From: Desulfocapsa sp.
Lineage (GTDB): Bacteria > Desulfobacterota > Desulfobulbia > Desulfobulbales > Desulfocapsaceae
Assembly (NCBI GenBank): GCA_030145625.1
Contig: JAQYVF010000018.1
Location: 1-63,270 of the forward strand
Direction: 5' to 3'
Length of the DNA: 63,270 bases
Both the position numbers and the translations under genes were made by a program. The notes under the pieces are model-generated. The model searched no databases, was not told the DNA's origin, and saw only the letters and a list, made by a program, of their open reading frames with translations. The first letter of the stretch is position 1; each line of letters opens with the position of its first letter. Shown here piece after piece: positions 1-63,270 of this stretch.

Positions 1-55
1 CCTCTTTTGGGGTGGTAACCGGCAGAATCAGGAATACAATCAGAGAGGGATGATT

Positions 56-1070
56 ATGAAAGTGATCGATCTAGAACCAACATATTACGACACTTACTGT
101 CACTGCCTTGAAGACTGGTCTGATGAAATGACTGAGGCAAGTAACCATAGGCCACCTTGCAAAATTGCCTTTTCGCCCAAACTCTTCGTTATGAGATGAA
201 TATTATCCTCGGAATATCAAATATATGCACCACAAGGGTACTTGTACCAGTAGTTAGGGTGATTCTTGCAGGGCACCTGCGGTAAAATTTTTCTCATGCC
301 TCGATTTTGAACGAAAATTCTAATTTTTCAAGGTACCCCATAAAGAATGCTGGTACCAAAAACACAAACAAAAAGGTCTGAGAGTCAAGCTTGTACTTGA
401 AAAAGAAGGCATAGTGGCTGGAATGATCCAATACCTGCCTGTTGAAGAATCAGTTATTGACGGAAAAGGACTTTATTTTATTCCTTGTATTTGGGTACAT
501 GGAAACAAAAATGGTATCGGTGATTTTCAAGGTAAAGGCCTAGGAACAGCATTGCTTAAGGCAGCTGAAAATGATGCAAAAAATATGGGCGCGAAAGGCA
601 TGGCAGCATGGGGATTACGACTGCCTTTTTGGATGAAAGCATCCTGGTTTAAAAAACATGGATATCAGGAAGCAGACAAGGATTTCCTGAAACTTTTAGT
701 TTGGAAACCATTTTCAGACGATGCGAGCCAACCACACTGGATTCATCCCAGAAAAAAGGTTCAGAAAATTTCAGAGAAAGTGACGGTAACTGCATTTATT
801 TATGGTTGGTGTCCCGCTCAAAATATTGTTTTTGAACGGGACAAAAGAGCAAGTATGGAATTCGGTGACAAGGTAGTCTTTACAAGCCTAGACACCTCTG
901 ATCGAGAAGTATTTCTGGAATCGGGAATTTCAGATGGAATTTTTATTGATGGGGAGCAAATATCGACAGGCCCACCATTATCCTATGATAAAATTCTAAA
1001 AAAGATCGCAAAGAAAGTTAAGAAAAAGAAAACTGTGATCAAAGATAAGAGTTCGAGCAAAAAAAATTAA
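56..1070 (+). pseudogene. GNAT acetyltransferase with C-terminal YoaP domain, split by a MITE
   Basis: Bases 56-149 encode an N-terminus starting MKVIDLEPTYYDTY with a good ribosome binding site (GAGAGGGA, 42-49). The reading continues after the inserted element at about 342 (KECWYQKHKQKGLRVK) and runs to TAA at 1070. Removing the 188-bp element and one 5-bp duplication gives a continuous protein of about 273 residues: an acetyltransferase domain (acetyl-CoA loop near the GKGLGTAL segment) followed by a YoaP-like domain containing GWCPAQN. The 193-bp insertion shifts the frame and adds stops, so the protein is broken. A GTG at 414 could restart translation of the C-terminal 218 residues, but it would lack about 55 N-terminal residues. 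The substrate is unknown. The disruption is seen directly; the family assignment comes from recognition. Confidence 0.85.
150..337 (+). mobile_element. MITE-like palindromic element, copy 1 (with 48-bp internal insert)
   Basis: This copy begins GGCCACCTTG and ends CAAGGTACC. It is flanked by perfect 5-bp direct repeats CCATA (145-149 and 338-342). It matches the other three copies except for 48 extra bases at 228-275 in the loop region and a decayed left central arm. It interrupts the GNAT-YoaP gene; excision together with one CCATA exactly restores that reading frame, which proves insertion into a formerly intact gene. It has no coding capacity, so it must have been mobilised by a transposase encoded elsewhere (inference). 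Confidence 0.92.
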
Positions 1071-1113
1071 TGAAGAATGATCCCAAATATTTAGAAGCAA
1101 AAGGAGTTTTCAT

Positions 1114-2997
1114 ATGATTAGTCGACAGATCTCGCAAAGAGTGAAAGTTCTGATCATTCTCTTGCTGGTGGTTGCCTGTTTTTCTCTCACCTATTTTTTT
1201 CATCATGTGCTCGGCTCCGGCAGAGTCGTGACCCATTTCTACTATATCCCCATAATTCTCGCCGCCCTCTGGTGGCACCGCAAAGGACTCATTGTCTCTC
1301 TGATTTTGGCCGCATTCCTTGTATTCAGCAGTTATTTGTCCAGAGACCACTCCTTAAACATCAATGATTACCTGCGGGCCTGCTTGTTTATCTCCATTGC
1401 TTCAATTGTCGCTTTATTGAGTGAGAGGATTCAACAGTCCAAGCAAAATCTTTGTGAAAGTGAAGCCCGCTACAGGTCATTGTTTGATAATATGAATCTC
1501 GGCGTTGCCATATACCGTGTTAAAGATAACGGAAACCGATTTGTTATTCACGATTTCAATCAAGCCGCCCAAACCATTGACCAGATCAGTCACGATCAGG
1601 TTGTCGGAAAGGAACTGCTATCGGTTTTTCCGGGAGCAAAAGACTCTGGCCTCTATGAAGCCATGCAGGGAGTCTTGCGAACCGGGGTCGCAACGTATCA
1701 GGGAGTTCGTCATTACAAAGATCAGAGAATAAACGGTTGGCGGGAAATCTTCGTCTACAGGCTACCAAACGGCGAGGTCGTTATCGTATACAAGGACCAA
1801 ACCAGCCAAAAACGGAACGAGGAAAAGATGCAGCAATTGGCCTCAATCGTGGAATCCTCCAATGATGCCATTGTTGCCATGGAACTTGACGGCAGCGTAA
1901 CCAGTTGGAATCCTGCCGCCGAAAAGATCTACGGCTATGCTGCAGGTGAGATCCTCGGTAAGTTAATTCTTCATCTGATCCCGCCTGAACTGCACAGGCA
2001 GACCTTGAACGCCCTGGACATGATTGCCCAGAATAGGAGAGTAGAATCCTTCGAATCGCAACGAATCAGAAAAGACGGTTCACCGTTTGACGTTTCGGTC
2101 ACCATGTCACCGGTCTTTGATATAAGCGGGCAGGTAGTGGCGGCCTCGATCATCGTTCACGACATCAGCAAACGAAAGAGAATGGAAGAGGCATTACAAT
2201 CCGCTCACGAGCATCTTGAACAGCAAGTCCTGAAAAGGACGGAACAACTGTCTCTTACCAACGAAGAACTACGTACTGAAATACAGCATAGAAAACAGGT
2301 AGAAGATGATCTGTATAAGAGCAATGAACAAATAAAGTTATTTTCCTATAGAGTGTTGCATGATCTGAAAAGTCCGACCGTTACTCTCCGTGGTCTGACA
2401 AATCTCCTGCAAAAGAAATACAGCGGGGTACTCCACGAAAAAGGCGCGCAGTTCTGTGAACAGATCATCAAAGGAGCCGACCAGATAGCCTCACTGGTTG
2501 AAAAAGTGAACCAGTTCATTGCCACCAGAGAATCGCCGCTAACTCTTGAAGAAATCCCGGTGAAAGAATTATTTCAGATAAACAGAAATGAGTTTGCCGA
2601 TCGGCTCAAGGAGCGACGGATTGACCTGCGGGAGGAAGAAACCGAGGCTGCGATCAGGGGGGATCGCTTGGCGCTCATACGGGTTTTGAGGAATTTCGTT
2701 GAAAATGCAATAAAATATGGGGGAGATTCACTCTCGACTATTCAGCTTGGCTACCACTCCACTGATGATCTTCATGTGCTATCGGTCCGTGATAATGGCA
2801 TGGGGGTCAGAAGTGAAAACGTGCAACGGATATTCGGTCTGTTCGAGCGTGACCAGCCCTCGTCAACGATTGAAGGTACCGGCCTGGGACTGGCCATTGT
2901 CAAGGAAATTGCTGAACAGCATCATGGTACCGCCTGGTTGGAAAGTACACCTGAGGTTGAGACAACTTTTTATTTTTCTGTTGCCAAAGACCTTTAA
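1114..2997 (+). CDS. Membrane PAS-domain sensor histidine kinase
   Basis: This 627-residue protein has about four N-terminal membrane helices (residues 10-105). Two PAS domains follow (about 113-230 and 237-350; the second contains SNDAIVAMELDGSVTSWNPA), then a coiled coil to about 400. The dimerisation/phosphoacceptor helix has the box FSYRVLHDLKSP with the candidate phospho-His near residue 416. A C-terminal HATPase domain shows an N box (NFVENAIKYGG) and a G box (GTGLGLAIVKEIAEQHHG). There is no receiver domain and no adjacent response regulator, so it is an orphan kinase that must signal to a partner elsewhere. The start is supported by AAGGAG at 1101-1106. The sensed signal is unknown. 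It lies 43 bp after the broken acetyltransferase gene. Confidence 0.9.
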   Translation: MISRQISQRVKVLIILLLVVACFSLTYFFHHVLGSGRVVTHFYYIPIILAALWWHRKGLIVSLILAAFLVFSSYLSRDHSLNINDYLRACLFISIASIVALLSERIQQSKQNLCESEARYRSLFDNMNLGVAIYRVKDNGNRFVIHDFNQAAQTIDQISHDQVVGKELLSVFPGAKDSGLYEAMQGVLRTGVATYQGVRHYKDQRINGWREIFVYRLPNGEVVIVYKDQTSQKRNEEKMQQLASIVESSNDAIVAMELDGSVTSWNPAAEKIYGYAAGEILGKLILHLIPPELHRQTLNALDMIAQNRRVESFESQRIRKDGSPFDVSVTMSPVFDISGQVVAASIIVHDISKRKRMEEALQSAHEHLEQQVLKRTEQLSLTNEELRTEIQHRKQVEDDLYKSNEQIKLFSYRVLHDLKSPTVTLRGLTNLLQKKYSGVLHEKGAQFCEQIIKGADQIASLVEKVNQFIATRESPLTLEEIPVKELFQINRNEFADRLKERRIDLREEETEAAIRGDRLALIRVLRNFVENAIKYGGDSLSTIQLGYHSTDDLHVLSVRDNGMGVRSENVQRIFGLFERDQPSSTIEGTGLGLAIVKEIAEQHHGTAWLESTPEVETTFYFSVAKDL

Positions 2998-3755
2998 CAC
3001 CCTCTTGGGAAACGGACAAACCAACAACCCTCAGAGCCAGCCAAGCATATCGGCAAAAAAGAGGACTGAGATAACTCATTAAAATAATATTCTTTCAGGA
3101 GAGTCTATTCTCATTTATAACCTGACCAACCTTTTGTGGTAAAAGGGTATTCTTAATCGTTTTGTATTCTAAATAACACTATTCTGGTAACAAGCGAATT
3201 CCACCTGTATGCAAAACAATCGAGGTTAAGCAAATAAACAACAAAAGAATTCTTGCTTTTTCAACTTGAGACTGATACTCGTTAACTTATTGGCGATAAA
3301 GTTATTAAATGCAAAATTAACACCAGAGCCATCAAATAGCCGAAGCCACTGATAAGACAATATTTTTCCCATAATTGCAGACATAGCCCAAACTGTGTTA
3401 TACTTCAACTGTTAGTTGCGTAACAAAATAAATCAATTTTCTACCATATCAAACTTCGGGTACACATATTCTAAAGTAAACTTAAAACGGTGCTGCGTCA
3501 TTCGTTTTCCCTAAAATTAAATAATATACGATTACTATTCAAACTCAGCCAAACTAGAAGCAATCCAGGCAGCACATTGATATCTCACACTCATTCAGTT
3601 CATCACAGTGTCATTCCCACCTAGGCGGGAATGACACTGTGATGAACTGAAGATTAGCGGTATTCTGAAATTAATAAGACACTATCCAATACATCTCACC
3701 GGAAAGCCGAAACAACCGGCTGCAGATAAATTCAACCCTCATTTACAGGTGCAAC
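2998..3755. other. 758-bp intergenic region
   Basis: This AT-rich stretch has no convincing gene. A 60-codon open frame on the minus strand (3226-3408) has no ribosome binding site and an unremarkable translation. The only clear structure is the long palindrome at 3594-3651, listed separately. Confidence 0.6.
3594..3651. repeat. Long perfect inverted repeat (REP-like hairpin)
   Basis: Two perfectly complementary 25-base arms (3594-3618 and 3627-3651) surround the 8-base centre ACCTAGGC. The core GTCATTCCC...GGGAATGAC resembles the widespread proteobacterial extragenic palindromes built on TCATTCCCGC. No T-run follows, so it is more likely a dispersed REP-type sequence than a simple terminator. 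It is the only copy in this window. Confidence 0.8.
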
Positions 3756-4253
3756 ATGAACAAATACTGGCCTAAGTTAATAGAGCTCTTTGACAGCGAA
3801 GATGGTTCACTTCCCGATGTATTCATTGATGAATTAAGCGGAGATCAAGTTTGTTCGATCTACTCTTGGATCATGTCTCAAGCCACAATATATGATGAGC
3901 CAACATTGTGGCATAACGCAGAAGGAAAATCCTTGCCAATTAAGTCAATTGAGCAGCCCGCTCGTGCTGTAGTCAGTGGCGATGTCGTTCAATTTCGCCA
4001 TGGCCTGACAAACCTTCAGATTGCAGGTGTCGAGCTACTTGGCCTGACCATTTGCATTTCTTCCGACCAGATCAGTTTTGATTACCAAACGGGAGATGAC
4101 TGGGATGCCCCCCAGGTTGCAGCATTTCTTGAGCTTCTTGCAGGTGTAATCCGATTAGCACCAGAGGCTACAATCACACACCAGTTCGAGGGATCCAACA
4201 AGAACACGCCTGGCTTCACAGAGACAGTTCATGAGTATATCCATAGCAACTAA
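3756..4253 (+). CDS. Hypothetical protein
   Basis: This is a 165-residue soluble, acidic protein starting MNKYWPKLIELFDSEDGSLP. I do not recognise the family. It has no signal peptide, membrane helix or metal motif. The composition and alternating beta/alpha look (for example RHGLTNLQIAGVELLGLTI) suggest a small globular cytoplasmic protein. The coding call rests on length, normal composition and an ATG at 3756. The gene stands alone, with more than 290 bp of non-coding sequence on each side, so the neighbours give no clue. A small immunity- or chaperone-like role is possible but unsupported. Confidence 0.6.
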   Translation: MNKYWPKLIELFDSEDGSLPDVFIDELSGDQVCSIYSWIMSQATIYDEPTLWHNAEGKSLPIKSIEQPARAVVSGDVVQFRHGLTNLQIAGVELLGLTICISSDQISFDYQTGDDWDAPQVAAFLELLAGVIRLAPEATITHQFEGSNKNTPGFTETVHEYIHSN

Positions 4254-4491
4254 TTGGGCATCCAAAAACTTTTCCCCACATGCAAAAGGTTACACACTTT
4301 AACCCTATCTCCTGATAAGCCCGGTCTGCCAAAAAACGAAGAACGCCCCTCCACCCCTTAGGGGCCACTACCCGATCCTTTGAAAAGAATGCCTGGCACC
4401 TGGTAACATCATTAAAATGAAATAGAGCCTTATCAAATTGTTCATGTTGCGCTAGTCATCTCTCAATTTAGCGATATTCAATATTCTTCAC

Positions 4492-4538
4492 TTGTAAAAT
4501 TTCCCCCACCCGTTATATTGAATGAATATTCAATCAAT
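4492..4538 (+). promoter_or_regulatory. Promoter and TetR-type operator upstream of the 4552 regulator
   Basis: A candidate promoter, TTGTAA (4492-4497), 16-bp spacer, TATATT (4514-4519), overlaps a 22-bp near-perfect palindrome at 4517-4538 with arms ATTGAATGAAT and ATTCAATCAAT (one mismatched pair in 11). Palindromes of this size and A/T-rich type are typical of TetR-family operators. Its position over the -10 box, 13 bp before the start codon, predicts autorepression (inference). Confidence 0.6.
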
Positions 4539-4551
4539 AAAGGGAAGACTT

Positions 4552-5160
4552 ATGCCTAGAAGCAAAAAACTCAGTGACGCAATGAAAGAAGAGCGAAGAG
4601 AAAAAATTCTCAAGGGCGCACTTCGTCTATTTGCTACCAGAGGACTGGCAGGAACAAAAATATCGGATATCGCAATGGAGACAGGTATGGCCCAGGGCCT
4701 GGTCTATCATTATTACCGGTCAAAAGATGATATTTATACAGACTTGATCTCTACAGCGTTTGAAAAACTCACCTATGCATGCCGTGAACTAGAGAAGTTA
4801 CCTCTGTCTCCTGCGGAAAAAATCCAACGAGCCCTTGAGGGCTTAATAAAAAGTTTCTGGCATAACAATCATACAGCGTTCAATTACTTATTAATCGCAC
4901 AGGCTACGGCCACTGACACCCTTCCGGAAAAGCTTAAGAAGAGCATTCATCGCCAAAACAAACTTCCCTATAGTGTGATTGAGGATATCATAAAAAAAGG
5001 ACAAAAAGATGACATGGTATGGGAAGGCGACCCTCAACAACTTGCTATTTTATTCTGGAGCATAATAAAGGGATTAGCAATTCATCGCTCAAGCCATAAA
5101 GATACAACCATTGAACCAGACATACATGCCATTAAGCGTATGTTCCTAAAAAGGATCTGA
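4552..5160 (+). CDS. TetR/AcrR family transcriptional regulator
   Basis: This 202-residue DNA-binding repressor has an N-terminal TetR helix-turn-helix (TKISDIAMETGMAQGLVYHYYRSKDDIY, about residues 30-60) and a variable ligand-binding C-terminal half. I chose ATG 4552 (MPRSKKLSD) because AAAGGGAAG lies 6 bases upstream. An ATG at 4522 is in frame but falls inside the operator and has no ribosome binding site. The next gene, a broken alpha/beta hydrolase, begins only 9 bp after the stop, so the two probably formed one operon controlled by the palindrome at 4517-4538. The inducer is unknown. Confidence 0.9.
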   Translation: MPRSKKLSDAMKEERREKILKGALRLFATRGLAGTKISDIAMETGMAQGLVYHYYRSKDDIYTDLISTAFEKLTYACRELEKLPLSPAEKIQRALEGLIKSFWHNNHTAFNYLLIAQATATDTLPEKLKKSIHRQNKLPYSVIEDIIKKGQKDDMVWEGDPQQLAILFWSIIKGLAIHRSSHKDTTIEPDIHAIKRMFLKRI

Positions 5161-5169
5161 CACATAGAC

Positions 5170-6030
5170 ATGACAACAACTGATATCCCAAAAACTGTGC
5201 AAACAGTTCAAGGTTAAATTGAATATGCTGAATATGGCAGTGGGCCGACTGTGCTTTGTATCCATGGAGCAATGGGAGGATATGACCAATCCCTGACCCT
5301 GGGAAGAGCAATTGGCCCTCCCGGTTATCGATACATCGGAGTTTCGAGACCAGGTTATCTTGGCACATCTATAAAAATGGGAAAAAAGCCTGAGGCTCAG
5401 GCAGATTTACACGCGGCCCTCCTTGATAAACTCAACATTGTTGATGTCATAGTAATGGCTATATCAGGAGGCGGACCAAGTGCTCTCCATTTCTCACATC
5501 GTCACAGCAAACGATGCCGAAAACTGATTTTATGTTCTACTGTTGCAGGGCCAACCAAACAAGAGATCCCGTTATCCTTTTATCTCATGACAATGTTAGC
5601 CCGTGTTAAACCGCTCATGAAATACCTCCAGAAAAAAACGAAACAAAATATCGAAAGGTCATTGTCTCGCTTAATAAAAAATCAAGAATTATTACAAAAA
5701 ACCTTAGAAAACGAAGAGGTAATGCAACTCTTCAAGGTGATCCTCATTGGTAGTTTTGATAACATTGACAAACGCATCCAAGGAACAAAAAATGATATAA
5801 GAATTAGCAACACTTGCTCTTATCCACTACAGGACATTGATCTTCCGGCTCTCATTATCCATGGGACACATGACCCTCTTCTTCCCTTTGAGCAAAATGG
5901 AAAACGCCTTGCCTCCGAAATTTCAAATGCGCATTTGTATGCCTTACAAGACGGGGGACATTCGGCAATATTTTCTCATAACAAACAGGTACGAAAAGCT
6001 GTGGCTGAATTTGTTCAATGTGAATGCTAA
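5170..6030 (+). pseudogene. Alpha/beta hydrolase with an in-frame stop at codon 16
   Basis: The frame opens at ATG 5170 (MTTTDIPKTVQTVQG), meets TAA at 5215-5217, then continues without break as IEYAEYGSGPTVLCIHGAMGG to 6030. The downstream part is a full alpha/beta hydrolase: oxyanion HG motif (CIHGAMGG), nucleophile elbow AISGGG (Ser), acid HGTHDPL (Asp) and catalytic His in GGHSAIF. The residues before and after the stop belong to the same first beta hairpin, so the TAA looks like a single-base nonsense change, for example from AAA. A GTG at 5251 could start a shortened product, but it would lose the first strands. Sequencing error or recoding cannot be excluded. It probably shares the TetR operon. 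Confidence 0.75.
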
Positions 6031-6172
6031 CAATTAAAATTCAAGATATAAACACTGAGACAGACACGACCAAAACAAGAAACAAGAGGACAAGAAGACG
6101 ATTAAGCGACCTGACTAACCACCCATTTCTTGCCATTGGTTAAGCACAGAATAGACGAACAAGGAACCTATT

Positions 6173-7124
6173 ATGATTGATGTGAAAAATATATGGTCAG
6201 CGTATAAACGAATAAAACCCTTTGTTCGAAAAACACCTTTGGAGTACTCAAGGGTTCTGAGTGAGATCACTCATGGAGATGTCTTTCTCAAAATGGAATG
6301 CTGGCAACATACGGGCAGTTTTAAGCCCCAGGGGGGCATTTAATTGCCTTCAGCAGCTCACTCATGAGCAGAAACGACGAGGAGTTGTCGCCCCGACTGC
6401 AGGAAATCACGGCATTGGTCTTTCATATGCCGCGAACATTCTTGGAGTACCTGCACACATTTTTTTACCGGAAAATTGTGACCCGATGACAATAGAAGTC
6501 TTAAAAAGCCTTAAGGCAAATATTTCACTGTTTCCAGATATTGAAACGGCGCGAATCGAAGCGTTAAAATCTGCTGAAACAGAGAACTTGAGTTTTATAT
6601 CCGCATACAATGAAAAAGGGATGATTACCGGAGGAGGGTCGATTGGCCTTGAGATCCTTCAGGAACTCAGCGATGTTGATATCGTGGTGGTATGCGTTGG
6701 TGGAGGTGGCCTTATCTCCGGCATTGCGAGCGTGTTGAAAGCCAACAATCCGTCAATAGAAATATGGGGTGCCCAAACGGAGAACAGCCCAACATTTGTT
6801 CGTTGGTTCGAAGCCAGGAAGATCATTCCGGTAACACTGAAACCATCCATCGCCCCTGGTCTCAGCGGCATAATAGAACCGGAAACGATGACATTTCCGA
6901 TTATTCGAGATCATGTGGATAAAATGATCGCAGTAAGTGAAGATGATTTGGTTGAGGGAATGAGATTTATGATGAAACACCACCAACAGGTTGTTGAGCC
7001 TTCAGGCATTGCAGCCGTATCAGCTATCATGCGTAAGGCAAACACCTTTCCCAAGAAAAAAATAGCCGTTATAGTAACAGGTCGAAACGTTTCCTATACT
7101 GAATTCAGCTCCCTGGTAAACTGA
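6173..7124 (+). pseudogene. PLP-dependent threonine/serine dehydratase-like gene, frameshifted
   Basis: Translation from ATG 6173 (ribosome site AAGGA, 6161-6165) gives MIDVKNIWSAYKRIKPFVRK..., through LKMECWQHTGSFKP, then runs into a stop. The family continues GSFKPRGAFN, and that sequence is present one frame away. One extra C in the CCCC run at 6326-6329 explains the shift. The remainder (to 7124) has the usual fold-type II features, including the AGNHGIGLSYAA loop and the glycine-rich phosphate-binding GGGGLISG. The lesion falls right after the Schiff-base lysine (SFK), so neither fragment could be active alone. The full gene would be about 316 codons, normal for this family. The exact amino-acid substrate is uncertain. 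Confidence 0.8.
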
Positions 7125-7278
7125 AGCATCAAGTTCAATCAGCAACTATGATAAAAAGATAAATGAGTATATAAGACAGTATCAAAAAAGGTTGGGCGTA
7201 GAATTAACCGACTTACACGCTCAAAACATTTTGTCGCTATATCAGAGGCATATAAAAATCGCAACAGGAGTAGCCGTC

Positions 7279-8343
7279 ATGAAACATCTTGCGTTCATTT
7301 TCGCCCTTCTTTTCCTATCATACCCGCCTATTGGACACTCAAGTCCTAATAGTGTCACAACAACAGAGAATTCCGCTCTCATCTGGCCTGCCGGTCTGCC
7401 AATCTATGATCACGTCATAATTGTTGTCGAGGAAAACAAAGATTACGAAGAGATCATCGGCCACTCCAATGCTCCTTATATCAACAACCTGCTCAAGAAA
7501 GAGGGAGCCAACTTCACACAGATGTATGGTGAGGAACATTATAGTCAGGGTAACTATTTCTGGCTGTTTTCAGGCGACAATCAGACCGTCGGCTTCACCG
7601 ATCATGTTCCCTCTGCAAAGAATCATCCCCACTACCCGTTTAGGACAAGCAATCTTGGTGAACAGCTCATTAAAAAGGGGCTATCATTTAAGGGTTATGC
7701 GGAAAGCCTGCCTGAAATCGGTTTTAGTGGTGAAAAGGGCTCTGACGGCCTTTATGCAAGAAAACATGTCCCTTGGATCAGTTTTGCCAACGTACCCAAT
7801 GGCACAACGGTTGGCACATCATCCAACCTCAGATTTTCGGACTTTCCTTCCGATCCCTCTCTGTATCACACCCTGCCCACAGTAGCCTTTGTTATCCCCA
7901 ATCTGGACAACGACATGCACAACGGCCCCATCACTCAAAGCGTTGCAACAGGCGACCAATGGCTGCGGAAGAATATCAATCCATACTATCAGTGGGCCAA
8001 GGATCACAACAGCCTGCTCATCCTCACATTCGATGAAAACGATGACAAGAGGGGCTACCGAGGACTGACAAATCCCTTGGTGGACCCACAGTCCTGTATC
8101 GGCGAGGGACGGGATGAAGAGTACTGTGTTGACATGCAGAACCGTATTGTCACTATTTTTGCCGGGGCACATATCAAGCCCGGTGATTACCCCGAGGGTA
8201 AGGGCATCACCCATGTCAACATCCTGCGCACACTGGAAGCCATGTATGGATTGCCCAAAGCAGGCACCCAACAGGACAACGCAGCCGGAGGCGGAATCAG
8301 CGACGACTACATTATCACTGATGTCTTTGAGATAAACAAATAA
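7279..8343 (+). CDS. Secreted phosphoesterase-family protein (acid phosphatase/phospholipase C-like)
   Basis: This 354-residue protein begins with a clear signal peptide (MKHLAFIFALLFLSYPPIGHSS), so it acts outside the cytoplasmic membrane. The mature part belongs to the PF04185-type phosphoesterases: VIIVVEENKDYEEIIG with APYINNL near the N-terminus, the central HYSQGNYFWLFSG segment, VIPNLDNDMHNG, and LLILTFDENDD plus FAGAHIKPG near the end. These Asp/Glu/His clusters are the usual metal and catalytic residues. ATG 7279 was chosen over upstream in-frame starts because AGGAG lies at 7266-7270 and the signal peptide follows. Likely substrates are phosphate monoesters or phospholipids; the sequence does not decide between them. 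Confidence 0.85.
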   Translation: MKHLAFIFALLFLSYPPIGHSSPNSVTTTENSALIWPAGLPIYDHVIIVVEENKDYEEIIGHSNAPYINNLLKKEGANFTQMYGEEHYSQGNYFWLFSGDNQTVGFTDHVPSAKNHPHYPFRTSNLGEQLIKKGLSFKGYAESLPEIGFSGEKGSDGLYARKHVPWISFANVPNGTTVGTSSNLRFSDFPSDPSLYHTLPTVAFVIPNLDNDMHNGPITQSVATGDQWLRKNINPYYQWAKDHNSLLILTFDENDDKRGYRGLTNPLVDPQSCIGEGRDEEYCVDMQNRIVTIFAGAHIKPGDYPEGKGITHVNILRTLEAMYGLPKAGTQQDNAAGGGISDDYIITDVFEINK

Positions 8344-8413
8344 TAGCCCATCACATTCACTTAGACAGTTGCCATGAACCTGATAAAATTTAATATCATC
8401 GGAAGACAGCACT

Positions 8414-8758
8414 ATGGAAGTCATTCATTTAAAAGAACAGGGATCTAAAATACCAGACCTTTTCCAATACGACGTAATAGCAAAAATGAACAATCATAAT
8501 TTTACTCTCGTCAGGGTTAAAGAGAGGACTCTTGATTTTCATAGCCATCCTGATTCAGACGAAGTTTTCTTTATTGTAGAAGGAGAGATGAAATTAGAAT
8601 TCAGAGAGAAAACCGTCGAACTAAAAACAGGTGACATGTGTGTTGTGCCGAAAGGCACTGAACATCGTCCGATTTGCACCACAGAAGTTACCTGCCTGCT
8701 TATCGAAAAGGAAGGCACCTTAACCGCAGAGAACACTGGTGGAACATACAAGAACTAA
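8414..8758 (+). CDS. Small cupin-domain protein
   Basis: This single-domain cupin has 114 residues. Motif 1 reads HSHPDSDEVFFIVEGEM (two His and a Glu as metal ligands) and motif 2 contains GDMCVVPKGTEHRP (third His). It is predicted to be cytoplasmic. Such proteins bind a divalent metal and may be isomerases, dioxygenases or simple binding proteins; nothing here picks one. The racemase gene starts 36 bp after its stop, so the two are probably cotranscribed. Confidence 0.85.
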   Translation: MEVIHLKEQGSKIPDLFQYDVIAKMNNHNFTLVRVKERTLDFHSHPDSDEVFFIVEGEMKLEFREKTVELKTGDMCVVPKGTEHRPICTTEVTCLLIEKEGTLTAENTGGTYKN

Positions 8759-8794
8759 TTGACGTCACTGTCAAAAACAGGAACTGATACAAAA

Positions 8795-9490
8795 ATGAAA
8801 CGAATCGGCATAATTGGCGGTCTTGGGCCTGAATCAACAGTTGATTATTACAAAGAAATAATTGGAGCATTCAACACAAAGCATGCCCATTTAGCGTATC
8901 CGGAGATCATTGTTTACAGTGCAAACCTTAATGAATTCATGCAATTCATAGAATCGGAGAAATGGGCCGAACTTACTGATTGGCTCTTAGAAAAACTCAT
9001 CTCTCTTCACCATGCCGGGGCCGAATTTGCCGCCATTGCATCCAACACACCACATATCGTCTTTGATGCCATCCAATCAAAATCCCCCATACCACTATTG
9101 AGTATTGTTGAGGCAACATGCAGCAAAGCACAGAAAATGAAACTGAGGCACATAGGTCTGATGGGCACTCAGCTCACTATGGAGGCGGACTTTTACAAAA
9201 AACCGTTTCTGTCTAAAAACATATCAGTCGCTGTTCCATCGAAAGAAGAACAGCAATTAATCCATCACAGATTATTCTCAGAAATCGAATTAGGAATTTT
9301 CAAAGACTCAACACGAGAGGAACTGCTAGCTATCGCAAAAAGAATGGTAACTGATGAAGGAATTGACTCCTTAATTTTAGGGTGTACCGAACTGCCATTA
9401 ATCTTAACAGAAAACACATTTGGCATTCCATTTCTAAACACCACCGCGATTCACTGCGAAGGCATTGTAAGACACTGTATTGCCGGTTAA
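8795..9490 (+). CDS. Aspartate/glutamate racemase family protein
   Basis: This 231-residue protein starts MKRIGIIGGLGPESTVDYY, the classic opening of Asp/Glu racemases, which interconvert L- and D-amino acids without a cofactor through two opposed cysteines. The C-terminal catalytic motif LGCTELPLI is present with its Cys. The N-terminal motif reads ASNTPH, with Ser where aspartate racemases have Cys (ACNTxH), so the activity may be one-sided or altered. ATG 8795 is preferred over a TTG at 8759 because the family begins at this Met. It follows the cupin gene, and its stop is in frame with the exporter gene that follows. Confidence 0.88.
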   Translation: MKRIGIIGGLGPESTVDYYKEIIGAFNTKHAHLAYPEIIVYSANLNEFMQFIESEKWAELTDWLLEKLISLHHAGAEFAAIASNTPHIVFDAIQSKSPIPLLSIVEATCSKAQKMKLRHIGLMGTQLTMEADFYKKPFLSKNISVAVPSKEEQQLIHHRLFSEIELGIFKDSTREELLAIAKRMVTDEGIDSLILGCTELPLILTENTFGIPFLNTTAIHCEGIVRHCIAG

Positions 9491-9589
9491 CACAACAGCT
9501 ACAAACAACACATCATTTCGATTTCATTAGTTTTAATAGGAATTCTCTCTGGATTCTTTTTCAGTTCAACCTTCTTTCTGAACCGCCTG

Positions 9590-10471
9590 ATGAGTTTAGA
9601 GGGAGGGCATTGGGTTTGGTCAGCGAGTCTTCGATACGGTTTCATGATCCTCTTTCTCATTCTCCTGCTTGCTTTTTTCCAGGGGATCAAAACCCCGAGA
9701 AAGGTCTTTCGTCTTTTCCTGAAAAACTGGATATTCTGGACCACCAGCGGAAGCATTGGTTTCGGTGCCTTCTATGCATTGATCTGTTTTAGCGCCGATC
9801 ACGCCCCCGGATGGATTATTGCAGCAACCTGGCAGCTTACAATCATTGCCTCCCTCGTTGTTTTGATCGGATTTGGAAGATCGTTTCCCAAAAAGATCTG
9901 GCTGTTTTCAATTCTCATCTTTATCGGCATCCTGATGGTCAACCTGAGTCATGCTGATTTGGCAAATTTTAAGACTTTGATCACAGGAGGACTTCCTGTT
10001 TTGGTGGCAGCATTCTGCTACCCAATAGGCAATCAATTGGTATGGGAGGCAAAAAATGGCAACAAATCTCTACCAGACATTAAAGACCCTCTTCTGGAAA
10101 ATCCGTTTAACAAAGTTTTGTTGTTATCACTCGGATCTATTCCATTCTGGCTAATCCTTATTGTGATCACCCGGCCACCACCTCCATCTGCACAACAGCT
10201 TCTCAACACCTCTTTAGTTGCCCTTTTTTCTGGAATTTTTGCCACGAGTTTATTTTTGTTGGCCCGCAATAAATCCAGAAAAGCAAGTGAATTAGCCGCA
10301 GTTGACGCAACCCAGTCCAGTGAAGTCATCTTTGCTTTACTCGGTGAGATTCTATTCCTGAATGCACCACTTCCCAATATGACGGCCTTTGCAGGAATTT
10401 TTCTGGTATTTATTGGCTTGATATTTTTTATCCGCTTCCAGGAAGTGGAGAGTGAAACTCCATCAATTTAG
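9590..10471 (+). CDS. DMT-superfamily multidrug/metabolite exporter, start codon missing
   Basis: From ATG 9590 this encodes 293 residues with about nine membrane helices, resembling the multidrug-resistance efflux transporter branch of the DMT superfamily (family assignment moderately sure). Upstream in the same frame, from 9512, lies a convincing first helix (IISISLVLIGILSGFFF then FLNRLM), but no ATG, GTG or TTG exists between the racemase TAA (9488) and 9590. ATG 9590 has no ribosome binding site. Either translation starts at a rare codon such as ATT 9515, or the true start has been lost and the gene makes a truncated protein. The gene ends facing the ABC exporter operon. Confidence 0.7.
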   Translation: MSLEGGHWVWSASLRYGFMILFLILLLAFFQGIKTPRKVFRLFLKNWIFWTTSGSIGFGAFYALICFSADHAPGWIIAATWQLTIIASLVVLIGFGRSFPKKIWLFSILIFIGILMVNLSHADLANFKTLITGGLPVLVAAFCYPIGNQLVWEAKNGNKSLPDIKDPLLENPFNKVLLLSLGSIPFWLILIVITRPPPPSAQQLLNTSLVALFSGIFATSLFLLARNKSRKASELAAVDATQSSEVIFALLGEILFLNAPLPNMTAFAGIFLVFIGLIFFIRFQEVESETPSI

Positions 10472-10545
10472 CCGGGAGAGAGAATAATTTTCGTAAAAGA
10501 CACGCCCCTCCCCTTCACGAAAATGTCGTTCGCAGGCTCCTTTCT

Positions 10546-12357
10546 TCAAAATAGATCATTCGCATCAACATGGTTTGCCTGTAACTTGAGAAGACGCCGG
10601 TATATTCCATCATCTTGAGCTATTAATGATTCATGATCACCCTGCTCGACAATGCTTCCCCTCTCCATGACCAGAATATGATCTGCCCGACGAATGGTTG
10701 ATAGCCGATGGGCAATAACAATACCGGTTCTGTCTGCAAGTGTGGAGGCTATAGCCCGGTCGATTAAAATTTCCGTAGCCGAATCGACACTGGAAGTCGC
10801 TTCATCAAGGATAAGGATCCGGGGATTTCTGGCAAGCACTCTGGCAAAAGCCAGGAGCTGCTTTTGACCTGAAGAAAACCCTACCCCTCCCTCTCCAATC
10901 CGTGTTTCCAACCCTTCAGGAAGGCGTGCAATAACTCCGGCAAGCTGAGCTTTTTCAATTATTACATTCAACTCACTTTCGCCCAACTCTTTATCAAGAA
11001 GAATATTCTTCCTGACACTTGCAGGAACAATGAACACATCCTGCATAACCAGGCCAAGTCGCTCTCTAAGCCACTGAGTGTTCAGATCACTTACATTCTG
11101 ACCGTCAATACGGATCTGCCCGCTATCAGGTTCATAAAATTTCTCAAGGAGACTGACAACAGTGGACTTCCCGGACCCTGTGGCCCCCACAATAGCCAGA
11201 GTTTTTCCTGGAGAGACATGGAAAGAGAGATCCGACAAGACCTGCTCGGTATCATAGGAAAAATGGACATGATGAAACGACACTTCTCCTTTCATCTCCG
11301 ACTGTCCCGCTATCCTCTTGACCGGAGAGCAGACAGGAGAGGTGTCCAGAAGCTGGAAAATACGTTCTGCCGAAGCCATGGCAGATTGGACTATGGAGTA
11401 TTTCTGGGACAGATCCCGAATCGGGCGAAAGAAAAGACGCATATAGGCAAGAAAAGCGGCAAGTTCTCCAAGAGTCATCTGCTCCTGGATGATCTGACCG
11501 CCGCCGTACCAGATAATGGCAGCCGTAGCCATGGAGCTGAAAAGATCTATGGCAGGCATGAAGATGGAAAAGAGCCTGATCTGATACAGATTTCTTTGCA
11601 GATACGCATTGTTCAGTTCAACAAATCTTTTATATGTATCCTCCTGCCGCATGAACATCTGGAGAACGGAAATTCCGGAAAGAGCTTCCTGCAGAAAAGC
11701 ATTAATCCTGGCAAGTCGCGTTCGGATGGCTCGGAATGCATCCCTGGCAAGCCTGCTGAACCAGAGGGTATTTCCCGTTATCAGGGGCACGAGAATGCTC
11801 AAAATAAGAGCAAGCCTCCAGTTCATCCAGAAAAGGATTACCATGATAGCGATAAGCTTGATACAATCATTAAAGAGTGTGACTATGACCGAGGTAAACA
11901 TCTCGTGCATGTTCTGAATATCATTTGTCAACCGAGTCACAAGTTTTCCGCTGGGATTGTTATTAAAAAAAGAGAGATCCAGCCCCAGTACATGCCCAAA
12001 AAGCTGCTGCCGCATCTCATGCATGATGATCTGTCCTGTCCATTCAAGGATGATAACCTGAAAAAAATTGGCCAGAAAACCACATATGACAACACCGATA
12101 AACGTACCGGCAAGCATACTGAGGCCACCAATTCGGACTGAAATTTCCAAGCCGGTATTGCTTATGTATTGATCAATACCCAGTCGGATCATATAGGGCA
12201 GAGCAAGACTCGCCCCGATGACGGCAAATGAAAGGAGAATGGCAATGACAAGTCGTTGCCAATACGGTACGGAATACGAGATAATTCTACGCCAAAGCCC
12301 CGTGTCAGCGACCTTGCCCAGTTTATCCTCCTCGAAATATCCATATCCGTATCGCAT
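10546..12357 (-). CDS. ABC exporter half-transporter, subunit 2 of a heterodimer
   Basis: This 603-residue protein fuses six membrane helices (residues about 35-320) to a nucleotide-binding domain (about 360-595). The NBD has Walker A GATGSGKST, signature SSGQKQ (a variant of LSGGQ) and Walker B ILILDEATSSVD with the catalytic Glu intact. It starts 5 bp after the partner gene, so they are cotranscribed. Together they match the MdlA/MdlB, YheI/YheH or LmrCD type of exporter, which uses one active and one degenerate ATP site. The likely role is export of lipophilic compounds, drugs or lipids across the inner membrane; the substrate is not visible. Confidence 0.92.
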   Translation of the reverse strand: MRYGYGYFEEDKLGKVADTGLWRRIISYSVPYWQRLVIAILLSFAVIGASLALPYMIRLGIDQYISNTGLEISVRIGGLSMLAGTFIGVVICGFLANFFQVIILEWTGQIIMHEMRQQLFGHVLGLDLSFFNNNPSGKLVTRLTNDIQNMHEMFTSVIVTLFNDCIKLIAIMVILFWMNWRLALILSILVPLITGNTLWFSRLARDAFRAIRTRLARINAFLQEALSGISVLQMFMRQEDTYKRFVELNNAYLQRNLYQIRLFSIFMPAIDLFSSMATAAIIWYGGGQIIQEQMTLGELAAFLAYMRLFFRPIRDLSQKYSIVQSAMASAERIFQLLDTSPVCSPVKRIAGQSEMKGEVSFHHVHFSYDTEQVLSDLSFHVSPGKTLAIVGATGSGKSTVVSLLEKFYEPDSGQIRIDGQNVSDLNTQWLRERLGLVMQDVFIVPASVRKNILLDKELGESELNVIIEKAQLAGVIARLPEGLETRIGEGGVGFSSGQKQLLAFARVLARNPRILILDEATSSVDSATEILIDRAIASTLADRTGIVIAHRLSTIRRADHILVMERGSIVEQGDHESLIAQDDGIYRRLLKLQANHVDANDLF

Positions 12358-12362
12358 AATAC

Positions 12363-14144
12363 CTACCCTTCCCCTAGCAATGACTCAGTCTGATGCGAAT
12401 AGATCGTGGCATAAAAAGCATTGCTTTCCAGCAGGGACTGATGATCCCCCTGGGCCACCATTTTGCCATTATCCATGACCAGAATCTGCTCTGCCTCGAC
12501 AAGAGGGGCGATACGATGGGAAATGACAATGCATGTTTTCCCCTTCAGGTAGGGCGCAATTTGCTGCAAAATGACATGTTCAGTTTCGGTATCAACGGCA
12601 GAGAGCCCGTCATCGATGATGACTATGGGGCGATCAAGAAGCAGGGCCCTGGCCAGGGCTATACGCTGTTTCTGTCCTCCGGACAGCTTTACCCCCTTCT
12701 CACCTACCCTGCTTTGATATCCGTCAGCAAAAGAGATGATCTCGTCATGTATAGATGCCGCCCTTGCCACTTTCTCAATCTCCTCCATACCGGCATCAAT
12801 TTTCCCCAGTGCGATATTGGCCTGGATCGTCTCTGAAAAGATTGTGGCCTCCTGGGGCACATAGGCGATAGCATTTCGCACCGTAGCCAAAGGGAGTGTA
12901 TTCACATCCCTCCCCCCTAAAAAGAATACACCGTCAGCAACCGGGTAGAGACGAGTAAGAATATGACATAGGGTTGTTTTCCCGGAACCTGTTTTTCCTA
13001 TCACACCCACCACACCTTGGGTAAAGGAAACGGTTACACCATCCAAGGCCGGAGTGGTCTGACCTGGGTAGGCAAAGGAGAGTTTCTTTACTTCCATCCC
13101 CCCTGATTGCAAAGGAAAAGACTCTTCTGAAACAACATCACGGAGCTCCGACTCTTCGGAAAAAATACGGTTTATGCGGGCAAGGGACGTTGCCCCGCGC
13201 TGGAAAAGATTGGTCACCCAGCCAATGGCCATCATTGGCCAGGTCAACATGAACAGATAGGACATGAAGGCAACAAAATCACCAATGGTTATTGTCCCCA
13301 GAACAGTTAAACGGCCACCGAAAAAAAGAACAAGCAACAGACTGCAATTCCCGATGAGACTTGAAAAGGGGAAAAGAAGGCCCTGAATAATAGCAACTTT
13401 CAAATTATGATGAACATAAACTTTTCCCATTCGTCCATACTGCTCAACCTGGGATTGTTCCTGGGTATAGGCTTTCAGGAGATGGATAGAAGAGATGGTA
13501 CTGCGGGCAAATTCGGTCATCGCTGCAAACTGCTCCTGGACCTTGTTAAAACGTTTGTGCAAACGGGCCGAAAGCATCCTGGTAGTGATAGCCAGCACCG
13601 GCATAGGAGCCACAGCAATAACGGTGAGAGTGGGGTTGATATAAGCCATACACCCAAGAGCTGCCAAGGTCATCACCAGAGCATCAACAGCGGCAACCAT
13701 GCCCATACCTGTGGCCAGTTGTACAGCGGCAAGGTCATTGGAAGAAAGAGCCATTAATTCGCCGGTGGTATGGCGTTGGAAAAATCTACGATCAAGGGTG
13801 AGCAGGTGAGCCACAAGCCTGTCCCGCAAATCGCGCTCCAGCAGACGGGAAAAACCAATAATAAGATAGCGCCACACAAACCTGCAACAGGCTATCCCCA
13901 CGGCCAGAAGCAAAATATACCCGGCACATTGAATCAGGATCGCCCCGCTGGCCGTACCATCTTCCAGGGCATCAACTGCCCTTTTAATAAACCTCGGAGT
14001 AAGAAGCTGGAAAGAATCAACACCCAAAAGGGCTATAACGCCCAAAATAAGCCGCAAACGATGGCGTCTGAAAACGGGAATCACCAGAAAAAGGTTTTTG
14101 GCAGAAAAAAACCTCCCACTCTTTATGGCTGACTTATCGGTCAA
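12363..14144 (-). CDS. ABC exporter half-transporter, subunit 1 of a heterodimer
   Basis: This 593-residue protein has a six-helix transmembrane domain followed by an NBD with Walker A GKTGSGKTT, consensus signature LSGGQKQR and Walker B IVIIDDGLSAVD. The residue after the Walker B Asp is Asp where the catalytic Glu should be. Combined with the variant signature of the next gene, this predicts one degenerate and one consensus ATP site in the heterodimer, the known asymmetry of LmrCD/TM287-288-type exporters. Its start codon overlaps the stop of the DUF2156 gene by 4 bp, which places all three genes in one operon. Confidence 0.92.
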   Translation of the reverse strand: MTDKSAIKSGRFFSAKNLFLVIPVFRRHRLRLILGVIALLGVDSFQLLTPRFIKRAVDALEDGTASGAILIQCAGYILLLAVGIACCRFVWRYLIIGFSRLLERDLRDRLVAHLLTLDRRFFQRHTTGELMALSSNDLAAVQLATGMGMVAAVDALVMTLAALGCMAYINPTLTVIAVAPMPVLAITTRMLSARLHKRFNKVQEQFAAMTEFARSTISSIHLLKAYTQEQSQVEQYGRMGKVYVHHNLKVAIIQGLLFPFSSLIGNCSLLLVLFFGGRLTVLGTITIGDFVAFMSYLFMLTWPMMAIGWVTNLFQRGATSLARINRIFSEESELRDVVSEESFPLQSGGMEVKKLSFAYPGQTTPALDGVTVSFTQGVVGVIGKTGSGKTTLCHILTRLYPVADGVFFLGGRDVNTLPLATVRNAIAYVPQEATIFSETIQANIALGKIDAGMEEIEKVARAASIHDEIISFADGYQSRVGEKGVKLSGGQKQRIALARALLLDRPIVIIDDGLSAVDTETEHVILQQIAPYLKGKTCIVISHRIAPLVEAEQILVMDNGKMVAQGDHQSLLESNAFYATIYSHQTESLLGEG

Positions 14145-15019
14145 GCAACACTCCCTCTGTGCAGTGGAGAGATAGCCTTAAATTTTTCCACAAAACCTAT
14201 GTGCTTATAACTGAGCTTTGCTTTTCGTAATCCTGCGTTCCCCAAATCCTGCTCCCTGTTTATCGTTTCGTATTGCTCAGGCAGAATGGAGGCAAACGCC
14301 TGATTGATAAACTGCCAGAGCCCCTTGTACTCATCCACTGCTTTTTCAAAATGAATAACAAAACTCTTGCCACAGGCAAGCTCCTCTCCCAATGAATACG
14401 CCACAGGCTTGCCTTCCACGTAATAAATGCCGCCACAGAGTTGCAGCTCTTCAGCCCTTTCCAGGGCCTCTTTTGCCGCCGCATAATCCCCAGGCTCATC
14501 CCGATTCGCTCGCCACGTTTCAAGTATCTCCAGGACATCATCCTTATGTGTTTCCAAAAGTGGCCGGCCTTCATACGGATAATTATTGAGAAACGCTTTG
14601 ATCAGGTTGCGTTTTTTATGAAACTTACGCCCTGCAAGCTCTGCGAGATCTTTGCGTCTATAGAGATAATCAAAATTATCCCTGTCCTCTCTTATTTCAT
14701 ATCCCAGTGTCGTCAACACCTGAACCTGAGAATGACTGACACATTTCATAGTATGAAATTTTTCAAACAACTGATCAAGTAATTGTGCATCAGGCAGGCC
14801 GAAAGGAAGCATAAAGAACAAATCCTTACCATCTATACCAGTGACAAGCAGCAATTCTTCTGCCAGCAGAGACACCCTGTATTGATGTATGTCCCGAAAG
14901 AGATAGAGGTTGGCAAAGGTGAATTCTGAAATACCTTCCGCAAGTTTTTGAAAAAGGGGGTGCAGAGTTTGGCGCATGAGCAGGTGCAATTCAGCGTCAC
15001 TGGGATAACGTGGTATCAT
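14141..15019 (-). CDS. DUF2156 (phosphatidylglycerol lysyltransferase-like) protein
   Basis: This 292-residue cytoplasmic protein resembles DUF2156 proteins, which have a tandem GNAT-like fold related to the catalytic domain of the lysyl-phosphatidylglycerol synthase MprF. Recognisable segments are KFHKKRNLIKAF, GGIYYVEGKPVAYSLGEEL, and the end segment NREQDLGNAGLRKAKLSYKHIGFVEKF. It has no membrane helices, unlike MprF. It heads an operon with the two ABC exporter subunits (4-bp overlap). A role in modifying an aminoacylated lipid or peptide that the pump exports is conceivable, but that is inference from position only. Confidence 0.82.
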   Translation of the reverse strand: MIPRYPSDAELHLLMRQTLHPLFQKLAEGISEFTFANLYLFRDIHQYRVSLLAEELLLVTGIDGKDLFFMLPFGLPDAQLLDQLFEKFHTMKCVSHSQVQVLTTLGYEIREDRDNFDYLYRRKDLAELAGRKFHKKRNLIKAFLNNYPYEGRPLLETHKDDVLEILETWRANRDEPGDYAAAKEALERAEELQLCGGIYYVEGKPVAYSLGEELACGKSFVIHFEKAVDEYKGLWQFINQAFASILPEQYETINREQDLGNAGLRKAKLSYKHIGFVEKFKAISPLHRGSVA

Positions 15020-15387
15020 CAGACACTCCTCTTATACGTGCAAAAAAACAGATCAAAGATGATTGGTCTCTATTTAAATAAGCATGATTCCGTAACGCGC
15101 AAAGCTAGGCACTTGAAAAATCATTATCAATGCGGATTGATACCTTTTATTGTCCTACAAGTCTATTCCATAGTATTTTTTGTGCTGTTTGGTGTAAAAT
15201 GGTTTGAGAAGACCTCCTGAAGTTAAGGTCAATTTTTCTCCCACTCCCATTATAGCTGAAAGAGTCAGCCGGGAATGAAGGTGGCCTAAAGAAGATTTTT
15301 CCCTTGAGGCTTCCTTAAGTTACTCGGAAGCAGCATAGCGAGCGATCGCCTCGTCCATTATTTTCCTTAAAAAAAAGAGAGGGCAGA
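15020..15387. other. 368-bp divergent intergenic region
   Basis: This region separates the leftward DUF2156/ABC operon from the rightward nitroreductase and must contain both promoters. A short inverted repeat GCTTCC...GGAAGC (15309-15314 and 15326-15331) lies about 60 bp before the nitroreductase start and may be an operator. I see no strong -35/-10 pair. Confidence 0.4.
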
Positions 15388-15993
15388 ATGAAAACAGTAG
15401 AAGCAATACATGCACGTCGGGCTGTTAAGCATTTTGATGCGAACCATAGTATGAGCACAGAAGAAGTGAATGAACTTTTGTCGTTGGCTGTGCTCTCTCC
15501 CACGGCATTCAATATTCAAAATTGGCGTTTTGTTGTGGTAACAGACAAGGAGTTAAGAAAACAAATAAGAGAGGTGGCCTGGGATCAGGCACAGGTGACA
15601 GATGCTTCATTATTTATGGTTCTCTGTGCCGACCTGAAGGCATGGGAGAGGGAATCCAGTCGCTACTGGGTTAATGCCCCAAAAGAGGTCCAGGAGTTTA
15701 TGATTCCGGCTATCGATGCCTACTATCGCGGCAAAGACCAGGTTCAGAGAGATGAAGCAATGAGATCCTGTGGCATAGTGGCACAGACATTAATGCTTGC
15801 CGCAAAATCCATGGGATACGACTCATGTCCCATGGATGGTTTCGATTTCGATAAAGTCGCTGAGCTTATTCAACTTCCCGATGACCACGTGATCGCAATG
15901 TTTGTTGCTGTCGGCAAGGGTACAAAAGAGGCATGGCCACGACCGGGTCAGCTGAATCTCGATGAGGTGGTCATCGAAAACCGGTTCACCTGA
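15388..15993 (+). CDS. Nitroreductase-family FMN oxidoreductase
   Basis: This 201-residue protein has the N-terminal HARRAVKHFD signature that binds the FMN phosphate, and the LSPTAFNIQNWRFVVV segment typical of this flavoprotein family. The later GYDSCPMDGFD motif is where substrate specificity lies. Family members are NAD(P)H-dependent dimers that reduce nitro compounds, quinones or enones; the true substrate is unknown. AGAGAGGG at 15376-15383 supports the start. The TRIC gene starts 37 bp downstream, so they may be cotranscribed. Confidence 0.9.
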   Translation: MKTVEAIHARRAVKHFDANHSMSTEEVNELLSLAVLSPTAFNIQNWRFVVVTDKELRKQIREVAWDQAQVTDASLFMVLCADLKAWERESSRYWVNAPKEVQEFMIPAIDAYYRGKDQVQRDEAMRSCGIVAQTLMLAAKSMGYDSCPMDGFDFDKVAELIQLPDDHVIAMFVAVGKGTKEAWPRPGQLNLDEVVIENRFT

Positions 15994-16030
15994 TATTCTT
16001 CTGGCTCTTAACGGTGGTCAGGACAAAGCT

Positions 16031-16645
16031 ATGATTTATTATTTAGGATTAATTGGCATTGCCGCTTTTTCTATCACCGGGGTCATTGCCGCCGGCAAGA
16101 AGGATATGGATATCTTCAGCATTGTCCTGCTTGGTATGGTTACCGCGCTCGGTGGCGGCACTGTGCGCGACATACTTCTGGATGTTAATCCTGTCTTTTG
16201 GATTGCTGATCTCTCTTATCTCTGGGTCTCCCTGCTGGCTTCTGTCCTGACCTTCTTTTTGATCCGATACGTCACACATGTTTTGCGCTTATTATTGTTT
16301 GTTGATGCCTTCGGCCTGGCCCTTTTTACCATCCTGGCAACAGAAAAAACCATAGATTTCGGATTTTCAGCGCCAGTTGCCGTATTAATGGGTCTCATTA
16401 CAGGCATTGCAGGCGGCATGATTCGTGACGTATTGACAGGCAGAATGCCGCTCCTTCTAGGCAAAGAATTTTATGCAACTCCAGCCCTGCTCGGAGCTAT
16501 TATTTTTCCCGTATTGAGCTATTATTTTCCCTTACATGACTTAAATAGATTATACGCCATCGGGATCATTTTTATCATTAGAGCATCTGCTATTCAATGG
16601 GGGCTCTATTACCCAAGATGGCTTACATACCGTAAACGAAACTAG
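16031..16645 (+). CDS. TRIC-type (UPF0126) trimeric cation channel protein
   Basis: This 204-residue, seven-helix inner-membrane protein comes from two tandem three-helix repeats. The repeat motifs GGGTVRD (first half) and GGMIRD (second half) are the kinked-helix signatures of prokaryotic TRIC channels (formerly UPF0126: YadS, YicG). Family members form trimeric K+-permeable channels. ATG 16031 was chosen because MIYYLGLIGIAAFSITG is the usual start and an AGGA lies a few bases upstream. An in-frame ATG at 15962 would overlap the nitroreductase gene. Confidence 0.88.
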   Translation: MIYYLGLIGIAAFSITGVIAAGKKDMDIFSIVLLGMVTALGGGTVRDILLDVNPVFWIADLSYLWVSLLASVLTFFLIRYVTHVLRLLLFVDAFGLALFTILATEKTIDFGFSAPVAVLMGLITGIAGGMIRDVLTGRMPLLLGKEFYATPALLGAIIFPVLSYYFPLHDLNRLYAIGIIFIIRASAIQWGLYYPRWLTYRKRN

Positions 16646-16682
16646 AAACAATCTCAGTTGCTGCTCACAGAGAGACAAGAAA

Positions 16683-17042
16683 ATGGATAAACACGAAAAA
16701 ATCAACTATATCGAATTTCCTGCCAAGGATATCAAAGCGACTAAAGAATTCTTTACAACTGTATTCGGCTGGTCGTTCATAGACTATGGCCCGGAATACA
16801 CCGCTTTTTCAAATGAAGGTATTGATGGCGGTTTTTTCCGTTCGACCTTATCTGTTTCTACAGAAAACGGTAGCGCCCTGATAGTCTTTTACAGTAACAA
16901 CTTGGAGCAAACTCAAGGGAAAATAGAAAATGCAGGCGGATCAATCATCAAGGCAATCTATTCTTTTCCAGGTGGTCGTCGCTTCCACTTTACTGATCCC
17001 AGTAACAATGAGTATGCGGTGTGGTCTAACGTTGAGGTATGA
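16683..17042 (+). CDS. VOC-family (glyoxalase-fold) protein
   Basis: This 119-residue protein has the paired beta-alpha-beta-beta-beta modules of the vicinal-oxygen-chelate fold: KINYIEFPAKDIKATKEFFTTVFGW at the start and FHFTDPSNNEYAVWS at the end. VOC proteins of this size dimerise and act as lyases, dioxygenases or antibiotic-binding proteins. The first half lacks an obvious metal His and the end has NEYAVW, so a binding role is possible. It sits between the TRIC gene and a metallo-beta-lactamase-fold gene in a rightward run. Confidence 0.85.
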   Translation: MDKHEKINYIEFPAKDIKATKEFFTTVFGWSFIDYGPEYTAFSNEGIDGGFFRSTLSVSTENGSALIVFYSNNLEQTQGKIENAGGSIIKAIYSFPGGRRFHFTDPSNNEYAVWSNVEV

Positions 17043-17138
17043 GATCTGCTGTGAATTTGGCATTGTGCAGATCAAAGATCTGATAATTCCCCTATTCTCA
17101 GATACCAATAACTATCTAACTTCAGGAGGAAATTTAAA

Positions 17139-18029
17139 ATGATTGGTAAAATTATATCAGGATTCTGTTTTTTTATCCCAGGGTTGCTTTCATTTATAAC
17201 CATCGCACAAGCTGTCGACGAAAAAATCATCCCTGTTCAGGTCACTGAGCAGATATACATGATTATCGGAGAAGGTGGTAATATCGGTTTATTTTCAGGT
17301 GAGGATGGAACATTTTTGATTGATGACCAGTTCGCTCCTCTCACGGAAAAAATCATAGCAGCCATCAAGTCGGTGGGGGGAAATTACCCGAAATTTCTGA
17401 TCAACACCCATTACCACGGTGACCACACTGGCGGAAATGAGAATCTGGGCCAGAAAGGAACCTTGATTTTCTCTCATGATAACGTGCGCGAGCGCTTAAA
17501 AACAGGGTCTTTTCTCAGTGAATTCAACATGAAACGGCCAGGCGTTCCTCAGGAAGGTCTACCAGTGGTGACCTTTTCTGAGGATATCAGTTTCCATCTT
17601 AACGGTGACACCATCCGCGCCATGCATGTGCCCCACGCCCATACCGATGGCGACAGTTTCATCTATTTTAAAACCGCCAATGTGATCCATGCCGGTGATA
17701 TCTTTTTCAACGGATTCTATCCCTTTATCGATGTGAACCACGGCGGTTCCCTCAAGGGAATGATCGTGGCAGTAGACAGGATTTTATCACTGATTGATGA
17801 CAGCACGAAAATTATCGCCGGACACGGACAATTGGGAGATAAAAAACAGTTAACACGTTACCGTCAGATGCTCGCAACCGCTTATGAACGACTGAGCAAA
17901 CTTAAAGCGGAGGGTAAAACCGCACAAGAGGCGGTCGCAGCAAAGCCGCTGGCGGACCTTGAAACTACCTGGGGTAATGGTCTCTTCACCGGTGACCGCT
18001 GGATCGAAGTGATCTATTCCGGAGTCTAA
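17139..18029 (+). CDS. Secreted metallo-beta-lactamase-fold hydrolase
   Basis: This 296-residue protein has an N-terminal signal peptide (about 25 residues ending ITIAQAVD), so it is probably periplasmic. The zinc motif NTHYHGDHTGG is complete, with the further ligands HAHTDGDS and GHGQ in the expected order. The overall pattern resembles the B3-like/SoxH-like branch of the MBL superfamily, which includes many non-lactamases. AGGAGG at 17124-17129 supports ATG 17139. Without neighbours in a known pathway the substrate remains open. A MITE copy inserted 57 bp after its stop. Confidence 0.88.
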   Translation: MIGKIISGFCFFIPGLLSFITIAQAVDEKIIPVQVTEQIYMIIGEGGNIGLFSGEDGTFLIDDQFAPLTEKIIAAIKSVGGNYPKFLINTHYHGDHTGGNENLGQKGTLIFSHDNVRERLKTGSFLSEFNMKRPGVPQEGLPVVTFSEDISFHLNGDTIRAMHVPHAHTDGDSFIYFKTANVIHAGDIFFNGFYPFIDVNHGGSLKGMIVAVDRILSLIDDSTKIIAGHGQLGDKKQLTRYRQMLATAYERLSKLKAEGKTAQEAVAAKPLADLETTWGNGLFTGDRWIEVIYSGV

Positions 18030-18086
18030 GATAGATAGCACCCGCCAGAATACCGGGCCTGTAATCAGGTCCCATGAGCAACTCAA

Positions 18087-18226
18087 GGCCACCTTGCAAA
18101 ATTGCCTTTTCTCCCAAACTCTTCGTTATGAGAAAAATTTTATCCTCGGAATATCAGGTAGATGCCTGCGGTAAAATTTTTCTCATGCCTCGATTTTGAA
18201 CGAAAATTCTAATTTTTCAAGGTACC
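18087..18226 (+). mobile_element. MITE-like palindromic element, copy 2
   Basis: This 140-bp copy is flanked by perfect 5-bp duplications CTCAA (18082-18086 and 18227-18231). The central arms 18128-18142 and 18172-18186 are perfectly complementary (15 bp, 29-base loop). The outer 25-base ends are an imperfect inverted repeat (GGCCACCTTG / GGTACCTTGA). It lies between convergent genes and damages none. I take it as the best-preserved reference copy. Confidence 0.95.
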
Positions 18227-18269
18227 CTCAATTCCAAAAGGCCGTGATCTTCCCGGCCTTTCTCATTCC

Positions 18270-18542
18270 TTATTCAGCGGTCGTTGGATCAATCATTATT
18301 TCAATTTCACAAATACTGTTTGCTGGAAACTCACCTTTACAGGCATGTTCACGTATGGTTTTTTCATCAGGGGCAATGTATATACAATACACCTTATCTT
18401 CAGTAACATAGCTATGAACCCACTGAATCTGCGGTCCCATTTCGTCCAACACACCACAGGACTTTTGGGAGATACACTGCCAATCCGTTGAAGTGAGATC
18501 TGCAGCCCCGAGAATTTCTCGCTCAATGATAAATTTAGGCAT
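18270..18542 (-). CDS. DUF4242-type small protein (possible nickel-binding ferredoxin-like fold)
   Basis: This 90-residue protein begins MPKFIIEREILGAADLTSTD and contains WVHSYVTEDKVYCIYIAPDEKTIREHA, the typical body of DUF4242 proteins. Structural work on one member showed a ferredoxin-like fold able to bind nickel; function in the cell is unknown. I chose the Met at 18542 (not 18557) because that is where the family begins and GGAAGG lies about 8 bases upstream. It is a single gene with a long upstream region containing short hairpins. Confidence 0.8.
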   Translation of the reverse strand: MPKFIIEREILGAADLTSTDWQCISQKSCGVLDEMGPQIQWVHSYVTEDKVYCIYIAPDEKTIREHACKGEFPANSICEIEIMIDPTTAE

Positions 18543-19095
18543 TTCTTTTCCTTCCAAATACGTTACGGATGAGCAGACCTTGCATACAGCGTTGTCCTCT
18601 TTTCTTCATCTGCACAGCCAGTTCATAAAATCCCACCAACAGGAAAGACACACTCCACCAGCGCCCCCATAAGGATTAACCAGAGAAGAACATCACCCGC
18701 ATCCAGGTTCTTTAAAAACAGTTGCAAATTACAAGCCAAGAAAATATGTCTGCCTAGTCAACAGGTTACACAAAAGCTCCCCACGCACGTTTGGGACAAA
18801 ATGTCCTTAAAAAAACAAAAATCTTGGAATTTGCAGCTTAAACGACAGAAGAAGCCTCCCTCAAATTGAATATGGAACAAGGCTCAAAGGAGCACGGGAC
18901 AAAACGACCCGGCAACAGGAGTGGCTTGGGGCAAAACGCCCCGTGAGTTCATAGAAGGTGGAAAAAGAAGATCGCACGAAACCAAAAAGCCCTTCTCTTC
19001 GCAACACTCAAAGAGAAGAGCCGGGATATGTGGTGCTTAGTGTCACAGATGGGATACAAAAAGAACACTTCTACAGGATCAAAAGTATCCTGCAG
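18543..19095. other. 553-bp intergenic region with small hairpins
   Basis: No convincing gene. Two short inverted repeats of similar design occur: GGACA-AAA-TGTCC (18794-18806) and GGGGC-AAAAC-GCCCC (18928-18942), with a weaker relative near 18896 (CGGG-acaaaacga-CCCG). They lie 250-400 bp upstream of the leftward DUF4242 gene, a distance at which sigma-54 activators often bind, but I found no sigma-54 promoter, so the role is open. Confidence 0.45.
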
Positions 19096-20778
19096 CTATT
19101 CTTCCTCTTTCAACATTTGATGTACACACTGAACGAGTTTACTCATTATTAGCGGTTTTTGAATATACTTTTTAATGCCAATCTCAATAGCCTTTTCCTT
19201 ATCGATTTTTTCACTGTAGCCGGTGCAGAGAATAACCGGAAAATCGGGCCTGACTTGCAAAACCTCTTGGGCCAGTTTGTCTCCTGTCATGGAAGGCATT
19301 GCCATATCGGTGATGAGGAGGTCATAATGATCGGGTTCTGTTTTGAAACTTTCCAGTGCCCGAGTCGGATCGGAGAAAGTTGATATCCGATATCCGTACC
19401 TGGAAAATATCTCCTTTGCCAAACCGATAAGAACAATCTCATCATCAACAAAGAGAATATGTGTATCCTTTCCCAAAAGAGTTGAAGGAGTTTCGACGAT
19501 ACCCTGAACTGTTGCTTTACTTTCTAAGGTGGGCAGATATACATGAAATGTTGTGCCCTGGCCCAATTCACTGGAAACAGATATATAGCCTCCATGATTT
19601 TGAACAATGCCATGAACCACTGCCAACCCCAACCCTGTCCCTTCCCCAACCTTCTTGGTGGTAAAATAGGGTTCAAATATTTTTTCCCTAACCTCCTTTG
19701 CGATACCTAAGCCTGTATCGCTCACCTGCAGATGCAAATAATTCCCTTGGCTTAATTCAACTCCAAGAATCGGATCATCTGCAGCAAGCTCCAATTCTGT
19801 CAATGAAATCGTCAGAGTACCACCTGTCTCACGCATGGCATGGTAGGCATTAGTGCAGAGATTCATGACGATCTGATGAATTTGGGTGGAGTCAGACAGC
19901 ACACATTTCTTAGACGCTATATTTTGTTTGATCTCAATGGAAGTAGGTATGGAGGAGCGCAGAAGCTTTAATGCTTCATTAACGACAAGAGCTATCTGCA
20001 AAGGTGTTTTTTTCTGCTCACTCTTACGACTGAAAGCAAGAATCTGTTTGATAAGTTCTCGAGCCCTGACTGCCGCCACATAAACTCCATCCAGATCTTC
20101 TCTCAGTTCCGGATCGTCATTCTGAACCATCTGGGCCAGTTCCGTGTAGCCAAAGATCGCAGAAAGGATATTGTTAAAATCATGGGCAATGCCCCCGGCC
20201 AGGGTACCTATTGCCTCCATTTTCTGCGCCTGTACCAGTTGTTGCTGTATTTTTTCTTTCTCTTTTTCCGCCTTTTTACGCTTACTGATATTACGAGTAA
20301 CCCCAAGAATACTCGTAGATTCAGTGTCTTCGTTGTACATCAGGGAGGCAACAATTTCTACCCAGACATAAGAGCCGTCCTTGTGGAGATGCTGTAATTC
20401 CAACTCCCTGTAATATCTTTCCGTTACATCTCGATGCTTACTTTTTTCCAGCTCATCCTCTATAGTTTCAAATACTAATTTACTGGATTCCGCTGTAAAG
20501 ATGTCTTCTACACCTCTAGCCATCATTTCTTCAACTGTATAACCGCATAAATGCTCTATGGACGGACTCATATACAGATAGTTAAAATCCATATCCAACA
20601 TCCAGATAACATCGGTAATGTTTTCTGCCAGCAGACGGTAACGTTTTTCACTCTCCTCCAGTTCGGAAATTTTCTTTTGCAGCTGAGGATAATAACTTTT
20701 TTGTATAGAAGTCTTGCCTAAGCCGATCAGACTGGCAATGGCTTCATCCGCCCTGCTCTTTTTAGAGGGCTTCTTCAT
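19096..20778 (-). CDS. PAS-domain hybrid histidine kinase with C-terminal receiver (ErcS-like)
   Basis: This is a 560-residue cytoplasmic hybrid kinase. A PAS domain spans about residues 45-165 (ENITDVIWMLDMDFNYLYMS). The phosphoacceptor helix has GTLAGGIAHDFNNIL with His near residue 199. The HATPase domain ends with GTGLGLAVVHGIVQNHGGYISV, and a receiver occupies about 435-560 (ILFVDDE, LLITDMAMPSMTG, KPL). It has no membrane segment, so it senses an internal signal. Its start overlaps the end of the ErcA-like gene by 17 bp, so they are translated as a pair. The ErcA/ErcS pairing known from Pseudomonas ethanol-oxidation regulation is a plausible model, but the output here is unknown. Confidence 0.9.
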   Translation of the reverse strand: MKKPSKKSRADEAIASLIGLGKTSIQKSYYPQLQKKISELEESEKRYRLLAENITDVIWMLDMDFNYLYMSPSIEHLCGYTVEEMMARGVEDIFTAESSKLVFETIEDELEKSKHRDVTERYYRELELQHLHKDGSYVWVEIVASLMYNEDTESTSILGVTRNISKRKKAEKEKEKIQQQLVQAQKMEAIGTLAGGIAHDFNNILSAIFGYTELAQMVQNDDPELREDLDGVYVAAVRARELIKQILAFSRKSEQKKTPLQIALVVNEALKLLRSSIPTSIEIKQNIASKKCVLSDSTQIHQIVMNLCTNAYHAMRETGGTLTISLTELELAADDPILGVELSQGNYLHLQVSDTGLGIAKEVREKIFEPYFTTKKVGEGTGLGLAVVHGIVQNHGGYISVSSELGQGTTFHVYLPTLESKATVQGIVETPSTLLGKDTHILFVDDEIVLIGLAKEIFSRYGYRISTFSDPTRALESFKTEPDHYDLLITDMAMPSMTGDKLAQEVLQVRPDFPVILCTGYSEKIDKEKAIEIGIKKYIQKPLIMSKLVQCVHQMLKEEE

Positions 20779-21925
20779 AAATTACCTCAATATCTCTGCG
20801 ATTCGCTCCTCGAGGGTTGGTTAATATGCAAACGTCATTAATGGCTTTTCGTGCCAAATCTGGAATATCAGCCTTTCTAACATTTACCATTTCCAGACTT
20901 TTAGAAATCCCCAGCTCATTTCTCAGATTATTAAAGTGGTTGAATATTTGAACCTTCAAATCCTTAGGTACCATTCCCCGGGTATCTATTCCCATGGTTT
21001 CGGCAACAACCTGGAACCGTTCAGGGGCAGATTGAAAATTATAGTTAATGACATGTTCCAACAGCAATGAATTACATTCGCCATGCGGCAGATCAAGAAA
21101 CCCTCCAAGGCTATGAGACATCGCATGAACCGCACCCAGCACCGCGTTGGAAAAAGCGAGGCCCGCTTCCATACTGGCAAGCATAATATTCTCCCGCACA
21201 ATGAGATCCAAGGGATTGGCTTTTATTTTGGGCAGATTGCTGCTTAAAAGCCTCATGGCAGCCAGGGCGTGCACATCAGTCATGGTCGAACTGGTAGTCG
21301 ACACATACGCCTCTACAGCATGGACCAACGCATCCATCCCCGTGCAGGAGGTCAGATAATCATCCATCGTAGTGGTTGTTTCGGGATCTATCAGGGCTAC
21401 ATCAGGAAGAACGATTTTGCTGACTATGGAAATTTTTGTCAACTTTTCCCTATTGGCAATAATACAGAACTGGGACACATCTGCTGAGGTACCGGCAGTT
21501 GTAGGTATGAATATCATCGGCGGCAGCGGTTCCTGAATCCGATCAACACCTTCATACTCAAGGATATGTCCACCATTGGAAATAACAATACCGATACCTT
21601 TGGCACAATCCATGGGGCTACCGCCACCAACGGCAATAATAGCGTCGCATTTTTCTTCCAGGTAGAGTTGCGCCCCTTTCATGACTTCTGTTGCCCTAGG
21701 ATTCGGAGTAACACCTGAGTAGGTAACGAATTCTATCCCAGCATCAGTTAAGCTGTTTTCTACTTCCTTCGTCCATCCTGCCTTGATTACGCCATCATCA
21801 GTGACGATGATAGCCTTGTTCGTGTAAAAATTTTTACAGTACTGTCCTGCCAGATTCCGTGAGCCATTACCGAAAATTATTTCAGGAGCAACAAATTTTC
21901 TTAACTTGCTTAAAGAAGAAGACAT
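20762..21925 (-). CDS. ercA: Iron-containing alcohol dehydrogenase-like protein, ErcA type
   Basis: This is a 387-residue group III dehydrogenase. The opening LRKFVAPEIIFGNGSRNLAGQY is characteristic of the ErcA branch. Nucleotide binding is shown by AVGGGSPMDCAKG. The four metal ligands appear intact: Asp and His in TGMDALVHAVEAY, and two His in VHAMSHSLGGFLDLPHGEC. In Pseudomonas, ErcA works with sensor kinases rather than as a bulk catabolic enzyme. Here its 3' end overlaps the hybrid kinase gene by 17 bp, which supports a regulatory role (inference). A true alcohol/aldehyde oxidoreductase activity cannot be excluded. Confidence 0.82.
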   Translation of the reverse strand: MSSSLSKLRKFVAPEIIFGNGSRNLAGQYCKNFYTNKAIIVTDDGVIKAGWTKEVENSLTDAGIEFVTYSGVTPNPRATEVMKGAQLYLEEKCDAIIAVGGGSPMDCAKGIGIVISNGGHILEYEGVDRIQEPLPPMIFIPTTAGTSADVSQFCIIANREKLTKISIVSKIVLPDVALIDPETTTTMDDYLTSCTGMDALVHAVEAYVSTTSSTMTDVHALAAMRLLSSNLPKIKANPLDLIVRENIMLASMEAGLAFSNAVLGAVHAMSHSLGGFLDLPHGECNSLLLEHVINYNFQSAPERFQVVAETMGIDTRGMVPKDLKVQIFNHFNNLRNELGISKSLEMVNVRKADIPDLARKAINDVCILTNPRGANRRDIEVIYEEAL

Positions 21926-22069
21926 AACGACCTCACAACATTTTACTCTGATAATAAATCAATGACGAGACGGTACCTGACAACATCCGTTCTCTCTTTT
22001 GAGGTTAGAGGACACCATTTGGAATGTCAACCACGATTTGTTGTAACAAAATACAAGCGGGAATAGACC

Positions 22070-22327
22070 ATGGAAATTACCTGGTGCCCTCCATATCGCG
22101 AATTCCATTGGATTAAAAAACTGAAAACACAAGTATCAATCCATGACGGCCAAACAACCCATCACACCTTTAAAACGACAGGCGAAAAAGGCACCACCGA
22201 GCTGAGACAATTTATATTTGCCTTGTTGAGCATCACAAACTATCTTATGAGCAACGTGAAAAAGACAATAGTATGTGGCTCAATAAAAAGATCCCCCCTG
22301 CCTCCAAACGACTTTTCAACCAGATGA
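22070..22327 (+). CDS. Doubtful small ORF
   Basis: An 85-codon frame begins MEITWCPPYREFHWIKKL. I do not recognise it. It has no clear ribosome binding site and lies between the leftward ErcA-like gene and a rightward membrane protein. It may be a small unstable protein or chance. Listed only because it fills much of the gap. Confidence 0.2.
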   Translation: MEITWCPPYREFHWIKKLKTQVSIHDGQTTHHTFKTTGEKGTTELRQFIFALLSITNYLMSNVKKTIVCGSIKRSPLPPNDFSTR

Positions 22328-22384
22328 CCTGAACAAAACTGTCAACAGATTAATATCTGCCCCCTTCTTTATAAGGTGAGAATG

Positions 22385-22852
22385 ATGAAAATCATAACTA
22401 ATATTTTTTATCCTTTTTTTTCAATGGCAGCCCTTATGACCTTCTACCAACTGGGGAAATTTTATCTCTTGGAGGGGACCTATACAATCTGGCAGTCTCA
22501 TATCATGACAATTATATTCACTTCTTTAGTGGCGACAATTGTTTCCCTTGTCATGGTTAACAGAACGGAAAAGATTGAAAAGGACAGAAATGCACTCGAA
22601 TTGCGGGAGTCGAAACTCAAGACGCTCCAAATAACAATGTTTACCGTTCACCATATTGTGAATAACTTTCTCAATCGTCTGCTCCTCATACGAATTGAGG
22701 CTGAAGATGAAGGAACCATTTCACAGGAAACCCTGGAAAGACTTGAGGCGGATATTTCAGACGTCAGCAGAAAACTGGTGGCATTAAGTGAACTGGAACA
22801 TCCTGAGAATCAGGAAAATTTTAACAAATTCTTCCCCTCACAAAATAAATAA
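22385..22852 (+). CDS. Membrane protein with a kinase-like DHp helix but no ATPase domain
   Basis: This is a 155-residue protein with two membrane helices (about residues 7-28 and 40-58), a charged linker, then a helical segment TVHHIVNNFLNRLLLIRIEAE that resembles the phosphoacceptor helix of HDxxNxL-type histidine kinases, followed by a second helix with a DISDVSRKLVALSELE pattern. No HATPase domain follows, so it cannot autophosphorylate. It could be a histidine phosphotransfer or dimerisation partner for the neighbouring kinases (inference). ATG 22385 fits AAGGTGAG at 22373-22380; ATG 22382 and GTG 22376 are alternatives. It begins the rightward signalling set. Confidence 0.65.
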   Translation: MKIITNIFYPFFSMAALMTFYQLGKFYLLEGTYTIWQSHIMTIIFTSLVATIVSLVMVNRTEKIEKDRNALELRESKLKTLQITMFTVHHIVNNFLNRLLLIRIEAEDEGTISQETLERLEADISDVSRKLVALSELEHPENQENFNKFFPSQNK

Positions 22853-23117
22853 ATTGGACACCGGAAATATCTCCCTGATCATGGCGAGCATAAATCAATG
22901 TGGTGACCACCACAGGAATAAACTATAATAATGTAACCGACCTTATGTAATTCACCGCAGAACTTCGCACAAGAATGCCATCACCCCAAAACGACCAGAG
23001 TCCCAACAGTCAGGAATCATTCTTCTTTGACAATGGATTTTTCAATAAGCAGATTACTTTTCAACCTCAAAATGGTATAACTAAAAAGTAAGCAAACAAC
23101 ATGCAAAAAGGATAGAT

Positions 23118-23606
23118 ATGAAGTCCAGCAGGAAAGACACATGGTTGTTTCCGGCATTGGTAATATTTTTTCTCTTTCATACCCCTAATACACTCTGCCT
23201 TGCTGTGCCCTCCCCCACACCGCCGTCATATGTCGGATCACTGGCATGTGAACCATGTCACAAGACAGAATACGCAATTTTTGTCAGGTATGCCAAAAAA
23301 AGCAGATCGTATCAAAGCATAGAAAGACTGGAGAAAGGATTAACAGGGGATGATTTAAGAAAATGCTATGCCTGTCACACTACTGGTTACGGACAACCCG
23401 GAGGATTTATCAGCCTTGAAGAAACACCGCATTTAAAAAATGCCGGTTGCGAAGTCTGTCACGGACCCGGTTCGACTCATGTTCAGGATGAATCACTAGA
23501 CAGCATAATACGGCATCCGACACTCCAGCTTTGCAATACATGCCACACCTCAGAGAGAATCAAGGCCTTTCACTACAAGCCCCTCATCCATGGGGGAGGT
23601 CATTGA
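23118..23606 (+). CDS. Secreted tetraheme cytochrome c (c554-like family)
   Basis: This 162-residue protein has a signal peptide (about 30 residues) and four CxxCH heme-attachment motifs: CEPCH, CYACH, CEVCH and CNTCH. It is therefore an exported tetraheme cytochrome. The spacing, with CEVCHGPGS before the last heme, is that of the cytochrome c554/c-prime type cluster also seen in small periplasmic electron carriers. Its stop (TGA, 23604-23606) is one base before the ATG of the giant sensor kinase, so the two are translationally coupled. It may pass electrons or a ligand signal to the kinase's own heme motif (inference). Confidence 0.93.
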   Translation: MKSSRKDTWLFPALVIFFLFHTPNTLCLAVPSPTPPSYVGSLACEPCHKTEYAIFVRYAKKSRSYQSIERLEKGLTGDDLRKCYACHTTGYGQPGGFISLEETPHLKNAGCEVCHGPGSTHVQDESLDSIIRHPTLQLCNTCHTSERIKAFHYKPLIHGGGH

Positions 23607-23607
23607 C

Positions 23608-26600
23608 ATGTTAACCTTACGAATTTTTATTCGAAGGCATCGCAATCTCAGAAGCCTGCTTGCCTTAGGCGTCGCCATTATCATGGGAGTGGTCATATTT
23701 CTCTGCCTCACCAACCAGCGCGAAAAGATAAAGGAGAGGATGACCGCCTATGGCCAGGACATTAAGTCACTTGCCTATGCCGGTATCAAACATCCGATGT
23801 CAGGAGGCGACAGCGCTTCTATCAAGAAACAACTTATTGATATTGAAGATGAGTTGAAGAATGCTGAGATATTTATATTCGACTTTAATCAGCGCATTGT
23901 TTTTGCCACCCATGACGTTAATATCGGCCAGAATGTGTCGGACATTACCCACTATCAGGAAACATTGACCGCTCTGAAGTTGTTTCTCACCGAAAGTGGT
24001 GCACCACTCAGTTACATCGAGGAAGAGAAAGACGGCAAAAAATATCTGATTACCATCCACGCCATCCTGAATGACAATGAATGCCACCACTGTCACGGCT
24101 CCACAAGACAGGTGCTTGGCGGACTTCTAGTCAGGCAATCAACTGATGCAACCTATGCCGCTATTGCCACATTACGAAACCAGACCATCATTATTTCCAT
24201 TATCGGTGTCGGCGCCCTGCTCTTTCTCATTTATTTTCTCGTGGCAAGAATGGTGCACAAACCGATAACGGAACTGGTGGCCAAAGCAGAGCTACTGACC
24301 AGAGGGGATTATTCCGTTTCCGTTCCCGTCACCAGCGAAGACCCCATAGGTGTTCTTGGCAGCTCTTTCAATTCCATGGTACAGAGCATAAAGGCCCAGA
24401 TAGAATATGCCAACAGCCTGAAACACGTTATTGCCGACCCACTCATTTTCGTAGACAACGACCTTGTTATCTCCTTCATCAACGAGGCATGCACCCAGTT
24501 ACTTGGTTACAGCAAAGAAGAGACAGAAGGAATACTCACCTGTCGGGACATCTTTAAAAGCGATATCTGCAAAAATAAAATATGCGACACCACATGTCCC
24601 ATCAAACAATGTCTTGTCTCCGGTGAGCCTGTACAAGGCATCAGGACAACGATACTCGACATAAGAGGTCGTTCAATTCCCATCATGACAAGCGCAAATG
24701 CCCTGAAAGACGCTCATGGCAGTATCATCGGAGCGGTGGAAACATTCAGAGACATCTCTGTTGTCCTTGAGGGGGAGAGGCTGCACTTTGTCCAGCAAAC
24801 TGCTGAAAACGAAGAGGAACAGCGCAAATATCTTGAATCCAAAGCGGCCAACCTTCTTGCCGTCTTATCCCAGGTTTCAGACGGGAACCTTTCAGTGCGT
24901 GTTGCATATTCCGACAGCAATGAAGTCATGGGAAAAATTGGAGAACACATCAATGACACCCTGAACAACTTTGAAAAGATGTATGAACAAATCTCCTCAT
25001 TCGGTAAAAAAATGGAACTTGAGGTAGCCAGAAGGACCACAATGCTTCGTTCCAGAACCCTCCTGCTTGAGCGGGCCAACAGAGAACTCCAGGAACTGGA
25101 CAGGCTCAAATCTTCCTTTCTGGCCAATATGTCTCATGAGTTAAGAACCCCCATGAATTCCATCCTGGGATATACGGAACTCCTTCTGGACCTGGTTGAC
25201 GGTGAAATAAACAGTGAACAGGAAAGCAGTCTATTGAAGGTGGAGAATAATGCCAAGCATTTGATGCAACTGATAAATGATATCCTTGACATGTCAAAGA
25301 TCGAATCAGGAAAAATCGAGTTTGACATTCAAAAATCAGACATCAAAAAACTCTGTGAATCTTTTACCACTTTTTTTCATCCTGCCCTCCAGGCAAAAGA
25401 TCTCTTTTTAAAATTTGATTTTGCCGACGATCTTCCGCCGGTCTATATTGATGAAGAAAAGGTAAGACAAATTTTCAATAACTTAATAGCAAATGCCATT
25501 AAGTTTACCGAACAAGGCGGAATAACCATTCATGCAAAAAAATCGACACTGGGGATCGCTGCCGGTGATAAACCGCTTTTTGTTGAGATATGTGTGGAAG
25601 ACACCGGAATCGGCATTGAAAACGAGAATATGCGCACGCTTTTTGACAAATTCTCCCAAATAAATGTATCCACCACCCGGCAATATGAGGGAACCGGCCT
25701 TGGTCTCAGTATCGCCAGGGGACTCGTAGTGCTCCACAAAGGTGTTATTTGGGCGGATAGTACCTATGGCGAAGGCAGTAAATTTTGCTTTACCCTGCCG
25801 TCCCAGAAAGAAGTCATAGAAAATACTGAAGAACTCATCATAGAACTCTCTATGGCAGATACTCTTGCCGATTATTTTGATAAACCTGTTGAGACTTTTC
25901 TCAAGGAACCAAATTATGCAGGAAAACCAGTAAAATGCTGGGAATACACCCATTGCGGGCAGACGAGCTGTCCCGCATACGGCCACGAGGAGCGCCGCTG
26001 CTGGCTTATTTGCGGAGTTCATTGCAAAGGGGTTAAGGTAGCGAAGTACCCTGAAAAGGTGGAGTATTGCAAGGCATGTGAAATCATAGAAAATTTAGTG
26101 ATCGATGAGTACCAGAGCTGTGAGCAAACCGACAAAAGGAACTCTCCTTGCAACCCAAAAAAGAAAAAGACCATACTCGCCATTGACGACAACCCCGAGG
26201 TCATCGAACTGATCAGAAAAAATATAGGTACCGATTATAATGTTGTGGGGCACTTAACCGGCAAAAATGCCTTTGAGAAAGCGAAGGAAATAAACCCTGA
26301 AGTTATAACCCTGGACATCATGATGCCGGAAAAAGACGGTTGGCAGGTTCTGCAGGAGCTCAAGAAATCCCCTGAAACCCAAGATATTCCAGTGATTATC
26401 CTCTCTATCATTGATAATAAAAAAATGGGATTTAGTCTCGGCGCAACAGAATATATGGTAAAACCGATTAATAAAAAAACTCTGCTACATAAATTAAAAA
26501 ACCTGGAAAAAACAACAAATATTAAAAACATTCTACTCGTCGACAGTGACAAAGACACTGTGAACACCCTGGCTGTTTTACTGAACAAAGCAGGATACAA

Positions 26601-26892
26601 AATAACAAAATCTTATAATAACACAGAAGCCATACAGGCTATTCACAGATCAATCCCGGATCTGATCGTTCTTAATCCGACAATGGTCAATGAAAACCCT
26701 TTTGATATCATAGAATATTTCAAAAACGAGGAGCATATACAGAATATCCCTCTTGTCCTTATCACAGATAAGGACTTGGATGAGGATGATCTTCAAGAGC
26801 TTAACGGCAAAATCCAGGCCACCCTAAACAAGAGCGTTCTTTCGGAAAAAGACCTGGTGGAGGAATTAAAAAAAGTAATTATCAGAATGTAG
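23608..26892 (+). CDS. Hybrid sensor kinase with periplasmic CHHCH motif, CW domain and two receivers
   Basis: This 1094-residue inner-membrane kinase has, in order: a first helix (about 16-36); a periplasmic sensor domain ending in CHHCHGS (residues 159-163), a c-type heme motif; a second helix (about 193-213); HAMP; a Cys-rich PAS (about 275-385, with CPIKQC); a second HAMP-like linker; the phosphoacceptor box FLANMSHELRTPMN with His near 510; HATPase (GTGLGLSIARGLV); a Cys-rich CW domain (about 775-824); receiver 1 (from about 851, TLDIMMPEKDG intact); and receiver 2 (from about 972), whose acceptor site reads VLNPTM (Asn for Asp). ATG 23608 follows GGGGGAGG. A MITE copy begins immediately after its TAG stop. 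Confidence 0.93.
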   Translation: MLTLRIFIRRHRNLRSLLALGVAIIMGVVIFLCLTNQREKIKERMTAYGQDIKSLAYAGIKHPMSGGDSASIKKQLIDIEDELKNAEIFIFDFNQRIVFATHDVNIGQNVSDITHYQETLTALKLFLTESGAPLSYIEEEKDGKKYLITIHAILNDNECHHCHGSTRQVLGGLLVRQSTDATYAAIATLRNQTIIISIIGVGALLFLIYFLVARMVHKPITELVAKAELLTRGDYSVSVPVTSEDPIGVLGSSFNSMVQSIKAQIEYANSLKHVIADPLIFVDNDLVISFINEACTQLLGYSKEETEGILTCRDIFKSDICKNKICDTTCPIKQCLVSGEPVQGIRTTILDIRGRSIPIMTSANALKDAHGSIIGAVETFRDISVVLEGERLHFVQQTAENEEEQRKYLESKAANLLAVLSQVSDGNLSVRVAYSDSNEVMGKIGEHINDTLNNFEKMYEQISSFGKKMELEVARRTTMLRSRTLLLERANRELQELDRLKSSFLANMSHELRTPMNSILGYTELLLDLVDGEINSEQESSLLKVENNAKHLMQLINDILDMSKIESGKIEFDIQKSDIKKLCESFTTFFHPALQAKDLFLKFDFADDLPPVYIDEEKVRQIFNNLIANAIKFTEQGGITIHAKKSTLGIAAGDKPLFVEICVEDTGIGIENENMRTLFDKFSQINVSTTRQYEGTGLGLSIARGLVVLHKGVIWADSTYGEGSKFCFTLPSQKEVIENTEELIIELSMADTLADYFDKPVETFLKEPNYAGKPVKCWEYTHCGQTSCPAYGHEERRCWLICGVHCKGVKVAKYPEKVEYCKACEIIENLVIDEYQSCEQTDKRNSPCNPKKKKTILAIDDNPEVIELIRKNIGTDYNVVGHLTGKNAFEKAKEINPEVITLDIMMPEKDGWQVLQELKKSPETQDIPVIILSIIDNKKMGFSLGATEYMVKPINKKTLLHKLKNLEKTTNIKNILLVDSDKDTVNTLAVLLNKAGYKITKSYNNTEAIQAIHRSIPDLIVLNPTMVNENPFDIIEYFKNEEHIQNIPLVLITDKDLDEDDLQELNGKIQATLNKSVLSEKDLVEELKKVIIRM

Positions 26893-27032
26893 GGTACCTT
26901 GAAAAATTAGAATTTTCGTTCAAAATCGAGGCATGAGGAAAATTTTACCGCAGGCATATATTTGATATTCCGAGGATAAAATTTTCCTCATAACAAAGAG
27001 TTTGGGGGAAAAAGCAATTTTGCAAGGTAGCC
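26893..27032 (-). mobile_element. MITE-like palindromic element, copy 3 (reverse orientation)
   Basis: This 140-bp copy is flanked by perfect duplications TGTAG (26888-26892 and 27033-27037). The left duplication supplies the TAG stop of the upstream kinase gene, so the insertion left the protein unchanged. Central arms read ATGAGGAAAATTTTA and TAAAATTTTCCTCAT, fully complementary and carrying a G/C pair where copy 2 has A/T. It separates the kinase gene from the receiver gene and may form a hairpin in the operon transcript. Confidence 0.95.
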
Positions 27033-27083
27033 TGTAGTTTAAAAAATTTTCTCCTCTCTCAACTGATGCGGAGGCACAGTTTA

Positions 27084-27467
27084 ATGGGAACAGACAAAAA
27101 AAAGATACTGATCGTTGATGACAATGCAGACAGTCGTGAACTTGTGATGAAAATCCTGAGAAATAAAAATTATCAGTTATCTACTGCCATTGACGGCGAA
27201 GACGCTCTGGATAAAATCAACGAAGACAAACCCGATCTTATTCTGATGGATATTTCCATGCCCAAAATTGACGGCTATGAGCTGACACGGAGATTAAAAA
27301 AACAGGAAGCCCTTCGTGACATCAAAGTTATTGCGTTAACAGCCCATGCCATGAGAGGAGACAAAGAAAAGGCGCTTGCCTCAGGATGTCTCGGATACAT
27401 AACCAAACCGATAAATGTCCGAATATTCGGAGAGCAAATCGAATTTTTTTTAACCACATCTGATTAA
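27084..27467 (+). CDS. Single-domain response regulator (CheY/DivK-like)
   Basis: This 127-residue protein is one receiver domain: acidic pocket ILIVDDN, phosphoacceptor Asp in LILMDISMPKIDG, Thr in IALTAHAM and Lys in ITKPIN. It has no output domain, so it probably relays phosphate or acts by protein contact. ATG 27084 follows GGAGG at 27070-27074. It sits 52 bp after the MITE and 8 bp before the receiver-kinase gene, consistent with a DivK-like role between the two kinases (inference). Confidence 0.92.
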   Translation: MGTDKKKILIVDDNADSRELVMKILRNKNYQLSTAIDGEDALDKINEDKPDLILMDISMPKIDGYELTRRLKKQEALRDIKVIALTAHAMRGDKEKALASGCLGYITKPINVRIFGEQIEFFLTTSD

Positions 27468-27475
27468 GGGCAACC

Positions 27476-28558
27476 ATGGCTGCCAAATCCAGAATACTCA
27501 TTATTGATGACAATTTAGATACTGTCGAACTTTTGAGGAAAAGATTCCGCGCGGAAGGGTATGACACAGCTGAGGCCTATGACGGCATAGTGGGCCTGGA
27601 AAAAATTCGTGAGTATGATCCTGATCTTATCCTTCTTGATGTCATGATGCCTAAAATGGATGGGTATGAAGTCTGTAAAGTTGTAAACAGTGACGAAGCT
27701 ATCAAACATATCCCCAAAATTATGCTCACCGCCAAAAGCAAGGTACCCGATAAGGTGAAAGGCCTTGAAATCGGCGCAGACGACTATATCACCAAACCTT
27801 TCGATTTCAAAGAAGTAGTGGCCCGTGTACGCTCTCTTCTTGCAAAAAAACTTGAAAGCTCAGAAATAGCGGAACAGGAAAAATTTACCGCCCTGGATCA
27901 TTTCATGGATGAAGTCTCCCATGAAGTGCGGAATCCACTAGTGGCTATCGGTGGATTTGCACGACGCGTTAAAAAAAACCTCCCGGAAGGGAGTGAGAAT
28001 TATAAACATATGGACATAATTTTGCAGAATGTAGAGGTTCTGGAAAAGATGGTTCATAAGCTGATCTCCCTAAAAAGTGCAAACCTATGCTACCGGGAGT
28101 CATCAAACATCAATGAAATTGTCAAAAATGCCTTAAGCACTTATAAGCAGGAGATTAAGAAAAGACAGATCACACTTGTTACAAACTTTATGGACACCCC
28201 TCCCATAATCTGTGCCGATCAGGAAAATATCACCATGACCATCGCCCATATCATTGAGAATGCACTTGAGGCCATGGTCGAAGAAAAACGGGTGCTGACG
28301 CTCAGCACCTGCGTCAAAGAAAGATATTTTGAAATTGAAATTTCCGACACAGGAAAGGGTATAGAAAAAAGTAAGATAAAAAACATCTACGATCCTTTTT
28401 TCAGCTCAAAAACCTATGGCCCTGGCTTCGGGCTCACCTTTGCCCTGAAAACGGTACAAAGCCACAATGGCTCGATATCTGTTGAAAGCACTGAAAATCA
28501 AGGATCTACTTTCACCATCAGACTACCGATGAGATCTGTGGCAACGGAATCCAGCTAA
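27476..28558 (+). CDS. Receiver-histidine kinase fusion
   Basis: This 360-residue cytoplasmic protein has a receiver first (ILIIDDN, LILLDVMMPKMDG, ITKPF, residues about 1-120) and then a kinase: HisKA with DEVSHEVRNPLVAIGGF and HATPase with an N box (HIIENALEAM), DTGKGI and GPGFGLTFALKTVQSHNG. An N-terminal receiver on a soluble kinase usually means that phosphorylation of the receiver controls the kinase. With the upstream hybrid kinase and single receiver it forms the last step seen here in a multi-component relay. No DNA-binding output gene is next to it. Confidence 0.92.
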   Translation: MAAKSRILIIDDNLDTVELLRKRFRAEGYDTAEAYDGIVGLEKIREYDPDLILLDVMMPKMDGYEVCKVVNSDEAIKHIPKIMLTAKSKVPDKVKGLEIGADDYITKPFDFKEVVARVRSLLAKKLESSEIAEQEKFTALDHFMDEVSHEVRNPLVAIGGFARRVKKNLPEGSENYKHMDIILQNVEVLEKMVHKLISLKSANLCYRESSNINEIVKNALSTYKQEIKKRQITLVTNFMDTPPIICADQENITMTIAHIIENALEAMVEEKRVLTLSTCVKERYFEIEISDTGKGIEKSKIKNIYDPFFSSKTYGPGFGLTFALKTVQSHNGSISVESTENQGSTFTIRLPMRSVATESS

Positions 28559-28591
28559 CACCTTCTCTCCATCTTCCCCTGCCCGAACAAA

Positions 28592-28627
28592 ACAGCCCCT
28601 CTCTCCAGACTCGAAGGGAAGGGCTGT
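28592..28627 (-). terminator. Hairpin between convergent genes
   Basis: ACAGCCC (28592-28598) pairs with GGGCTGT (28621-28627), and pairing extends inward with one mismatch. On the minus strand the hairpin is followed by TTTTGTT, so it probably terminates the rubrerythrin transcript. Confidence 0.45.
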
Positions 28628-28681
28628 GAAACGATCATAAACCTAAGGCAAGTTGGCAGGAAAAGAAATCTGCCGATATAC

Positions 28682-29182
28682 TCAGGCCACCTGCTGAAAG
28701 ATATGCTTTTTGGCCCCACAGATGGGACAGCGTTCCGGCGGCTTTCCAAATTCGATGTGACCGCATACAGGACAAAGGTAAAAGTCAACCTCCTCCAGAT
28801 CCTTGCCGTTTTTTACCGCTTCAAGGGCCAGGGCGTAGAGCTTGGCATGAACCTCTTCGGCAGCCACGGCAAAACGAAACATGACCTTGGCCTTATGACC
28901 TTCCTCTTTGGCCTGCTCAACCATGGGCGGGTACATGTCTGTAAACTCATGGGTCTCGCCGTCGATTGCCTCCTGAAGATTTTCAAGCGTGGAGCCTACC
29001 ATGTCCAGAGCCTTGAGATGCCCCTCGGCATGGATCCGCTCGGCTTCGGCAGTTGTGCGAAACAACTTGGCGATATTTGACAAACCCTCTTTTTCCGCTT
29101 TTTTGGCAAAGGCCCGATATTTTTGGTTAGCCTGACTCTCTCCGGCAAAGGCATGACTCAAATTTTCTTCTGTTGTCGGCAT
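28682..29182 (-). CDS. rbr: Rubrerythrin
   Basis: This 166-residue cytoplasmic protein detoxifies hydrogen peroxide in anaerobes. The N-terminal four-helix ferritin-like domain carries the diiron ligands (E in HAFAGESQANQKY, EAERIHAEGH, and EEVHAKLY further on). The C-terminal rubredoxin domain binds one Fe through two Cys pairs, CPVCG and CPICG. The length is normal. AAGGAG lies 7 bases before the start. A MITE copy sits directly upstream of that ribosome site, so expression may differ from relatives without the insertion. Confidence 0.97.
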   Translation of the reverse strand: MPTTEENLSHAFAGESQANQKYRAFAKKAEKEGLSNIAKLFRTTAEAERIHAEGHLKALDMVGSTLENLQEAIDGETHEFTDMYPPMVEQAKEEGHKAKVMFRFAVAAEEVHAKLYALALEAVKNGKDLEEVDFYLCPVCGHIEFGKPPERCPICGAKKHIFQQVA

Positions 29183-29205
29183 GATTTTCTCCTTATTTTC
29201 TTTAG

Positions 29206-29344
29206 GCCACCTTGCAAAATTGCCTTTTCGCCCAAACTCTTCGTTATGAAAAAAATTTTATCCTCGGAATATCAAACATATGCCTGCGGTAAATTTTTTT
29301 TCATGCCTCAATCTTGAACGAAAATTCTAATTTTTCAAGATACC
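29206..29344 (+). mobile_element. MITE-like palindromic element, copy 4
   Basis: This 139-bp copy is flanked by perfect duplications CTTTA (29201-29205 and 29345-29349). Its central arms carry an A/T pair where copy 2 has G/C, keeping the hairpin apart from one mismatch. It begins 24 bp upstream of the rubrerythrin start codon on the opposite strand, within the leader or promoter of that gene. Confidence 0.94.
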
Positions 29345-29349
29345 CTTTA

Positions 29350-29723
29350 CTATTCCCCATTCTTACAATTCTCATCTCTCACTTTTTTCACTCTAGCCCA
29401 TCCGTTTTCTTCCTTCAACCGGAAACTCAGCAGATCTTCAGGTGATGAATGGTTTGATTTGACGGTGCCCCCAAAAAAAATTCTTCAACTACGGATCCTT
29501 TCTGAAAAAAGGACCTTTAACGACTGAGTCAAACTTGACTAAGTGAAAGCTTTAATGATAAAAATAGATAATGCTTTTTTTTACTCCACTCATCAAGAGG
29601 AGAGCAAGTTGCGCACACCCCCCCTGACCAGCACCCCACTCTTTACCTGTCCCTGAACCATGAAGAGCCGGGAAGCCTATCATTTTTACGGAGCTCAACA
29701 CCAACTGAAGACAAGGAGTAGTT
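29350..29723. other. 374-bp divergent intergenic region
   Basis: This separates rubrerythrin (leftward) from the small conserved protein at 29724 (rightward). The original rubrerythrin promoter probably lies here, displaced by the MITE. No strong promoter, operator or gene was seen. Confidence 0.4.
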
Positions 29724-30068
29724 ATGGTATTACGGAACTTCCCTGAAGCAGTAAAAGAGTTCGCCATCCAGGCCTACCAAAAACCAGAAGATGAACAGGA
29801 CCTGCGACTGACGCATGTCTCCTTCAGCGGGACCCCGCAAAAACACCCCTGCGACCCAGATAAGGTCATTCTGGTAATCGACCCCTACAGCAGCAATGTC
29901 TCCTACTTCGAGTTTTTAACTCGAGACATCTCTTTTGTGGAAGAATTGAACAACGTGGTCGATTCAGCCGGTCGCGTCATTCCCTTTATGCGGCTCTGGG
30001 TTAAAAGGAATAGCATCGGTATCCGATCCACCCCCTTTGTGGTGGCCGACACCAGACAGTTCCGATAA
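29724..30068 (+). CDS. Small conserved protein of sulfate-reducer type
   Basis: This 114-residue soluble protein starts MVLRNFPEAVKEFAIQAYQKPED and contains HVSFSGTPQKHPCDPDKVILVIDP and the end WVKRNSIGIRSTPFVV. I recall close relatives in deltaproteobacterial genomes, some labelled 'inorganic pyrophosphatase Ppa', but I see no pyrophosphatase catalytic signature, so I do not adopt that name. AAGGAG at 29712-29717 supports the start, and a strong terminator follows, so it is a single-gene transcript that may be well expressed. Confidence 0.75.
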   Translation: MVLRNFPEAVKEFAIQAYQKPEDEQDLRLTHVSFSGTPQKHPCDPDKVILVIDPYSSNVSYFEFLTRDISFVEELNNVVDSAGRVIPFMRLWVKRNSIGIRSTPFVVADTRQFR

Positions 30069-30078
30069 ACAGAAGCAA

Positions 30079-30116
30079 GGACACTTGAAGATACAATTTC
30101 AAGTGTCCCTTTTTTT
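30079..30116 (+). terminator. Rho-independent terminator
   Basis: GGACACTTGAA (30079-30089) pairs perfectly with TTCAAGTGTCC (30098-30108) around an 8-base loop and is followed by a T-run (30110-30116). It ends the rightward transcript of the small conserved gene 10 bases after its stop. Confidence 0.92.
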
Positions 30117-30126
30117 ACCGGCCTTA

Positions 30127-31239
30127 TTACAACAGGGTTTCCACAGGAGTGCAATCCATAGCAAAGGCCTCGGCTACCCCCTGATAGGTCACCTTCCCGT
30201 TTACCACGTTCACCCCGGCCCGTACCCCTGGATTTTCAGAGGCAACCTGACGCCAGCCCTTATCGGCCAGTTCCAGTGCATAGGGAAGCGTGGCATTGGT
30301 CAGAGCCATGGTGGAAGTCAGGGGCACAGCTCCCGGCATATTGGTTACACAGTAGTGGATAATACCGTCCACCTCATAGATAGGATCTCTGTGGGTAGTT
30401 GGATGGGATGTCTCAAAACAGCCTCCCTGGTCTATGGAAACATCCACCATCACGGCCCCAGGTTTCATGCTGGGAAGCATATCCCGGGTAATCAGCTTCG
30501 GAGCCCTGGCACCGTGCAGGAGCACTGCCCCGATGACAATATCAGCATGCTGAATCAGTTCCCTGATGGTTGCCGGTGATGACATCATAGGGAAACAATT
30601 CTTGGGCATAAAATCTGAGAGGTGGCGGAGGCGATCAAGATTCATGTCAAGAAGATACACCTTGGCTCCGAGCCCACAGGCCATCTGGGCAGCATGGGTT
30701 CCCACCACCCCGCCGCCGATAACCAGGACCGTGGCCGGAGCCACTCCGGGCACCCCGCCAAGTAGAATCCCTCGCCCGCCATGGGTACGCTCCACATATT
30801 TGGCTGCCTGCTGGGCCGCCATCCTACCTGCCACTTCACTCATGGGGGTGAGCAGAGGCAGGCTGCCATCAGCCCCCTCGATGGTCTCATAGGCAATGCA
30901 GACCGCCTGCCGCTCAAGCATAGCCCGAGTCAACTCTTCTGCCGCAGCAAAATGAAAATAGGTGAAGACCACCTGGTCTTTGCGAATCATCTCATATTCT
31001 GCAGGCTGCGGCTCCTTAACGTGCATGACCATCTCAGCAGCTGCAAAAATATTGGCGGCCTCATCAACAATCTCGGCTCCGGAAAGAAGATAGTCTTCAT
31101 CGTCAAAACCACTGCCCTGACCTGCCCCTTTTTCCACCAGGATCTGGTGACCATGGTGAACCAGGATCTCTACTCCGGACGGAGTCATACAGACCCGGTT
31201 CTCTTCAGCCTTAATCTCTTTCAAGACCCCAACAATCAT
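30127..31239 (-). CDS. ald: Alanine dehydrogenase
   Basis: This 370-residue cytoplasmic enzyme interconverts L-alanine and pyruvate + ammonia with NAD(H). The start MIVGVLKEIKAEENRVCMTPSGVE is the family signature. The catalytic His lies in YFHFAAAEELT, and the Rossmann nucleotide-binding loop is VIGGGVVGTHAAQMA. VDVSIDQGGCFETSHPTTH matches the conserved C-terminal active-site segment. Length is normal. It is transcribed leftward, separated from the diacylglycerol kinase gene by 67 bp, and is probably independent. Likely roles are alanine catabolism or ammonium assimilation. Confidence 0.97.
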   Translation of the reverse strand: MIVGVLKEIKAEENRVCMTPSGVEILVHHGHQILVEKGAGQGSGFDDEDYLLSGAEIVDEAANIFAAAEMVMHVKEPQPAEYEMIRKDQVVFTYFHFAAAEELTRAMLERQAVCIAYETIEGADGSLPLLTPMSEVAGRMAAQQAAKYVERTHGGRGILLGGVPGVAPATVLVIGGGVVGTHAAQMACGLGAKVYLLDMNLDRLRHLSDFMPKNCFPMMSSPATIRELIQHADIVIGAVLLHGARAPKLITRDMLPSMKPGAVMVDVSIDQGGCFETSHPTTHRDPIYEVDGIIHYCVTNMPGAVPLTSTMALTNATLPYALELADKGWRQVASENPGVRAGVNVVNGKVTYQGVAEAFAMDCTPVETLL

Positions 31240-31306
31240 TGATGTTCCTCCATAATTATAGGCAAACGGGGCTCACCAGTGTCCGTCCGGAAACGAGAAT
31301 TTTCAT

Positions 31307-31693
31307 TCAAGATAACGGCCACAGCACCAAGCCCCAGACAACAAGCACAAGGACCAGGGAAAGCAGAACGGCTGCAGAGCCCTGATCCTTGGCCCGCCCC
31401 GACAGTTCATGCTGCTCAGTGCCGACTCGGTTGACCACACTTTCAACGGCGGAGTTCACCAATTCAACAATCAGCACAAGGAAGACGCTCCCAAGCAGCA
31501 GAACTTTTTCTAGCCGGCCTTCTCCCAGATACAGACCAAGGGGCACAAGGACCAGGACCAGGATCACCTCTACCCGAAAGGCCTCTTCTTCCTTCCAGGT
31601 GAGCAGCAGTCCCTGCAGAGAATATCCTGCACTCTTTACAATTCGTCTTTGAAAAATATTTTCCACCTTCAACAAATGCAAACCTCCAACCAA
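31307..31693 (-). CDS. dgkA: Diacylglycerol kinase (prokaryotic, membrane)
   Basis: This is a small integral-membrane kinase with three to four helices, about 120-128 residues. It converts diacylglycerol to phosphatidic acid in lipid recycling. The signature AFRVEVILVLVLVPLG and the catalytic helix ELVNSAVESVVNRV (family ExxNxxxE) are present. The start is uncertain: the longest frame begins at a TTG (31693), while GGAGG on that strand favours a TTG some 8 codons downstream (near LLKVENIF). An uncommon start codon is likely either way. Confidence 0.9.
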   Translation of the reverse strand: MVGGLHLLKVENIFQRRIVKSAGYSLQGLLLTWKEEEAFRVEVILVLVLVPLGLYLGEGRLEKVLLLGSVFLVLIVELVNSAVESVVNRVGTEQHELSGRAKDQGSAAVLLSLVLVLVVWGLVLWPLS

Positions 31694-31750
31694 TACGTTT
31701 CACTAATAAAAAGTTTCACCAGTAGTGTACACCCTCCCACCTCAGGTTAC

Positions 31751-31827
31751 AAAAAATGACTGCGGTCAACTTTTCACCTTGACCCTGCTATTCATACCGA
31801 TTAGCATTTCGACCGCAGTCATTTTTT
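31751..31827 (+). promoter_or_regulatory. Efflux operon promoter between two inverted operator boxes
   Basis: A 17-bp sequence (31751-31767, containing TGACTGCGGTC) is repeated as its exact reverse complement at 31811-31827. Each box contains the near-palindrome TGACTGCGGTCA or its complement, a shape typical of TetR sites. Between them lie TTGACC (31779-31784), a 17-bp spacer and TAGCAT (31802-31807). The downstream box would overlap the transcription start. The TetR gene starts at 31844 after AAAGGAG. Autorepression of the whole pump operon is the obvious model. Confidence 0.7.
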
Positions 31828-31843
31828 TTAAAGGAGCAAAATC

Positions 31844-32488
31844 ATGGGCGGAGTACGGGAAGAAAAAAAACGTCAAACCAAAAAGGCTATTCTCGATGCA
31901 GCCATAACCCTATTCGGAACCAGAGGATATGCAGAAACAAGCATTGAGCAGCTGGCAAAGGCCGCAGGGATCGGAAAAGGCACCATCTACAGCTACTTTC
32001 AAACCAAGAGTGAAATCTTTCTTGCCTTTTGTGAAGAAGAGCTGGAGTTCCTCCATACAGAGATAGGCCAACAGGCGGATACCAAAAAGCCATTACTGGA
32101 AACCTTGGTAGATATTTTTATGGCTAATTTCCAGTATGTTACCCGCAATCGTGATTTCGGCAGAGTCTATTTACGAGAACTTATTTTCCCAACAGAACTG
32201 ACCGTAAAACGCTCAAAAGAGATGGACGATCGTTTCATCATGTTCTTTATACCCTTCTTTGAAGAGGCCCAAAAACGCGGAGAGCTGCGGCGGGACCTTG
32301 AACTCCTCTTTGCCATCGGCCACTTCTACTCACTGTATATCCTTACCCTCTCGGGCTGGTACTCCGGCAGACTGCTTGAAGAGGAAGATGTACTTATGTT
32401 TTTAAGAATGCTCTTTAAACAAGCCCTCTCAGGTCTTGCTCCTGTTCCATCTCCCTCACAGCAGCTCCCCATAAGCCATGAAAACTGA
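31844..32488 (+). CDS. TetR-family regulator of the efflux operon
   Basis: This 214-residue repressor has helix-turn-helix TSIEQLAKAAGIGKGTIYSYFQTKSEIF at about residues 25-55. The rest is a helical ligand-binding domain. Its last 11 bases overlap the start of the membrane-fusion gene, so it is the first gene of the TetR-MFP-RND-OMF operon. It probably binds the two inverted boxes at 31751-31827 and is released by a pump substrate (inference). The ribosome site AAAGGAG is 7 bases before the start. Confidence 0.92.
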   Translation: MGGVREEKKRQTKKAILDAAITLFGTRGYAETSIEQLAKAAGIGKGTIYSYFQTKSEIFLAFCEEELEFLHTEIGQQADTKKPLLETLVDIFMANFQYVTRNRDFGRVYLRELIFPTELTVKRSKEMDDRFIMFFIPFFEEAQKRGELRRDLELLFAIGHFYSLYILTLSGWYSGRLLEEEDVLMFLRMLFKQALSGLAPVPSPSQQLPISHEN

Positions 32489-33617
32489 CTACTCTCCACA
32501 AACCACCCGAGCCAAATACGTTTACCTGATCTGGAAGAATCTTCCCCGCCTCTCTCTCCTGATCCTCATCCTATTCACGGCCCTTGGATTTTTCGCCATT
32601 AAGGATAAAGGGAAACGACTGGCTGAAGAAAAAGCAAAAGCAGCGGTCGAAGAAAAACAACTCCTCAATGTTGTAGTTCTCGACATTGGAAAGATCACTC
32701 TACGCGACCGCATCAACCTACCGGGAACCATTGAACCCTGGCAGCGCCTGGAACTCCTGGCCAAAGTCGGCGGCATGATAGAAGAGGTCCTGGTGACAGA
32801 AGGCGACCAGGTGGAAGAGGGGACAGTTTTGGCCCGAATCGAAGAGGCGGATTACCGCATTGGACTGCAATCTGCTCAGGCCACCTGGACTCTAGCCAAC
32901 GCGGAATACAAGCGGGTTAAGACCATGCATGGTAAAGGAATAGCCCCTCAGGCAGAGCTGGAAACCCGCAAAGCCCAGCTGCAGACAGCACAGGCGGCCC
33001 TGGATGACGCACAGCTCAACCTCTCTCGCTGCACTATTAAAGCGCCAATGTCCGGAATCATCCGCCGCCTTGACGCCAAAACCGGATTACTGCTGGCAAT
33101 AGCAGATCCGGTTGCAGAGATCTTACAGATTGATCAGGTAAAAGCCGTGGTTGGAATTCCTGAATCGGATGTGGCAGCCGTACGAGAGCTCGACGAGATC
33201 GACATTACTATTCAGGCCTTGAGTGATCGTAAGCTCACCGGGAAAAAGCATTTCCTTTCCCCGGCCCCTGAGAGTAACGCCCATGTATACCGAATGGAAT
33301 TGGCCCTGACCAATCAAGATACCTCCATCCTCCCCGGAATGTTTGTCCGGGCCGATATCGTCAAAGAAGAACGAGCAAACACCCTGGCCCTACCCCTCTA
33401 TTCAGTCATCACCCGCAAAGGAGAACAGTTCATCTACCTGGAAGACAAAGGGGTGGTCCGTAAGCAATTGGTAGAACTTGGCATCATGGAAGGATGGATG
33501 GTGGAAGTCACGGATGGGCTCCAGGAAGGCGACAGGGTGGTGGTGGAAGGCCATCGTGATATTGAAGACGGACAGGAGGTCCGGGTTATCCGCAGCCTCT
33601 CCACCCCGGACAGATGA
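32478..33617 (+). CDS. RND efflux periplasmic adaptor (membrane fusion protein)
   Basis: This 379-residue adaptor is anchored by one N-terminal helix (about residues 23-42) rather than a lipid, because no lipobox is present. Order: beta-barrel/lipoyl half (EVLVTEGDQVEEGTVLARI), alpha hairpin (about 135-185, rich in Ala/Gln heptads), second lipoyl half (CTIKAPMSGIIRRLDAKTG), then beta-barrel and membrane-proximal domains. It bridges the RND pump and the outer-membrane channel encoded downstream. A 122-bp gap before the pump gene contains the repeated word GTAACTGTTCA. Confidence 0.93.
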   Translation: MKTDYSPQTTRAKYVYLIWKNLPRLSLLILILFTALGFFAIKDKGKRLAEEKAKAAVEEKQLLNVVVLDIGKITLRDRINLPGTIEPWQRLELLAKVGGMIEEVLVTEGDQVEEGTVLARIEEADYRIGLQSAQATWTLANAEYKRVKTMHGKGIAPQAELETRKAQLQTAQAALDDAQLNLSRCTIKAPMSGIIRRLDAKTGLLLAIADPVAEILQIDQVKAVVGIPESDVAAVRELDEIDITIQALSDRKLTGKKHFLSPAPESNAHVYRMELALTNQDTSILPGMFVRADIVKEERANTLALPLYSVITRKGEQFIYLEDKGVVRKQLVELGIMEGWMVEVTDGLQEGDRVVVEGHRDIEDGQEVRVIRSLSTPDR

Positions 33618-33739
33618 AACCCGTTGCTGCATACTTTTATTTTTAGAGTTTGATAACGAACGAGTAACTGTTCAGGTAATGCCCAATAATTGGCAACCAA
33701 CCGCTCTGTAACTGTTCACAGACCATAACGTCATAAATT

Positions 33740-36700
33740 ATGATTATCTCAGATACGGCTGTCAAAAAATCTGTCTCGGTACTGGTCCTGGCCGTTATCA
33801 TCCTGGTGTTCGGCACCTACTGTTATCTTGCCCTGCCCAGAGAATCGGATCCTGATATCACCATTCCCAACGTCTTTGTTTCCACGACCTATCGCGGGGT
33901 ATCGCCCTCCGACATCGAAACATCAATCACCATAGAGATCGAAAAAAAACTCAAAGGGTTGGACGGTGTCAAAAAGATCGAATCCGTCAGCTCTGAAGGC
34001 CTCTCTTCCATCAATGTCGAGTTTCTCACCGGTATCGATATCGATCAGGCCCTCCAAGACGTCAAAGATAAAGTAGATGAGGCGAAAGGGGAACTGCCAA
34101 ACGACCTTGAAGATGACCCCATGGTCTTTGAAGTCAACCTTTCCGAGATGCCCATCCTTATCTTTTCTCTTTCCGGAACCTGCGGTCTCTCCTGCCTCAA
34201 AGATATCGCTGACGATCTGGAGGATGACATTGAAACCATCCCCGGGGTCCTCGAGGTGGATATCAGCGGAGGCTTGGAACGGGAAATCCGCATTGAGGTC
34301 CTTCCTGAAAAACTGGCCTTTTACGGTCTCACCATCAACTCTCTGGAACAGGTGATAGCCAGTGAGAACCAGAACACTTCAGGGGGAGCCATCCGCTTGG
34401 GTAAAGGACGTTTTCAACTGCGCGTTCCAGGCGAATTTGAAACACCTGATGAGATTTACGGTCTGGTTCTGACCACTCACCAGGGCGATCCGGTATACCT
34501 CAAGGATGTCGCCCGTATCATCGACGGCTTTAAGGAAGAAACGAGCAGATCACGCCTTGATGGTCGTCAGGCCGTGAATATTTCGGTCAAAAAACGAAGC
34601 GGAGAAAATATCATAGGGATTGCCAAGGCAGTGGATCAGGCCATTGCAGAGAGGCAGCCAACTTGGCCGCATGGGACCGAGATCACCAAGGTCATGGACA
34701 AATCCAAGGATATTGTACGGATGGTTGCAGACCTGGAAAACAACATCCTTTCCGGTCTGGTCCTGGTGGTCATAGTCATCTTTTTTGCCATGGGAATACG
34801 CAATGCCCTCCTGGTGAGCCTGGCCATCCCTTTTTCCATGCTCCTCTCCTTTACGGTCCTCTATCTTCTCGGTATCACACTGAACATGGTGGTCCTTTTC
34901 AGTCTGACCCTGGCTTTGGGTATGCTGGTAGACAATGCCATTGTTATTGTAGAAAATATCTACCGTTTCATGGAACAGGGCGTTCCACGGAGAGAAGCGG
35001 CCATGAAGGCCACCTCAGAGGTGGCATACCCGGTTATCGGCTCTACGCTCACCACCCTGGCAGCCTTCTCTCCCATGCTTTTCTGGCCCGGAATCATGGG
35101 AGAATTCATGAGTTACCTGCCGCTCACCCTCATCATCACCCTCTCCTCCTCACTCTTTGTAGCCCTTGTCATCAACCCGGCACTCGCCTCAGTCTTTCTC
35201 AAAGCCAGCAAAAAAGGTCAGGCACTCAAACATCACACGTCAGCTGAAGAGCAACCGGTACAAATTAATACCCCCCTCCTCCGCGGATACTCAGCCATAC
35301 TCAATCTCGCCCTGAGCCAACCCCTCTCAATCATAGCTGTTGCCTTTTTCATTCTCATCCTCATGGTGGAAGGTTGGCTTCTGGTAGTGGGTCTGGAAAA
35401 GCCAAAAGAGTTTTTCCCCGACATCCAACCTAAAGGCATATACGTCAATATAGACATGCCGGAAGGTGCTGACTTGAACTACATCAATCGTATCATGCAG
35501 CGCATAGAAGGGGCCGTGGCCAGTGCCGAGATCGCGGGATCAACAACAGAACCGACAACGGATGAGTATCGCAAGGCCCTCACTCCTGTCGAGCATGTGC
35601 ACGATGACGGTCGTACTTTTACCGGTCCTTCCGATCTTGCCAACATCAAAACGATCTACATGAAGGCCACGGTGGAAGCAGAAGGAGGAAGCGCCTTTGA
35701 CAGCAACACCCCCAACCATGTGGGAGTCAGGTTTTTGGACCTTGAAGAACGTTTCCGCTCCTCCCATGACACATTAAGTGCGATCAGAAAACGGGTGGAA
35801 GACATCCCGGGAGGAAAGATCAGTCTCGCCAGTGAAGCTGAAGGTCCGCCCACCGGAGCACCAATCAATATAGAGATCGCCGGCAAGGACTTCCAGGTCC
35901 TGGGAGAGATCGCCAGGAACATACGCAATCTCATCAGCCAGTTGCCCCATGTGGAAGATGTACAGGACAACTTTGTGGAAGGTATCCCCTCAGTCCAGGT
36001 GCGGGTGGATAGGCAAAAAGCCGCACTTTTCGGTATCACCACCGACATGATCGGTTTTGCCTTAAAAACTGCCTACAACGGCCTGGAAGTCTCTTCTTTT
36101 CGCGAGGACGATGAAGATTATGACATCACCGTCCAACTCGCTGAAGAAGACCGCAAAGTAGTCGATATCCTCCACGAACTGATGATCCCGGCACCCAACG
36201 GAATAACGGTCCCCCTCTCCACCCTGGCAACAATCAATTTTTCCGGATCTATCGGTGATATCGTCCGTATCAACAACGAGCGGGTGGTGACCGTCAAGGC
36301 CAATGTCGATGAAACCAAAATCCCAGGCCCTGTTGCACGAGCCGCAGCGGAAGCAGCCCTTGCAAAACTGCCGTTGCCCCCTGGATACAAAGTCACTTTT
36401 ACCGGTGAATTTGAAGATCAGCAGGAATCCGAAGCCTTTCTCAGCAAAGCCTTCATCATTGCCCTGCTCTTTATCTTTCTCATCCTGGTAAGCCAGTTCA
36501 ACTCGGTGGGACAGCCCTTTATCATCATGACCTCGGTTATCCTTTCCCTGGGCGGGGCCTTTCTTGGCCTCATGCTCTTTCAACAACCCTTCGGCATCAT
36601 TATGACCGGGGTGGGCGTTATCTCACTGGCCGGAGTGGTGGTGAACAATGCCATTGTCCTCATCGATTACACCAACCAGCTTCGTCAGCGAGGTATGGCA

Positions 36701-37057
36701 GTCAAAGAAGCCGTCATGGCCGCAGGAGCCACTCGCCTGCGACCTGTTATCCTCACCGCAATCACCACTATTCTCGGACTCATCCCCATGGTCACCGGTG
36801 TCTCCTTTGACTTTCGCAACCTGGCCTGGTCCTGGGTCAGTGAATCCAGTCAGTGGTGGCGTTCCATGGCCGTTGTGGTTATCTTCGGTCTGATAGTTGC
36901 CACCTTCCTCACCCTGGTGGTGGTCCCCAGTCTCTACTATCTCTTCCATCGCTTCCTTGAAGAACAACAACAAATTCGGAAATGGCTGCACAGGCAATAC
37001 TGGCGGCCCTACCCCCTTCTTTCCGGAGAATCACGGGAGGAAAACAATGAACAGTAA
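33740..37057 (+). CDS. RND-family efflux pump (HAE-1 type inner-membrane transporter)
   Basis: This 1105-residue proton-driven pump has twelve membrane helices and two large periplasmic loops. It begins MIISDTAVKKSVSVLVLAVIILVFGTYCYLALPRESDPDI. The helix-4 proton-relay segment reads LALGMLVDNAIVIVENI, with one Asp followed by Asn where AcrB has two Asp; this DN form is common in other RND branches. The helix-10 partner region is GVVVNNAIVLIDYTNQL. No strong ribosome site is visible before ATG 33740. It overlaps the TolC-like gene by 11 bp. Substrates are unknown. Confidence 0.93.
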   Translation: MIISDTAVKKSVSVLVLAVIILVFGTYCYLALPRESDPDITIPNVFVSTTYRGVSPSDIETSITIEIEKKLKGLDGVKKIESVSSEGLSSINVEFLTGIDIDQALQDVKDKVDEAKGELPNDLEDDPMVFEVNLSEMPILIFSLSGTCGLSCLKDIADDLEDDIETIPGVLEVDISGGLEREIRIEVLPEKLAFYGLTINSLEQVIASENQNTSGGAIRLGKGRFQLRVPGEFETPDEIYGLVLTTHQGDPVYLKDVARIIDGFKEETSRSRLDGRQAVNISVKKRSGENIIGIAKAVDQAIAERQPTWPHGTEITKVMDKSKDIVRMVADLENNILSGLVLVVIVIFFAMGIRNALLVSLAIPFSMLLSFTVLYLLGITLNMVVLFSLTLALGMLVDNAIVIVENIYRFMEQGVPRREAAMKATSEVAYPVIGSTLTTLAAFSPMLFWPGIMGEFMSYLPLTLIITLSSSLFVALVINPALASVFLKASKKGQALKHHTSAEEQPVQINTPLLRGYSAILNLALSQPLSIIAVAFFILILMVEGWLLVVGLEKPKEFFPDIQPKGIYVNIDMPEGADLNYINRIMQRIEGAVASAEIAGSTTEPTTDEYRKALTPVEHVHDDGRTFTGPSDLANIKTIYMKATVEAEGGSAFDSNTPNHVGVRFLDLEERFRSSHDTLSAIRKRVEDIPGGKISLASEAEGPPTGAPINIEIAGKDFQVLGEIARNIRNLISQLPHVEDVQDNFVEGIPSVQVRVDRQKAALFGITTDMIGFALKTAYNGLEVSSFREDDEDYDITVQLAEEDRKVVDILHELMIPAPNGITVPLSTLATINFSGSIGDIVRINNERVVTVKANVDETKIPGPVARAAAEAALAKLPLPPGYKVTFTGEFEDQQESEAFLSKAFIIALLFIFLILVSQFNSVGQPFIIMTSVILSLGGAFLGLMLFQQPFGIIMTGVGVISLAGVVVNNAIVLIDYTNQLRQRGMAVKEAVMAAGATRLRPVILTAITTILGLIPMVTGVSFDFRNLAWSWVSESSQWWRSMAVVVIFGLIVATFLTLVVVPSLYYLFHRFLEEQQQIRKWLHRQYWRPYPLLSGESREENNEQ

Positions 37058-38510
37058 TCTCCGCCATGCCTGCCTGCTCTCCATACTCTGTCTTTTCCTG
37101 CTCCTGCAGACAACAGATGCAGCCGGTGAAGAACAGGCAGTAGAGCTGAGCCTTCGCCAGGCCCTTGAAATGGCCCTGGCAAACAACCTTAGCCTGCAGT
37201 TGAGTAAGCAGGACCTGGAAATTGCAAAGGGGAGTGCCGACGCCGAGTATGGGAGCTTTGACAGCCTGCTGCAGGCAGGCGCAGCAGCCGGCGAGGCACA
37301 CCTTTCTCCCACCATGCAGGGCGAGGCATATGATGAAGACATCAGTTCCTGGAACGCATCAGTCAGCAAAAAACTGAGCACAGGGACGGAATTGGGACTC
37401 TCTTGGAGTAATGGCCGCAACAGCAGTGACTCCAGCCTCTCCCTTATCGATCCTCTTTACACAAGCGGCATAGATCTGGAAATAAGCCAACCCCTCCTCA
37501 AGGGGCTGGGCAGCGAAGTACAGACAGCAGGGATCCGGGCAGCGCAAAAGGAATCTGAAGCAGCCACCTTTCTTGTCCACCGAGAGGCCGCTGAGCTCAC
37601 CTCCCAGGTTCGCAAAGCCTACTGGCAGCTTGTCTCTTCCTGGCAGGACATTGAGGTCCTGCAGCTCTCACTCTCCCTGGCCAGACAACTGGAAGATGAG
37701 ACCCAAAGCCGGATAGAGACTGGACTACTGGCCGAGGTAGAAATCTTTCAACCCCAGTCAGAGGTAGCCAGAAGGGAGCAGAACCTCATCAGCGGAGAAC
37801 GGGCTGTCGGGGTCGCCGAAGACAATCTGCGCTATCTCCTCAACAACCAGGAGTGGAACAGACCACTGACGCCAATTGATAGCCCCAAGATTGATCCTTC
37901 CCTTCCTCTCCTGGAAACGATCCTGAACAATGCCCTGGCCAATCGCCCGGACATCAAAGCCGCAGACATGCGAACAGAAGCAGCGAAGATCACCACCGTC
38001 TCCTTAAAAGACAGGACATTGCCGTCACTGGACCTCTTCGGCTCCGTTGGACTGGCAGGAAGTGAGGATGATTACGGCGGTGCACTGGATCGACTGAGCA
38101 ATGATGGTGATCCCCGCTGGCAGGTGGGAATCAATTTTTCCACTCCCTTGGAAAACCGAAGTGCCAAAGGACAATACAGACAGGCAAAAGCCAGCCTGAA
38201 GCGGGCAAAAACTCAGGCCGAACTCCTGCGACAGCAGACCAGGAGCCTTGCCAGGCAAGCAGTTCGCGATATCAAACTCAGTCTCAAGGCCATTGAAGCC
38301 ACCCGTAAGACCACACTGGCCTCAGAAAAACGATTGGAAGGAGAACAGACAAAATTCGAGGTGGGCCGAGCCACTACTTACGATGTCCTGGTAGCACAAG
38401 AAGATTTTTCCAAGGCCGTAGCCGATGAATATCGAGCAAAAATACTGCATGTCCAGACCCTGGCCGAACTCGATCGTATCCAGGGAATTGTCAGGATAGA
38501 ACAGCCCTGA
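37047..38510 (+). CDS. TolC-like outer-membrane efflux protein
   Basis: This 487-residue protein has a signal peptide (MNSNLRHACLLSILCLFLLLQ, cleaved near TDAAG) followed by two repeats of the outer-membrane efflux domain (about residues 30-230 and 270-480), each with long amphipathic helices such as SLRQALEMALANNLSLQLSKQ and RPDIKAADMRTEAA. It would form the trimeric exit duct for the pump. ATG 37047 was chosen for GGGAGG 6 bases upstream and the signal peptide; it overlaps the pump's stop by 11 bases. It ends the efflux operon; no terminator was clear after 38510. Confidence 0.93.
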   Translation: MNSNLRHACLLSILCLFLLLQTTDAAGEEQAVELSLRQALEMALANNLSLQLSKQDLEIAKGSADAEYGSFDSLLQAGAAAGEAHLSPTMQGEAYDEDISSWNASVSKKLSTGTELGLSWSNGRNSSDSSLSLIDPLYTSGIDLEISQPLLKGLGSEVQTAGIRAAQKESEAATFLVHREAAELTSQVRKAYWQLVSSWQDIEVLQLSLSLARQLEDETQSRIETGLLAEVEIFQPQSEVARREQNLISGERAVGVAEDNLRYLLNNQEWNRPLTPIDSPKIDPSLPLLETILNNALANRPDIKAADMRTEAAKITTVSLKDRTLPSLDLFGSVGLAGSEDDYGGALDRLSNDGDPRWQVGINFSTPLENRSAKGQYRQAKASLKRAKTQAELLRQQTRSLARQAVRDIKLSLKAIEATRKTTLASEKRLEGEQTKFEVGRATTYDVLVAQEDFSKAVADEYRAKILHVQTLAELDRIQGIVRIEQP

Positions 38511-38691
38511 GATAAGTGAAGATTTCATTATATACCTTCAAGGATAAAAACAGGCCACACTTCTTGTAAGTTTATTCACTTAAGTAGATTCAGCAGTTCA
38601 CAAACACTCCATATTTGGTATATGTTAGATTAAAGCAATCTGTAATCATATACAATCATCACAGTCAATTTTTTTATCCCGGAGAACACAA

Positions 38692-39306
38692 ATGAATTCA
38701 CATCGCCTCCCCCTGCTGACCACACTCGCCCTCATCTGTATCCTGTTCCTCTTTTCTGCATGCGTCGGTGGAAAGCAAAGCAATAGTGCAACCAAGGCTG
38801 CCCCCGAAAACGAAAAGATAGCACTGGGTGCCATTGAAGAGGTCCAGGCGGAAACGGTTCTGAAAACAAACTATGACAATATTATCATCAGGAACTTTAC
38901 GAGCAGTTCACAAATCCAGACCGATTACCCGGATAGTATTCAGAAGTGTCAAACTCAGATCATCAAGCAATTGAAAAACAAAAAAATGTATAAAAACGTC
39001 ACCAGCAGCAGCAAAAAACTTCCCGGAAAAAGTGCTGTCGTGGATCTGAAGATTGTTGACATGCGTATAACGAGTGGGGCCGCGCGCCTCTGGGGCGGTG
39101 CCTTTGCTGGAAGCTCATTCATGGATGTCCTGGTCGAGGTACGGAATGCAGGAAGCGAGAAAACAGTTTACAAACAAGTCCTTACCACCTCTAACAATGC
39201 TTGGGCCGCATCATATAACGGCGGTTCCAGCGACACCAGCCTGCCCGCTGATTTTGGAACACTCATCGGTGAATATCTGTCGAAACTTGTTCCTGCAAAC
39301 AAATAA
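38692..39306 (+). CDS. Lipoprotein of DUF4410 type
   Basis: This 204-residue protein has a lipoprotein signal (lipobox LFSAC, Cys near residue 24), so it is anchored to a membrane. The mature part has a predicted alpha/beta domain: YDNIIIRNFTSSSQIQTDYPDSIQKC, AVVDLKIVDMRITSG and an Ala/Gly-rich WGGAFAGSSFMDVLVEV segment. I recognise these as the DUF4410 pattern with moderate confidence. The function is unknown. It is 181 bp past the efflux operon and may have its own promoter. Hairpins follow its stop. Confidence 0.8.
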   Translation: MNSHRLPLLTTLALICILFLFSACVGGKQSNSATKAAPENEKIALGAIEEVQAETVLKTNYDNIIIRNFTSSSQIQTDYPDSIQKCQTQIIKQLKNKKMYKNVTSSSKKLPGKSAVVDLKIVDMRITSGAARLWGGAFAGSSFMDVLVEVRNAGSEKTVYKQVLTTSNNAWAASYNGGSSDTSLPADFGTLIGEYLSKLVPANK

Positions 39307-39330
39307 TGTACTTTCCCCCTTGAACTTTCA

Positions 39331-39364
39331 CCTCCTTTGCTGCGCTTATACCCCGCAAAGGAGG
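39331..39364. terminator. Hairpin after the lipoprotein gene
   Basis: CCTCCTTTGC (39331-39340) pairs perfectly with GCAAAGGAGG (39355-39364) around a 14-base loop. No T-run follows, so intrinsic termination is uncertain. A second hairpin (CAGGTTGAA, 39466-39474, with TTCAACCTG, 39494-39502) overlaps the LysE stop codon and could serve that gene. Confidence 0.45.
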
Positions 39365-39494
39365 CAGCCTGTTCGCCCTTCTTGATCACCTACCCTTCAG
39401 AGCTTGTCTCCCCGCTTTCACCAAACAATATCCTAGCGATTCCAAATCCCATGGTCATCGCATTTCAGGTTGAACAGAGTATTTGTCCCTCTCT

Positions 39495-40103
39495 TCAACC
39501 TGCAAAGAGGAGGATTCCAAACACAGTCAGCATGGCCCCTGAAATTTTTTCAACATAGAAGACCCCTTTGCCCAGGCGATCTCTTATTTTCTGTTGACCA
39601 ATAAGCAGTGCCATTCCACAGTCCCATAAGAACACAACGGACATCATCCACAACCCGTAGAGACAGCGCAGAGAAAGAGAAGTCGCAGGAGAAACCATGG
39701 CTGTAAAAAGAGAGAGATAAAATATTACATTTTTCGGATTCAGCATAGCGGACATGAACCCGAGCAGAAATTGTTTCTTCATATTCTTTTCACAAAGAAT
39801 TGAAATCGACTCCCCGGCAGCAAAAGAGCGCATTGGGGCTCGAAGAAGCAATATCCCAATATAAACAAGGTAGATTGCACCAAACAATTTCAACATCAGA
39901 AAAAGACCTGGGAAATTACGAATCCCATCCGTACCGAGTACGGCGATGAGCAGGTACACCCCATTGGCCACAGCTATTCCTGCACAGACAGAAACAGCAT
40001 AGCGCAGGGGAAGGCGAAGAGCGGTCTGTACAATAAGAAAAAAATCAGGCCCTGGGCTGAGCAGGGCCAGGAAATGTGCACTGGCAATCAGTATAAACTC
40101 CAT
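39495..40103 (-). CDS. LysE/RhtB-family amino-acid exporter
   Basis: This 202-residue inner-membrane exporter has about six helices and starts MEFILIASAHFLALLSPGPDFF. The PGPDF motif is the LysE/RhtB signature. Such proteins export lysine, threonine, homoserine or similar amino acids. It follows an AraC-type regulator by 48 bp on the same strand, a very common pairing in which the regulator probably controls the exporter. The individual amino acid is not indicated. Confidence 0.93.
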   Translation of the reverse strand: MEFILIASAHFLALLSPGPDFFLIVQTALRLPLRYAVSVCAGIAVANGVYLLIAVLGTDGIRNFPGLFLMLKLFGAIYLVYIGILLLRAPMRSFAAGESISILCEKNMKKQFLLGFMSAMLNPKNVIFYLSLFTAMVSPATSLSLRCLYGLWMMSVVFLWDCGMALLIGQQKIRDRLGKGVFYVEKISGAMLTVFGILLFAG

Positions 40104-40151
40104 ATCATCCTCCTGTAATGGAGGTCCATACTAGAGTTTTACCAAGAAGAA

Positions 40152-40961
40152 TTATTGTATAAAATTGACGCGGTATTGCTGAGGGGTCACAGTGGTCATT
40201 GCCTTAAAGGTTCGATGAAAGTGACTCTGATCAAAAAATCCGCATTCGAGAGCGGTATCACCTATATCTTTTCCCTGCTGGAGAAACTGACGGGCCAACT
40301 CTATCCTGCAGTTCATGCGATAAGCATGTGGGGTAATCCCTTGACTGACCTTGAACTGGCGCAACAGCGTATAAAGATTTGCTTCAAGCTGCACAGCAAA
40401 AGTATTCAGGCTCAGGTCCTGTTCTAGATTTTGACTGAGAAGCGATTTAAAACGTTCAATCTGTTCTGGAGGGTTCACACATTCCTGATACGGTTTACAC
40501 GCCCTGGAAAAGATATCTGCAAGCAGTTTTGCTAACTCCTGTTCTTTTTTCAGAAGGTGCACCTGCTCATCCATCAAACACTCCATGATTGCTGTATAAC
40601 GTTGATAGAGGAGATCGTCCACCAGGCAAATGGTTGTTACCGGCACAAAGCTGTCAATATGCCATAGGCTTTTCTGGATCTCTAGACACCAGTCAATATC
40701 CAGATAGAGCATATAGTAACTTCTTTGGCACCTCTCCTCACAGTTACAGGAATGGAGCGTGTCAGGATTGATCAGGGCGAGGGCACCGGGAACCAGGGAG
40801 GTACTCTCTTCCTGCACCTGATAACGAACCTCTCCCGTCTCCACGGCCCCCACGCTGAAAGCCTGATGCAGATGCGGTTTAAAGCTTTTCCGGCTGGATT
40901 GTGAATAGCGACCCTCGGCAAAAGGAAGCCTCCTGTCTTTAAAAAAATGCTCCCTGTTCAC
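40152..40961 (-). CDS. AraC-family transcriptional regulator
   Basis: This 269-residue regulator has an N-terminal cupin-like sensing domain (HLHQAFSVGAVETGEVRYQVQ, PGALALINPDTLHSC, residues about 30-110). The C-terminal pair of helix-turn-helix motifs includes AVQLEANLYTLLRQFKVSQGITPHAYRM and IGDTALECGFFDQSHFHRTFKAMTTVTPQQYR. The second motif is the AraC/XylS signature. The downstream LysE gene is its probable target. It lies after lon on the same strand with a 120-bp gap. Confidence 0.92.
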   Translation of the reverse strand: MNREHFFKDRRLPFAEGRYSQSSRKSFKPHLHQAFSVGAVETGEVRYQVQEESTSLVPGALALINPDTLHSCNCEERCQRSYYMLYLDIDWCLEIQKSLWHIDSFVPVTTICLVDDLLYQRYTAIMECLMDEQVHLLKKEQELAKLLADIFSRACKPYQECVNPPEQIERFKSLLSQNLEQDLSLNTFAVQLEANLYTLLRQFKVSQGITPHAYRMNCRIELARQFLQQGKDIGDTALECGFFDQSHFHRTFKAMTTVTPQQYRVNFIQ

Positions 40962-41081
40962 ATCGATTCACACTATTCACTATCACATTAACCATTTCAG
41001 TGTTCCAGACCCCGGTTGTATTGTCAAAAAACAGCTACTGCCAACTGAGTCACCTTGAAGATACCTTAAACGGCCCGCCCT

Positions 41082-43502
41082 TTATTTACCTTTCAGAGCA
41101 GACAGCACTACTTTGGCCACTTGATCGTAATTCTGCGCAAAATGGACTGTAAACCCCTCCTTAATATGATCGGGGAGAGTATCAAAATCCCCCTTGTTGG
41201 CCTCGGGCAGGATCAACTCTCTGATGTCATTTCGTTTGGCACCGATCACCTTTTCCTTGATCCCGCCAACGGGCAGGACCTTACCGGTGAGAGTGAGTTC
41301 CCCGGTCATGGCCAGGTTCCGTTTCATGCGCCGGTTCTTGCCCAGACTCAATAGGGCCGAGGCCATGGTGACACCAGCACTGGGACCGTCTTTGGGTGTG
41401 GCCCCTTCCGGTACGTGGAGGTGAATGAGATGGGTCTGAAAAAAGTCCTCCTTAATCCCATAGTGAGCAGCATGAGATTGCAGGAAACTGTAAGCAATCT
41501 CCGAAGACTCCCGCATAACATCACCGAGCTGTCCGGTCTGTTTAAAGCCTCCCCCTTGTTTACGAATGGCTGTCGCTTCCACTGAAAGAGTAACCCCGCC
41601 CATGGGGGTCCAGGCAAGACCGGTGATAACCCCGACTCCGGTAAAAAGTGACTCTTTTCTGAAAAAGGGTTTCCCCAGATAATCCGCCAGGTTCTTCGCC
41701 GTAACAGAGACCTTCTTCTCCGGATCTTCCAGAAGCTGGACCACGGTTTTACGCACGATCTTGAGGAGGTGCTTTTCCATCTTTCGCACACCGGATTCAC
41801 GGGCATACCCGTCAATGAGCTGTCTCAGGGCCGCGTCACTGAGTTTCAGCTGATTCTTTTTCAGACCACCCCTTTCCAGAGCTCTGGGCCAGAGATGATT
41901 CCTGGCAATGGTAATTTTTTCTTCAGTGATATATCCAGAGAGCCGGATCATCTCCATACGATCCAAGAGCGGACCGGGGATGGTATCAAGCTGATTGGCA
42001 GTACAGATAAAGAGGACCTTGGACAGATCCACCCGCAGATCCAGATAATGATCAAGAAAATCTGCATTCTGTTCCGGATCCAGGACCTCAAGCAGAGCAG
42101 AGGCAGGGTCTCCACGGAAGGAGGCGCCGATCTTATCGATCTCGTCAAGCATGATTACCGGGTTGGCGGTCTTCACCTCTTTTAAGGCCTGCACAAATTT
42201 TCCAGGCATGGACCCGATATAGGTGCGACGATGACCTTTAATCTCGGCCTCATCACGCATGCCGCCGAGGCTGAAACGATAAAACTTTCTTCCCATGGCC
42301 TCGGCCACAGAGCGGCCAATGGAGGTCTTACCCACACCTGGAGGCCCAACCAGCAGCATGATGGAACCGGCAATCTCTTTTTTAAAGGCACCCACAGCAA
42401 GAAACTCAATAATCCGCTCCTTCACATCATCCAGCCCGTCATGATCCCGGTCCAGAATTCTTCTCGCCTCCTTGATTCCCAGTTTATCCTCGGAAAAGAC
42501 GCCCCATGGCACTGAACTCATCCAATCAAGATAATTCCTTGTTACGGCATACTCCTGCGAACCCTTTTCCAGGTAACTCAGCTTTTTCAATTCCTCTTCA
42601 ATACGATCTGCCACCGGCTGTGGCGGTTGCAGACCCTTCAATCGTTTTTCAAATTCATCAACATCAGCACTCCTGTCATCCTTCGTTATGCCCAGCTCCT
42701 TCTGGATAGTTTTGAGCTGTTCCCGAAGAAAGAATTCCCGCTGACGACTGTTGATCTTGGTGTTTACATCCTTGCTGATCTCACCATGGAGCTTACTGAT
42801 TTGCACTTCTTTTTGCAGAAGCGGAAAGACACGCTGCATGCGTTCAAGGATCGGAATTGTCTCCAGGACCTGCTGCAACTCTTCTCCGGAGGCCGTGGTG
42901 AGTGTTGCGGCAAAGTCGGTAAGAGGTGAAGGTTCATTGGGAGTGAAGTACTGCAGGGCCTGTTTCAACTCCTCTCCATGCAGAGGATTGGACTGAACCA
43001 GCTCCTTGACCGCAGTGATAATTGACAGGGCATAAGCCTTTGTTTCCGTATCATCCAATTCTTCCTTCAACTCTTCTTCAGCCAGATATTCTACTTCAAC
43101 AATGAAAGGAACCTTGCTACTGAGCCAGCGCTTAATTCGAAAACGCTGCATCCCCTGACAGATAAAATGAATATTGGTGTCCTTCATGGTGGGTTTCATC
43201 ACCTTGCCCACACAGCCCACCGGATAAAAATCTTCAGGAGCTGTCTCCTGTACAGGGATATTACCGGCATAGACAAGCCCCACTACCTTCTGTTCCGTCT
43301 CTCCGATCTTCTGGATAGTATCCCTCCAGAAGTCTCCTCCAAGAACAATGGGCTGAACCTGGCCCGGAAAAAAAGGCCTGCCGGAAATGGGAATCAGATG
43401 CAGGTGCTGTGGAAGAACCTGATGGGGAAGGGTGATTTCGTTCTGCTGTCCACCCTCGTGAACCATTTCTGCTTCTGCATGCTTTTCATTTTTATCTGTC
43501 AT
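41082..43502 (-). CDS. lon: ATP-dependent protease La (Lon)
   Basis: This 806-residue cytoplasmic quality-control protease has, in order, a LON substrate-binding domain (about residues 30-225, [15 protein letters not shown]), a coiled-coil linker with [17 protein letters not shown], and an AAA+ domain with Walker [10 protein letters not shown] and Walker [11 protein letters not shown]. The C-terminal serine protease domain has Ser in [12 protein letters not shown] and Lys in [12 protein letters not shown] (the Ser-Lys dyad). All key residues are present and the length is normal. A 10-bp perfect inverted repeat lies about 50 bp upstream of the start. Confidence 0.97.
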
Positions 43503-43550
43503 GACACTATACGCTCCTCTTCTATGATGGCTTCATAAAAACCCGTATTC

Positions 43551-43574
43551 ATCAAACCTATTGTTAGGTTTGAT
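43551..43574. promoter_or_regulatory. Palindrome upstream of lon
   Basis: ATCAAACCTA (43551-43560) and TAGGTTTGAT (43565-43574) form a perfect 10-bp inverted repeat with a TTGT spacer, 49 bp upstream of the lon start and between divergent genes. It could be a repressor operator or a leader hairpin. It does not match the CIRCE consensus. No regulator can be named. Confidence 0.45.
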
Positions 43575-43766
43575 ACTAACAGGTGTGAACGGTAGGACAA
43601 ACAAGAAAAAGAAAAATTTTTCAGGTGCTTCCAATTCTGCTTCCAGTTATATTACCCGCAAACAAACAACTCACGAGGCTGAGCACCGCAGCATGCGCCA
43701 TCTACAAAATGATCCTTAATTAAAAAACTACTGCTTTCAGCTCCCACCATCTGGAGATTTTATAAA

Positions 43767-44267
43767 GTGATCCGTATTGGCATCCTTTCGGATACCCATA
43801 TCAACAGACCATTACCAGGCTTTGCCGAGCAGGTACAAAAGGTCTTTGCAGACTGTTCCGTTATCCTGCACGCGGGTGACCTGACAGACCTCTCTATCCT
43901 CGAAGCCTTTCGCGGCAAAGATTTCCACGCCGTCCATGGGAACATGTGCACCCTGTCAACGCAGCAGGCTCTGCCCTCTGAAAAAGTAATTCTTCTGGAT
44001 GGATACACTATTGGTCTCTGTCACGGGGCCGGAGCACGACACAACATTGAAGAGAGGATGTGGGAGCTTTTTCCCAGTGCCGATTGTATTGTCTACGGAC
44101 ATACCCATCAGCCTGTCTGTCACACCAAAGCCACAACCCTTTTTCTTAACCCCGGGTCTTTTCTGGGCACTGGTCGCTACGGCGCTCCAGGCAGTTACGC
44201 AATCCTGACCATTGACGCAAAAGGTCTCCACGGCTCTCTGCACCAGCTTGAAAAGTCATGGTCATGA
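43767..44267 (+). CDS. YfcE/MJ0936-type metallophosphoesterase
   Basis: This 166-residue cytoplasmic phosphodiesterase has the complete dimetal motif set in order: GILSDTHI (D, H), HAGDLTD (GD), HGNMC (GN), LCHGAG (H) and VYGHTHQPV (GHTH). YfcE-family enzymes hydrolyse phosphodiesters in vitro; the physiological substrate is generally unknown. It starts at GTG 43767. A small frame overlaps its stop (ATGA) and leads into mutS, so the three may be cotranscribed. Confidence 0.9.
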   Translation: MIRIGILSDTHINRPLPGFAEQVQKVFADCSVILHAGDLTDLSILEAFRGKDFHAVHGNMCTLSTQQALPSEKVILLDGYTIGLCHGAGARHNIEERMWELFPSADCIVYGHTHQPVCHTKATTLFLNPGSFLGTGRYGAPGSYAILTIDAKGLHGSLHQLEKSWS

Positions 44268-44473
44268 AAAGCTTCCGGGATTCCTGGCGCATGGAATGCA
44301 TACCGACCAATGCAGCACGGCTTAAAGACTACCTTTTTGAACCTCCAAGAAGAAACCACTGCGATCCGACTGCAGTCATCAACTACCAAAAGGAACCAGG
44401 ACAATCTGCAGGCCGACAGGCCCACCCGTCAATGCAGGAGCTTCTCAACACACAAGGAAATATGAATGAGTAA
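44264..44473 (+). CDS. Possible small protein between the phosphoesterase and mutS
   Basis: A 69-codon frame starts with ATG 44264, overlapping the phosphoesterase TGA, and stops at 44473, overlapping the mutS ATG (44466) by 8 bases. Tight overlap on both sides suggests translational coupling. The product (MKSFRDSWRMECIPTNAARLKDYLFEP) is basic, lacks membrane segments and is not recognised. It could equally be a spacer that happens to be open. Confidence 0.35.
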   Translation: MKSFRDSWRMECIPTNAARLKDYLFEPPRRNHCDPTAVINYQKEPGQSAGRQAHPSMQELLNTQGNMNE

Positions 44474-47135
44474 GGCCGCAAAAATCACCCCCATGCTCCA
44501 ACAGTACCTGGAAATCAAAGAGCAGCATCAGGATGCCATCCTCTTTTATCGAATGGGTGATTTCTACGAGATGTTTTTCGAGGATGCGGTAACCGCTTCC
44601 AAAATACTCGGCATAACGCTTACCTCACGGAATAGTAAAAATGATGCCAACAGGGTCCCCATGTGTGGAGTTCCCTTTCATGCCGCCTCCACCTATCTTG
44701 CCAAACTGGTCAAGGCAGGACGTCGGGTCGCTATCTGTGAACAAACGGAAGAACCAAGCCAGGCCAAGGGGATAGTACGCCGCGAAGTTGTTCGGATTAT
44801 CTCTCCAGGCCTGATCACCGACGAACAGATCCTTGATGACAAAGACAATCTCTATGTGGCCGCCCTCTCCTGTCTGGAAAAAGGCAAGAAAACGATATAT
44901 GGGATCAGCTTTCTGGATCTCTCCACCGGCTCTTTTCTTGTTGGCGAATTCTCAGATGACAGCGGACAGGCCGATACTATCCTTGACCAGCTCACCCGGA
45001 TGATGCCTGCAGAACTGCTTATCAATGAAGATACGTATGAAGCAGTTAATGGGCTTGTCACCACAGCAGAAACCCTGCTTCCCGGCCTCTGTATCACTTC
45101 CCGCCCTGCAACTCTTTTCCACTTTCCGCACTGTGAAGAGCTGCTCACCGACCATTTTCAGGTAAGCAACCTGGCTGGTTTTGGCTGTAGTTCATTTAAA
45201 CAGGGTATCATCGCCGCAGGAGTCCTCCTTGACTATATTCAAGAGACACAAAAGACGGAAATAGGACATATCGAACAACTGACCCCCATCGACCTGGAAC
45301 TTATCCTCCAGATTGACGATTCTTCCAGAAGAAACCTGGAACTGACTCTGACGATCATCGGTTCCAAACGGGAAGGTTCCCTTCTCTCGGTCCTTGATCA
45401 AACCTGTACCCCAATGGGAGCACGACTGCTGAAACAGGAAATCCTCTTTCCCCTCCAGGACGTTCATCGTATCAATGCCCGCTTAGACGCGGTGCAATTT
45501 CTGCACAGCCATGCCGGTCAGCGCAACAATTTTCGTGAACAACTCACCGCCGTCTACGATGTAGAAAGGCTCAACAGCCGAATGGTACTTGGCAACGGGA
45601 ATGGTCGGGACATGCTGGCTCTGAAACACTCCCTTGCCAGACTGCCTGCCATCAAAGAACTACTGCTCCAGTGCGATGTCCCCAGAATCAAAACTATCGG
45701 GGAAGAACTTGACACGCTCAGTGATCTGCATTTACTCATTGAAGAGGCCATCCATCATGAAGCTCCAGTCACCCTGCGTGACGGGAGACTAATCAAGGAA
45801 GGCTATAATAAAGAGCTGGACGAACTGGTTCATATTCAACGGCACGGAAAACAGCTGATTCTTGACCTTGAAAGCAAGGAACGTGCAGCATCCGGTATCA
45901 GCAAACTCAAAGTTGGATTTAACAAAGTTTTTGGCTACTTTATTGAAGTCAGTAAACTGCACGCGGATAAGGTGCCAGACTCTTACATCCGCAAACAGAC
46001 CCTGGTCAATGCCGAACGCTTTATCACACCTGAGTTAAAAGAATTTGAAAGCAAGGTACTGGGTGCCCAGGAACGACGCCTCGAAATCGAATACCGTCTC
46101 TTTACCGAGATTCGTAAAAAACTGGCAACCGAAAGTTCCCGGCTGCTGCAGAGTGGTCAGCTGTTAGCCAAAATCGACTTCCTCGTCTGCCTTGCCGAAG
46201 TGGCCCATCTCTATCACTATCGCAGACCGAAAGTAAATGATGGTGAAGAAATCAACATTATAGAAGGCAGGCATCCGGTAATCGAACGTTCCATGCCCAG
46301 CGGAAAATTCGTTCCCAACGATATTCATTTAGACCAGCAAAGCGACGAGGTCCTCATTATCACCGGCCCTAACATGGCCGGAAAATCTACTGTTCTTCGT
46401 CAAACTGCTCTCATCGTCCTCATGGCCCAGATGGGCTCCTTTGTCCCGGCTGAATCTGCAACCATCGGCGCAGTGGATAGGATCTTTACTCGAGTAGGTG
46501 CCATGGATGACCTGCGGCGCGGGCAATCCACATTCATGGTAGAGATGAATGAAACTGCAAACATCCTCAACAATGCCACAGACAAAAGCCTGGTTATCCT
46601 TGATGAGATCGGACGCGGCACCTCCACGTTTGATGGACTGGCCATTGCCTGGGCTGTCGCCGAAGATCTGGTCAGAAAGAACAATAAAGGGGTAAAGACC
46701 CTCTTTGCCACCCATTATCACGAACTCACTGATCTTGCCCGAACCGAGGAAAGAGTACGAAATTATTCCATTGCCGTACGTGAATGGAACGAGACTATTA
46801 TTTTCCTCCACAAACTGGTCAAAGGGGGAACAAATCGTTCCTATGGAATCCAGGTGGCCGCACTTGCCGGTGTCCCGGACCGGGTCGTTAAACGTGCCGG
46901 CGAGATCCTGAAAAATATCGAAAAAGGTGAATTCAGTGCGGATGGAACCCCCACCATAGTGAAAGGCAGTAACTCACGCACACATCGAAAAAAATCTCAT
47001 CCCAACCAGCTCCCCCTCTTTCCAATCACCGAAGACAACCCAATCCATCTCTACCTTCAGAAGCTTGACGCAGATGACCTGAGTCCCCGTCAGGCATTAG
47101 ATGTTGTCTATGACCTTCTGAGGCTCATGAAGTGA
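44466..47135 (+). CDS. mutS: DNA mismatch repair protein MutS
   Basis: This 889-residue protein binds mispairs and starts mismatch repair. Domain I carries the mismatch-reading FYRMGDFYEMF (Phe-Tyr-Glu). The connector, core and clamp follow. The C-terminal ATPase has Walker A GPNMAGKSTVLRQ, Walker B VILDEIGRGTSTFDG and the signature region STFMVEMNETANIL. The C-terminus has the usual helical tail. Full-length and intact. A ribosome site AAGGAAA (44454-44460) supports ATG 44466. The strain should be mismatch-repair proficient as far as MutS goes. Confidence 0.97.
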   Translation: MSKAAKITPMLQQYLEIKEQHQDAILFYRMGDFYEMFFEDAVTASKILGITLTSRNSKNDANRVPMCGVPFHAASTYLAKLVKAGRRVAICEQTEEPSQAKGIVRREVVRIISPGLITDEQILDDKDNLYVAALSCLEKGKKTIYGISFLDLSTGSFLVGEFSDDSGQADTILDQLTRMMPAELLINEDTYEAVNGLVTTAETLLPGLCITSRPATLFHFPHCEELLTDHFQVSNLAGFGCSSFKQGIIAAGVLLDYIQETQKTEIGHIEQLTPIDLELILQIDDSSRRNLELTLTIIGSKREGSLLSVLDQTCTPMGARLLKQEILFPLQDVHRINARLDAVQFLHSHAGQRNNFREQLTAVYDVERLNSRMVLGNGNGRDMLALKHSLARLPAIKELLLQCDVPRIKTIGEELDTLSDLHLLIEEAIHHEAPVTLRDGRLIKEGYNKELDELVHIQRHGKQLILDLESKERAASGISKLKVGFNKVFGYFIEVSKLHADKVPDSYIRKQTLVNAERFITPELKEFESKVLGAQERRLEIEYRLFTEIRKKLATESSRLLQSGQLLAKIDFLVCLAEVAHLYHYRRPKVNDGEEINIIEGRHPVIERSMPSGKFVPNDIHLDQQSDEVLIITGPNMAGKSTVLRQTALIVLMAQMGSFVPAESATIGAVDRIFTRVGAMDDLRRGQSTFMVEMNETANILNNATDKSLVILDEIGRGTSTFDGLAIAWAVAEDLVRKNNKGVKTLFATHYHELTDLARTEERVRNYSIAVREWNETIIFLHKLVKGGTNRSYGIQVAALAGVPDRVVKRAGEILKNIEKGEFSADGTPTIVKGSNSRTHRKKSHPNQLPLFPITEDNPIHLYLQKLDADDLSPRQALDVVYDLLRLMK

Positions 47136-47452
47136 AACTTTATTTCTCAAGCACTCCATGTTCACCCAACAAACTCGAGACCCTCCTCCCTCATACTATC
47201 AAATGACACCTTCTTAAATAGCATATCCAATCATTAGTGCGAACCGACAAGGACCGCCATGGTCACTATGAACATTTTTTTTGCTGGCAATAACTCTCAC
47301 TCCGTGGCCTTTTCTTTTGCCTTCCCTCAAGCTTTTATGTATACTTTCAAAGATACAGAATTGTTATATAATTTTTCTCTTAAATTAGGCATTTGAAAGG
47401 TTCCCCAATGCGCTACGAGTTGATTTCTCCACGAGACATCCAGTAAATTGTA
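47136..47452 (+). promoter_or_regulatory. 317-bp intergenic region with promoter for the amidase gene
   Basis: No gene is seen. The best promoter candidate is TATAAT at 47367-47372 with a weak -35 (CTTTCA, 47344-47349) at 17-bp spacing, about 80 bp upstream of the amidase start. No clear mutS terminator was recognised. Confidence 0.4.
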
Positions 47453-49282
47453 ATGCTTCGTTTTTTCACTATCTTTTCCCTGTTCCTCCTGCTTTCCATC
47501 CCCTTTTCCTCCACTTTCTGTCCTGCCAAGGAAGTAGAAAGCATTTCTCCTGAGACAATCTCAGCCGACAAACAGTATCAGCAGGCAAAATTTTATTACA
47601 ACGAACTGCATACCAACAGCAGCCTTGGCAATTCCCGTGACAACTGGCTCAATGGCGTTCGCAATTTTAGAAAAATCTATCTGGCCGGCCCTAAATCCGA
47701 TTACGCAGCCCCCAGCCTCTATATGCTCGGCCGGATGTATCTCCAAATGTACAAAAAGTTCAATTCCGCTGTTGATCTGCAGGAATCCATCTCCTACTAT
47801 CGGGACGTGTCAGCCCTTTTCCCAGACAATCGTCTGGCCGACGATGCCCATTATGCTGTTGGCAAGATTTTTCTCGAAGAAAAAAATGAGCCGCAAAAAG
47901 CGGCCAAGGCCTTTACCCGCATTATCGCAGATTATAGAAACGGCGACATGTATCCCCATGCCTCCGACAGTCTCAAGGGATTATCAAAAAGCCACAATAT
48001 CCCCTTGCCTGCCGCCATGCTCAAAAGAAGCTATCTTGAGAACCTGACCAACGTCCTTCCGGTAAAATATTGGTCATCAGACGATTACACACGTGTTGCC
48101 ATTAATGCATCAGGACCGGTAACCTATCAGGAGACGCTCCTTGAAAAGGATGGGGACAAACCACGCCGCCTCTATATTGATTTTCAAGAATCCTATATCG
48201 ACCCGCGCTACCGATCTCCTGTGCCCATCGAAGATGGTCTGCTCAAACAGATTCGCACCGGACAGTTCACACCTGAAGTGGTCCGGGTTGTACTGGACAT
48301 CGAATCCATTTCCAGCTACAAGATTTTCAGCCTCCCTGACCCATTTCGCGTTGTCATTGATGTACGCGGAGAACTCAAGACCTCTAAAGTGAAACCGGCA
48401 AAAACTTTGCCCACGCCACCGTCTGGTGTGAGTTCTGATTCTTTAAAGAAACAGCCTGAAGATCATGCGGTTACAACTCTTATTGTCCTCGAAGATTTTA
48501 AAAAGAAGGCCGTTAAATCAAAGGCTACGATAGCACGGGAGGCAGCTGAAGAAACAGCAGTAAAGGCAGTGCAATTCTCATTGGCCCAGCAGCTTGGACT
48601 TGGAGTAAGGAAAATTGTTCTTGATCCTGGCCATGGAGGTAAGGACCCCGGCGCCTCAGCGTTTGGGCTTGTTGAAAAGGATATCGTCTTAACTATCGCC
48701 AAAAAACTTGCTCCCATTCTTGCAGAGCAGACCGGAGCCGAAGTTATCCTCACCCGCCCCAATGATCATTTTATCCCCCTTGAGGAACGAACGGCTATAG
48801 CCAATACAAACGATGCAGATCTCTTCATCTCTCTGCATATCAATGCCCATCCCTCACCCAAGGTGCATGGAATTGAAACCTACTATCTTAACTTGACAAC
48901 CAATGCAGAAGCCATGCGTGTTGCCGCATTCGAAAATGCAACTTCCACGCATCAGATGAGTGACCTGCAGGATATCCTTTCCGATATCATGAAGAATTCA
49001 AAGATCAACGAGTCTTCCAGACTTGCCGGCTATGTCCACAATTCACTTTGCGGCGGCATCAATGATATAAATGGCTACGACTTTAAAAATCTTGGCGTCA
49101 AACAGGCCCCATTTTATGTGTTAATTGGTGCTGAAATGCCAGCTATTCTCATTGAAATTGCCTTTATTACCAATCCCTCAGATTCCGATTTCCTCAATCA
49201 GGATAATTTTCTCGATATAATTGCCAGTGAAATTACAAAAGGTGTACAAAGCTATATCCACAGTACCACTGCCAGTCTCTGA
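47453..49282 (+). CDS. N-acetylmuramoyl-L-alanine amidase (TPR-AMIN-amidase_3)
   Basis: This is a 609-residue exported cell-wall hydrolase. Signal peptide about residues 1-25 (ending FCPAKE). Then a TPR-like region (about 40-190, YLAGPKSDYAAPSLYMLGRMY), an AMIN domain (about 200-305, targeting to septal peptidoglycan), and a linker. The amidase_3 domain begins near 385 with zinc ligands in LDPGHGGKDPGA, EKDIVLTIAK and SLHINAHP, and the catalytic Glu in LIEIAFITN. It resembles AmiC-type enzymes that split daughter cells. The added TPR region is common in Desulfobacterota versions. Confidence 0.93.
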   Translation: MLRFFTIFSLFLLLSIPFSSTFCPAKEVESISPETISADKQYQQAKFYYNELHTNSSLGNSRDNWLNGVRNFRKIYLAGPKSDYAAPSLYMLGRMYLQMYKKFNSAVDLQESISYYRDVSALFPDNRLADDAHYAVGKIFLEEKNEPQKAAKAFTRIIADYRNGDMYPHASDSLKGLSKSHNIPLPAAMLKRSYLENLTNVLPVKYWSSDDYTRVAINASGPVTYQETLLEKDGDKPRRLYIDFQESYIDPRYRSPVPIEDGLLKQIRTGQFTPEVVRVVLDIESISSYKIFSLPDPFRVVIDVRGELKTSKVKPAKTLPTPPSGVSSDSLKKQPEDHAVTTLIVLEDFKKKAVKSKATIAREAAEETAVKAVQFSLAQQLGLGVRKIVLDPGHGGKDPGASAFGLVEKDIVLTIAKKLAPILAEQTGAEVILTRPNDHFIPLEERTAIANTNDADLFISLHINAHPSPKVHGIETYYLNLTTNAEAMRVAAFENATSTHQMSDLQDILSDIMKNSKINESSRLAGYVHNSLCGGINDINGYDFKNLGVKQAPFYVLIGAEMPAILIEIAFITNPSDSDFLNQDNFLDIIASEITKGVQSYIHSTTASL

Positions 49283-49314
49283 TCCAAACCACTCTCCCTT
49301 TCTTCCATAGCAAT

Positions 49315-49349
49315 AAAAAAGCCCATAGTTCCTTGTGGAACTGTGGGCT
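49315..49349 (-). terminator. Bidirectional-looking terminator hairpin
   Basis: AGCCCATAGTTCC (49320-49332) pairs with GGAACTGTGGGCT (49337-49349) around TTGT, with one wobble. An A-run at 49315-49320 becomes a T-run on the minus strand, so it best terminates the leftward gltA transcript. It may also serve the converging amidase gene. Confidence 0.8.
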
Positions 49350-49372
49350 GTAAACTATACCTGTAATTCTTT

Positions 49373-50794
49373 TTACCAATCAATCTGATCGCAAAGGTAT
49401 TCTCTATCCTCCTTTAAATCCAGACCATTGAGATACCTTTCAATGGACTCGGCAGCAACCTTGCCCTGGTAAACCGCCTTAGCTGCAGTCTGCGGGCCAA
49501 GGACGTTATCACCACCGGCAAAGATATCATCGATGGAAGTCTGAAGAGTATGTGGATCTGTATGATAGGTTCCCCAAGAGGTAATTTTAAGCTCATGCCC
49601 CTTGCTTGCGAGAAGCTCAACATTCTGACTGATAGCTGGGATAATGGAATCAGCCTCAATCATAAAATTTGAACCTTCTTGAATGACAGGACGACAGCGG
49701 CCGGAACTATCTGGCTCTCCAAGCTCCATTCGCACACATTCCACCTTAGAGAGTTTTCCATCTTTTGCATGAATCTTGACTGCCACTGCCAAAAATTCAA
49801 TACGAACTCCTTCTTCTTCAAGATGATGAATCTCGGAAGGAGATGCGGGCATTTCATTTCTCGATCTACGGTAAAGAATAAAAACATCTTTGGACCCTAA
49901 ACGAAGCGCAGTCCTGGCAACATCAATGGCTACATTGCCACCACCTACCACAACAACCTTCTTCCCAAGGTCTAGTTTTTCACCAAGATTGATACGTCTC
50001 AGATAATCAACACCGTGCAATACTCCTTCAGTGGTTTCCTCGCCCTCTATCCCAAGCTTCCTGCTGGCATGGGCACCGACGCCATTAAAGATGGCGTTAA
50101 AACCTTCAGCCCTGAGATCATCAATGGTTTTATCTTTTCCAATAACAACATTGGTATGAAGCTTTACCCCACAACTTTTCAAAGCATCGATTTCAGCCTG
50201 AATGATATCTCTAGGCAGACGGAACGGGGGAATACCAACGGTGAGCATACCACCATAAACCGGGAGTGACTCAAATATTGTACAGGGAACTCCTTTGTGG
50301 GAAAGATAATAGGCAACAGTCATACCAGCAGGACCGGAACCAATGATAGCGACTTTTTTGTCACCTGGGAGCCTGCATTCGGTGTACATATTTTTCTTAT
50401 TGGCTACCATCCAGTCAACGATGAATCGTTCCAGCATACCAATGGCAACAGACTGACCTTTTCCCTTTCCCCTTACACAGGATCCTTCACATTGAAATTC
50501 ATGGGGACAAATCCGTGAACAGACTGCAGGCATGGATGAAGTCTCACGGATTTTCCAATATGCCTCTTCAAACTTCTTTTCGCGAAGTAGTGCAATAAAA
50601 CCAGGGATGTCATTATGAATAGGACAGCCTTGTCGGCAGGATGGCTTTTTGCATTGAAGGCAACGTTGTGCCTCCAGGATAGCGGTGCTCTCACTATATC
50701 CTGCAACAATTTCATCGAAATGTTTTACCCGCTCGGCCGGAGTCAGTTCCACCGGCATCTGCCTGGCTATCGCCATGCGCTCCTTGGCTTTCAT
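49373..50794 (-). CDS. gltA: NADPH-dependent glutamate synthase small-subunit family protein (GltD/GltA-like)
   Basis: This is a 473-residue flavo-iron-sulfur protein. The N-terminal ferredoxin-like region has two Cys clusters (CLQCKKPSCRQGCPIH and CSRICPHEFQCEGSC) for two [4Fe-4S] centres. The FAD loop is IIGSGPAGMTVAYYL and the NADPH loop is VVGGGNVAIDVARTALR. The C-terminus has IFAGGDNVLGPQTAAKAV. It could be a glutamate synthase subunit or an NfnB-like electron-bifurcating subunit; no NfnA or large GltB gene is adjacent. The Met at 50794 was chosen because GAGG lies 7 bases before it, whereas ATG 50800 is too close. Confidence 0.9.
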   Translation of the reverse strand: MKAKERMAIARQMPVELTPAERVKHFDEIVAGYSESTAILEAQRCLQCKKPSCRQGCPIHNDIPGFIALLREKKFEEAYWKIRETSSMPAVCSRICPHEFQCEGSCVRGKGKGQSVAIGMLERFIVDWMVANKKNMYTECRLPGDKKVAIIGSGPAGMTVAYYLSHKGVPCTIFESLPVYGGMLTVGIPPFRLPRDIIQAEIDALKSCGVKLHTNVVIGKDKTIDDLRAEGFNAIFNGVGAHASRKLGIEGEETTEGVLHGVDYLRRINLGEKLDLGKKVVVVGGGNVAIDVARTALRLGSKDVFILYRRSRNEMPASPSEIHHLEEEGVRIEFLAVAVKIHAKDGKLSKVECVRMELGEPDSSGRCRPVIQEGSNFMIEADSIIPAISQNVELLASKGHELKITSWGTYHTDPHTLQTSIDDIFAGGDNVLGPQTAAKAVYQGKVAAESIERYLNGLDLKEDREYLCDQIDW

Positions 50795-50850
50795 ACACAT
50801 ACCTCAATAGGATAGATTAGCTTTATCAAATTTACTTATATTAAAAGTGC

Positions 50851-50882
50851 AAAAAAAAGGCCGTCCAATGAAGGACGACCTT
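50851..50882 (-). terminator. Terminator of the atp operon
   Basis: AAGGCCGTCC (50857-50866) pairs with GGACGACCTT (50873-50882) with one wobble and a 6-base loop. The A-run at 50851-50858 is a T-run on the minus strand. It follows atpC by about 27 bases. Confidence 0.85.
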
Positions 50883-50908
50883 TTTTTATTATAACCTAAC
50901 TGAGTTAA

Positions 50909-51322
50909 TCAGGCAATCTTTGATGCTTTAATTCGTGCGAGTGCGCGTTGCAGGGCAGCTTCTGCTCTGGTTTGATTAAATTTTTCATCATGGGCAGCGG
51001 CTTGACTCAAGCGCTTTTCTGCACGTTCTTTGGCTTTCATAGCTCTGTCTACATTTATCTCTCTGCCAAATTCAGCACTTTCAACGAGAAAAGTGATCTT
51101 ATTATTGGAAACCTCACTGAAGCCGCCACTGATCATCAGGCTATCCCGATTTTTCCCCTGTGCATAGGTCAGAAGACCAATTTTTATAGTAGAGAGGAAC
51201 GGAGCATGGTTGGCCAACACACCAAAGTCACCACCATATCCGGGTGCGTTGACGATATCGACGTCCTCGTTAACTACGGCCCCGGCAGGCGTTACTACTT
51301 CTAAACGTATTTGTTGTGCCAT
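50909..51322 (-). CDS. atpC: ATP synthase epsilon subunit
   Basis: This 137-residue subunit of the F1 central stalk links gamma to the c-ring and can inhibit ATP hydrolysis. The N-terminal beta-sandwich ([37 protein letters not shown]) is typical, followed by a two-helix C-terminal hairpin ([18 protein letters not shown] to [13 protein letters not shown]). It is the last gene of the operon, separated from atpD by 111 bp and followed by a terminator. Confidence 0.96.
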
Positions 51323-51433
51323 CGGTTTGTCCTCGTATGCTTTGTAGTTCTTCTGCCATATACTACTGATTCTTTGTCACAGAAGTGTATGGCAGATAAA
51401 ACTTACAGACTTTTTGCTCGGTTATCTTAGCAA

Positions 51434-52861
<1,428 letters not shown>

Positions 52862-52899
52862 TTACCTCTCCTCAAAGTCTTTATATTTTCGTATGGTTG

Positions 52900-53772
52900 T
52901 TATCCCTTCAGGGCTTCGGCTCCGCCGACAATATCCATCAGTTCGCCAGTAACGGCTGCCTGCCTGGCCTTATTATAAATAAGGGTCAGATCTGAAATGA
53001 TATCCTTACAAGCGTTGGTTGCATTATCCATGGAAGTCATACGGGCAGCATGTTCAGAAGCACCCACCTCAAGCATGGCATGATATAAAATCACATTCAG
53101 ATACAAAGGCTGCATCACATCCATAATCTCTTCAGTTGAAGGCTCGTAGATATAATCGCCACTGTTTTTGGTCTCTTCTTCCCCTTCACTCTCAACAGGA
53201 GTGATGGGCAGCATATCAACAGCCATAGGAATCTGCCGGGCTACCGACTTGAAGTGACCGAAAATCACCTCTACCTTATCGGCACCACCTGTTATGAAAT
53301 TATGCGAGATTTCCTGTGCGATTTCTCTGGCATTAAACATCTGAAAACCTGCCATGATATCGGTGTATTTGGTACGAACCTTTCCAGTTTTCTTAAAAGA
53401 TGCAAAACCTTTTTTCCCCACACAAACCAAGGTGACAGTTTTGCCTTCGGCCTCATATTCAAGAATCTTTTTATTGGCAAGTTTGGCGATGTTGGCGTTG
53501 AAGGATCCGCATAACCCTCTGTCGGAGGTAACCAGAACCAATTCAACGGTTTTGACCTCCCGTGTTTCCATAAGGGGAAATGCATCGGTATTTGCCCCTC
53601 CGGAAAGATTAGACATGGCCTCGTTGAACTTGTCAGTATATGGGCGAAAGGCCTCCATTTTGTCCTGGGCTCCCCGCAGTTTGGCGGAGGCCACCATGTT
53701 CATGGCCTTGGTGATCTGTGCGGTCTTTTTAACACCGACGATCTTATCTTGAACGTCTTTTAAACTCGGCAT
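52900..53772 (-). CDS. atpG: ATP synthase gamma subunit
   Basis: This 290-residue rotor shaft of F1 has a long N-terminal helix (PSLKDVQDKIVGVKKTAQITKAMNMVASAKLR), a middle Rossmann-like domain (LVLVTSDRGLCGSFNANI) and a C-terminal helix (MTSMDNATNACKDIISDLTLIYNKARQAAVTGELMDIVGGAEAL). The two long helices form the coiled coil inside the alpha3-beta3 ring. Length and order in the operon are standard. It lies 18 bp after atpA. Confidence 0.97.
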   Translation of the reverse strand: MPSLKDVQDKIVGVKKTAQITKAMNMVASAKLRGAQDKMEAFRPYTDKFNEAMSNLSGGANTDAFPLMETREVKTVELVLVTSDRGLCGSFNANIAKLANKKILEYEAEGKTVTLVCVGKKGFASFKKTGKVRTKYTDIMAGFQMFNAREIAQEISHNFITGGADKVEVIFGHFKSVARQIPMAVDMLPITPVESEGEEETKNSGDYIYEPSTEEIMDVMQPLYLNVILYHAMLEVGASEHAARMTSMDNATNACKDIISDLTLIYNKARQAAVTGELMDIVGGAEALKG

Positions 53773-53790
53773 ATCGAACGTTCTCCTCTA

Positions 53791-55314
53791 TTATTTGATA
53801 CCCTTGGTTGCCTTAAAGGTACCACCGAAGGCATCTAATGCCTTGTTCAGTTTAGTTTTGATACCATCAGTAAATTCCAGTTGTTCCTTGAGGTCGGCAA
53901 AGATAGAGGGATCATTGGATTCGATGTAGTTGTACATCTCTTGCTCATAGTCCTTCATGGTATCAATGGGCAGACTGTCCAGATAACCATTGGCACCGGC
54001 ATAAAGGATAGAAACCTGTTTTTCCATTGGCAGTGGTTCGTACTGAGGTTGTTTGAGGATCTCAACCAGACGCTCACCACGGGTCAACTGCGCCTGGGTT
54101 GCTTTATCAAGGTCGGAACCGAACGCGGCAAAGGCGGCCAACTCACGAAACTGGGCGAGATCGAGTCTCAGTGTTCCTGCAACCTGTTTCATGGCCTTGA
54201 CCTGAGCAGCGCCACCAACACGGGATACGGAAAGACCAACATTGATCGCCGGACGAACGCCGGAGAAGAAGAGGTTTGGCTCAAGGTAAACCTGACCATC
54301 GGTAATGGAAATAACGTTGGTGGGAATAAAAGCGGAAACGTCACCAGCCTGTGTCTCGATGATAGGCAGAGCAGTCAGAGATCCGGCACCAAGCTCATCA
54401 TTCACCTTGGAAGAACGCTCAAGAAGACGAGAATGGTTAAAGAAAATATCACCAGGGTAGGCCTCACGTCCGGGAGGACGTCTCAGAAGCAGAGAAAGCT
54501 CACGATAGGCTACAGCCTGTTTAGAAAGATCATCATATACGATCAGGGCATGCTGCCCATTGTCACGGAAGTACTCACCCATGGATGTTCCGGCAAAAGG
54601 AGCAATGTACTGCATTGGTGCAGGATCAGAGGCACAAGCTGCAACCACTGTCGTGTACTCCATGGCACCATGTTTTCTCAGCGCCTCAACAACGAGGGCA
54701 ACGGTTGATTTTTTCTGACCAACAGCTACATAGATACAATGAACATCGGTTTCTTTCTGAGCGATAATGGCATCAACGCAAAGGGCAGTCTTACCAATCT
54801 GGCGATCACCGATAATCAGCTCTCGCTGTCCACGACCAACAGGGGTCATGGCATCAACAGCCTTGGCACCAGTGTAACAGGGCTCATGCACACCTTTACG
54901 GGCAATAACACCAGGGGCGAGAACCTCAATTTTGGCGCTCAGGGCTGCATTGATCGCACCCTGGCCATCGATGGGATAACCAATACCATCAACAACACGG
55001 CCTTCCATTTCCGGTCCAACGGGGACCTCGGCGATCTTTCCGGTACGCTTGACCAGATCACCCTCTTTAATCTCACTGACAGAACCGAGTACGGCACAAC
55101 CTACGTTGTCCTCTTCAAGGTTCAGAGCAAGGCCCATGACACCGCCTGGAAACTCAAGGAGCTCCATAGCCATGCACTTCTGGACGCCGTACACACGTGC
55201 GATACCATCACCAACAGAGATAACGGTACCTGTCTCATTGAGGTCAATACTGGTTTCGTATTCACCAATCTGATCTTTTATAATCTGACTGATTTCTTCG
55301 GCTTTGATTTGCAT
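53791..55314 (-). CDS. atpA: ATP synthase alpha subunit
   Basis: This 507-residue non-catalytic nucleotide-binding F1 subunit starts [20 protein letters not shown]. It has the P-loop [10 protein letters not shown], the arginine-finger region ([34 protein letters not shown]) and the C-terminal helical bundle. Length is normal. It starts 2 bases after the atpH stop and is probably translationally coupled to it. Confidence 0.98.
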
Positions 55315-55316
55315 TG

Positions 55317-55862
55317 CTACGCTCTCCCCTTAATGGAATCTTTTAAACTCGCAAGTTGTGTTTTGATGCTGCCGTCCAGCTCAAGATCGCCTACCTTGGC
55401 AATAATCCCGCCGATGATCGAAGGGTTTACACTGGTGGTCAGTTCCACTTTCTTGCCAGTAAGCTTTTCTAGTGTTGCCTGTACCTTGGCCTGCAATTCC
55501 TTATCCAATTCTACTGCCGAGACCACGCTGCCGTGGCTGATATTTTTTTCTTCATCAACCATGGCTTGGAATTGTTCCGCAATCTCAGGAAGAATTCCAG
55601 CACGTTTTTTCTCTACCAGCAGGTTGAGAAAGTTGGCCATAATTTTTTCAACACCCATGGAGGCAACAATACCTTCCATTACCTTTTTTCGTACATCCAG
55701 AGGATAAAGCGGATTGGTCAGGGCATCTGCCAGTTCCGCACCTGAGCCATAGAGCTCAGCCAGACCCTGAAGGGCGTCATTATATTGTTCAAACTTACCT
55801 TCTTCCTTACCAACAGCGAAAAGCGCCTTGGCATATCGTCGTGCTAAGATTATCTGTTTCAC
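55317..55862 (-). CDS. atpH: ATP synthase delta subunit
   Basis: This 181-residue peripheral-stalk subunit connects F1 to the b/b' stalk. The N-terminal six-helix domain starts [19 protein letters not shown], and the conserved C-terminal motif is [30 protein letters not shown]. The start overlaps the atpF stop by 4 bases (ATGA). Confidence 0.97.
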
Positions 55863-56614
55863 TGGACGGCCCCTACCTTATCTAAGTAATCTTCAGTAAT
55901 CTTGACCTGATCCGCAGGGGTCAGACTCTTCACGATTAACTCCTCAGCCATAACTGCCGCTTGCTCAGCGACTTCATTTTGCAACGTGTCTCTGGCAGCA
56001 GTGATCTCATTAGCAATAACCATTTCAGCCTGGCGTTTGATATCAGCAGCTGATTGCTCCGCCTTTTCAATGATCTTGGCCTTTTCGATTTCAGCCTGAG
56101 CCACTGCCTTCTCAACTATGGTACCAACGTCTTTTTCTACAGATTCAAGTTTTGCTGAAAACTCTTTATAAGCCTTTTCAGCGTCGCTCTTTTTGGCCTC
56201 GAGATCCTCGAGTTCTTCTCTGATCTGTTTACGACGTGCACCCAGTCCATCGGCTATTGGTTTTGCGCCAAATTTAACCAGGATAATAAGCAGAACGATA
56301 AAGTTCATCACCCTGAAGCCAAGATCTTTCAATTTAGCTGGTGACAGGCTGTTCTTTTTTACTGCATGAGGATCACCATGTCCCACTGCTGCCTCACCAT
56401 GCACCACTGCCTCTTCAGCCGCATGCTCAGTGATCACTGCATGGCCTACATCTTCGTAGTCCTTCATTTGAGCAGAGCTGTGAGCATCCGCAGTAGGCAT
56501 ACCCTCTCCCGGCGCTGCGTGGTCAGAGGCCCAGGCACTTCCTGCTGCCAGGGCAAACCACAGAACCAGCGCAAACAGAGCACTTTTTCCGGCTGTTCGC
56601 TTTATTCCCCTCAT
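55859..56614 (-). CDS. atpF: ATP synthase b subunit with a signal sequence and His-rich periplasmic extension
   Basis: This 251-residue b-type stalk subunit is much longer than the usual ~156. Residues 1-29 look like a cleavable signal peptide (ending AGSAWASDHA). Residues about 30-85 form a hydrophilic His/Glu/Asp-rich segment with eight His, and only then comes the true membrane helix (MNFIVLLIILVKFGAKPIADGL) and the long dimerising helix (KQIREELEDLEAKKSDAEKAY). This puts an extra His-rich tail in the periplasm. Similar exported b subunits occur in Desulfobacterota; the tail's function is unknown (metal or proton buffering are guesses). Confidence 0.93.
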   Translation of the reverse strand: MRGIKRTAGKSALFALVLWFALAAGSAWASDHAAPGEGMPTADAHSSAQMKDYEDVGHAVITEHAAEEAVVHGEAAVGHGDPHAVKKNSLSPAKLKDLGFRVMNFIVLLIILVKFGAKPIADGLGARRKQIREELEDLEAKKSDAEKAYKEFSAKLESVEKDVGTIVEKAVAQAEIEKAKIIEKAEQSAADIKRQAEMVIANEITAARDTLQNEVAEQAAVMAEELIVKSLTPADQVKITEDYLDKVGAVQ

Positions 56615-56616
56615 TG

Positions 56617-57042
56617 TTACAGACTCCTTCCCAAAATTTTTCCTGCCATGGCAAGTGCGAATCCTTCCAGTCCTGCCTCAAGATCTTTTCGAGCGGTCTG
56701 CACCTGAGTCTTCACATCTGCCAGCTGTTTATCTTTTTCGGCATCTGCCTCAGCCTTGATCGCGGTAAGTTTTTCCTCACCTGCTGCCTTGGCTCCGTCA
56801 CGGGCTGTATCCAGTGCTGCTTTAGCCTGGGCTGAAGCCTTAGCCATTTTCTTATTTACTTCCTCCTGACGGCGACGAGCATTATCCTCATACTTGGTCA
56901 CATCATCTCTCATGCCCTGCAACTTGCCAGCCCTTTCTTTCAATATCTTCAGAACGGGTTTATAGATGATTCCATTTAATAGAAACATCAGAACGAATGC
57001 GTTCACGATCTGAAACAACAGGGTTATATCCATTGTTACCAT
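56617..57042 (-). CDS. atpF': ATP synthase b' subunit
   Basis: This 141-residue second b-type stalk subunit has one N-terminal helix (LLFQIVNAFVLMFLLNGIIYKPV) followed by a long charged helix rich in Lys/Ala/Glu. It forms a heterodimer with the b subunit encoded 2 bases downstream. Paired b/b' genes occur in phototrophs and many Desulfobacterota. AGGAG lies 9 bases before ATG 57042. It is the first gene of the F1 operon; genes for a, c and I subunits must be elsewhere. Confidence 0.95.
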   Translation of the reverse strand: MVTMDITLLFQIVNAFVLMFLLNGIIYKPVLKILKERAGKLQGMRDDVTKYEDNARRRQEEVNKKMAKASAQAKAALDTARDGAKAAGEEKLTAIKAEADAEKDKQLADVKTQVQTARKDLEAGLEGFALAMAGKILGRSL

Positions 57043-57119
57043 TTTTTCCGCTCCTGATTAGCTAAGATAATTAAAAAAATTCCGTCCAAAATGAATAGCG
57101 ATTCACAATACGAAGTCCG

Positions 57120-57148
57120 GTTTTACTGCATATAAACAGCCATGTCAA
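57120..57148 (-). promoter_or_regulatory. atp operon promoter
   Basis: On the minus strand a perfect -35 TTGACA (57143-57148) is followed by a 17-bp spacer and TAAAAC (57120-57125) as -10, about 75 bp upstream of atpF'. It is the best sigma-70-like promoter in the alaS-atp gap. Confidence 0.6.
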
Positions 57149-57244
57149 CTTTTTTGTAAAATAGGGTTGTGCTTGAAATAAGAAAAAAAGAAAAATCTTT
57201 TTCTTCTAACTCACGTCCCTTTTTCTCTTTCTTCTTAAAAAAGA

Positions 57245-59893
57245 TTATTCAGCCAAAAGTAAACGCACAGAATCAGAGACGGAGGCCATCGCCTCATCCA
57301 GCTTATCAGGCATTGTCCCTCCTGCCTGAGCCATGTCCGGACGCCCTCCACCTTTTCCTCCCACAAGCGCAGCCACTTTGTTAATCAATGCGCCTGCCTT
57401 GATTCTTCCCGTAAGATCTTTTGAGACTATGGCCAACAGGGCTGCCTTGCCGTTAATGGCTCCTCCCAACACAGCAACACCGCTACCCATGTCATCACGA
57501 AGCTTATCACCTACCTCACGCAAAGTTTTCGGACTATCCAGAGGGATGACTGCCGCAACCACTTTCACCCCTTCAATTTCAACCGCCTCAGAGAGCAAAT
57601 CACCCAGCTCTGATGAGGCAAGCTTTGTGGAGAGCTCCGCCACCTGTTTTTCCAAATATTTGTTGGCCTGTATCAGAGCCTCAAGCTTTTCATCAATGGT
57701 GTCAGCCTGAACGCCTAACGTTTCACAGATAGCCTTCTCTTGCCTCACCTGTTGCTGCACTCTGGTTAGAGCGCCTCGACCGGTAACAGCTTCTATCCTT
57801 CTTATTCCAGCGGCAATCCCTGCCTCTGTAACGATCTGAAACAAACCGATTTCTCCAGTTGCCTTAACATGGGTGCCCCCACAGAGTTCCTTGCTGAACT
57901 CTCCCACACTAACCACCCGCACACTCTCTCCGTACTTCTCGCCAAAAAGAGCTGTTGCGCCTTCTTCAATTGCCTGCTCCTTATCGAGAACAGTGGTTCC
58001 TGCAATAATATTCTCTCTGATCTTTCTGTTCACCCGTTTTTCCACAGCCTGTATCTCTTTGAGAGTAAGAGGAGAAAAATGAGTGAAATCAAAACGGAGG
58101 CGTGTGGGAGTAACCAGCGAGCCTGCCTGCTTAATATGTTCACCAAGGAGTTCTTTTAAGGTCGCCTGCAGGAGATGCGTGGCCGTATGGTTGGCAGCCG
58201 TATCCCCACGCTCACTCTCCGTGACATGGAGATAAATCTTAGAACCTGCCTGAAGCATTCCTTTCACTATCTGTACTTCATGGAGGATCACCCCCTCCCC
58301 TTCACTCTGCGTTCCTTCAATGTGAGCCTTACCGCCATCCCAGGTAACCTCCCCCCTGTCACCTGCCTGCCCACCTGACTCCGCATAGAAGGGCGTTTGG
58401 TCAACAAAAAGAGTTCCTGCTGCACCTGCTGTAAGCCTTTCCGCAAGCTCACCTTTCCCATTCAGAAGTCCCAGAACCGTGGCCTGGCATGACAGCTGCT
58501 CATAGCCGACGAACTCACTTCTATTCCCACCGGCAATCATCTCCTTGAGACCCTCCCCAAGAAGGCGAACCCCCTCTCCCTTCCTCGAAGACCTGGACTG
58601 CGCCCTCTGTTTCTCCATTGCCACATTAAACCCGGCAGCATCAAACGCCACCCCTCTTTCCAAGGAAATATCGCGGACAATATCCACTGGAAAACCGAAA
58701 GTATCATAGAGTTTAAAGATAAAATCGCCATTGATCTCTTTTGCACCTGCCTGTGTCAGGCGGGCGATCTCCTCGTCCAGAAGGGCCAGACCATGTTCCA
58801 GAGTCTCACCAAAGCGCTGTTCCTCACTGTTGACCACCTTGGTGAGTAATTGGCTGCAATCCCGAAGATGGGTAAAGGCCTCAGCCATGGAAGCGACCAC
58901 AACACCGGTCACTGCATCCATAAAAGGCTTGCTCAAACCAAGATTACGTCCATAACGAATGGCCCTGCGCATGACCCGGCGCAGGACATAGCCCCTGCCT
59001 TCATTTGACGGCAAAACACCATCGGCCACAAGAAAGGTGGTGGCCCGTGCATGGTCTGCAATGACACGCATGGCAGTGGTATCAGCGTCATCGTCTCGAT
59101 ATTGCCGTCCAGAGAGTTCCTCCAGCTGATGAATGATAGGCTGAAAAAGATCAGTATCATAATTGTTAAATTTGCCCTGGAGGACAGCAGCCACCCGTTC
59201 CAACCCCATGCCCGTATCAATACTTGGCCTTGGTAGCGGAGTCATGGCCCCATCCTGAGAGCGGTTAAACTGCATGAAGACAAGATTCCAGAGTTCAAGG
59301 AAACGGTCACAATCACAACCCACTGCACAGTCAGAGCGACCACATCCGGCCTCCACGCCCTGATCAATATGGATCTCAGAACAGGGTCCGCAGGGACCAG
59401 TATCTCCCATGGCCCAGAAGTTGTCTTTTTCACCCAGCCGGACCACACGCCCCTTCGGCAGATCCTCTATTTTTTCCCAGAGCGCAAACGCCTCGTCATC
59501 GTCATCAAAGACCGAGACCCAAAGCTGCTCGGCCGGAATCCCCAATTCCTGCACCAGAAAATCCCAGGCAAAACGAATTGCATCTTCTTTGAAATAATCG
59601 CCAAAGGAAAAGTTCCCCAGCATCTCAAAAAAGGTATGATGTCTGGCAGTGTAACCAACATTTTCAAGATCGTTATGCTTCCCTCCCGCCCTGACACAAC
59701 GCTGACTGGTCACAGCACGATTATAGTCCCGCTTATCCTCACCCATGAACACCGTCTTAAACTGCACCATGCCGGCATTGACAAAGAGCAGGGTGGGGTC
59801 ATCCTGGGGAACCAGGGAAGAGCTCTCAACCCGGGTGTGGCCACGTTTCTCAAAATACTCGATAAAGCGCTTACGAATCTCATTTCCTTTCAT
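57245..59893 (-). CDS. alaS: Alanyl-tRNA synthetase
   Basis: This 882-residue class II enzyme attaches Ala to tRNA-Ala. The catalytic domain begins IRKRFIEYFEKRGHTRVESSSLVP and contains FVNAGMVQFK and GNFSFGDYFK. The editing domain has the zinc ligands HTATH and CGGTH (removal of mischarged Ser/Gly). The C-terminal C-Ala region ends KGGGRPDMAQAGG. All motifs are intact and length is normal. It lies 89 bp after the isochorismatase-fold gene on the same strand. Confidence 0.98.
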   Translation of the reverse strand: MKGNEIRKRFIEYFEKRGHTRVESSSLVPQDDPTLLFVNAGMVQFKTVFMGEDKRDYNRAVTSQRCVRAGGKHNDLENVGYTARHHTFFEMLGNFSFGDYFKEDAIRFAWDFLVQELGIPAEQLWVSVFDDDDEAFALWEKIEDLPKGRVVRLGEKDNFWAMGDTGPCGPCSEIHIDQGVEAGCGRSDCAVGCDCDRFLELWNLVFMQFNRSQDGAMTPLPRPSIDTGMGLERVAAVLQGKFNNYDTDLFQPIIHQLEELSGRQYRDDDADTTAMRVIADHARATTFLVADGVLPSNEGRGYVLRRVMRRAIRYGRNLGLSKPFMDAVTGVVVASMAEAFTHLRDCSQLLTKVVNSEEQRFGETLEHGLALLDEEIARLTQAGAKEINGDFIFKLYDTFGFPVDIVRDISLERGVAFDAAGFNVAMEKQRAQSRSSRKGEGVRLLGEGLKEMIAGGNRSEFVGYEQLSCQATVLGLLNGKGELAERLTAGAAGTLFVDQTPFYAESGGQAGDRGEVTWDGGKAHIEGTQSEGEGVILHEVQIVKGMLQAGSKIYLHVTESERGDTAANHTATHLLQATLKELLGEHIKQAGSLVTPTRLRFDFTHFSPLTLKEIQAVEKRVNRKIRENIIAGTTVLDKEQAIEEGATALFGEKYGESVRVVSVGEFSKELCGGTHVKATGEIGLFQIVTEAGIAAGIRRIEAVTGRGALTRVQQQVRQEKAICETLGVQADTIDEKLEALIQANKYLEKQVAELSTKLASSELGDLLSEAVEIEGVKVVAAVIPLDSPKTLREVGDKLRDDMGSGVAVLGGAINGKAALLAIVSKDLTGRIKAGALINKVAALVGGKGGGRPDMAQAGGTMPDKLDEAMASVSDSVRLLLAE

Positions 59894-59982
59894 GACAATA
59901 ACTCAACAAATCAAGGTTTATAAAAAGAGGAAACAGCTCCTGTGCATGGAGTACAATTTCCGAACTATAACAGGGAAGACAT

Positions 59983-60540
59983 CTAGAGGATATGGGGAAG
60001 GACGGACTTGAACTCTGAAGTTCCGGCCCTTCCAAGTAATTCATAGATAATCATTTCAGCCGGTCCCACAGCCACTCCCATGGCTTGCATTCTGGCCAGC
60101 CCCAGCACTGAATTCTCGTGCTTGCGGGATGAAACGCCATCGGTCACTACCCAGGGCATAAGGCCGTGCTCAAGCAGGCCCATGGCGGTCTGATAGACAC
60201 AAATATGAGTTTCCACACCGACGAGAATACCCGTATGAATTGAAGCGGGAAAAGAACTCACCAATGCTCTGGTCTCCGGATGGGCCAGGGCATTGAACTC
60301 TATCTTATCAGGCCTGACCACCCCATCCATTAACTCTTCAAGCTCAGGGACATAGGGGCCCAGTCCTTTTTTGTACTGGGTATTTGCCAGAATCGGAATT
60401 CCGATAATCCTGGCACAATGCACCAGCTTCCTTATAGTTTCAACCACCTGCTCGGCCTCATGAATTTGATTCATCAGACGTTCCTGGGGATCGATAATGT
60501 GGAGGTAGCAATTTTCCGGGGTAAGAAGCTGTCGGGTCAT
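59983..60540 (-). CDS. Isochorismatase-fold cysteine hydrolase (YcaC-like)
   Basis: This 185-residue cytoplasmic hydrolase has the three catalytic positions of the isochorismatase superfamily: Asp in HIIDPQERL (near 17), Lys in DKIEFNAL, and the nucleophile Cys in VGVETHICVYQT with the preceding cis-peptide region. The closest recognised type is YcaC, an octamer-forming hydrolase of unknown substrate. It follows the symporter locus on the same strand after a strong terminator, so it has its own promoter. Confidence 0.9.
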   Translation of the reverse strand: MTRQLLTPENCYLHIIDPQERLMNQIHEAEQVVETIRKLVHCARIIGIPILANTQYKKGLGPYVPELEELMDGVVRPDKIEFNALAHPETRALVSSFPASIHTGILVGVETHICVYQTAMGLLEHGLMPWVVTDGVSSRKHENSVLGLARMQAMGVAVGPAEMIIYELLGRAGTSEFKSVLPHIL

Positions 60541-60616
60541 GGCAATCCATTAAAAAGAAGAAAGGCAGAAACAACCCTGTTCTGCCTGTATATTGTAAAC
60601 CGTCTTCTTTTCTTAA

Positions 60617-60656
60617 AACAAAAAAACGCATCCGTAAAGAATTACGGATGCGTTTT
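60617..60656 (-). terminator. Strong terminator after the symporter gene
   Basis: AAAACGCATCCGTAA (60623-60637) pairs perfectly with TTACGGATGCGTTTT (60642-60656) around AGAA. The A-run from 60620 is a T-run on the minus strand. It ends the leftward DUF4212/symporter transcript. Confidence 0.92.
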
Positions 60657-60691
60657 CTCTGCCAGCAGGCAGATGTGCTACTTATTCAGAA

Positions 60692-62452
60692 TCAGTGGTC
60701 TACAGCAGTACCGGCCCCCATGGGAACACGGATATCCTCAACCAGGTGCTGAATATGCTCAGGCGGTGCCTTGGTAACTGCGCAAACACTCAAGGCCACA
60801 GCAAAGTTGATCAATGCACCTACTGCGCCAAAAGCGCCGGGGGAGATCCCCATTATCCAGCCTTCCGGAGTATCAGCCATCATCGCCGTACTTTTCACAA
60901 AGAACCACCCTTTATACATGAAGATGTAGACCAGGGTGGAACCAAGACCGGCAAGCATACCACATACCGCACCGGCATTATTCATACGTTTGACAAAAAT
61001 CCCCATCATCAGAGCGGGGAAGATTGAAGATGCTGCCAGGCCAAAGGCCAAAGCAACAACCTGGGCCGCAAATCCCGGAGGATTAAGGCCAAGGTACCCA
61101 GCCACCACAATAGCACCGGCCATGGCAATACGACCAGCCATCAGCTCAGTCTTGTCATCGATATCTTTGGCAATGATACCCTTGACGATATCATGGGAGA
61201 TAGCAGAAGAGATGGCCAGCAACAAACCGGCTGCAGTGGACAGAGCCGCTGCAATACCACCAGCTGCAACAAGGGCAATAACCCAGTTGGGAAGTCTGGC
61301 GATTTCAGGGTTGGCAAGAACCATGATATCACGGTCAACCTTGGTCATTTCATTTTGAACAGTAGTATCACCATATTTGGCACCGACATACTGAAGGCGT
61401 CCATCACCATTCTTGTCTTCGTATTTCAACAAGCCGGTTTTCTCCCAGTTGGTAAACCAGGCAGGCAGGTTGTCGATCTTCAGGTTCTGAGAGGTATCCG
61501 GGGCAATAGAATCGGCCTGGATGGTGTCAATCAGGTTCAAACGAGCCATAGCCCCAACTGCAGGTGCAGTGGTATACAGAACGGCAATAAAAACAAGAGC
61601 CCAGCCTGCAGAAGAACGGGCATCACGAACCTTGGGTACAGTGAAAAAACGGGTGATAACATGGGGCAGCCCTGCGGTACCAATCATCAGAGACATGGTC
61701 AACAGAAACATATTCAGTGTCGAGCCCTTCTGCGCGGTATAGGCCGCAAAACCCAAATCCGTTAGCACCAGGTCCAACTTATCCAGAAGATACACATCAC
61801 TGCCGGACATGGTTGACCCTAATCCAAGCTGAGGAATGGGATTGCCGGTGAGCTGCAGAGAGATAAAGATTGCTGGAACAGTATAGGCAAAAATAAGAAC
61901 GACGTACTGGGCAATCTGGGTATAGGTAACGCCCTTCATTCCACCAAGAACTGCGTAGATGAAGACGATTCCCATACCGATAAAGAGCCCTGTTTCAAAG
62001 GGAATTTCAAGGAAACGGGAAAAGGCAACACCGATACCCTTCATCTGACCAATAACATAGGTCAGAGAGGCCACGATCAAGCAGATAACGGCCACAACAC
62101 GGGCGGTCTGTGAATAAAACCGATCGCCGATAAACTCAGGCACGGTGAATTTCCCATACTTTCTCAAATACGGTGCCAGAAGCATGGCCAGGAGGCAGTA
62201 ACCACCTGTCCAGCCCATAAGATAGACGGATGCGTCAAAACCCTTAAAGGCGATGAGACCGGCCATAGAAATAAATGAGGCAGCCGACATCCAGTCTGCA
62301 CCGGTTGCCATACCATTGAGCACAGGGTGCACACCCTTACCGGCAACATAAAATTCACCGGTGGTGGTTGCCCGAGCCTTGATGGCAATAAAAATATAGA
62401 TACAAAAGGTTGCCCCAACAACAGCATACGTCCATAATTGTAGATTAGTCAT
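60692..62452 (-). CDS. Sodium:solute symporter (acetate/monocarboxylate type)
   Basis: This 586-residue transporter of the SSS family has about 13 membrane helices. The N-terminal FYVAGKGVHPVLNGMATGADWMSAASFISMAG segment matches ActP-like and related cation/acetate symporters. A hydrophilic insertion of about 60 residues (near 315-375, SQNLKIDNLPAWFTNW to DTTVQNEM) separates helices and is characteristic of the branch that pairs with DUF4212 proteins. Acetate, lactate or pyruvate uptake is likely; the exact substrate is not fixed by sequence. The DUF4212 gene ends 14 bp upstream. Confidence 0.92.
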   Translation of the reverse strand: MTNLQLWTYAVVGATFCIYIFIAIKARATTTGEFYVAGKGVHPVLNGMATGADWMSAASFISMAGLIAFKGFDASVYLMGWTGGYCLLAMLLAPYLRKYGKFTVPEFIGDRFYSQTARVVAVICLIVASLTYVIGQMKGIGVAFSRFLEIPFETGLFIGMGIVFIYAVLGGMKGVTYTQIAQYVVLIFAYTVPAIFISLQLTGNPIPQLGLGSTMSGSDVYLLDKLDLVLTDLGFAAYTAQKGSTLNMFLLTMSLMIGTAGLPHVITRFFTVPKVRDARSSAGWALVFIAVLYTTAPAVGAMARLNLIDTIQADSIAPDTSQNLKIDNLPAWFTNWEKTGLLKYEDKNGDGRLQYVGAKYGDTTVQNEMTKVDRDIMVLANPEIARLPNWVIALVAAGGIAAALSTAAGLLLAISSAISHDIVKGIIAKDIDDKTELMAGRIAMAGAIVVAGYLGLNPPGFAAQVVALAFGLAASSIFPALMMGIFVKRMNNAGAVCGMLAGLGSTLVYIFMYKGWFFVKSTAMMADTPEGWIMGISPGAFGAVGALINFAVALSVCAVTKAPPEHIQHLVEDIRVPMGAGTAVDH

Positions 62453-62466
62453 TCCTTCGCCTCTCC

Positions 62467-62718
62467 TTAGTCTTCGCTGACGTTGAATTTACGGTCAAGC
62501 TGATTCATACGCCATGCGTAGAAAAAGATCAGGGCCACGAAGGTATAAATAGAACCTTGCTGGGCAAACCAAAAACCGAGTTGATAGCCGCCGATACGGA
62601 TACCGTTGAGCTGCTGGGCAAATAAGATGCCGCAGCCAAAGGACACCACAAACCAGACGACAAGACATCCGATAACTAGCCGAATATTCGCCTTCCAATA
62701 CTTCTGAGCGTCACTCAT
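62467..62718 (-). CDS. DUF4212 small membrane subunit of the symporter
   Basis: This 83-residue protein has two membrane helices (about residues 13-34 and 54-72; RLVIGCLVVWFVVSFGCGILF and IYTFVALIFFYAWRM). The opening SDAQKYWKANIRL and end QLDRKF are the DUF4212 signature. It is nearly always next to this type of symporter and is treated as its small subunit or assembly partner. AGGAGGA lies on the minus strand before the start. Cotranscribed with the symporter. Confidence 0.93.
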   Translation of the reverse strand: MSDAQKYWKANIRLVIGCLVVWFVVSFGCGILFAQQLNGIRIGGYQLGFWFAQQGSIYTFVALIFFYAWRMNQLDRKFNVSED

Positions 62719-63041
62719 AACTTTTTCTCCTCCTCATAGGAATTTTGGACACATTGACAAATTGTCTGTCAGTCAAACCTCTTCGGTAAACAAAAAAATT
62801 TATCTTTGAATCAAAAACTGCATACCTGCGATAGAATTTTCGGGTACCTTGACATTTAACGAATTCCTTAATTCTTCAATGTCCCCCCTTTTACAAGACT
62901 TCTCCTCTTCTTGCGGGTTAGGTCCTATACCACAGCCCATCAATCCGTGTCAATGCCTGACTGACAAAGGATTTGCGACTTCCAACAGGTCTCACCGTAA
63001 CTCACTACATCAAAAGGAACTATTCTCAGCATGCATACATT
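62719..63041. other. 323-bp intergenic region
   Basis: This lies between the truncated exonuclease gene and the DUF4212 gene, both leftward. It must hold the symporter promoter, but no strong -35/-10 pair was recognised. A word GGGTACCTTGA (62842-62852) matches the end of the MITE family, but the flanks do not, so it is not called a copy. Confidence 0.4.
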
Positions 63042-63270
63042 TTAATATCGCAAACTTCCAACCCGACCAGCCTGATAAATATCCTTTAAGGTAACAAGCC
63101 CTCCCTTACGAAATTTTTTAATAAAATATAAAAAGAGATAGGCAGTCTGCAAAGCATCTTCCAGGGCATCATGGGGTTTAAAAACGGGAAGATTATACTC
63201 ACGACCAAGATCATCAAGGTTATAACTGATCTCTCTGGGGTTATGTTCATGATAATGGCCAAGCCTCACC
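63042..63270 (-). CDS. 3'-5' exonuclease (DnaQ/epsilon-like), C-terminal part, truncated by window edge
   Basis: Only the last 75 or so codons are present; the gene continues beyond the right edge. The segment VFKPHDALEDALQTAYLFLYFI carries the ExoIII motif of DEDDh exonucleases (His, then Asp four residues later), and YNLDDLGREYNL fits the region before it. In related genomes an exonuclease of this type, often with a nucleotidyltransferase-like regulator, sits next to the DUF4212/symporter pair, which supports the call. Confidence 0.8.
   Translation of the reverse strand, partial: VRLGHYHEHNPREISYNLDDLGREYNLPVFKPHDALEDALQTAYLFLYFIKKFRKGGLVTLKDIYQAGRVGSLRY

Follow-up and report, generated by a model that had tools for sequence, protein, structure and literature searches.

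The window, a stretch of 63,270 nucleotides of contig JAQYVF010000018.1 from Desulfocapsa sp., contains a rightward run of five genes that encode a small membrane protein, a small cytochrome, a hybrid histidine kinase, a single receiver and a soluble receiver-kinase (Table 1). All five open reading frames (5/5) of the original prediction, which had been made from the sequence alone, were present. Its description of the genes as packed together is accurate for genes 2 and 3 (1 bp apart) and genes 4 and 5 (8 bp), but not for genes 1 and 2 (265 bp) or genes 3 and 4 (173 bp). The 1-bp gap applies to a start of the hybrid kinase at ATG 23608, which is preceded by GGGGGAGG; an alternative in-frame ATG at 23590 would make the hybrid kinase overlap the cytochrome gene. 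The gap between genes 3 and 4 contains a repeat of about 141 bp, present in at least 40 near-full copies genome-wide, and two congeners lack the repeat at this point, where their gap is about 28 bp. The inverted repeat upstream of gene 2 is the sole exact occurrence in its own genome, and the promoter-like block that holds it is kept in three congeneric species, with a single right-arm mismatch in G007. A search for this repeat ahead of seven other cassette cytochromes gave weak matches only, with 3 to 6 mismatches. An Rfam scan of positions 21900-29000 gave no RNA family at the gathering score.

Table 1. Features of the locus and their positions in the window.
Feature	Position	Strand	Details
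Gene 1, membrane protein, 155 aa	22385..22852	+	TVHHIVNNFLN motif; accessory component
Inverted repeat TTACTTTT-N22-AAAAGTAA	23054..23091	none	flanks TGnTATAAC extended -10-like promoter of the cytochrome-kinase unit
Gene 2, predicted exported tetraheme cytochrome	23118..23606	+	cytochrome c554-like; invariant C-terminal His162
Gene 3, hybrid histidine kinase	23608..26892	+	c-heme Cache-HAMP-PAS-HisKA-HATPase-two-CW-like-REC-pseudoREC
Predicted periplasmic c-heme Cache sensor domain, gene 3 residues 37-190	23716..24177	+	Met64 at 23797-23799; CHHCH at 24082-24096
PAS domain of gene 3	24439..24759	+	Cys cluster C-x8-C-x4-C-x3-C-x4-C
Two-CW-like Cys-rich domain of gene 3	25936..26103	+	between ATPase and REC1
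REC1 of gene 3	26173..26496	+	phospho-Asp903
REC2 of gene 3	26527..26847	+	pseudo-receiver
Repeat of ~141 bp	26893..27036	+	MITE-like; between genes 3 and 4
Gene 4, single-domain receiver	27066..27467	+	Asp62
Gene 5, soluble REC-HisKA-HATPase kinase	27476..28558	+	Asp55 and His149

The product of gene 2 carries four CxxCH motifs, at residues 44, 83, 111 and 139, which bears out its original description as a tetraheme cytochrome. It matched the cytochrome c554 family PF13435 with 67.5 bits against a cut-off of 20.8 (Pfam E 2e-18), its profile matched the structure of cytochrome c554, 1bvb, at E 1.1e-12, and it also matched hydroxylamine oxidoreductases. Cytochrome c554 and hydroxylamine oxidoreductases are enzymes of ammonia oxidation. 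The Nitrosomonas cytochrome c554 is likewise tetraheme, whereas the gene 2 product is shorter (162 versus 211 aa), has an invariant terminal His and is linked to a transducer. The best Foldseek match of the predicted model was again 1bvb (E 0.042). Because this model was poor (pLDDT 73.7), we inferred no contact surface from it, and the C-terminal His could not be placed in a structure in which residues 125-131 had pLDDT values under 50. A terminal His alone is ruled out as a hallmark of the subfamily by its presence in 4 of 34 sibling cytochromes; the ending G-x-H occurred in 0/34.

The gene 3 product has 1094 residues and its own periplasmic CHHCH motif at residue 159, both as first described. 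HisKA and HATPase domains together with a receiver with an intact phospho-Asp identify it as a hybrid histidine kinase, and the CxxCH lies within a periplasmic Cache domain ahead of HAMP. Judged by sequence comparison, this domain is a member of the known c-heme Cache family of GSU0935 and GSU0582, with the heme His kept and a Met ligand placed by alignment. The sensor subfamily profile found the GSU0935 structure 3b42 as its best profile match (E 1.5e-10), and 32 of 42 subfamily members matched PF21563 at E 1e-3 or better, as did one of 42 with PF11845; the window sensor alone scored 21.1 bits against PF21563, below the Pfam cut-off of 27. An AF2 model of the sensor domain (pLDDT 88.3) also returned 3b42 with the best E-value in Foldseek, yet with TM scores of 0.41/0.47 and an rmsd of 13.7, and 3b42 was not among the best 50 matches of a second Foldseek listing. 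The poor superposition and the absence from that listing may reflect the reported domain swap of GSU0935. In the alignment to GSU0935, sensor His163 corresponds to His144 and Met64 to Met60 (numbers as given in an excerpt of PMC8396549), with a low posterior at the Met and a second Met adjacent. On the chain of 3b42, Met64 falls, with low posteriors, on position 26 (Met60, provided that His144 is position 110); the next position, 27, holds a Met too, and in 3b47 the column of Met64 is likewise Met. Among 38 paired sensors, the Met64 position is Met in 26, Leu in 11 and Ile in 1; in the aligned kinases it is Met in 13/13. Homology to GSU0935 and GSU0582 gives strong support to the predicted heme of the sensor domain.

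Further downstream in gene 3, the Cys-rich domain scored 27.3 bits with the two-CW model NF045718 (E 3.6e-6), below the curated cut-off of 35, and its Cys pattern is conserved in 11/11 aligned cassette kinases. The phospho-Asp position of REC2 is Asn1023, with Asn in nine and Ser in one of the 10 aligned sequences. The domain scan found no DNA-binding domain in gene 5. The relay originally suggested, in which the membrane kinase would signal through the receiver to the soluble kinase, agrees with the conserved gene order and the intact phospho-residues, and its direction is presumptive. Spo0 and hybrid-kinase phosphorelays likewise combine a hybrid kinase with a stand-alone receiver. Unlike in Spo0-type relays, the last of the linked genes here encodes a soluble receiver-kinase in which no output domain was found, and the hybrid kinase has a degenerate second receiver.

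Genes 1-5 are all kept in two congeners, where the flanking genes are kept too. Many genomes of the window's class, and two Nitrospirota MAGs, share the order cytochrome, hybrid kinase, receiver, receiver-kinase, which thus recurs in different families and in two phyla, with different flanks. We regard the locus as more than a chance arrangement, given that two congeners retain all five genes and that the four-gene core reappears well beyond the genus. The synteny of the original grouping thus holds for genes 2-5 as a conserved cassette, but gene 1 accompanies them in a narrow lineage only. The full order was present in 7/7 named hybrid-kinase loci of Thermodesulfobacteriota and Nitrospirota, one of which (L115) has a kinase without the receiver tail. 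In a class survey, in which long kinases were defined by an H-box motif and a length over 700 aa without a domain scan, long-kinase loci with 4 kb or more in view had the receiver in 21/21 cases and the receiver-kinase in 20/21. On the cytochrome tree, a single change accounts for the 12 hybrid-kinase cytochromes (support 84/75; 87% of bootstraps), so that the kinase cassette appears to form one branch. The group tested was the hybrid-kinase cassette, L123 and L126 (labelled MCP) being plain kinases; L112, which has a stop inside the cytochrome, was excluded from alignment A2.

Gene 1 is a narrow accessory to this cassette. Of the 257 class genomes, 10 carry it, and nine of these also hold the cassette cytochrome (hypergeometric p 1.6e-7 over the 257 genomes, uncorrected for kinship). 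In 8 of these 9 the two genes share a contig and are no more than about 17 kb apart, with gene 1 on either strand. That gene 1 is instead an unrelated neighbour, and the system limited to four genes, appears somewhat unlikely in view of this co-occurrence, although the 265-bp gap, the cytochrome's own conserved promoter-like block and the 30 of 39 cytochrome-bearing class genomes that lack gene 1 would agree with it. Against G008, gene 1 gave dN 0.06 and dS 0.69. Outside the genus, the search across the family returned only short partial matches, at about residues 13-68. The gene had been called DHp-like, for which its H-IVNN motif alone speaks (H90 is invariant, 10/10); it matched no Pfam DHp family, its hhalign probability against the gene 5 DHp was 0.2% with shallow profiles, and a Pfam search with gene 1 fragments gave nothing usable. 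The earlier interpretation as a whole is partly supported: the synteny of genes 2-5 stands, but the DHp-like assignment of gene 1 lacks Pfam or shallow-profile support.

The core unit of the system is the pair of cytochrome and sensor, which the original prediction missed, together with the chemoreceptor majority and the described sensor family. In 42/42 loci of the cytochrome subfamily, the gene directly downstream encodes a single-heme C-x-H-C-H transducer, and the same is true of three further loci. In a named scan, it was directly downstream in 39 of 43 assessable subfamily loci and directly upstream in one more (L156), the remaining 3/43 (L132, L133 and L152) having no neighbouring sensor in view; the class survey gave 37/37 assessable loci, four of which repeat named loci, and the three sets partly overlap. 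All 44 search matches at E at or below 1e-33, window included, were paired, and the sensor motif was C-x-H-C-H in every case where it was read. The outputs of the 42 paired transducers were MCPsignal in 34 and HisKA plus receiver in 6. Most partners of the cytochrome are thus chemoreceptors, and the pairing spans chemoreceptor and kinase outputs.

Sibling cytochromes had a transducer downstream in 1/34 cases (Fisher p 3.3e-16 against 39/43), on which chance neighbourhood was rejected, although this control is imperfect in that the siblings are mostly larger proteins, with reading frames of 300 aa or less in 9 of 34, among them the paired L176. Viewed from the sensor, 41 of 52 assessable members of the strong class were paired and 11 had no such cytochrome, six of these 11 with C-x-H-C-H; therefore, the sensor can manage without the cytochrome. 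Strong-class sensors without the middle His were paired in 0/5 cases and those with it in 41/47 (Fisher p 1.8e-4, uncorrected for kinship), adjacency being taken from match coordinates by eye and G134:C352, at a contig start, set aside. The 11 control sensors with other motifs were hand-picked, and the C-x-K-C-H class (11 loci) yields no rate because it was chosen for a nearby cytochrome. A sensor search that included HAMP matched mostly within about residues 160-260 and was hence unused for pairing.

We propose, with confidence that is evenly balanced, that the locus is a redox-input phosphorelay cassette in which the tetraheme cytochrome is the electron partner of the c-heme sensor kinase. 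The small exported cytochrome would be dedicated to the membrane hybrid kinase, whose periplasmic Cache domain would hold one covalent c-type heme, and the redox state of the sensor would be set by electrons that move among its heme, the tetraheme cytochrome and the cytochrome pool of the periplasm. If electrons pass between cytochrome and sensor heme, the kinase would read periplasmic redox poise. On oxidation, the sensor would release its sixth ligand, Met64, in the manner reported for GSU0582 and GSU0935, and the change would be transmitted through HAMP to the kinase. Phosphate would then pass from His510 to Asp903, to Asp62 of the single receiver and to Asp55/His149 of the soluble receiver-kinase, which would act on unlinked targets. 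The hybrid kinase may have replaced the chemoreceptor of an older cytochrome-receptor pair. A more tentative extension is that electrons themselves are the ligand: the cytochrome would dock on the c-heme Cache receptor and wire the sensor to a periplasmic or extracellular electron-transfer chain, as a general two-protein input unit for chemoreceptors and kinases in Thermodesulfobacteriota (Desulfobacterota) and Nitrospirota. Docking would perhaps involve the invariant C-terminal His of the cytochrome and the middle His of the sensor motif.

The main rival of the redox reading is NO sensing, which we consider unlikely. The c-heme Cache domain would bind NO and control the kinase, and the c554-like cytochrome would keep the heme ferrous or consume NO to tune or end the signal; the matches of the cytochrome to 1bvb and to hydroxylamine oxidoreductases are in line with this. 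The signal of c-heme receptors is given as redox in the relevant part of a Geobacter review (PMC8396549) and as NO in that of a 2026 preprint (PMC12889525). Excerpts of the preprint report, for the sCache_heme domain tested out of a signalling protein, NO binding and no stable complex with O2, and conclude that signal-fused sCache_heme domains have NO-sensor properties; a passage of the review attributes NO affinity to oxidised GSU0582. On the other hand, the ligand position is Met in most paired sensors and in every aligned kinase, although NO can displace Met. A sixth ligand held in this way would favour redox-linked over open-site sensing.

It is improbable that the cytochrome stands outside the signal input as a housekeeping electron carrier of the periplasm, with its level set by the kinase. 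Such carriers are often co-expressed with their own regulators, which is the general pattern that this explanation draws on. In part of PMC10553843, a conserved c554-type cytochrome, possibly a member of the gene 2 subfamily, is listed among the periplasmic carriers of syntrophic sulfate reducers. However, the pairing tracks the sensor through both MCP and kinase outputs, and an MCP does not regulate transcription; the association of pairing with the middle His also argues against a mere carrier. That the gene order was simply inherited, without functional coupling, is hardly credible and largely refuted, since the retention of flanking genes in two congeners is outweighed by recurrence of the four-gene order in two phyla and several families amid different flanks.

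The sensor family is already known, and we found no description of the partner cytochrome or of the pairing in the literature searched, which was judged mostly at listing level and with subscription literature largely outside. Parts of PMC8396549, PMC2577667, PMC3543383, PMC3460858, PMC12285233, PMC10553843 and PMC12889525 contain no description of the pairing. GSU0582 and GSU0935, Geobacter sulfurreducens c-heme chemoreceptors (PF21563) placed among sCache_heme in an excerpt of PMC12889525, resemble gene 3 in having a membrane-bound periplasmic Cache domain, one c heme (predicted for gene 3), the CxxCH His and HAMP below, and share Met at the ligand position by a low-posterior alignment. The motif of GSU0935 is CQSCH, in contrast to the C-x-H-C-H of the paired sensors here, and the present locus differs from both chemoreceptors in the tetraheme cytochrome gene before the sensor and in the hybrid kinase cassette as output. 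DcrA, a c-heme chemoreceptor of Desulfovibrio vulgaris reported in part of PMC8396549 to sense redox potential and oxygen, has chemotaxis as its output rather than a kinase cassette. A linked partner cytochrome offers a direct handle on what c-heme receptors sense. The pairing and the cassette suggest a way for a sulfur-cycle bacterium to read its own electron-flow state; if this is true, it would show how anaerobes sense electron flow at their surface and respond to it by regulating genes or by moving.

Two further points weigh against the redox reading: 12 of the 38 paired sensors have Leu or Ile at the Met64 position, and multiheme neighbours occur at few loci. A 22-heme cluster was rejected as an obligatory partner, as its homologue lies on another contig in the window genome and the congeners G010 and G012 have the cluster without the cassette cytochrome. 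Among the 42 loci checked for multiheme neighbours, which include chemoreceptor loci and mostly had about 2.5 kb upstream in view, a 15-heme cytochrome gene was directly upstream in four (L116, L304, L306 and L309), a redox context that speaks for the proposed reading. This gene stands behind a 22-heme gene in L116 and L124, L304 belonging to the same genome as L124.

The five open reading frames that made up the original prediction were all found in their places. A domain search assigned gene 2 to Cytochrome_C554 (E 2e-18), gene 3 to HAMP, PAS, HisKA, HATPase and two receiver domains, gene 4 to a receiver and gene 5 to a receiver-HisKA-HATPase protein, and it returned no credible family for gene 1. 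While these genes and domains are observed, heme on both the cytochrome and the sensor (the periplasmic Cache domain of gene 3, motif CHHCH at 159) is predicted by homology. The intergenic gaps, from gene 1 to gene 5, measure 265, 1, 173 and 8 bp. A MITE-like repeat of about 141 bp lies in the third gap and splits the cassette (genes 2 to 5) there; at least 40 near-full copies (92-100%) occur in this genome, four left ends lie within the window, and the repeat is not present between genes 3 and 4 in the two congeners. Upstream of the cytochrome, a perfect 8-bp inverted repeat surrounds an extended -10-like promoter; it is the sole exact match in the genome, is conserved in three species, and is a candidate operator.

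Features of the window around the cassette
Feature	Positions	Strand	Remark
Gene 1, membrane protein	22385-22852	+	
Gene 2, tetraheme cytochrome	23118-23606	+	
Gene 3, hybrid kinase	23608-26892	+	
Gene 4, receiver	27066-27467	+	
Gene 5, receiver-kinase	27476-28558	+	
Left end of ~141-bp repeat	298-337	-	
Left end of ~141-bp repeat	18187-18226	-	
Left end of ~141-bp repeat	26893-26932	+	gene 3-4 gap
Left end of ~141-bp repeat	29305-29344	-	
Inverted repeat	23054-23091		candidate operator
PAS hybrid kinase with iron alcohol dehydrogenase	19096-21925	-	cassette flank
Rubrerythrin	28682-29182	-	cassette flank

The five genes occur in the same order in both congeners (G007 and G008), which proves little alone because the flanking genes are kept as well. 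In the genus (20 genomes), a full-length sensor match is confined to these two and the window's own, and the same three are the only ones with the cytochrome at E 1e-26.

We searched 395 genomes of the phylum, where the cytochrome subfamily stands out, and fetched 40 places in addition to the two congeners. In all 42 loci the next ORF has exactly one CxxCH, always C-x-H-C-H, and starts between 17 bases inside the cytochrome stop and 179 bases past it; the three remaining places, fetched last, also have C-x-H-C-H downstream. The transducer alignment (the window and 41 loci, including cut or frame-shifted sequences) has MCPsignal in 34 rows and HisKA, HATPase and receiver in 6, leaving 2 of 42 that match neither set if the sets do not overlap. 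A second genome scan gave 80 cytochrome loci with a clear E-value break from 2e-36 to 8e-24, and all 46 cytochromes above it have a C-terminal His. Three of these loci are cut by a contig end; in the 43 assessable ones the sensor lies directly downstream in 39 (in another frame in L150), directly upstream in L156, and is not in view beside the cytochrome in L132, L133 and L152, of which L133 is surrounded by chemotaxis genes. By comparison, a single-heme ORF follows 1 of the 34 sibling cytochromes below the break (L176; Fisher p 3.3e-16 for 39/43 against 1/34), a control that differs in size, as the reading frame is no longer than 300 aa in just 9 of these 34. In the window's class the cytochrome is present in 39 of 257 genomes, and a survey of 38 additional places (37 loci) found a C-x-H-C-H sensor directly downstream in 37/37 assessable loci, partly non-independent because L304, L308, L316 and L332 repeat L124, L115, L117 and L126. 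In one cytochrome (L112, 7537-8043, minus strand) the second heme motif reads C-C-A-stop-H, with TGA at the expected Cys codon, which may be a sequence error, decay or selenocysteine.

The pairing was also seen from the sensor side. A paired-sensor profile applied to the 395 genomes gave 54 strong matches (E no higher than 1e-40, though counting a second place in G369 at 2.2e-40): 41 adjoin the cytochrome, 2 are at contig ends and 11 stand alone. The motifs of the lone sensors are C-R-H-C-H (3), C-H-H-C-H (3), C-Y-N-C-H (4) and C-Y-Q-C-H (1); therefore, no strong sensor that lacks the middle His is paired in this set (0/5, against 41/47 for the others; p 1.8e-4, from cases that are not independent because the genomes are related). 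Five C-Y-N-C-H or C-Y-Q-C-H chemoreceptors (L232-L235, L240) are close relatives of the paired sensors; no cytochrome gene adjoins them, and the adjoining ORFs match those of chemotaxis-type clusters in size. A second, weaker sensor class, C-x-K-C-H, can follow a sibling four-heme cytochrome, as in 11 loci chosen for a nearby cytochrome (L249-L259, one known only from its tblastn place); five other such sensors, one near a contig end, have no four-heme cytochrome in view. No four-heme ORF adjoins any of 11 sensors of other motifs that were picked by hand; in one of these controls, L244, an eight-heme ORF lies roughly 3 kb downstream.

The order cytochrome, kinase, receiver, receiver-kinase is present in 7/7 hybrid-kinase loci of the 80-locus scan (L115, L116, L117, L118, L120, L122, L124), which span Thermodesulfobacteriota and two Nitrospirota MAGs (L118, L120). 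The L115 kinase has no receiver tail, and an extra kinase is inserted in L120. L075 and L084 are further cassette loci; L076 and L078 belong to the same genomes as L116 and L122. The class survey found the long kinase in 24 loci, and where at least 4 kb follows the cytochrome, the receiver is present in 21/21 and the receiver-kinase in 20/21 (all except L305). In L314, one cytochrome and kinase precede two consecutive receiver/receiver-kinase pairs. Plain kinases are paired with the cytochrome too (L123, L126), and in L123 a receiver and receiver-kinase of its own follow in a cassette-like layout. In a tree of 76 cytochromes, built from 131 columns only, one change is enough to account for the 12 hybrid-kinase ones (support 84/75; 87% of bootstraps). 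The cassette likely descends from a chemoreceptor-cytochrome pair whose output was replaced by a kinase relay.

The AlphaFold2 model of the sensor is confident (pLDDT 88.3). Ranked by E-value, its best Foldseek match is the Geobacter chemoreceptor GSU0935, which superposes poorly (rmsd 13.7); WalK sensor domains come next. VIA-align scored WalK at Z 14.9 (133 residues at rmsd 2.2) and many Cache domains only slightly lower, and the GSU0935 structure, 3b42, was absent among the 50 matches listed. The subfamily profile matches 3b42 at E 1.5e-10, in an alignment where Met64 falls on chain position 26 and His163 on position 110. If position 110 is His144, position 26 is Met60, named as ligand in PMC8396549. 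Because the posterior values at the Met are low and the residue after it is also Met, we regard Met64 as a likely heme ligand. Its column has Met in 13/13 aligned kinases, and Met (26), Leu (11) or Ile (1) in 38 paired sensors.

Our strongest inference is that the locus is a redox relay through the cytochrome. From the pairing, the cytochrome would exchange electrons with the sensor heme; Met might then be released there, as literature on relatives suggests (in PMC8396549 the sensor is thought active upon oxidation, releasing Met); and the gene order and intact residues suggest that phosphate would pass from kinase to receiver to receiver-kinase. The main rival is that the sensor responds to NO instead, in line with the NO-sensor properties of the signal-fused domain tested in PMC12889525. 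Regarding the redox relay, 22-heme and 15-heme cytochrome genes lie 5' of the cassette in L116 and L124, the latter (1-6954) also with cytochrome b561 and NHL-repeat genes and about 20 bp between the 15-heme and tetraheme genes; the 15-heme gene is found in 4/42 loci examined. Because multiheme genes precede the cassette, these loci point to electron-transfer chains as what is read in at least some species. The sensor family and modules are already known; the papers searched contained no description of the partner cytochrome or the cassette, which as far as that literature shows are new.

Among aligned kinases with receivers, the Asp of the first receiver is kept in 10/10, and the second has Asn in 9/10 and Ser in 1/10. 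A two-CW-like Cys segment (11/11 aligned cassette kinases) and a Cys-bearing PAS (7/11) could provide additional redox or metal sites.

Gene 1 is under purifying selection (dN 0.06, dS 0.69 against G008) and, with low confidence, could be an accessory phosphotransfer or scaffold protein. It occurs in 10/257 class genomes, 9 of which also have the cassette cytochrome (p 1.6e-7, which takes no account of kinship), and 30 of the 39 cytochrome-bearing genomes are without it. The tenth genome with gene 1, G619 (88% complete), gave no cytochrome match. Gene 1 lies upstream of the cassette in the window, G007, G008 and G237, downstream in the opposite orientation in G610, G618, G620 and G393, and on a different contig in G621. 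All ten sequences have H90 followed by an unchanged IVNNFLN.
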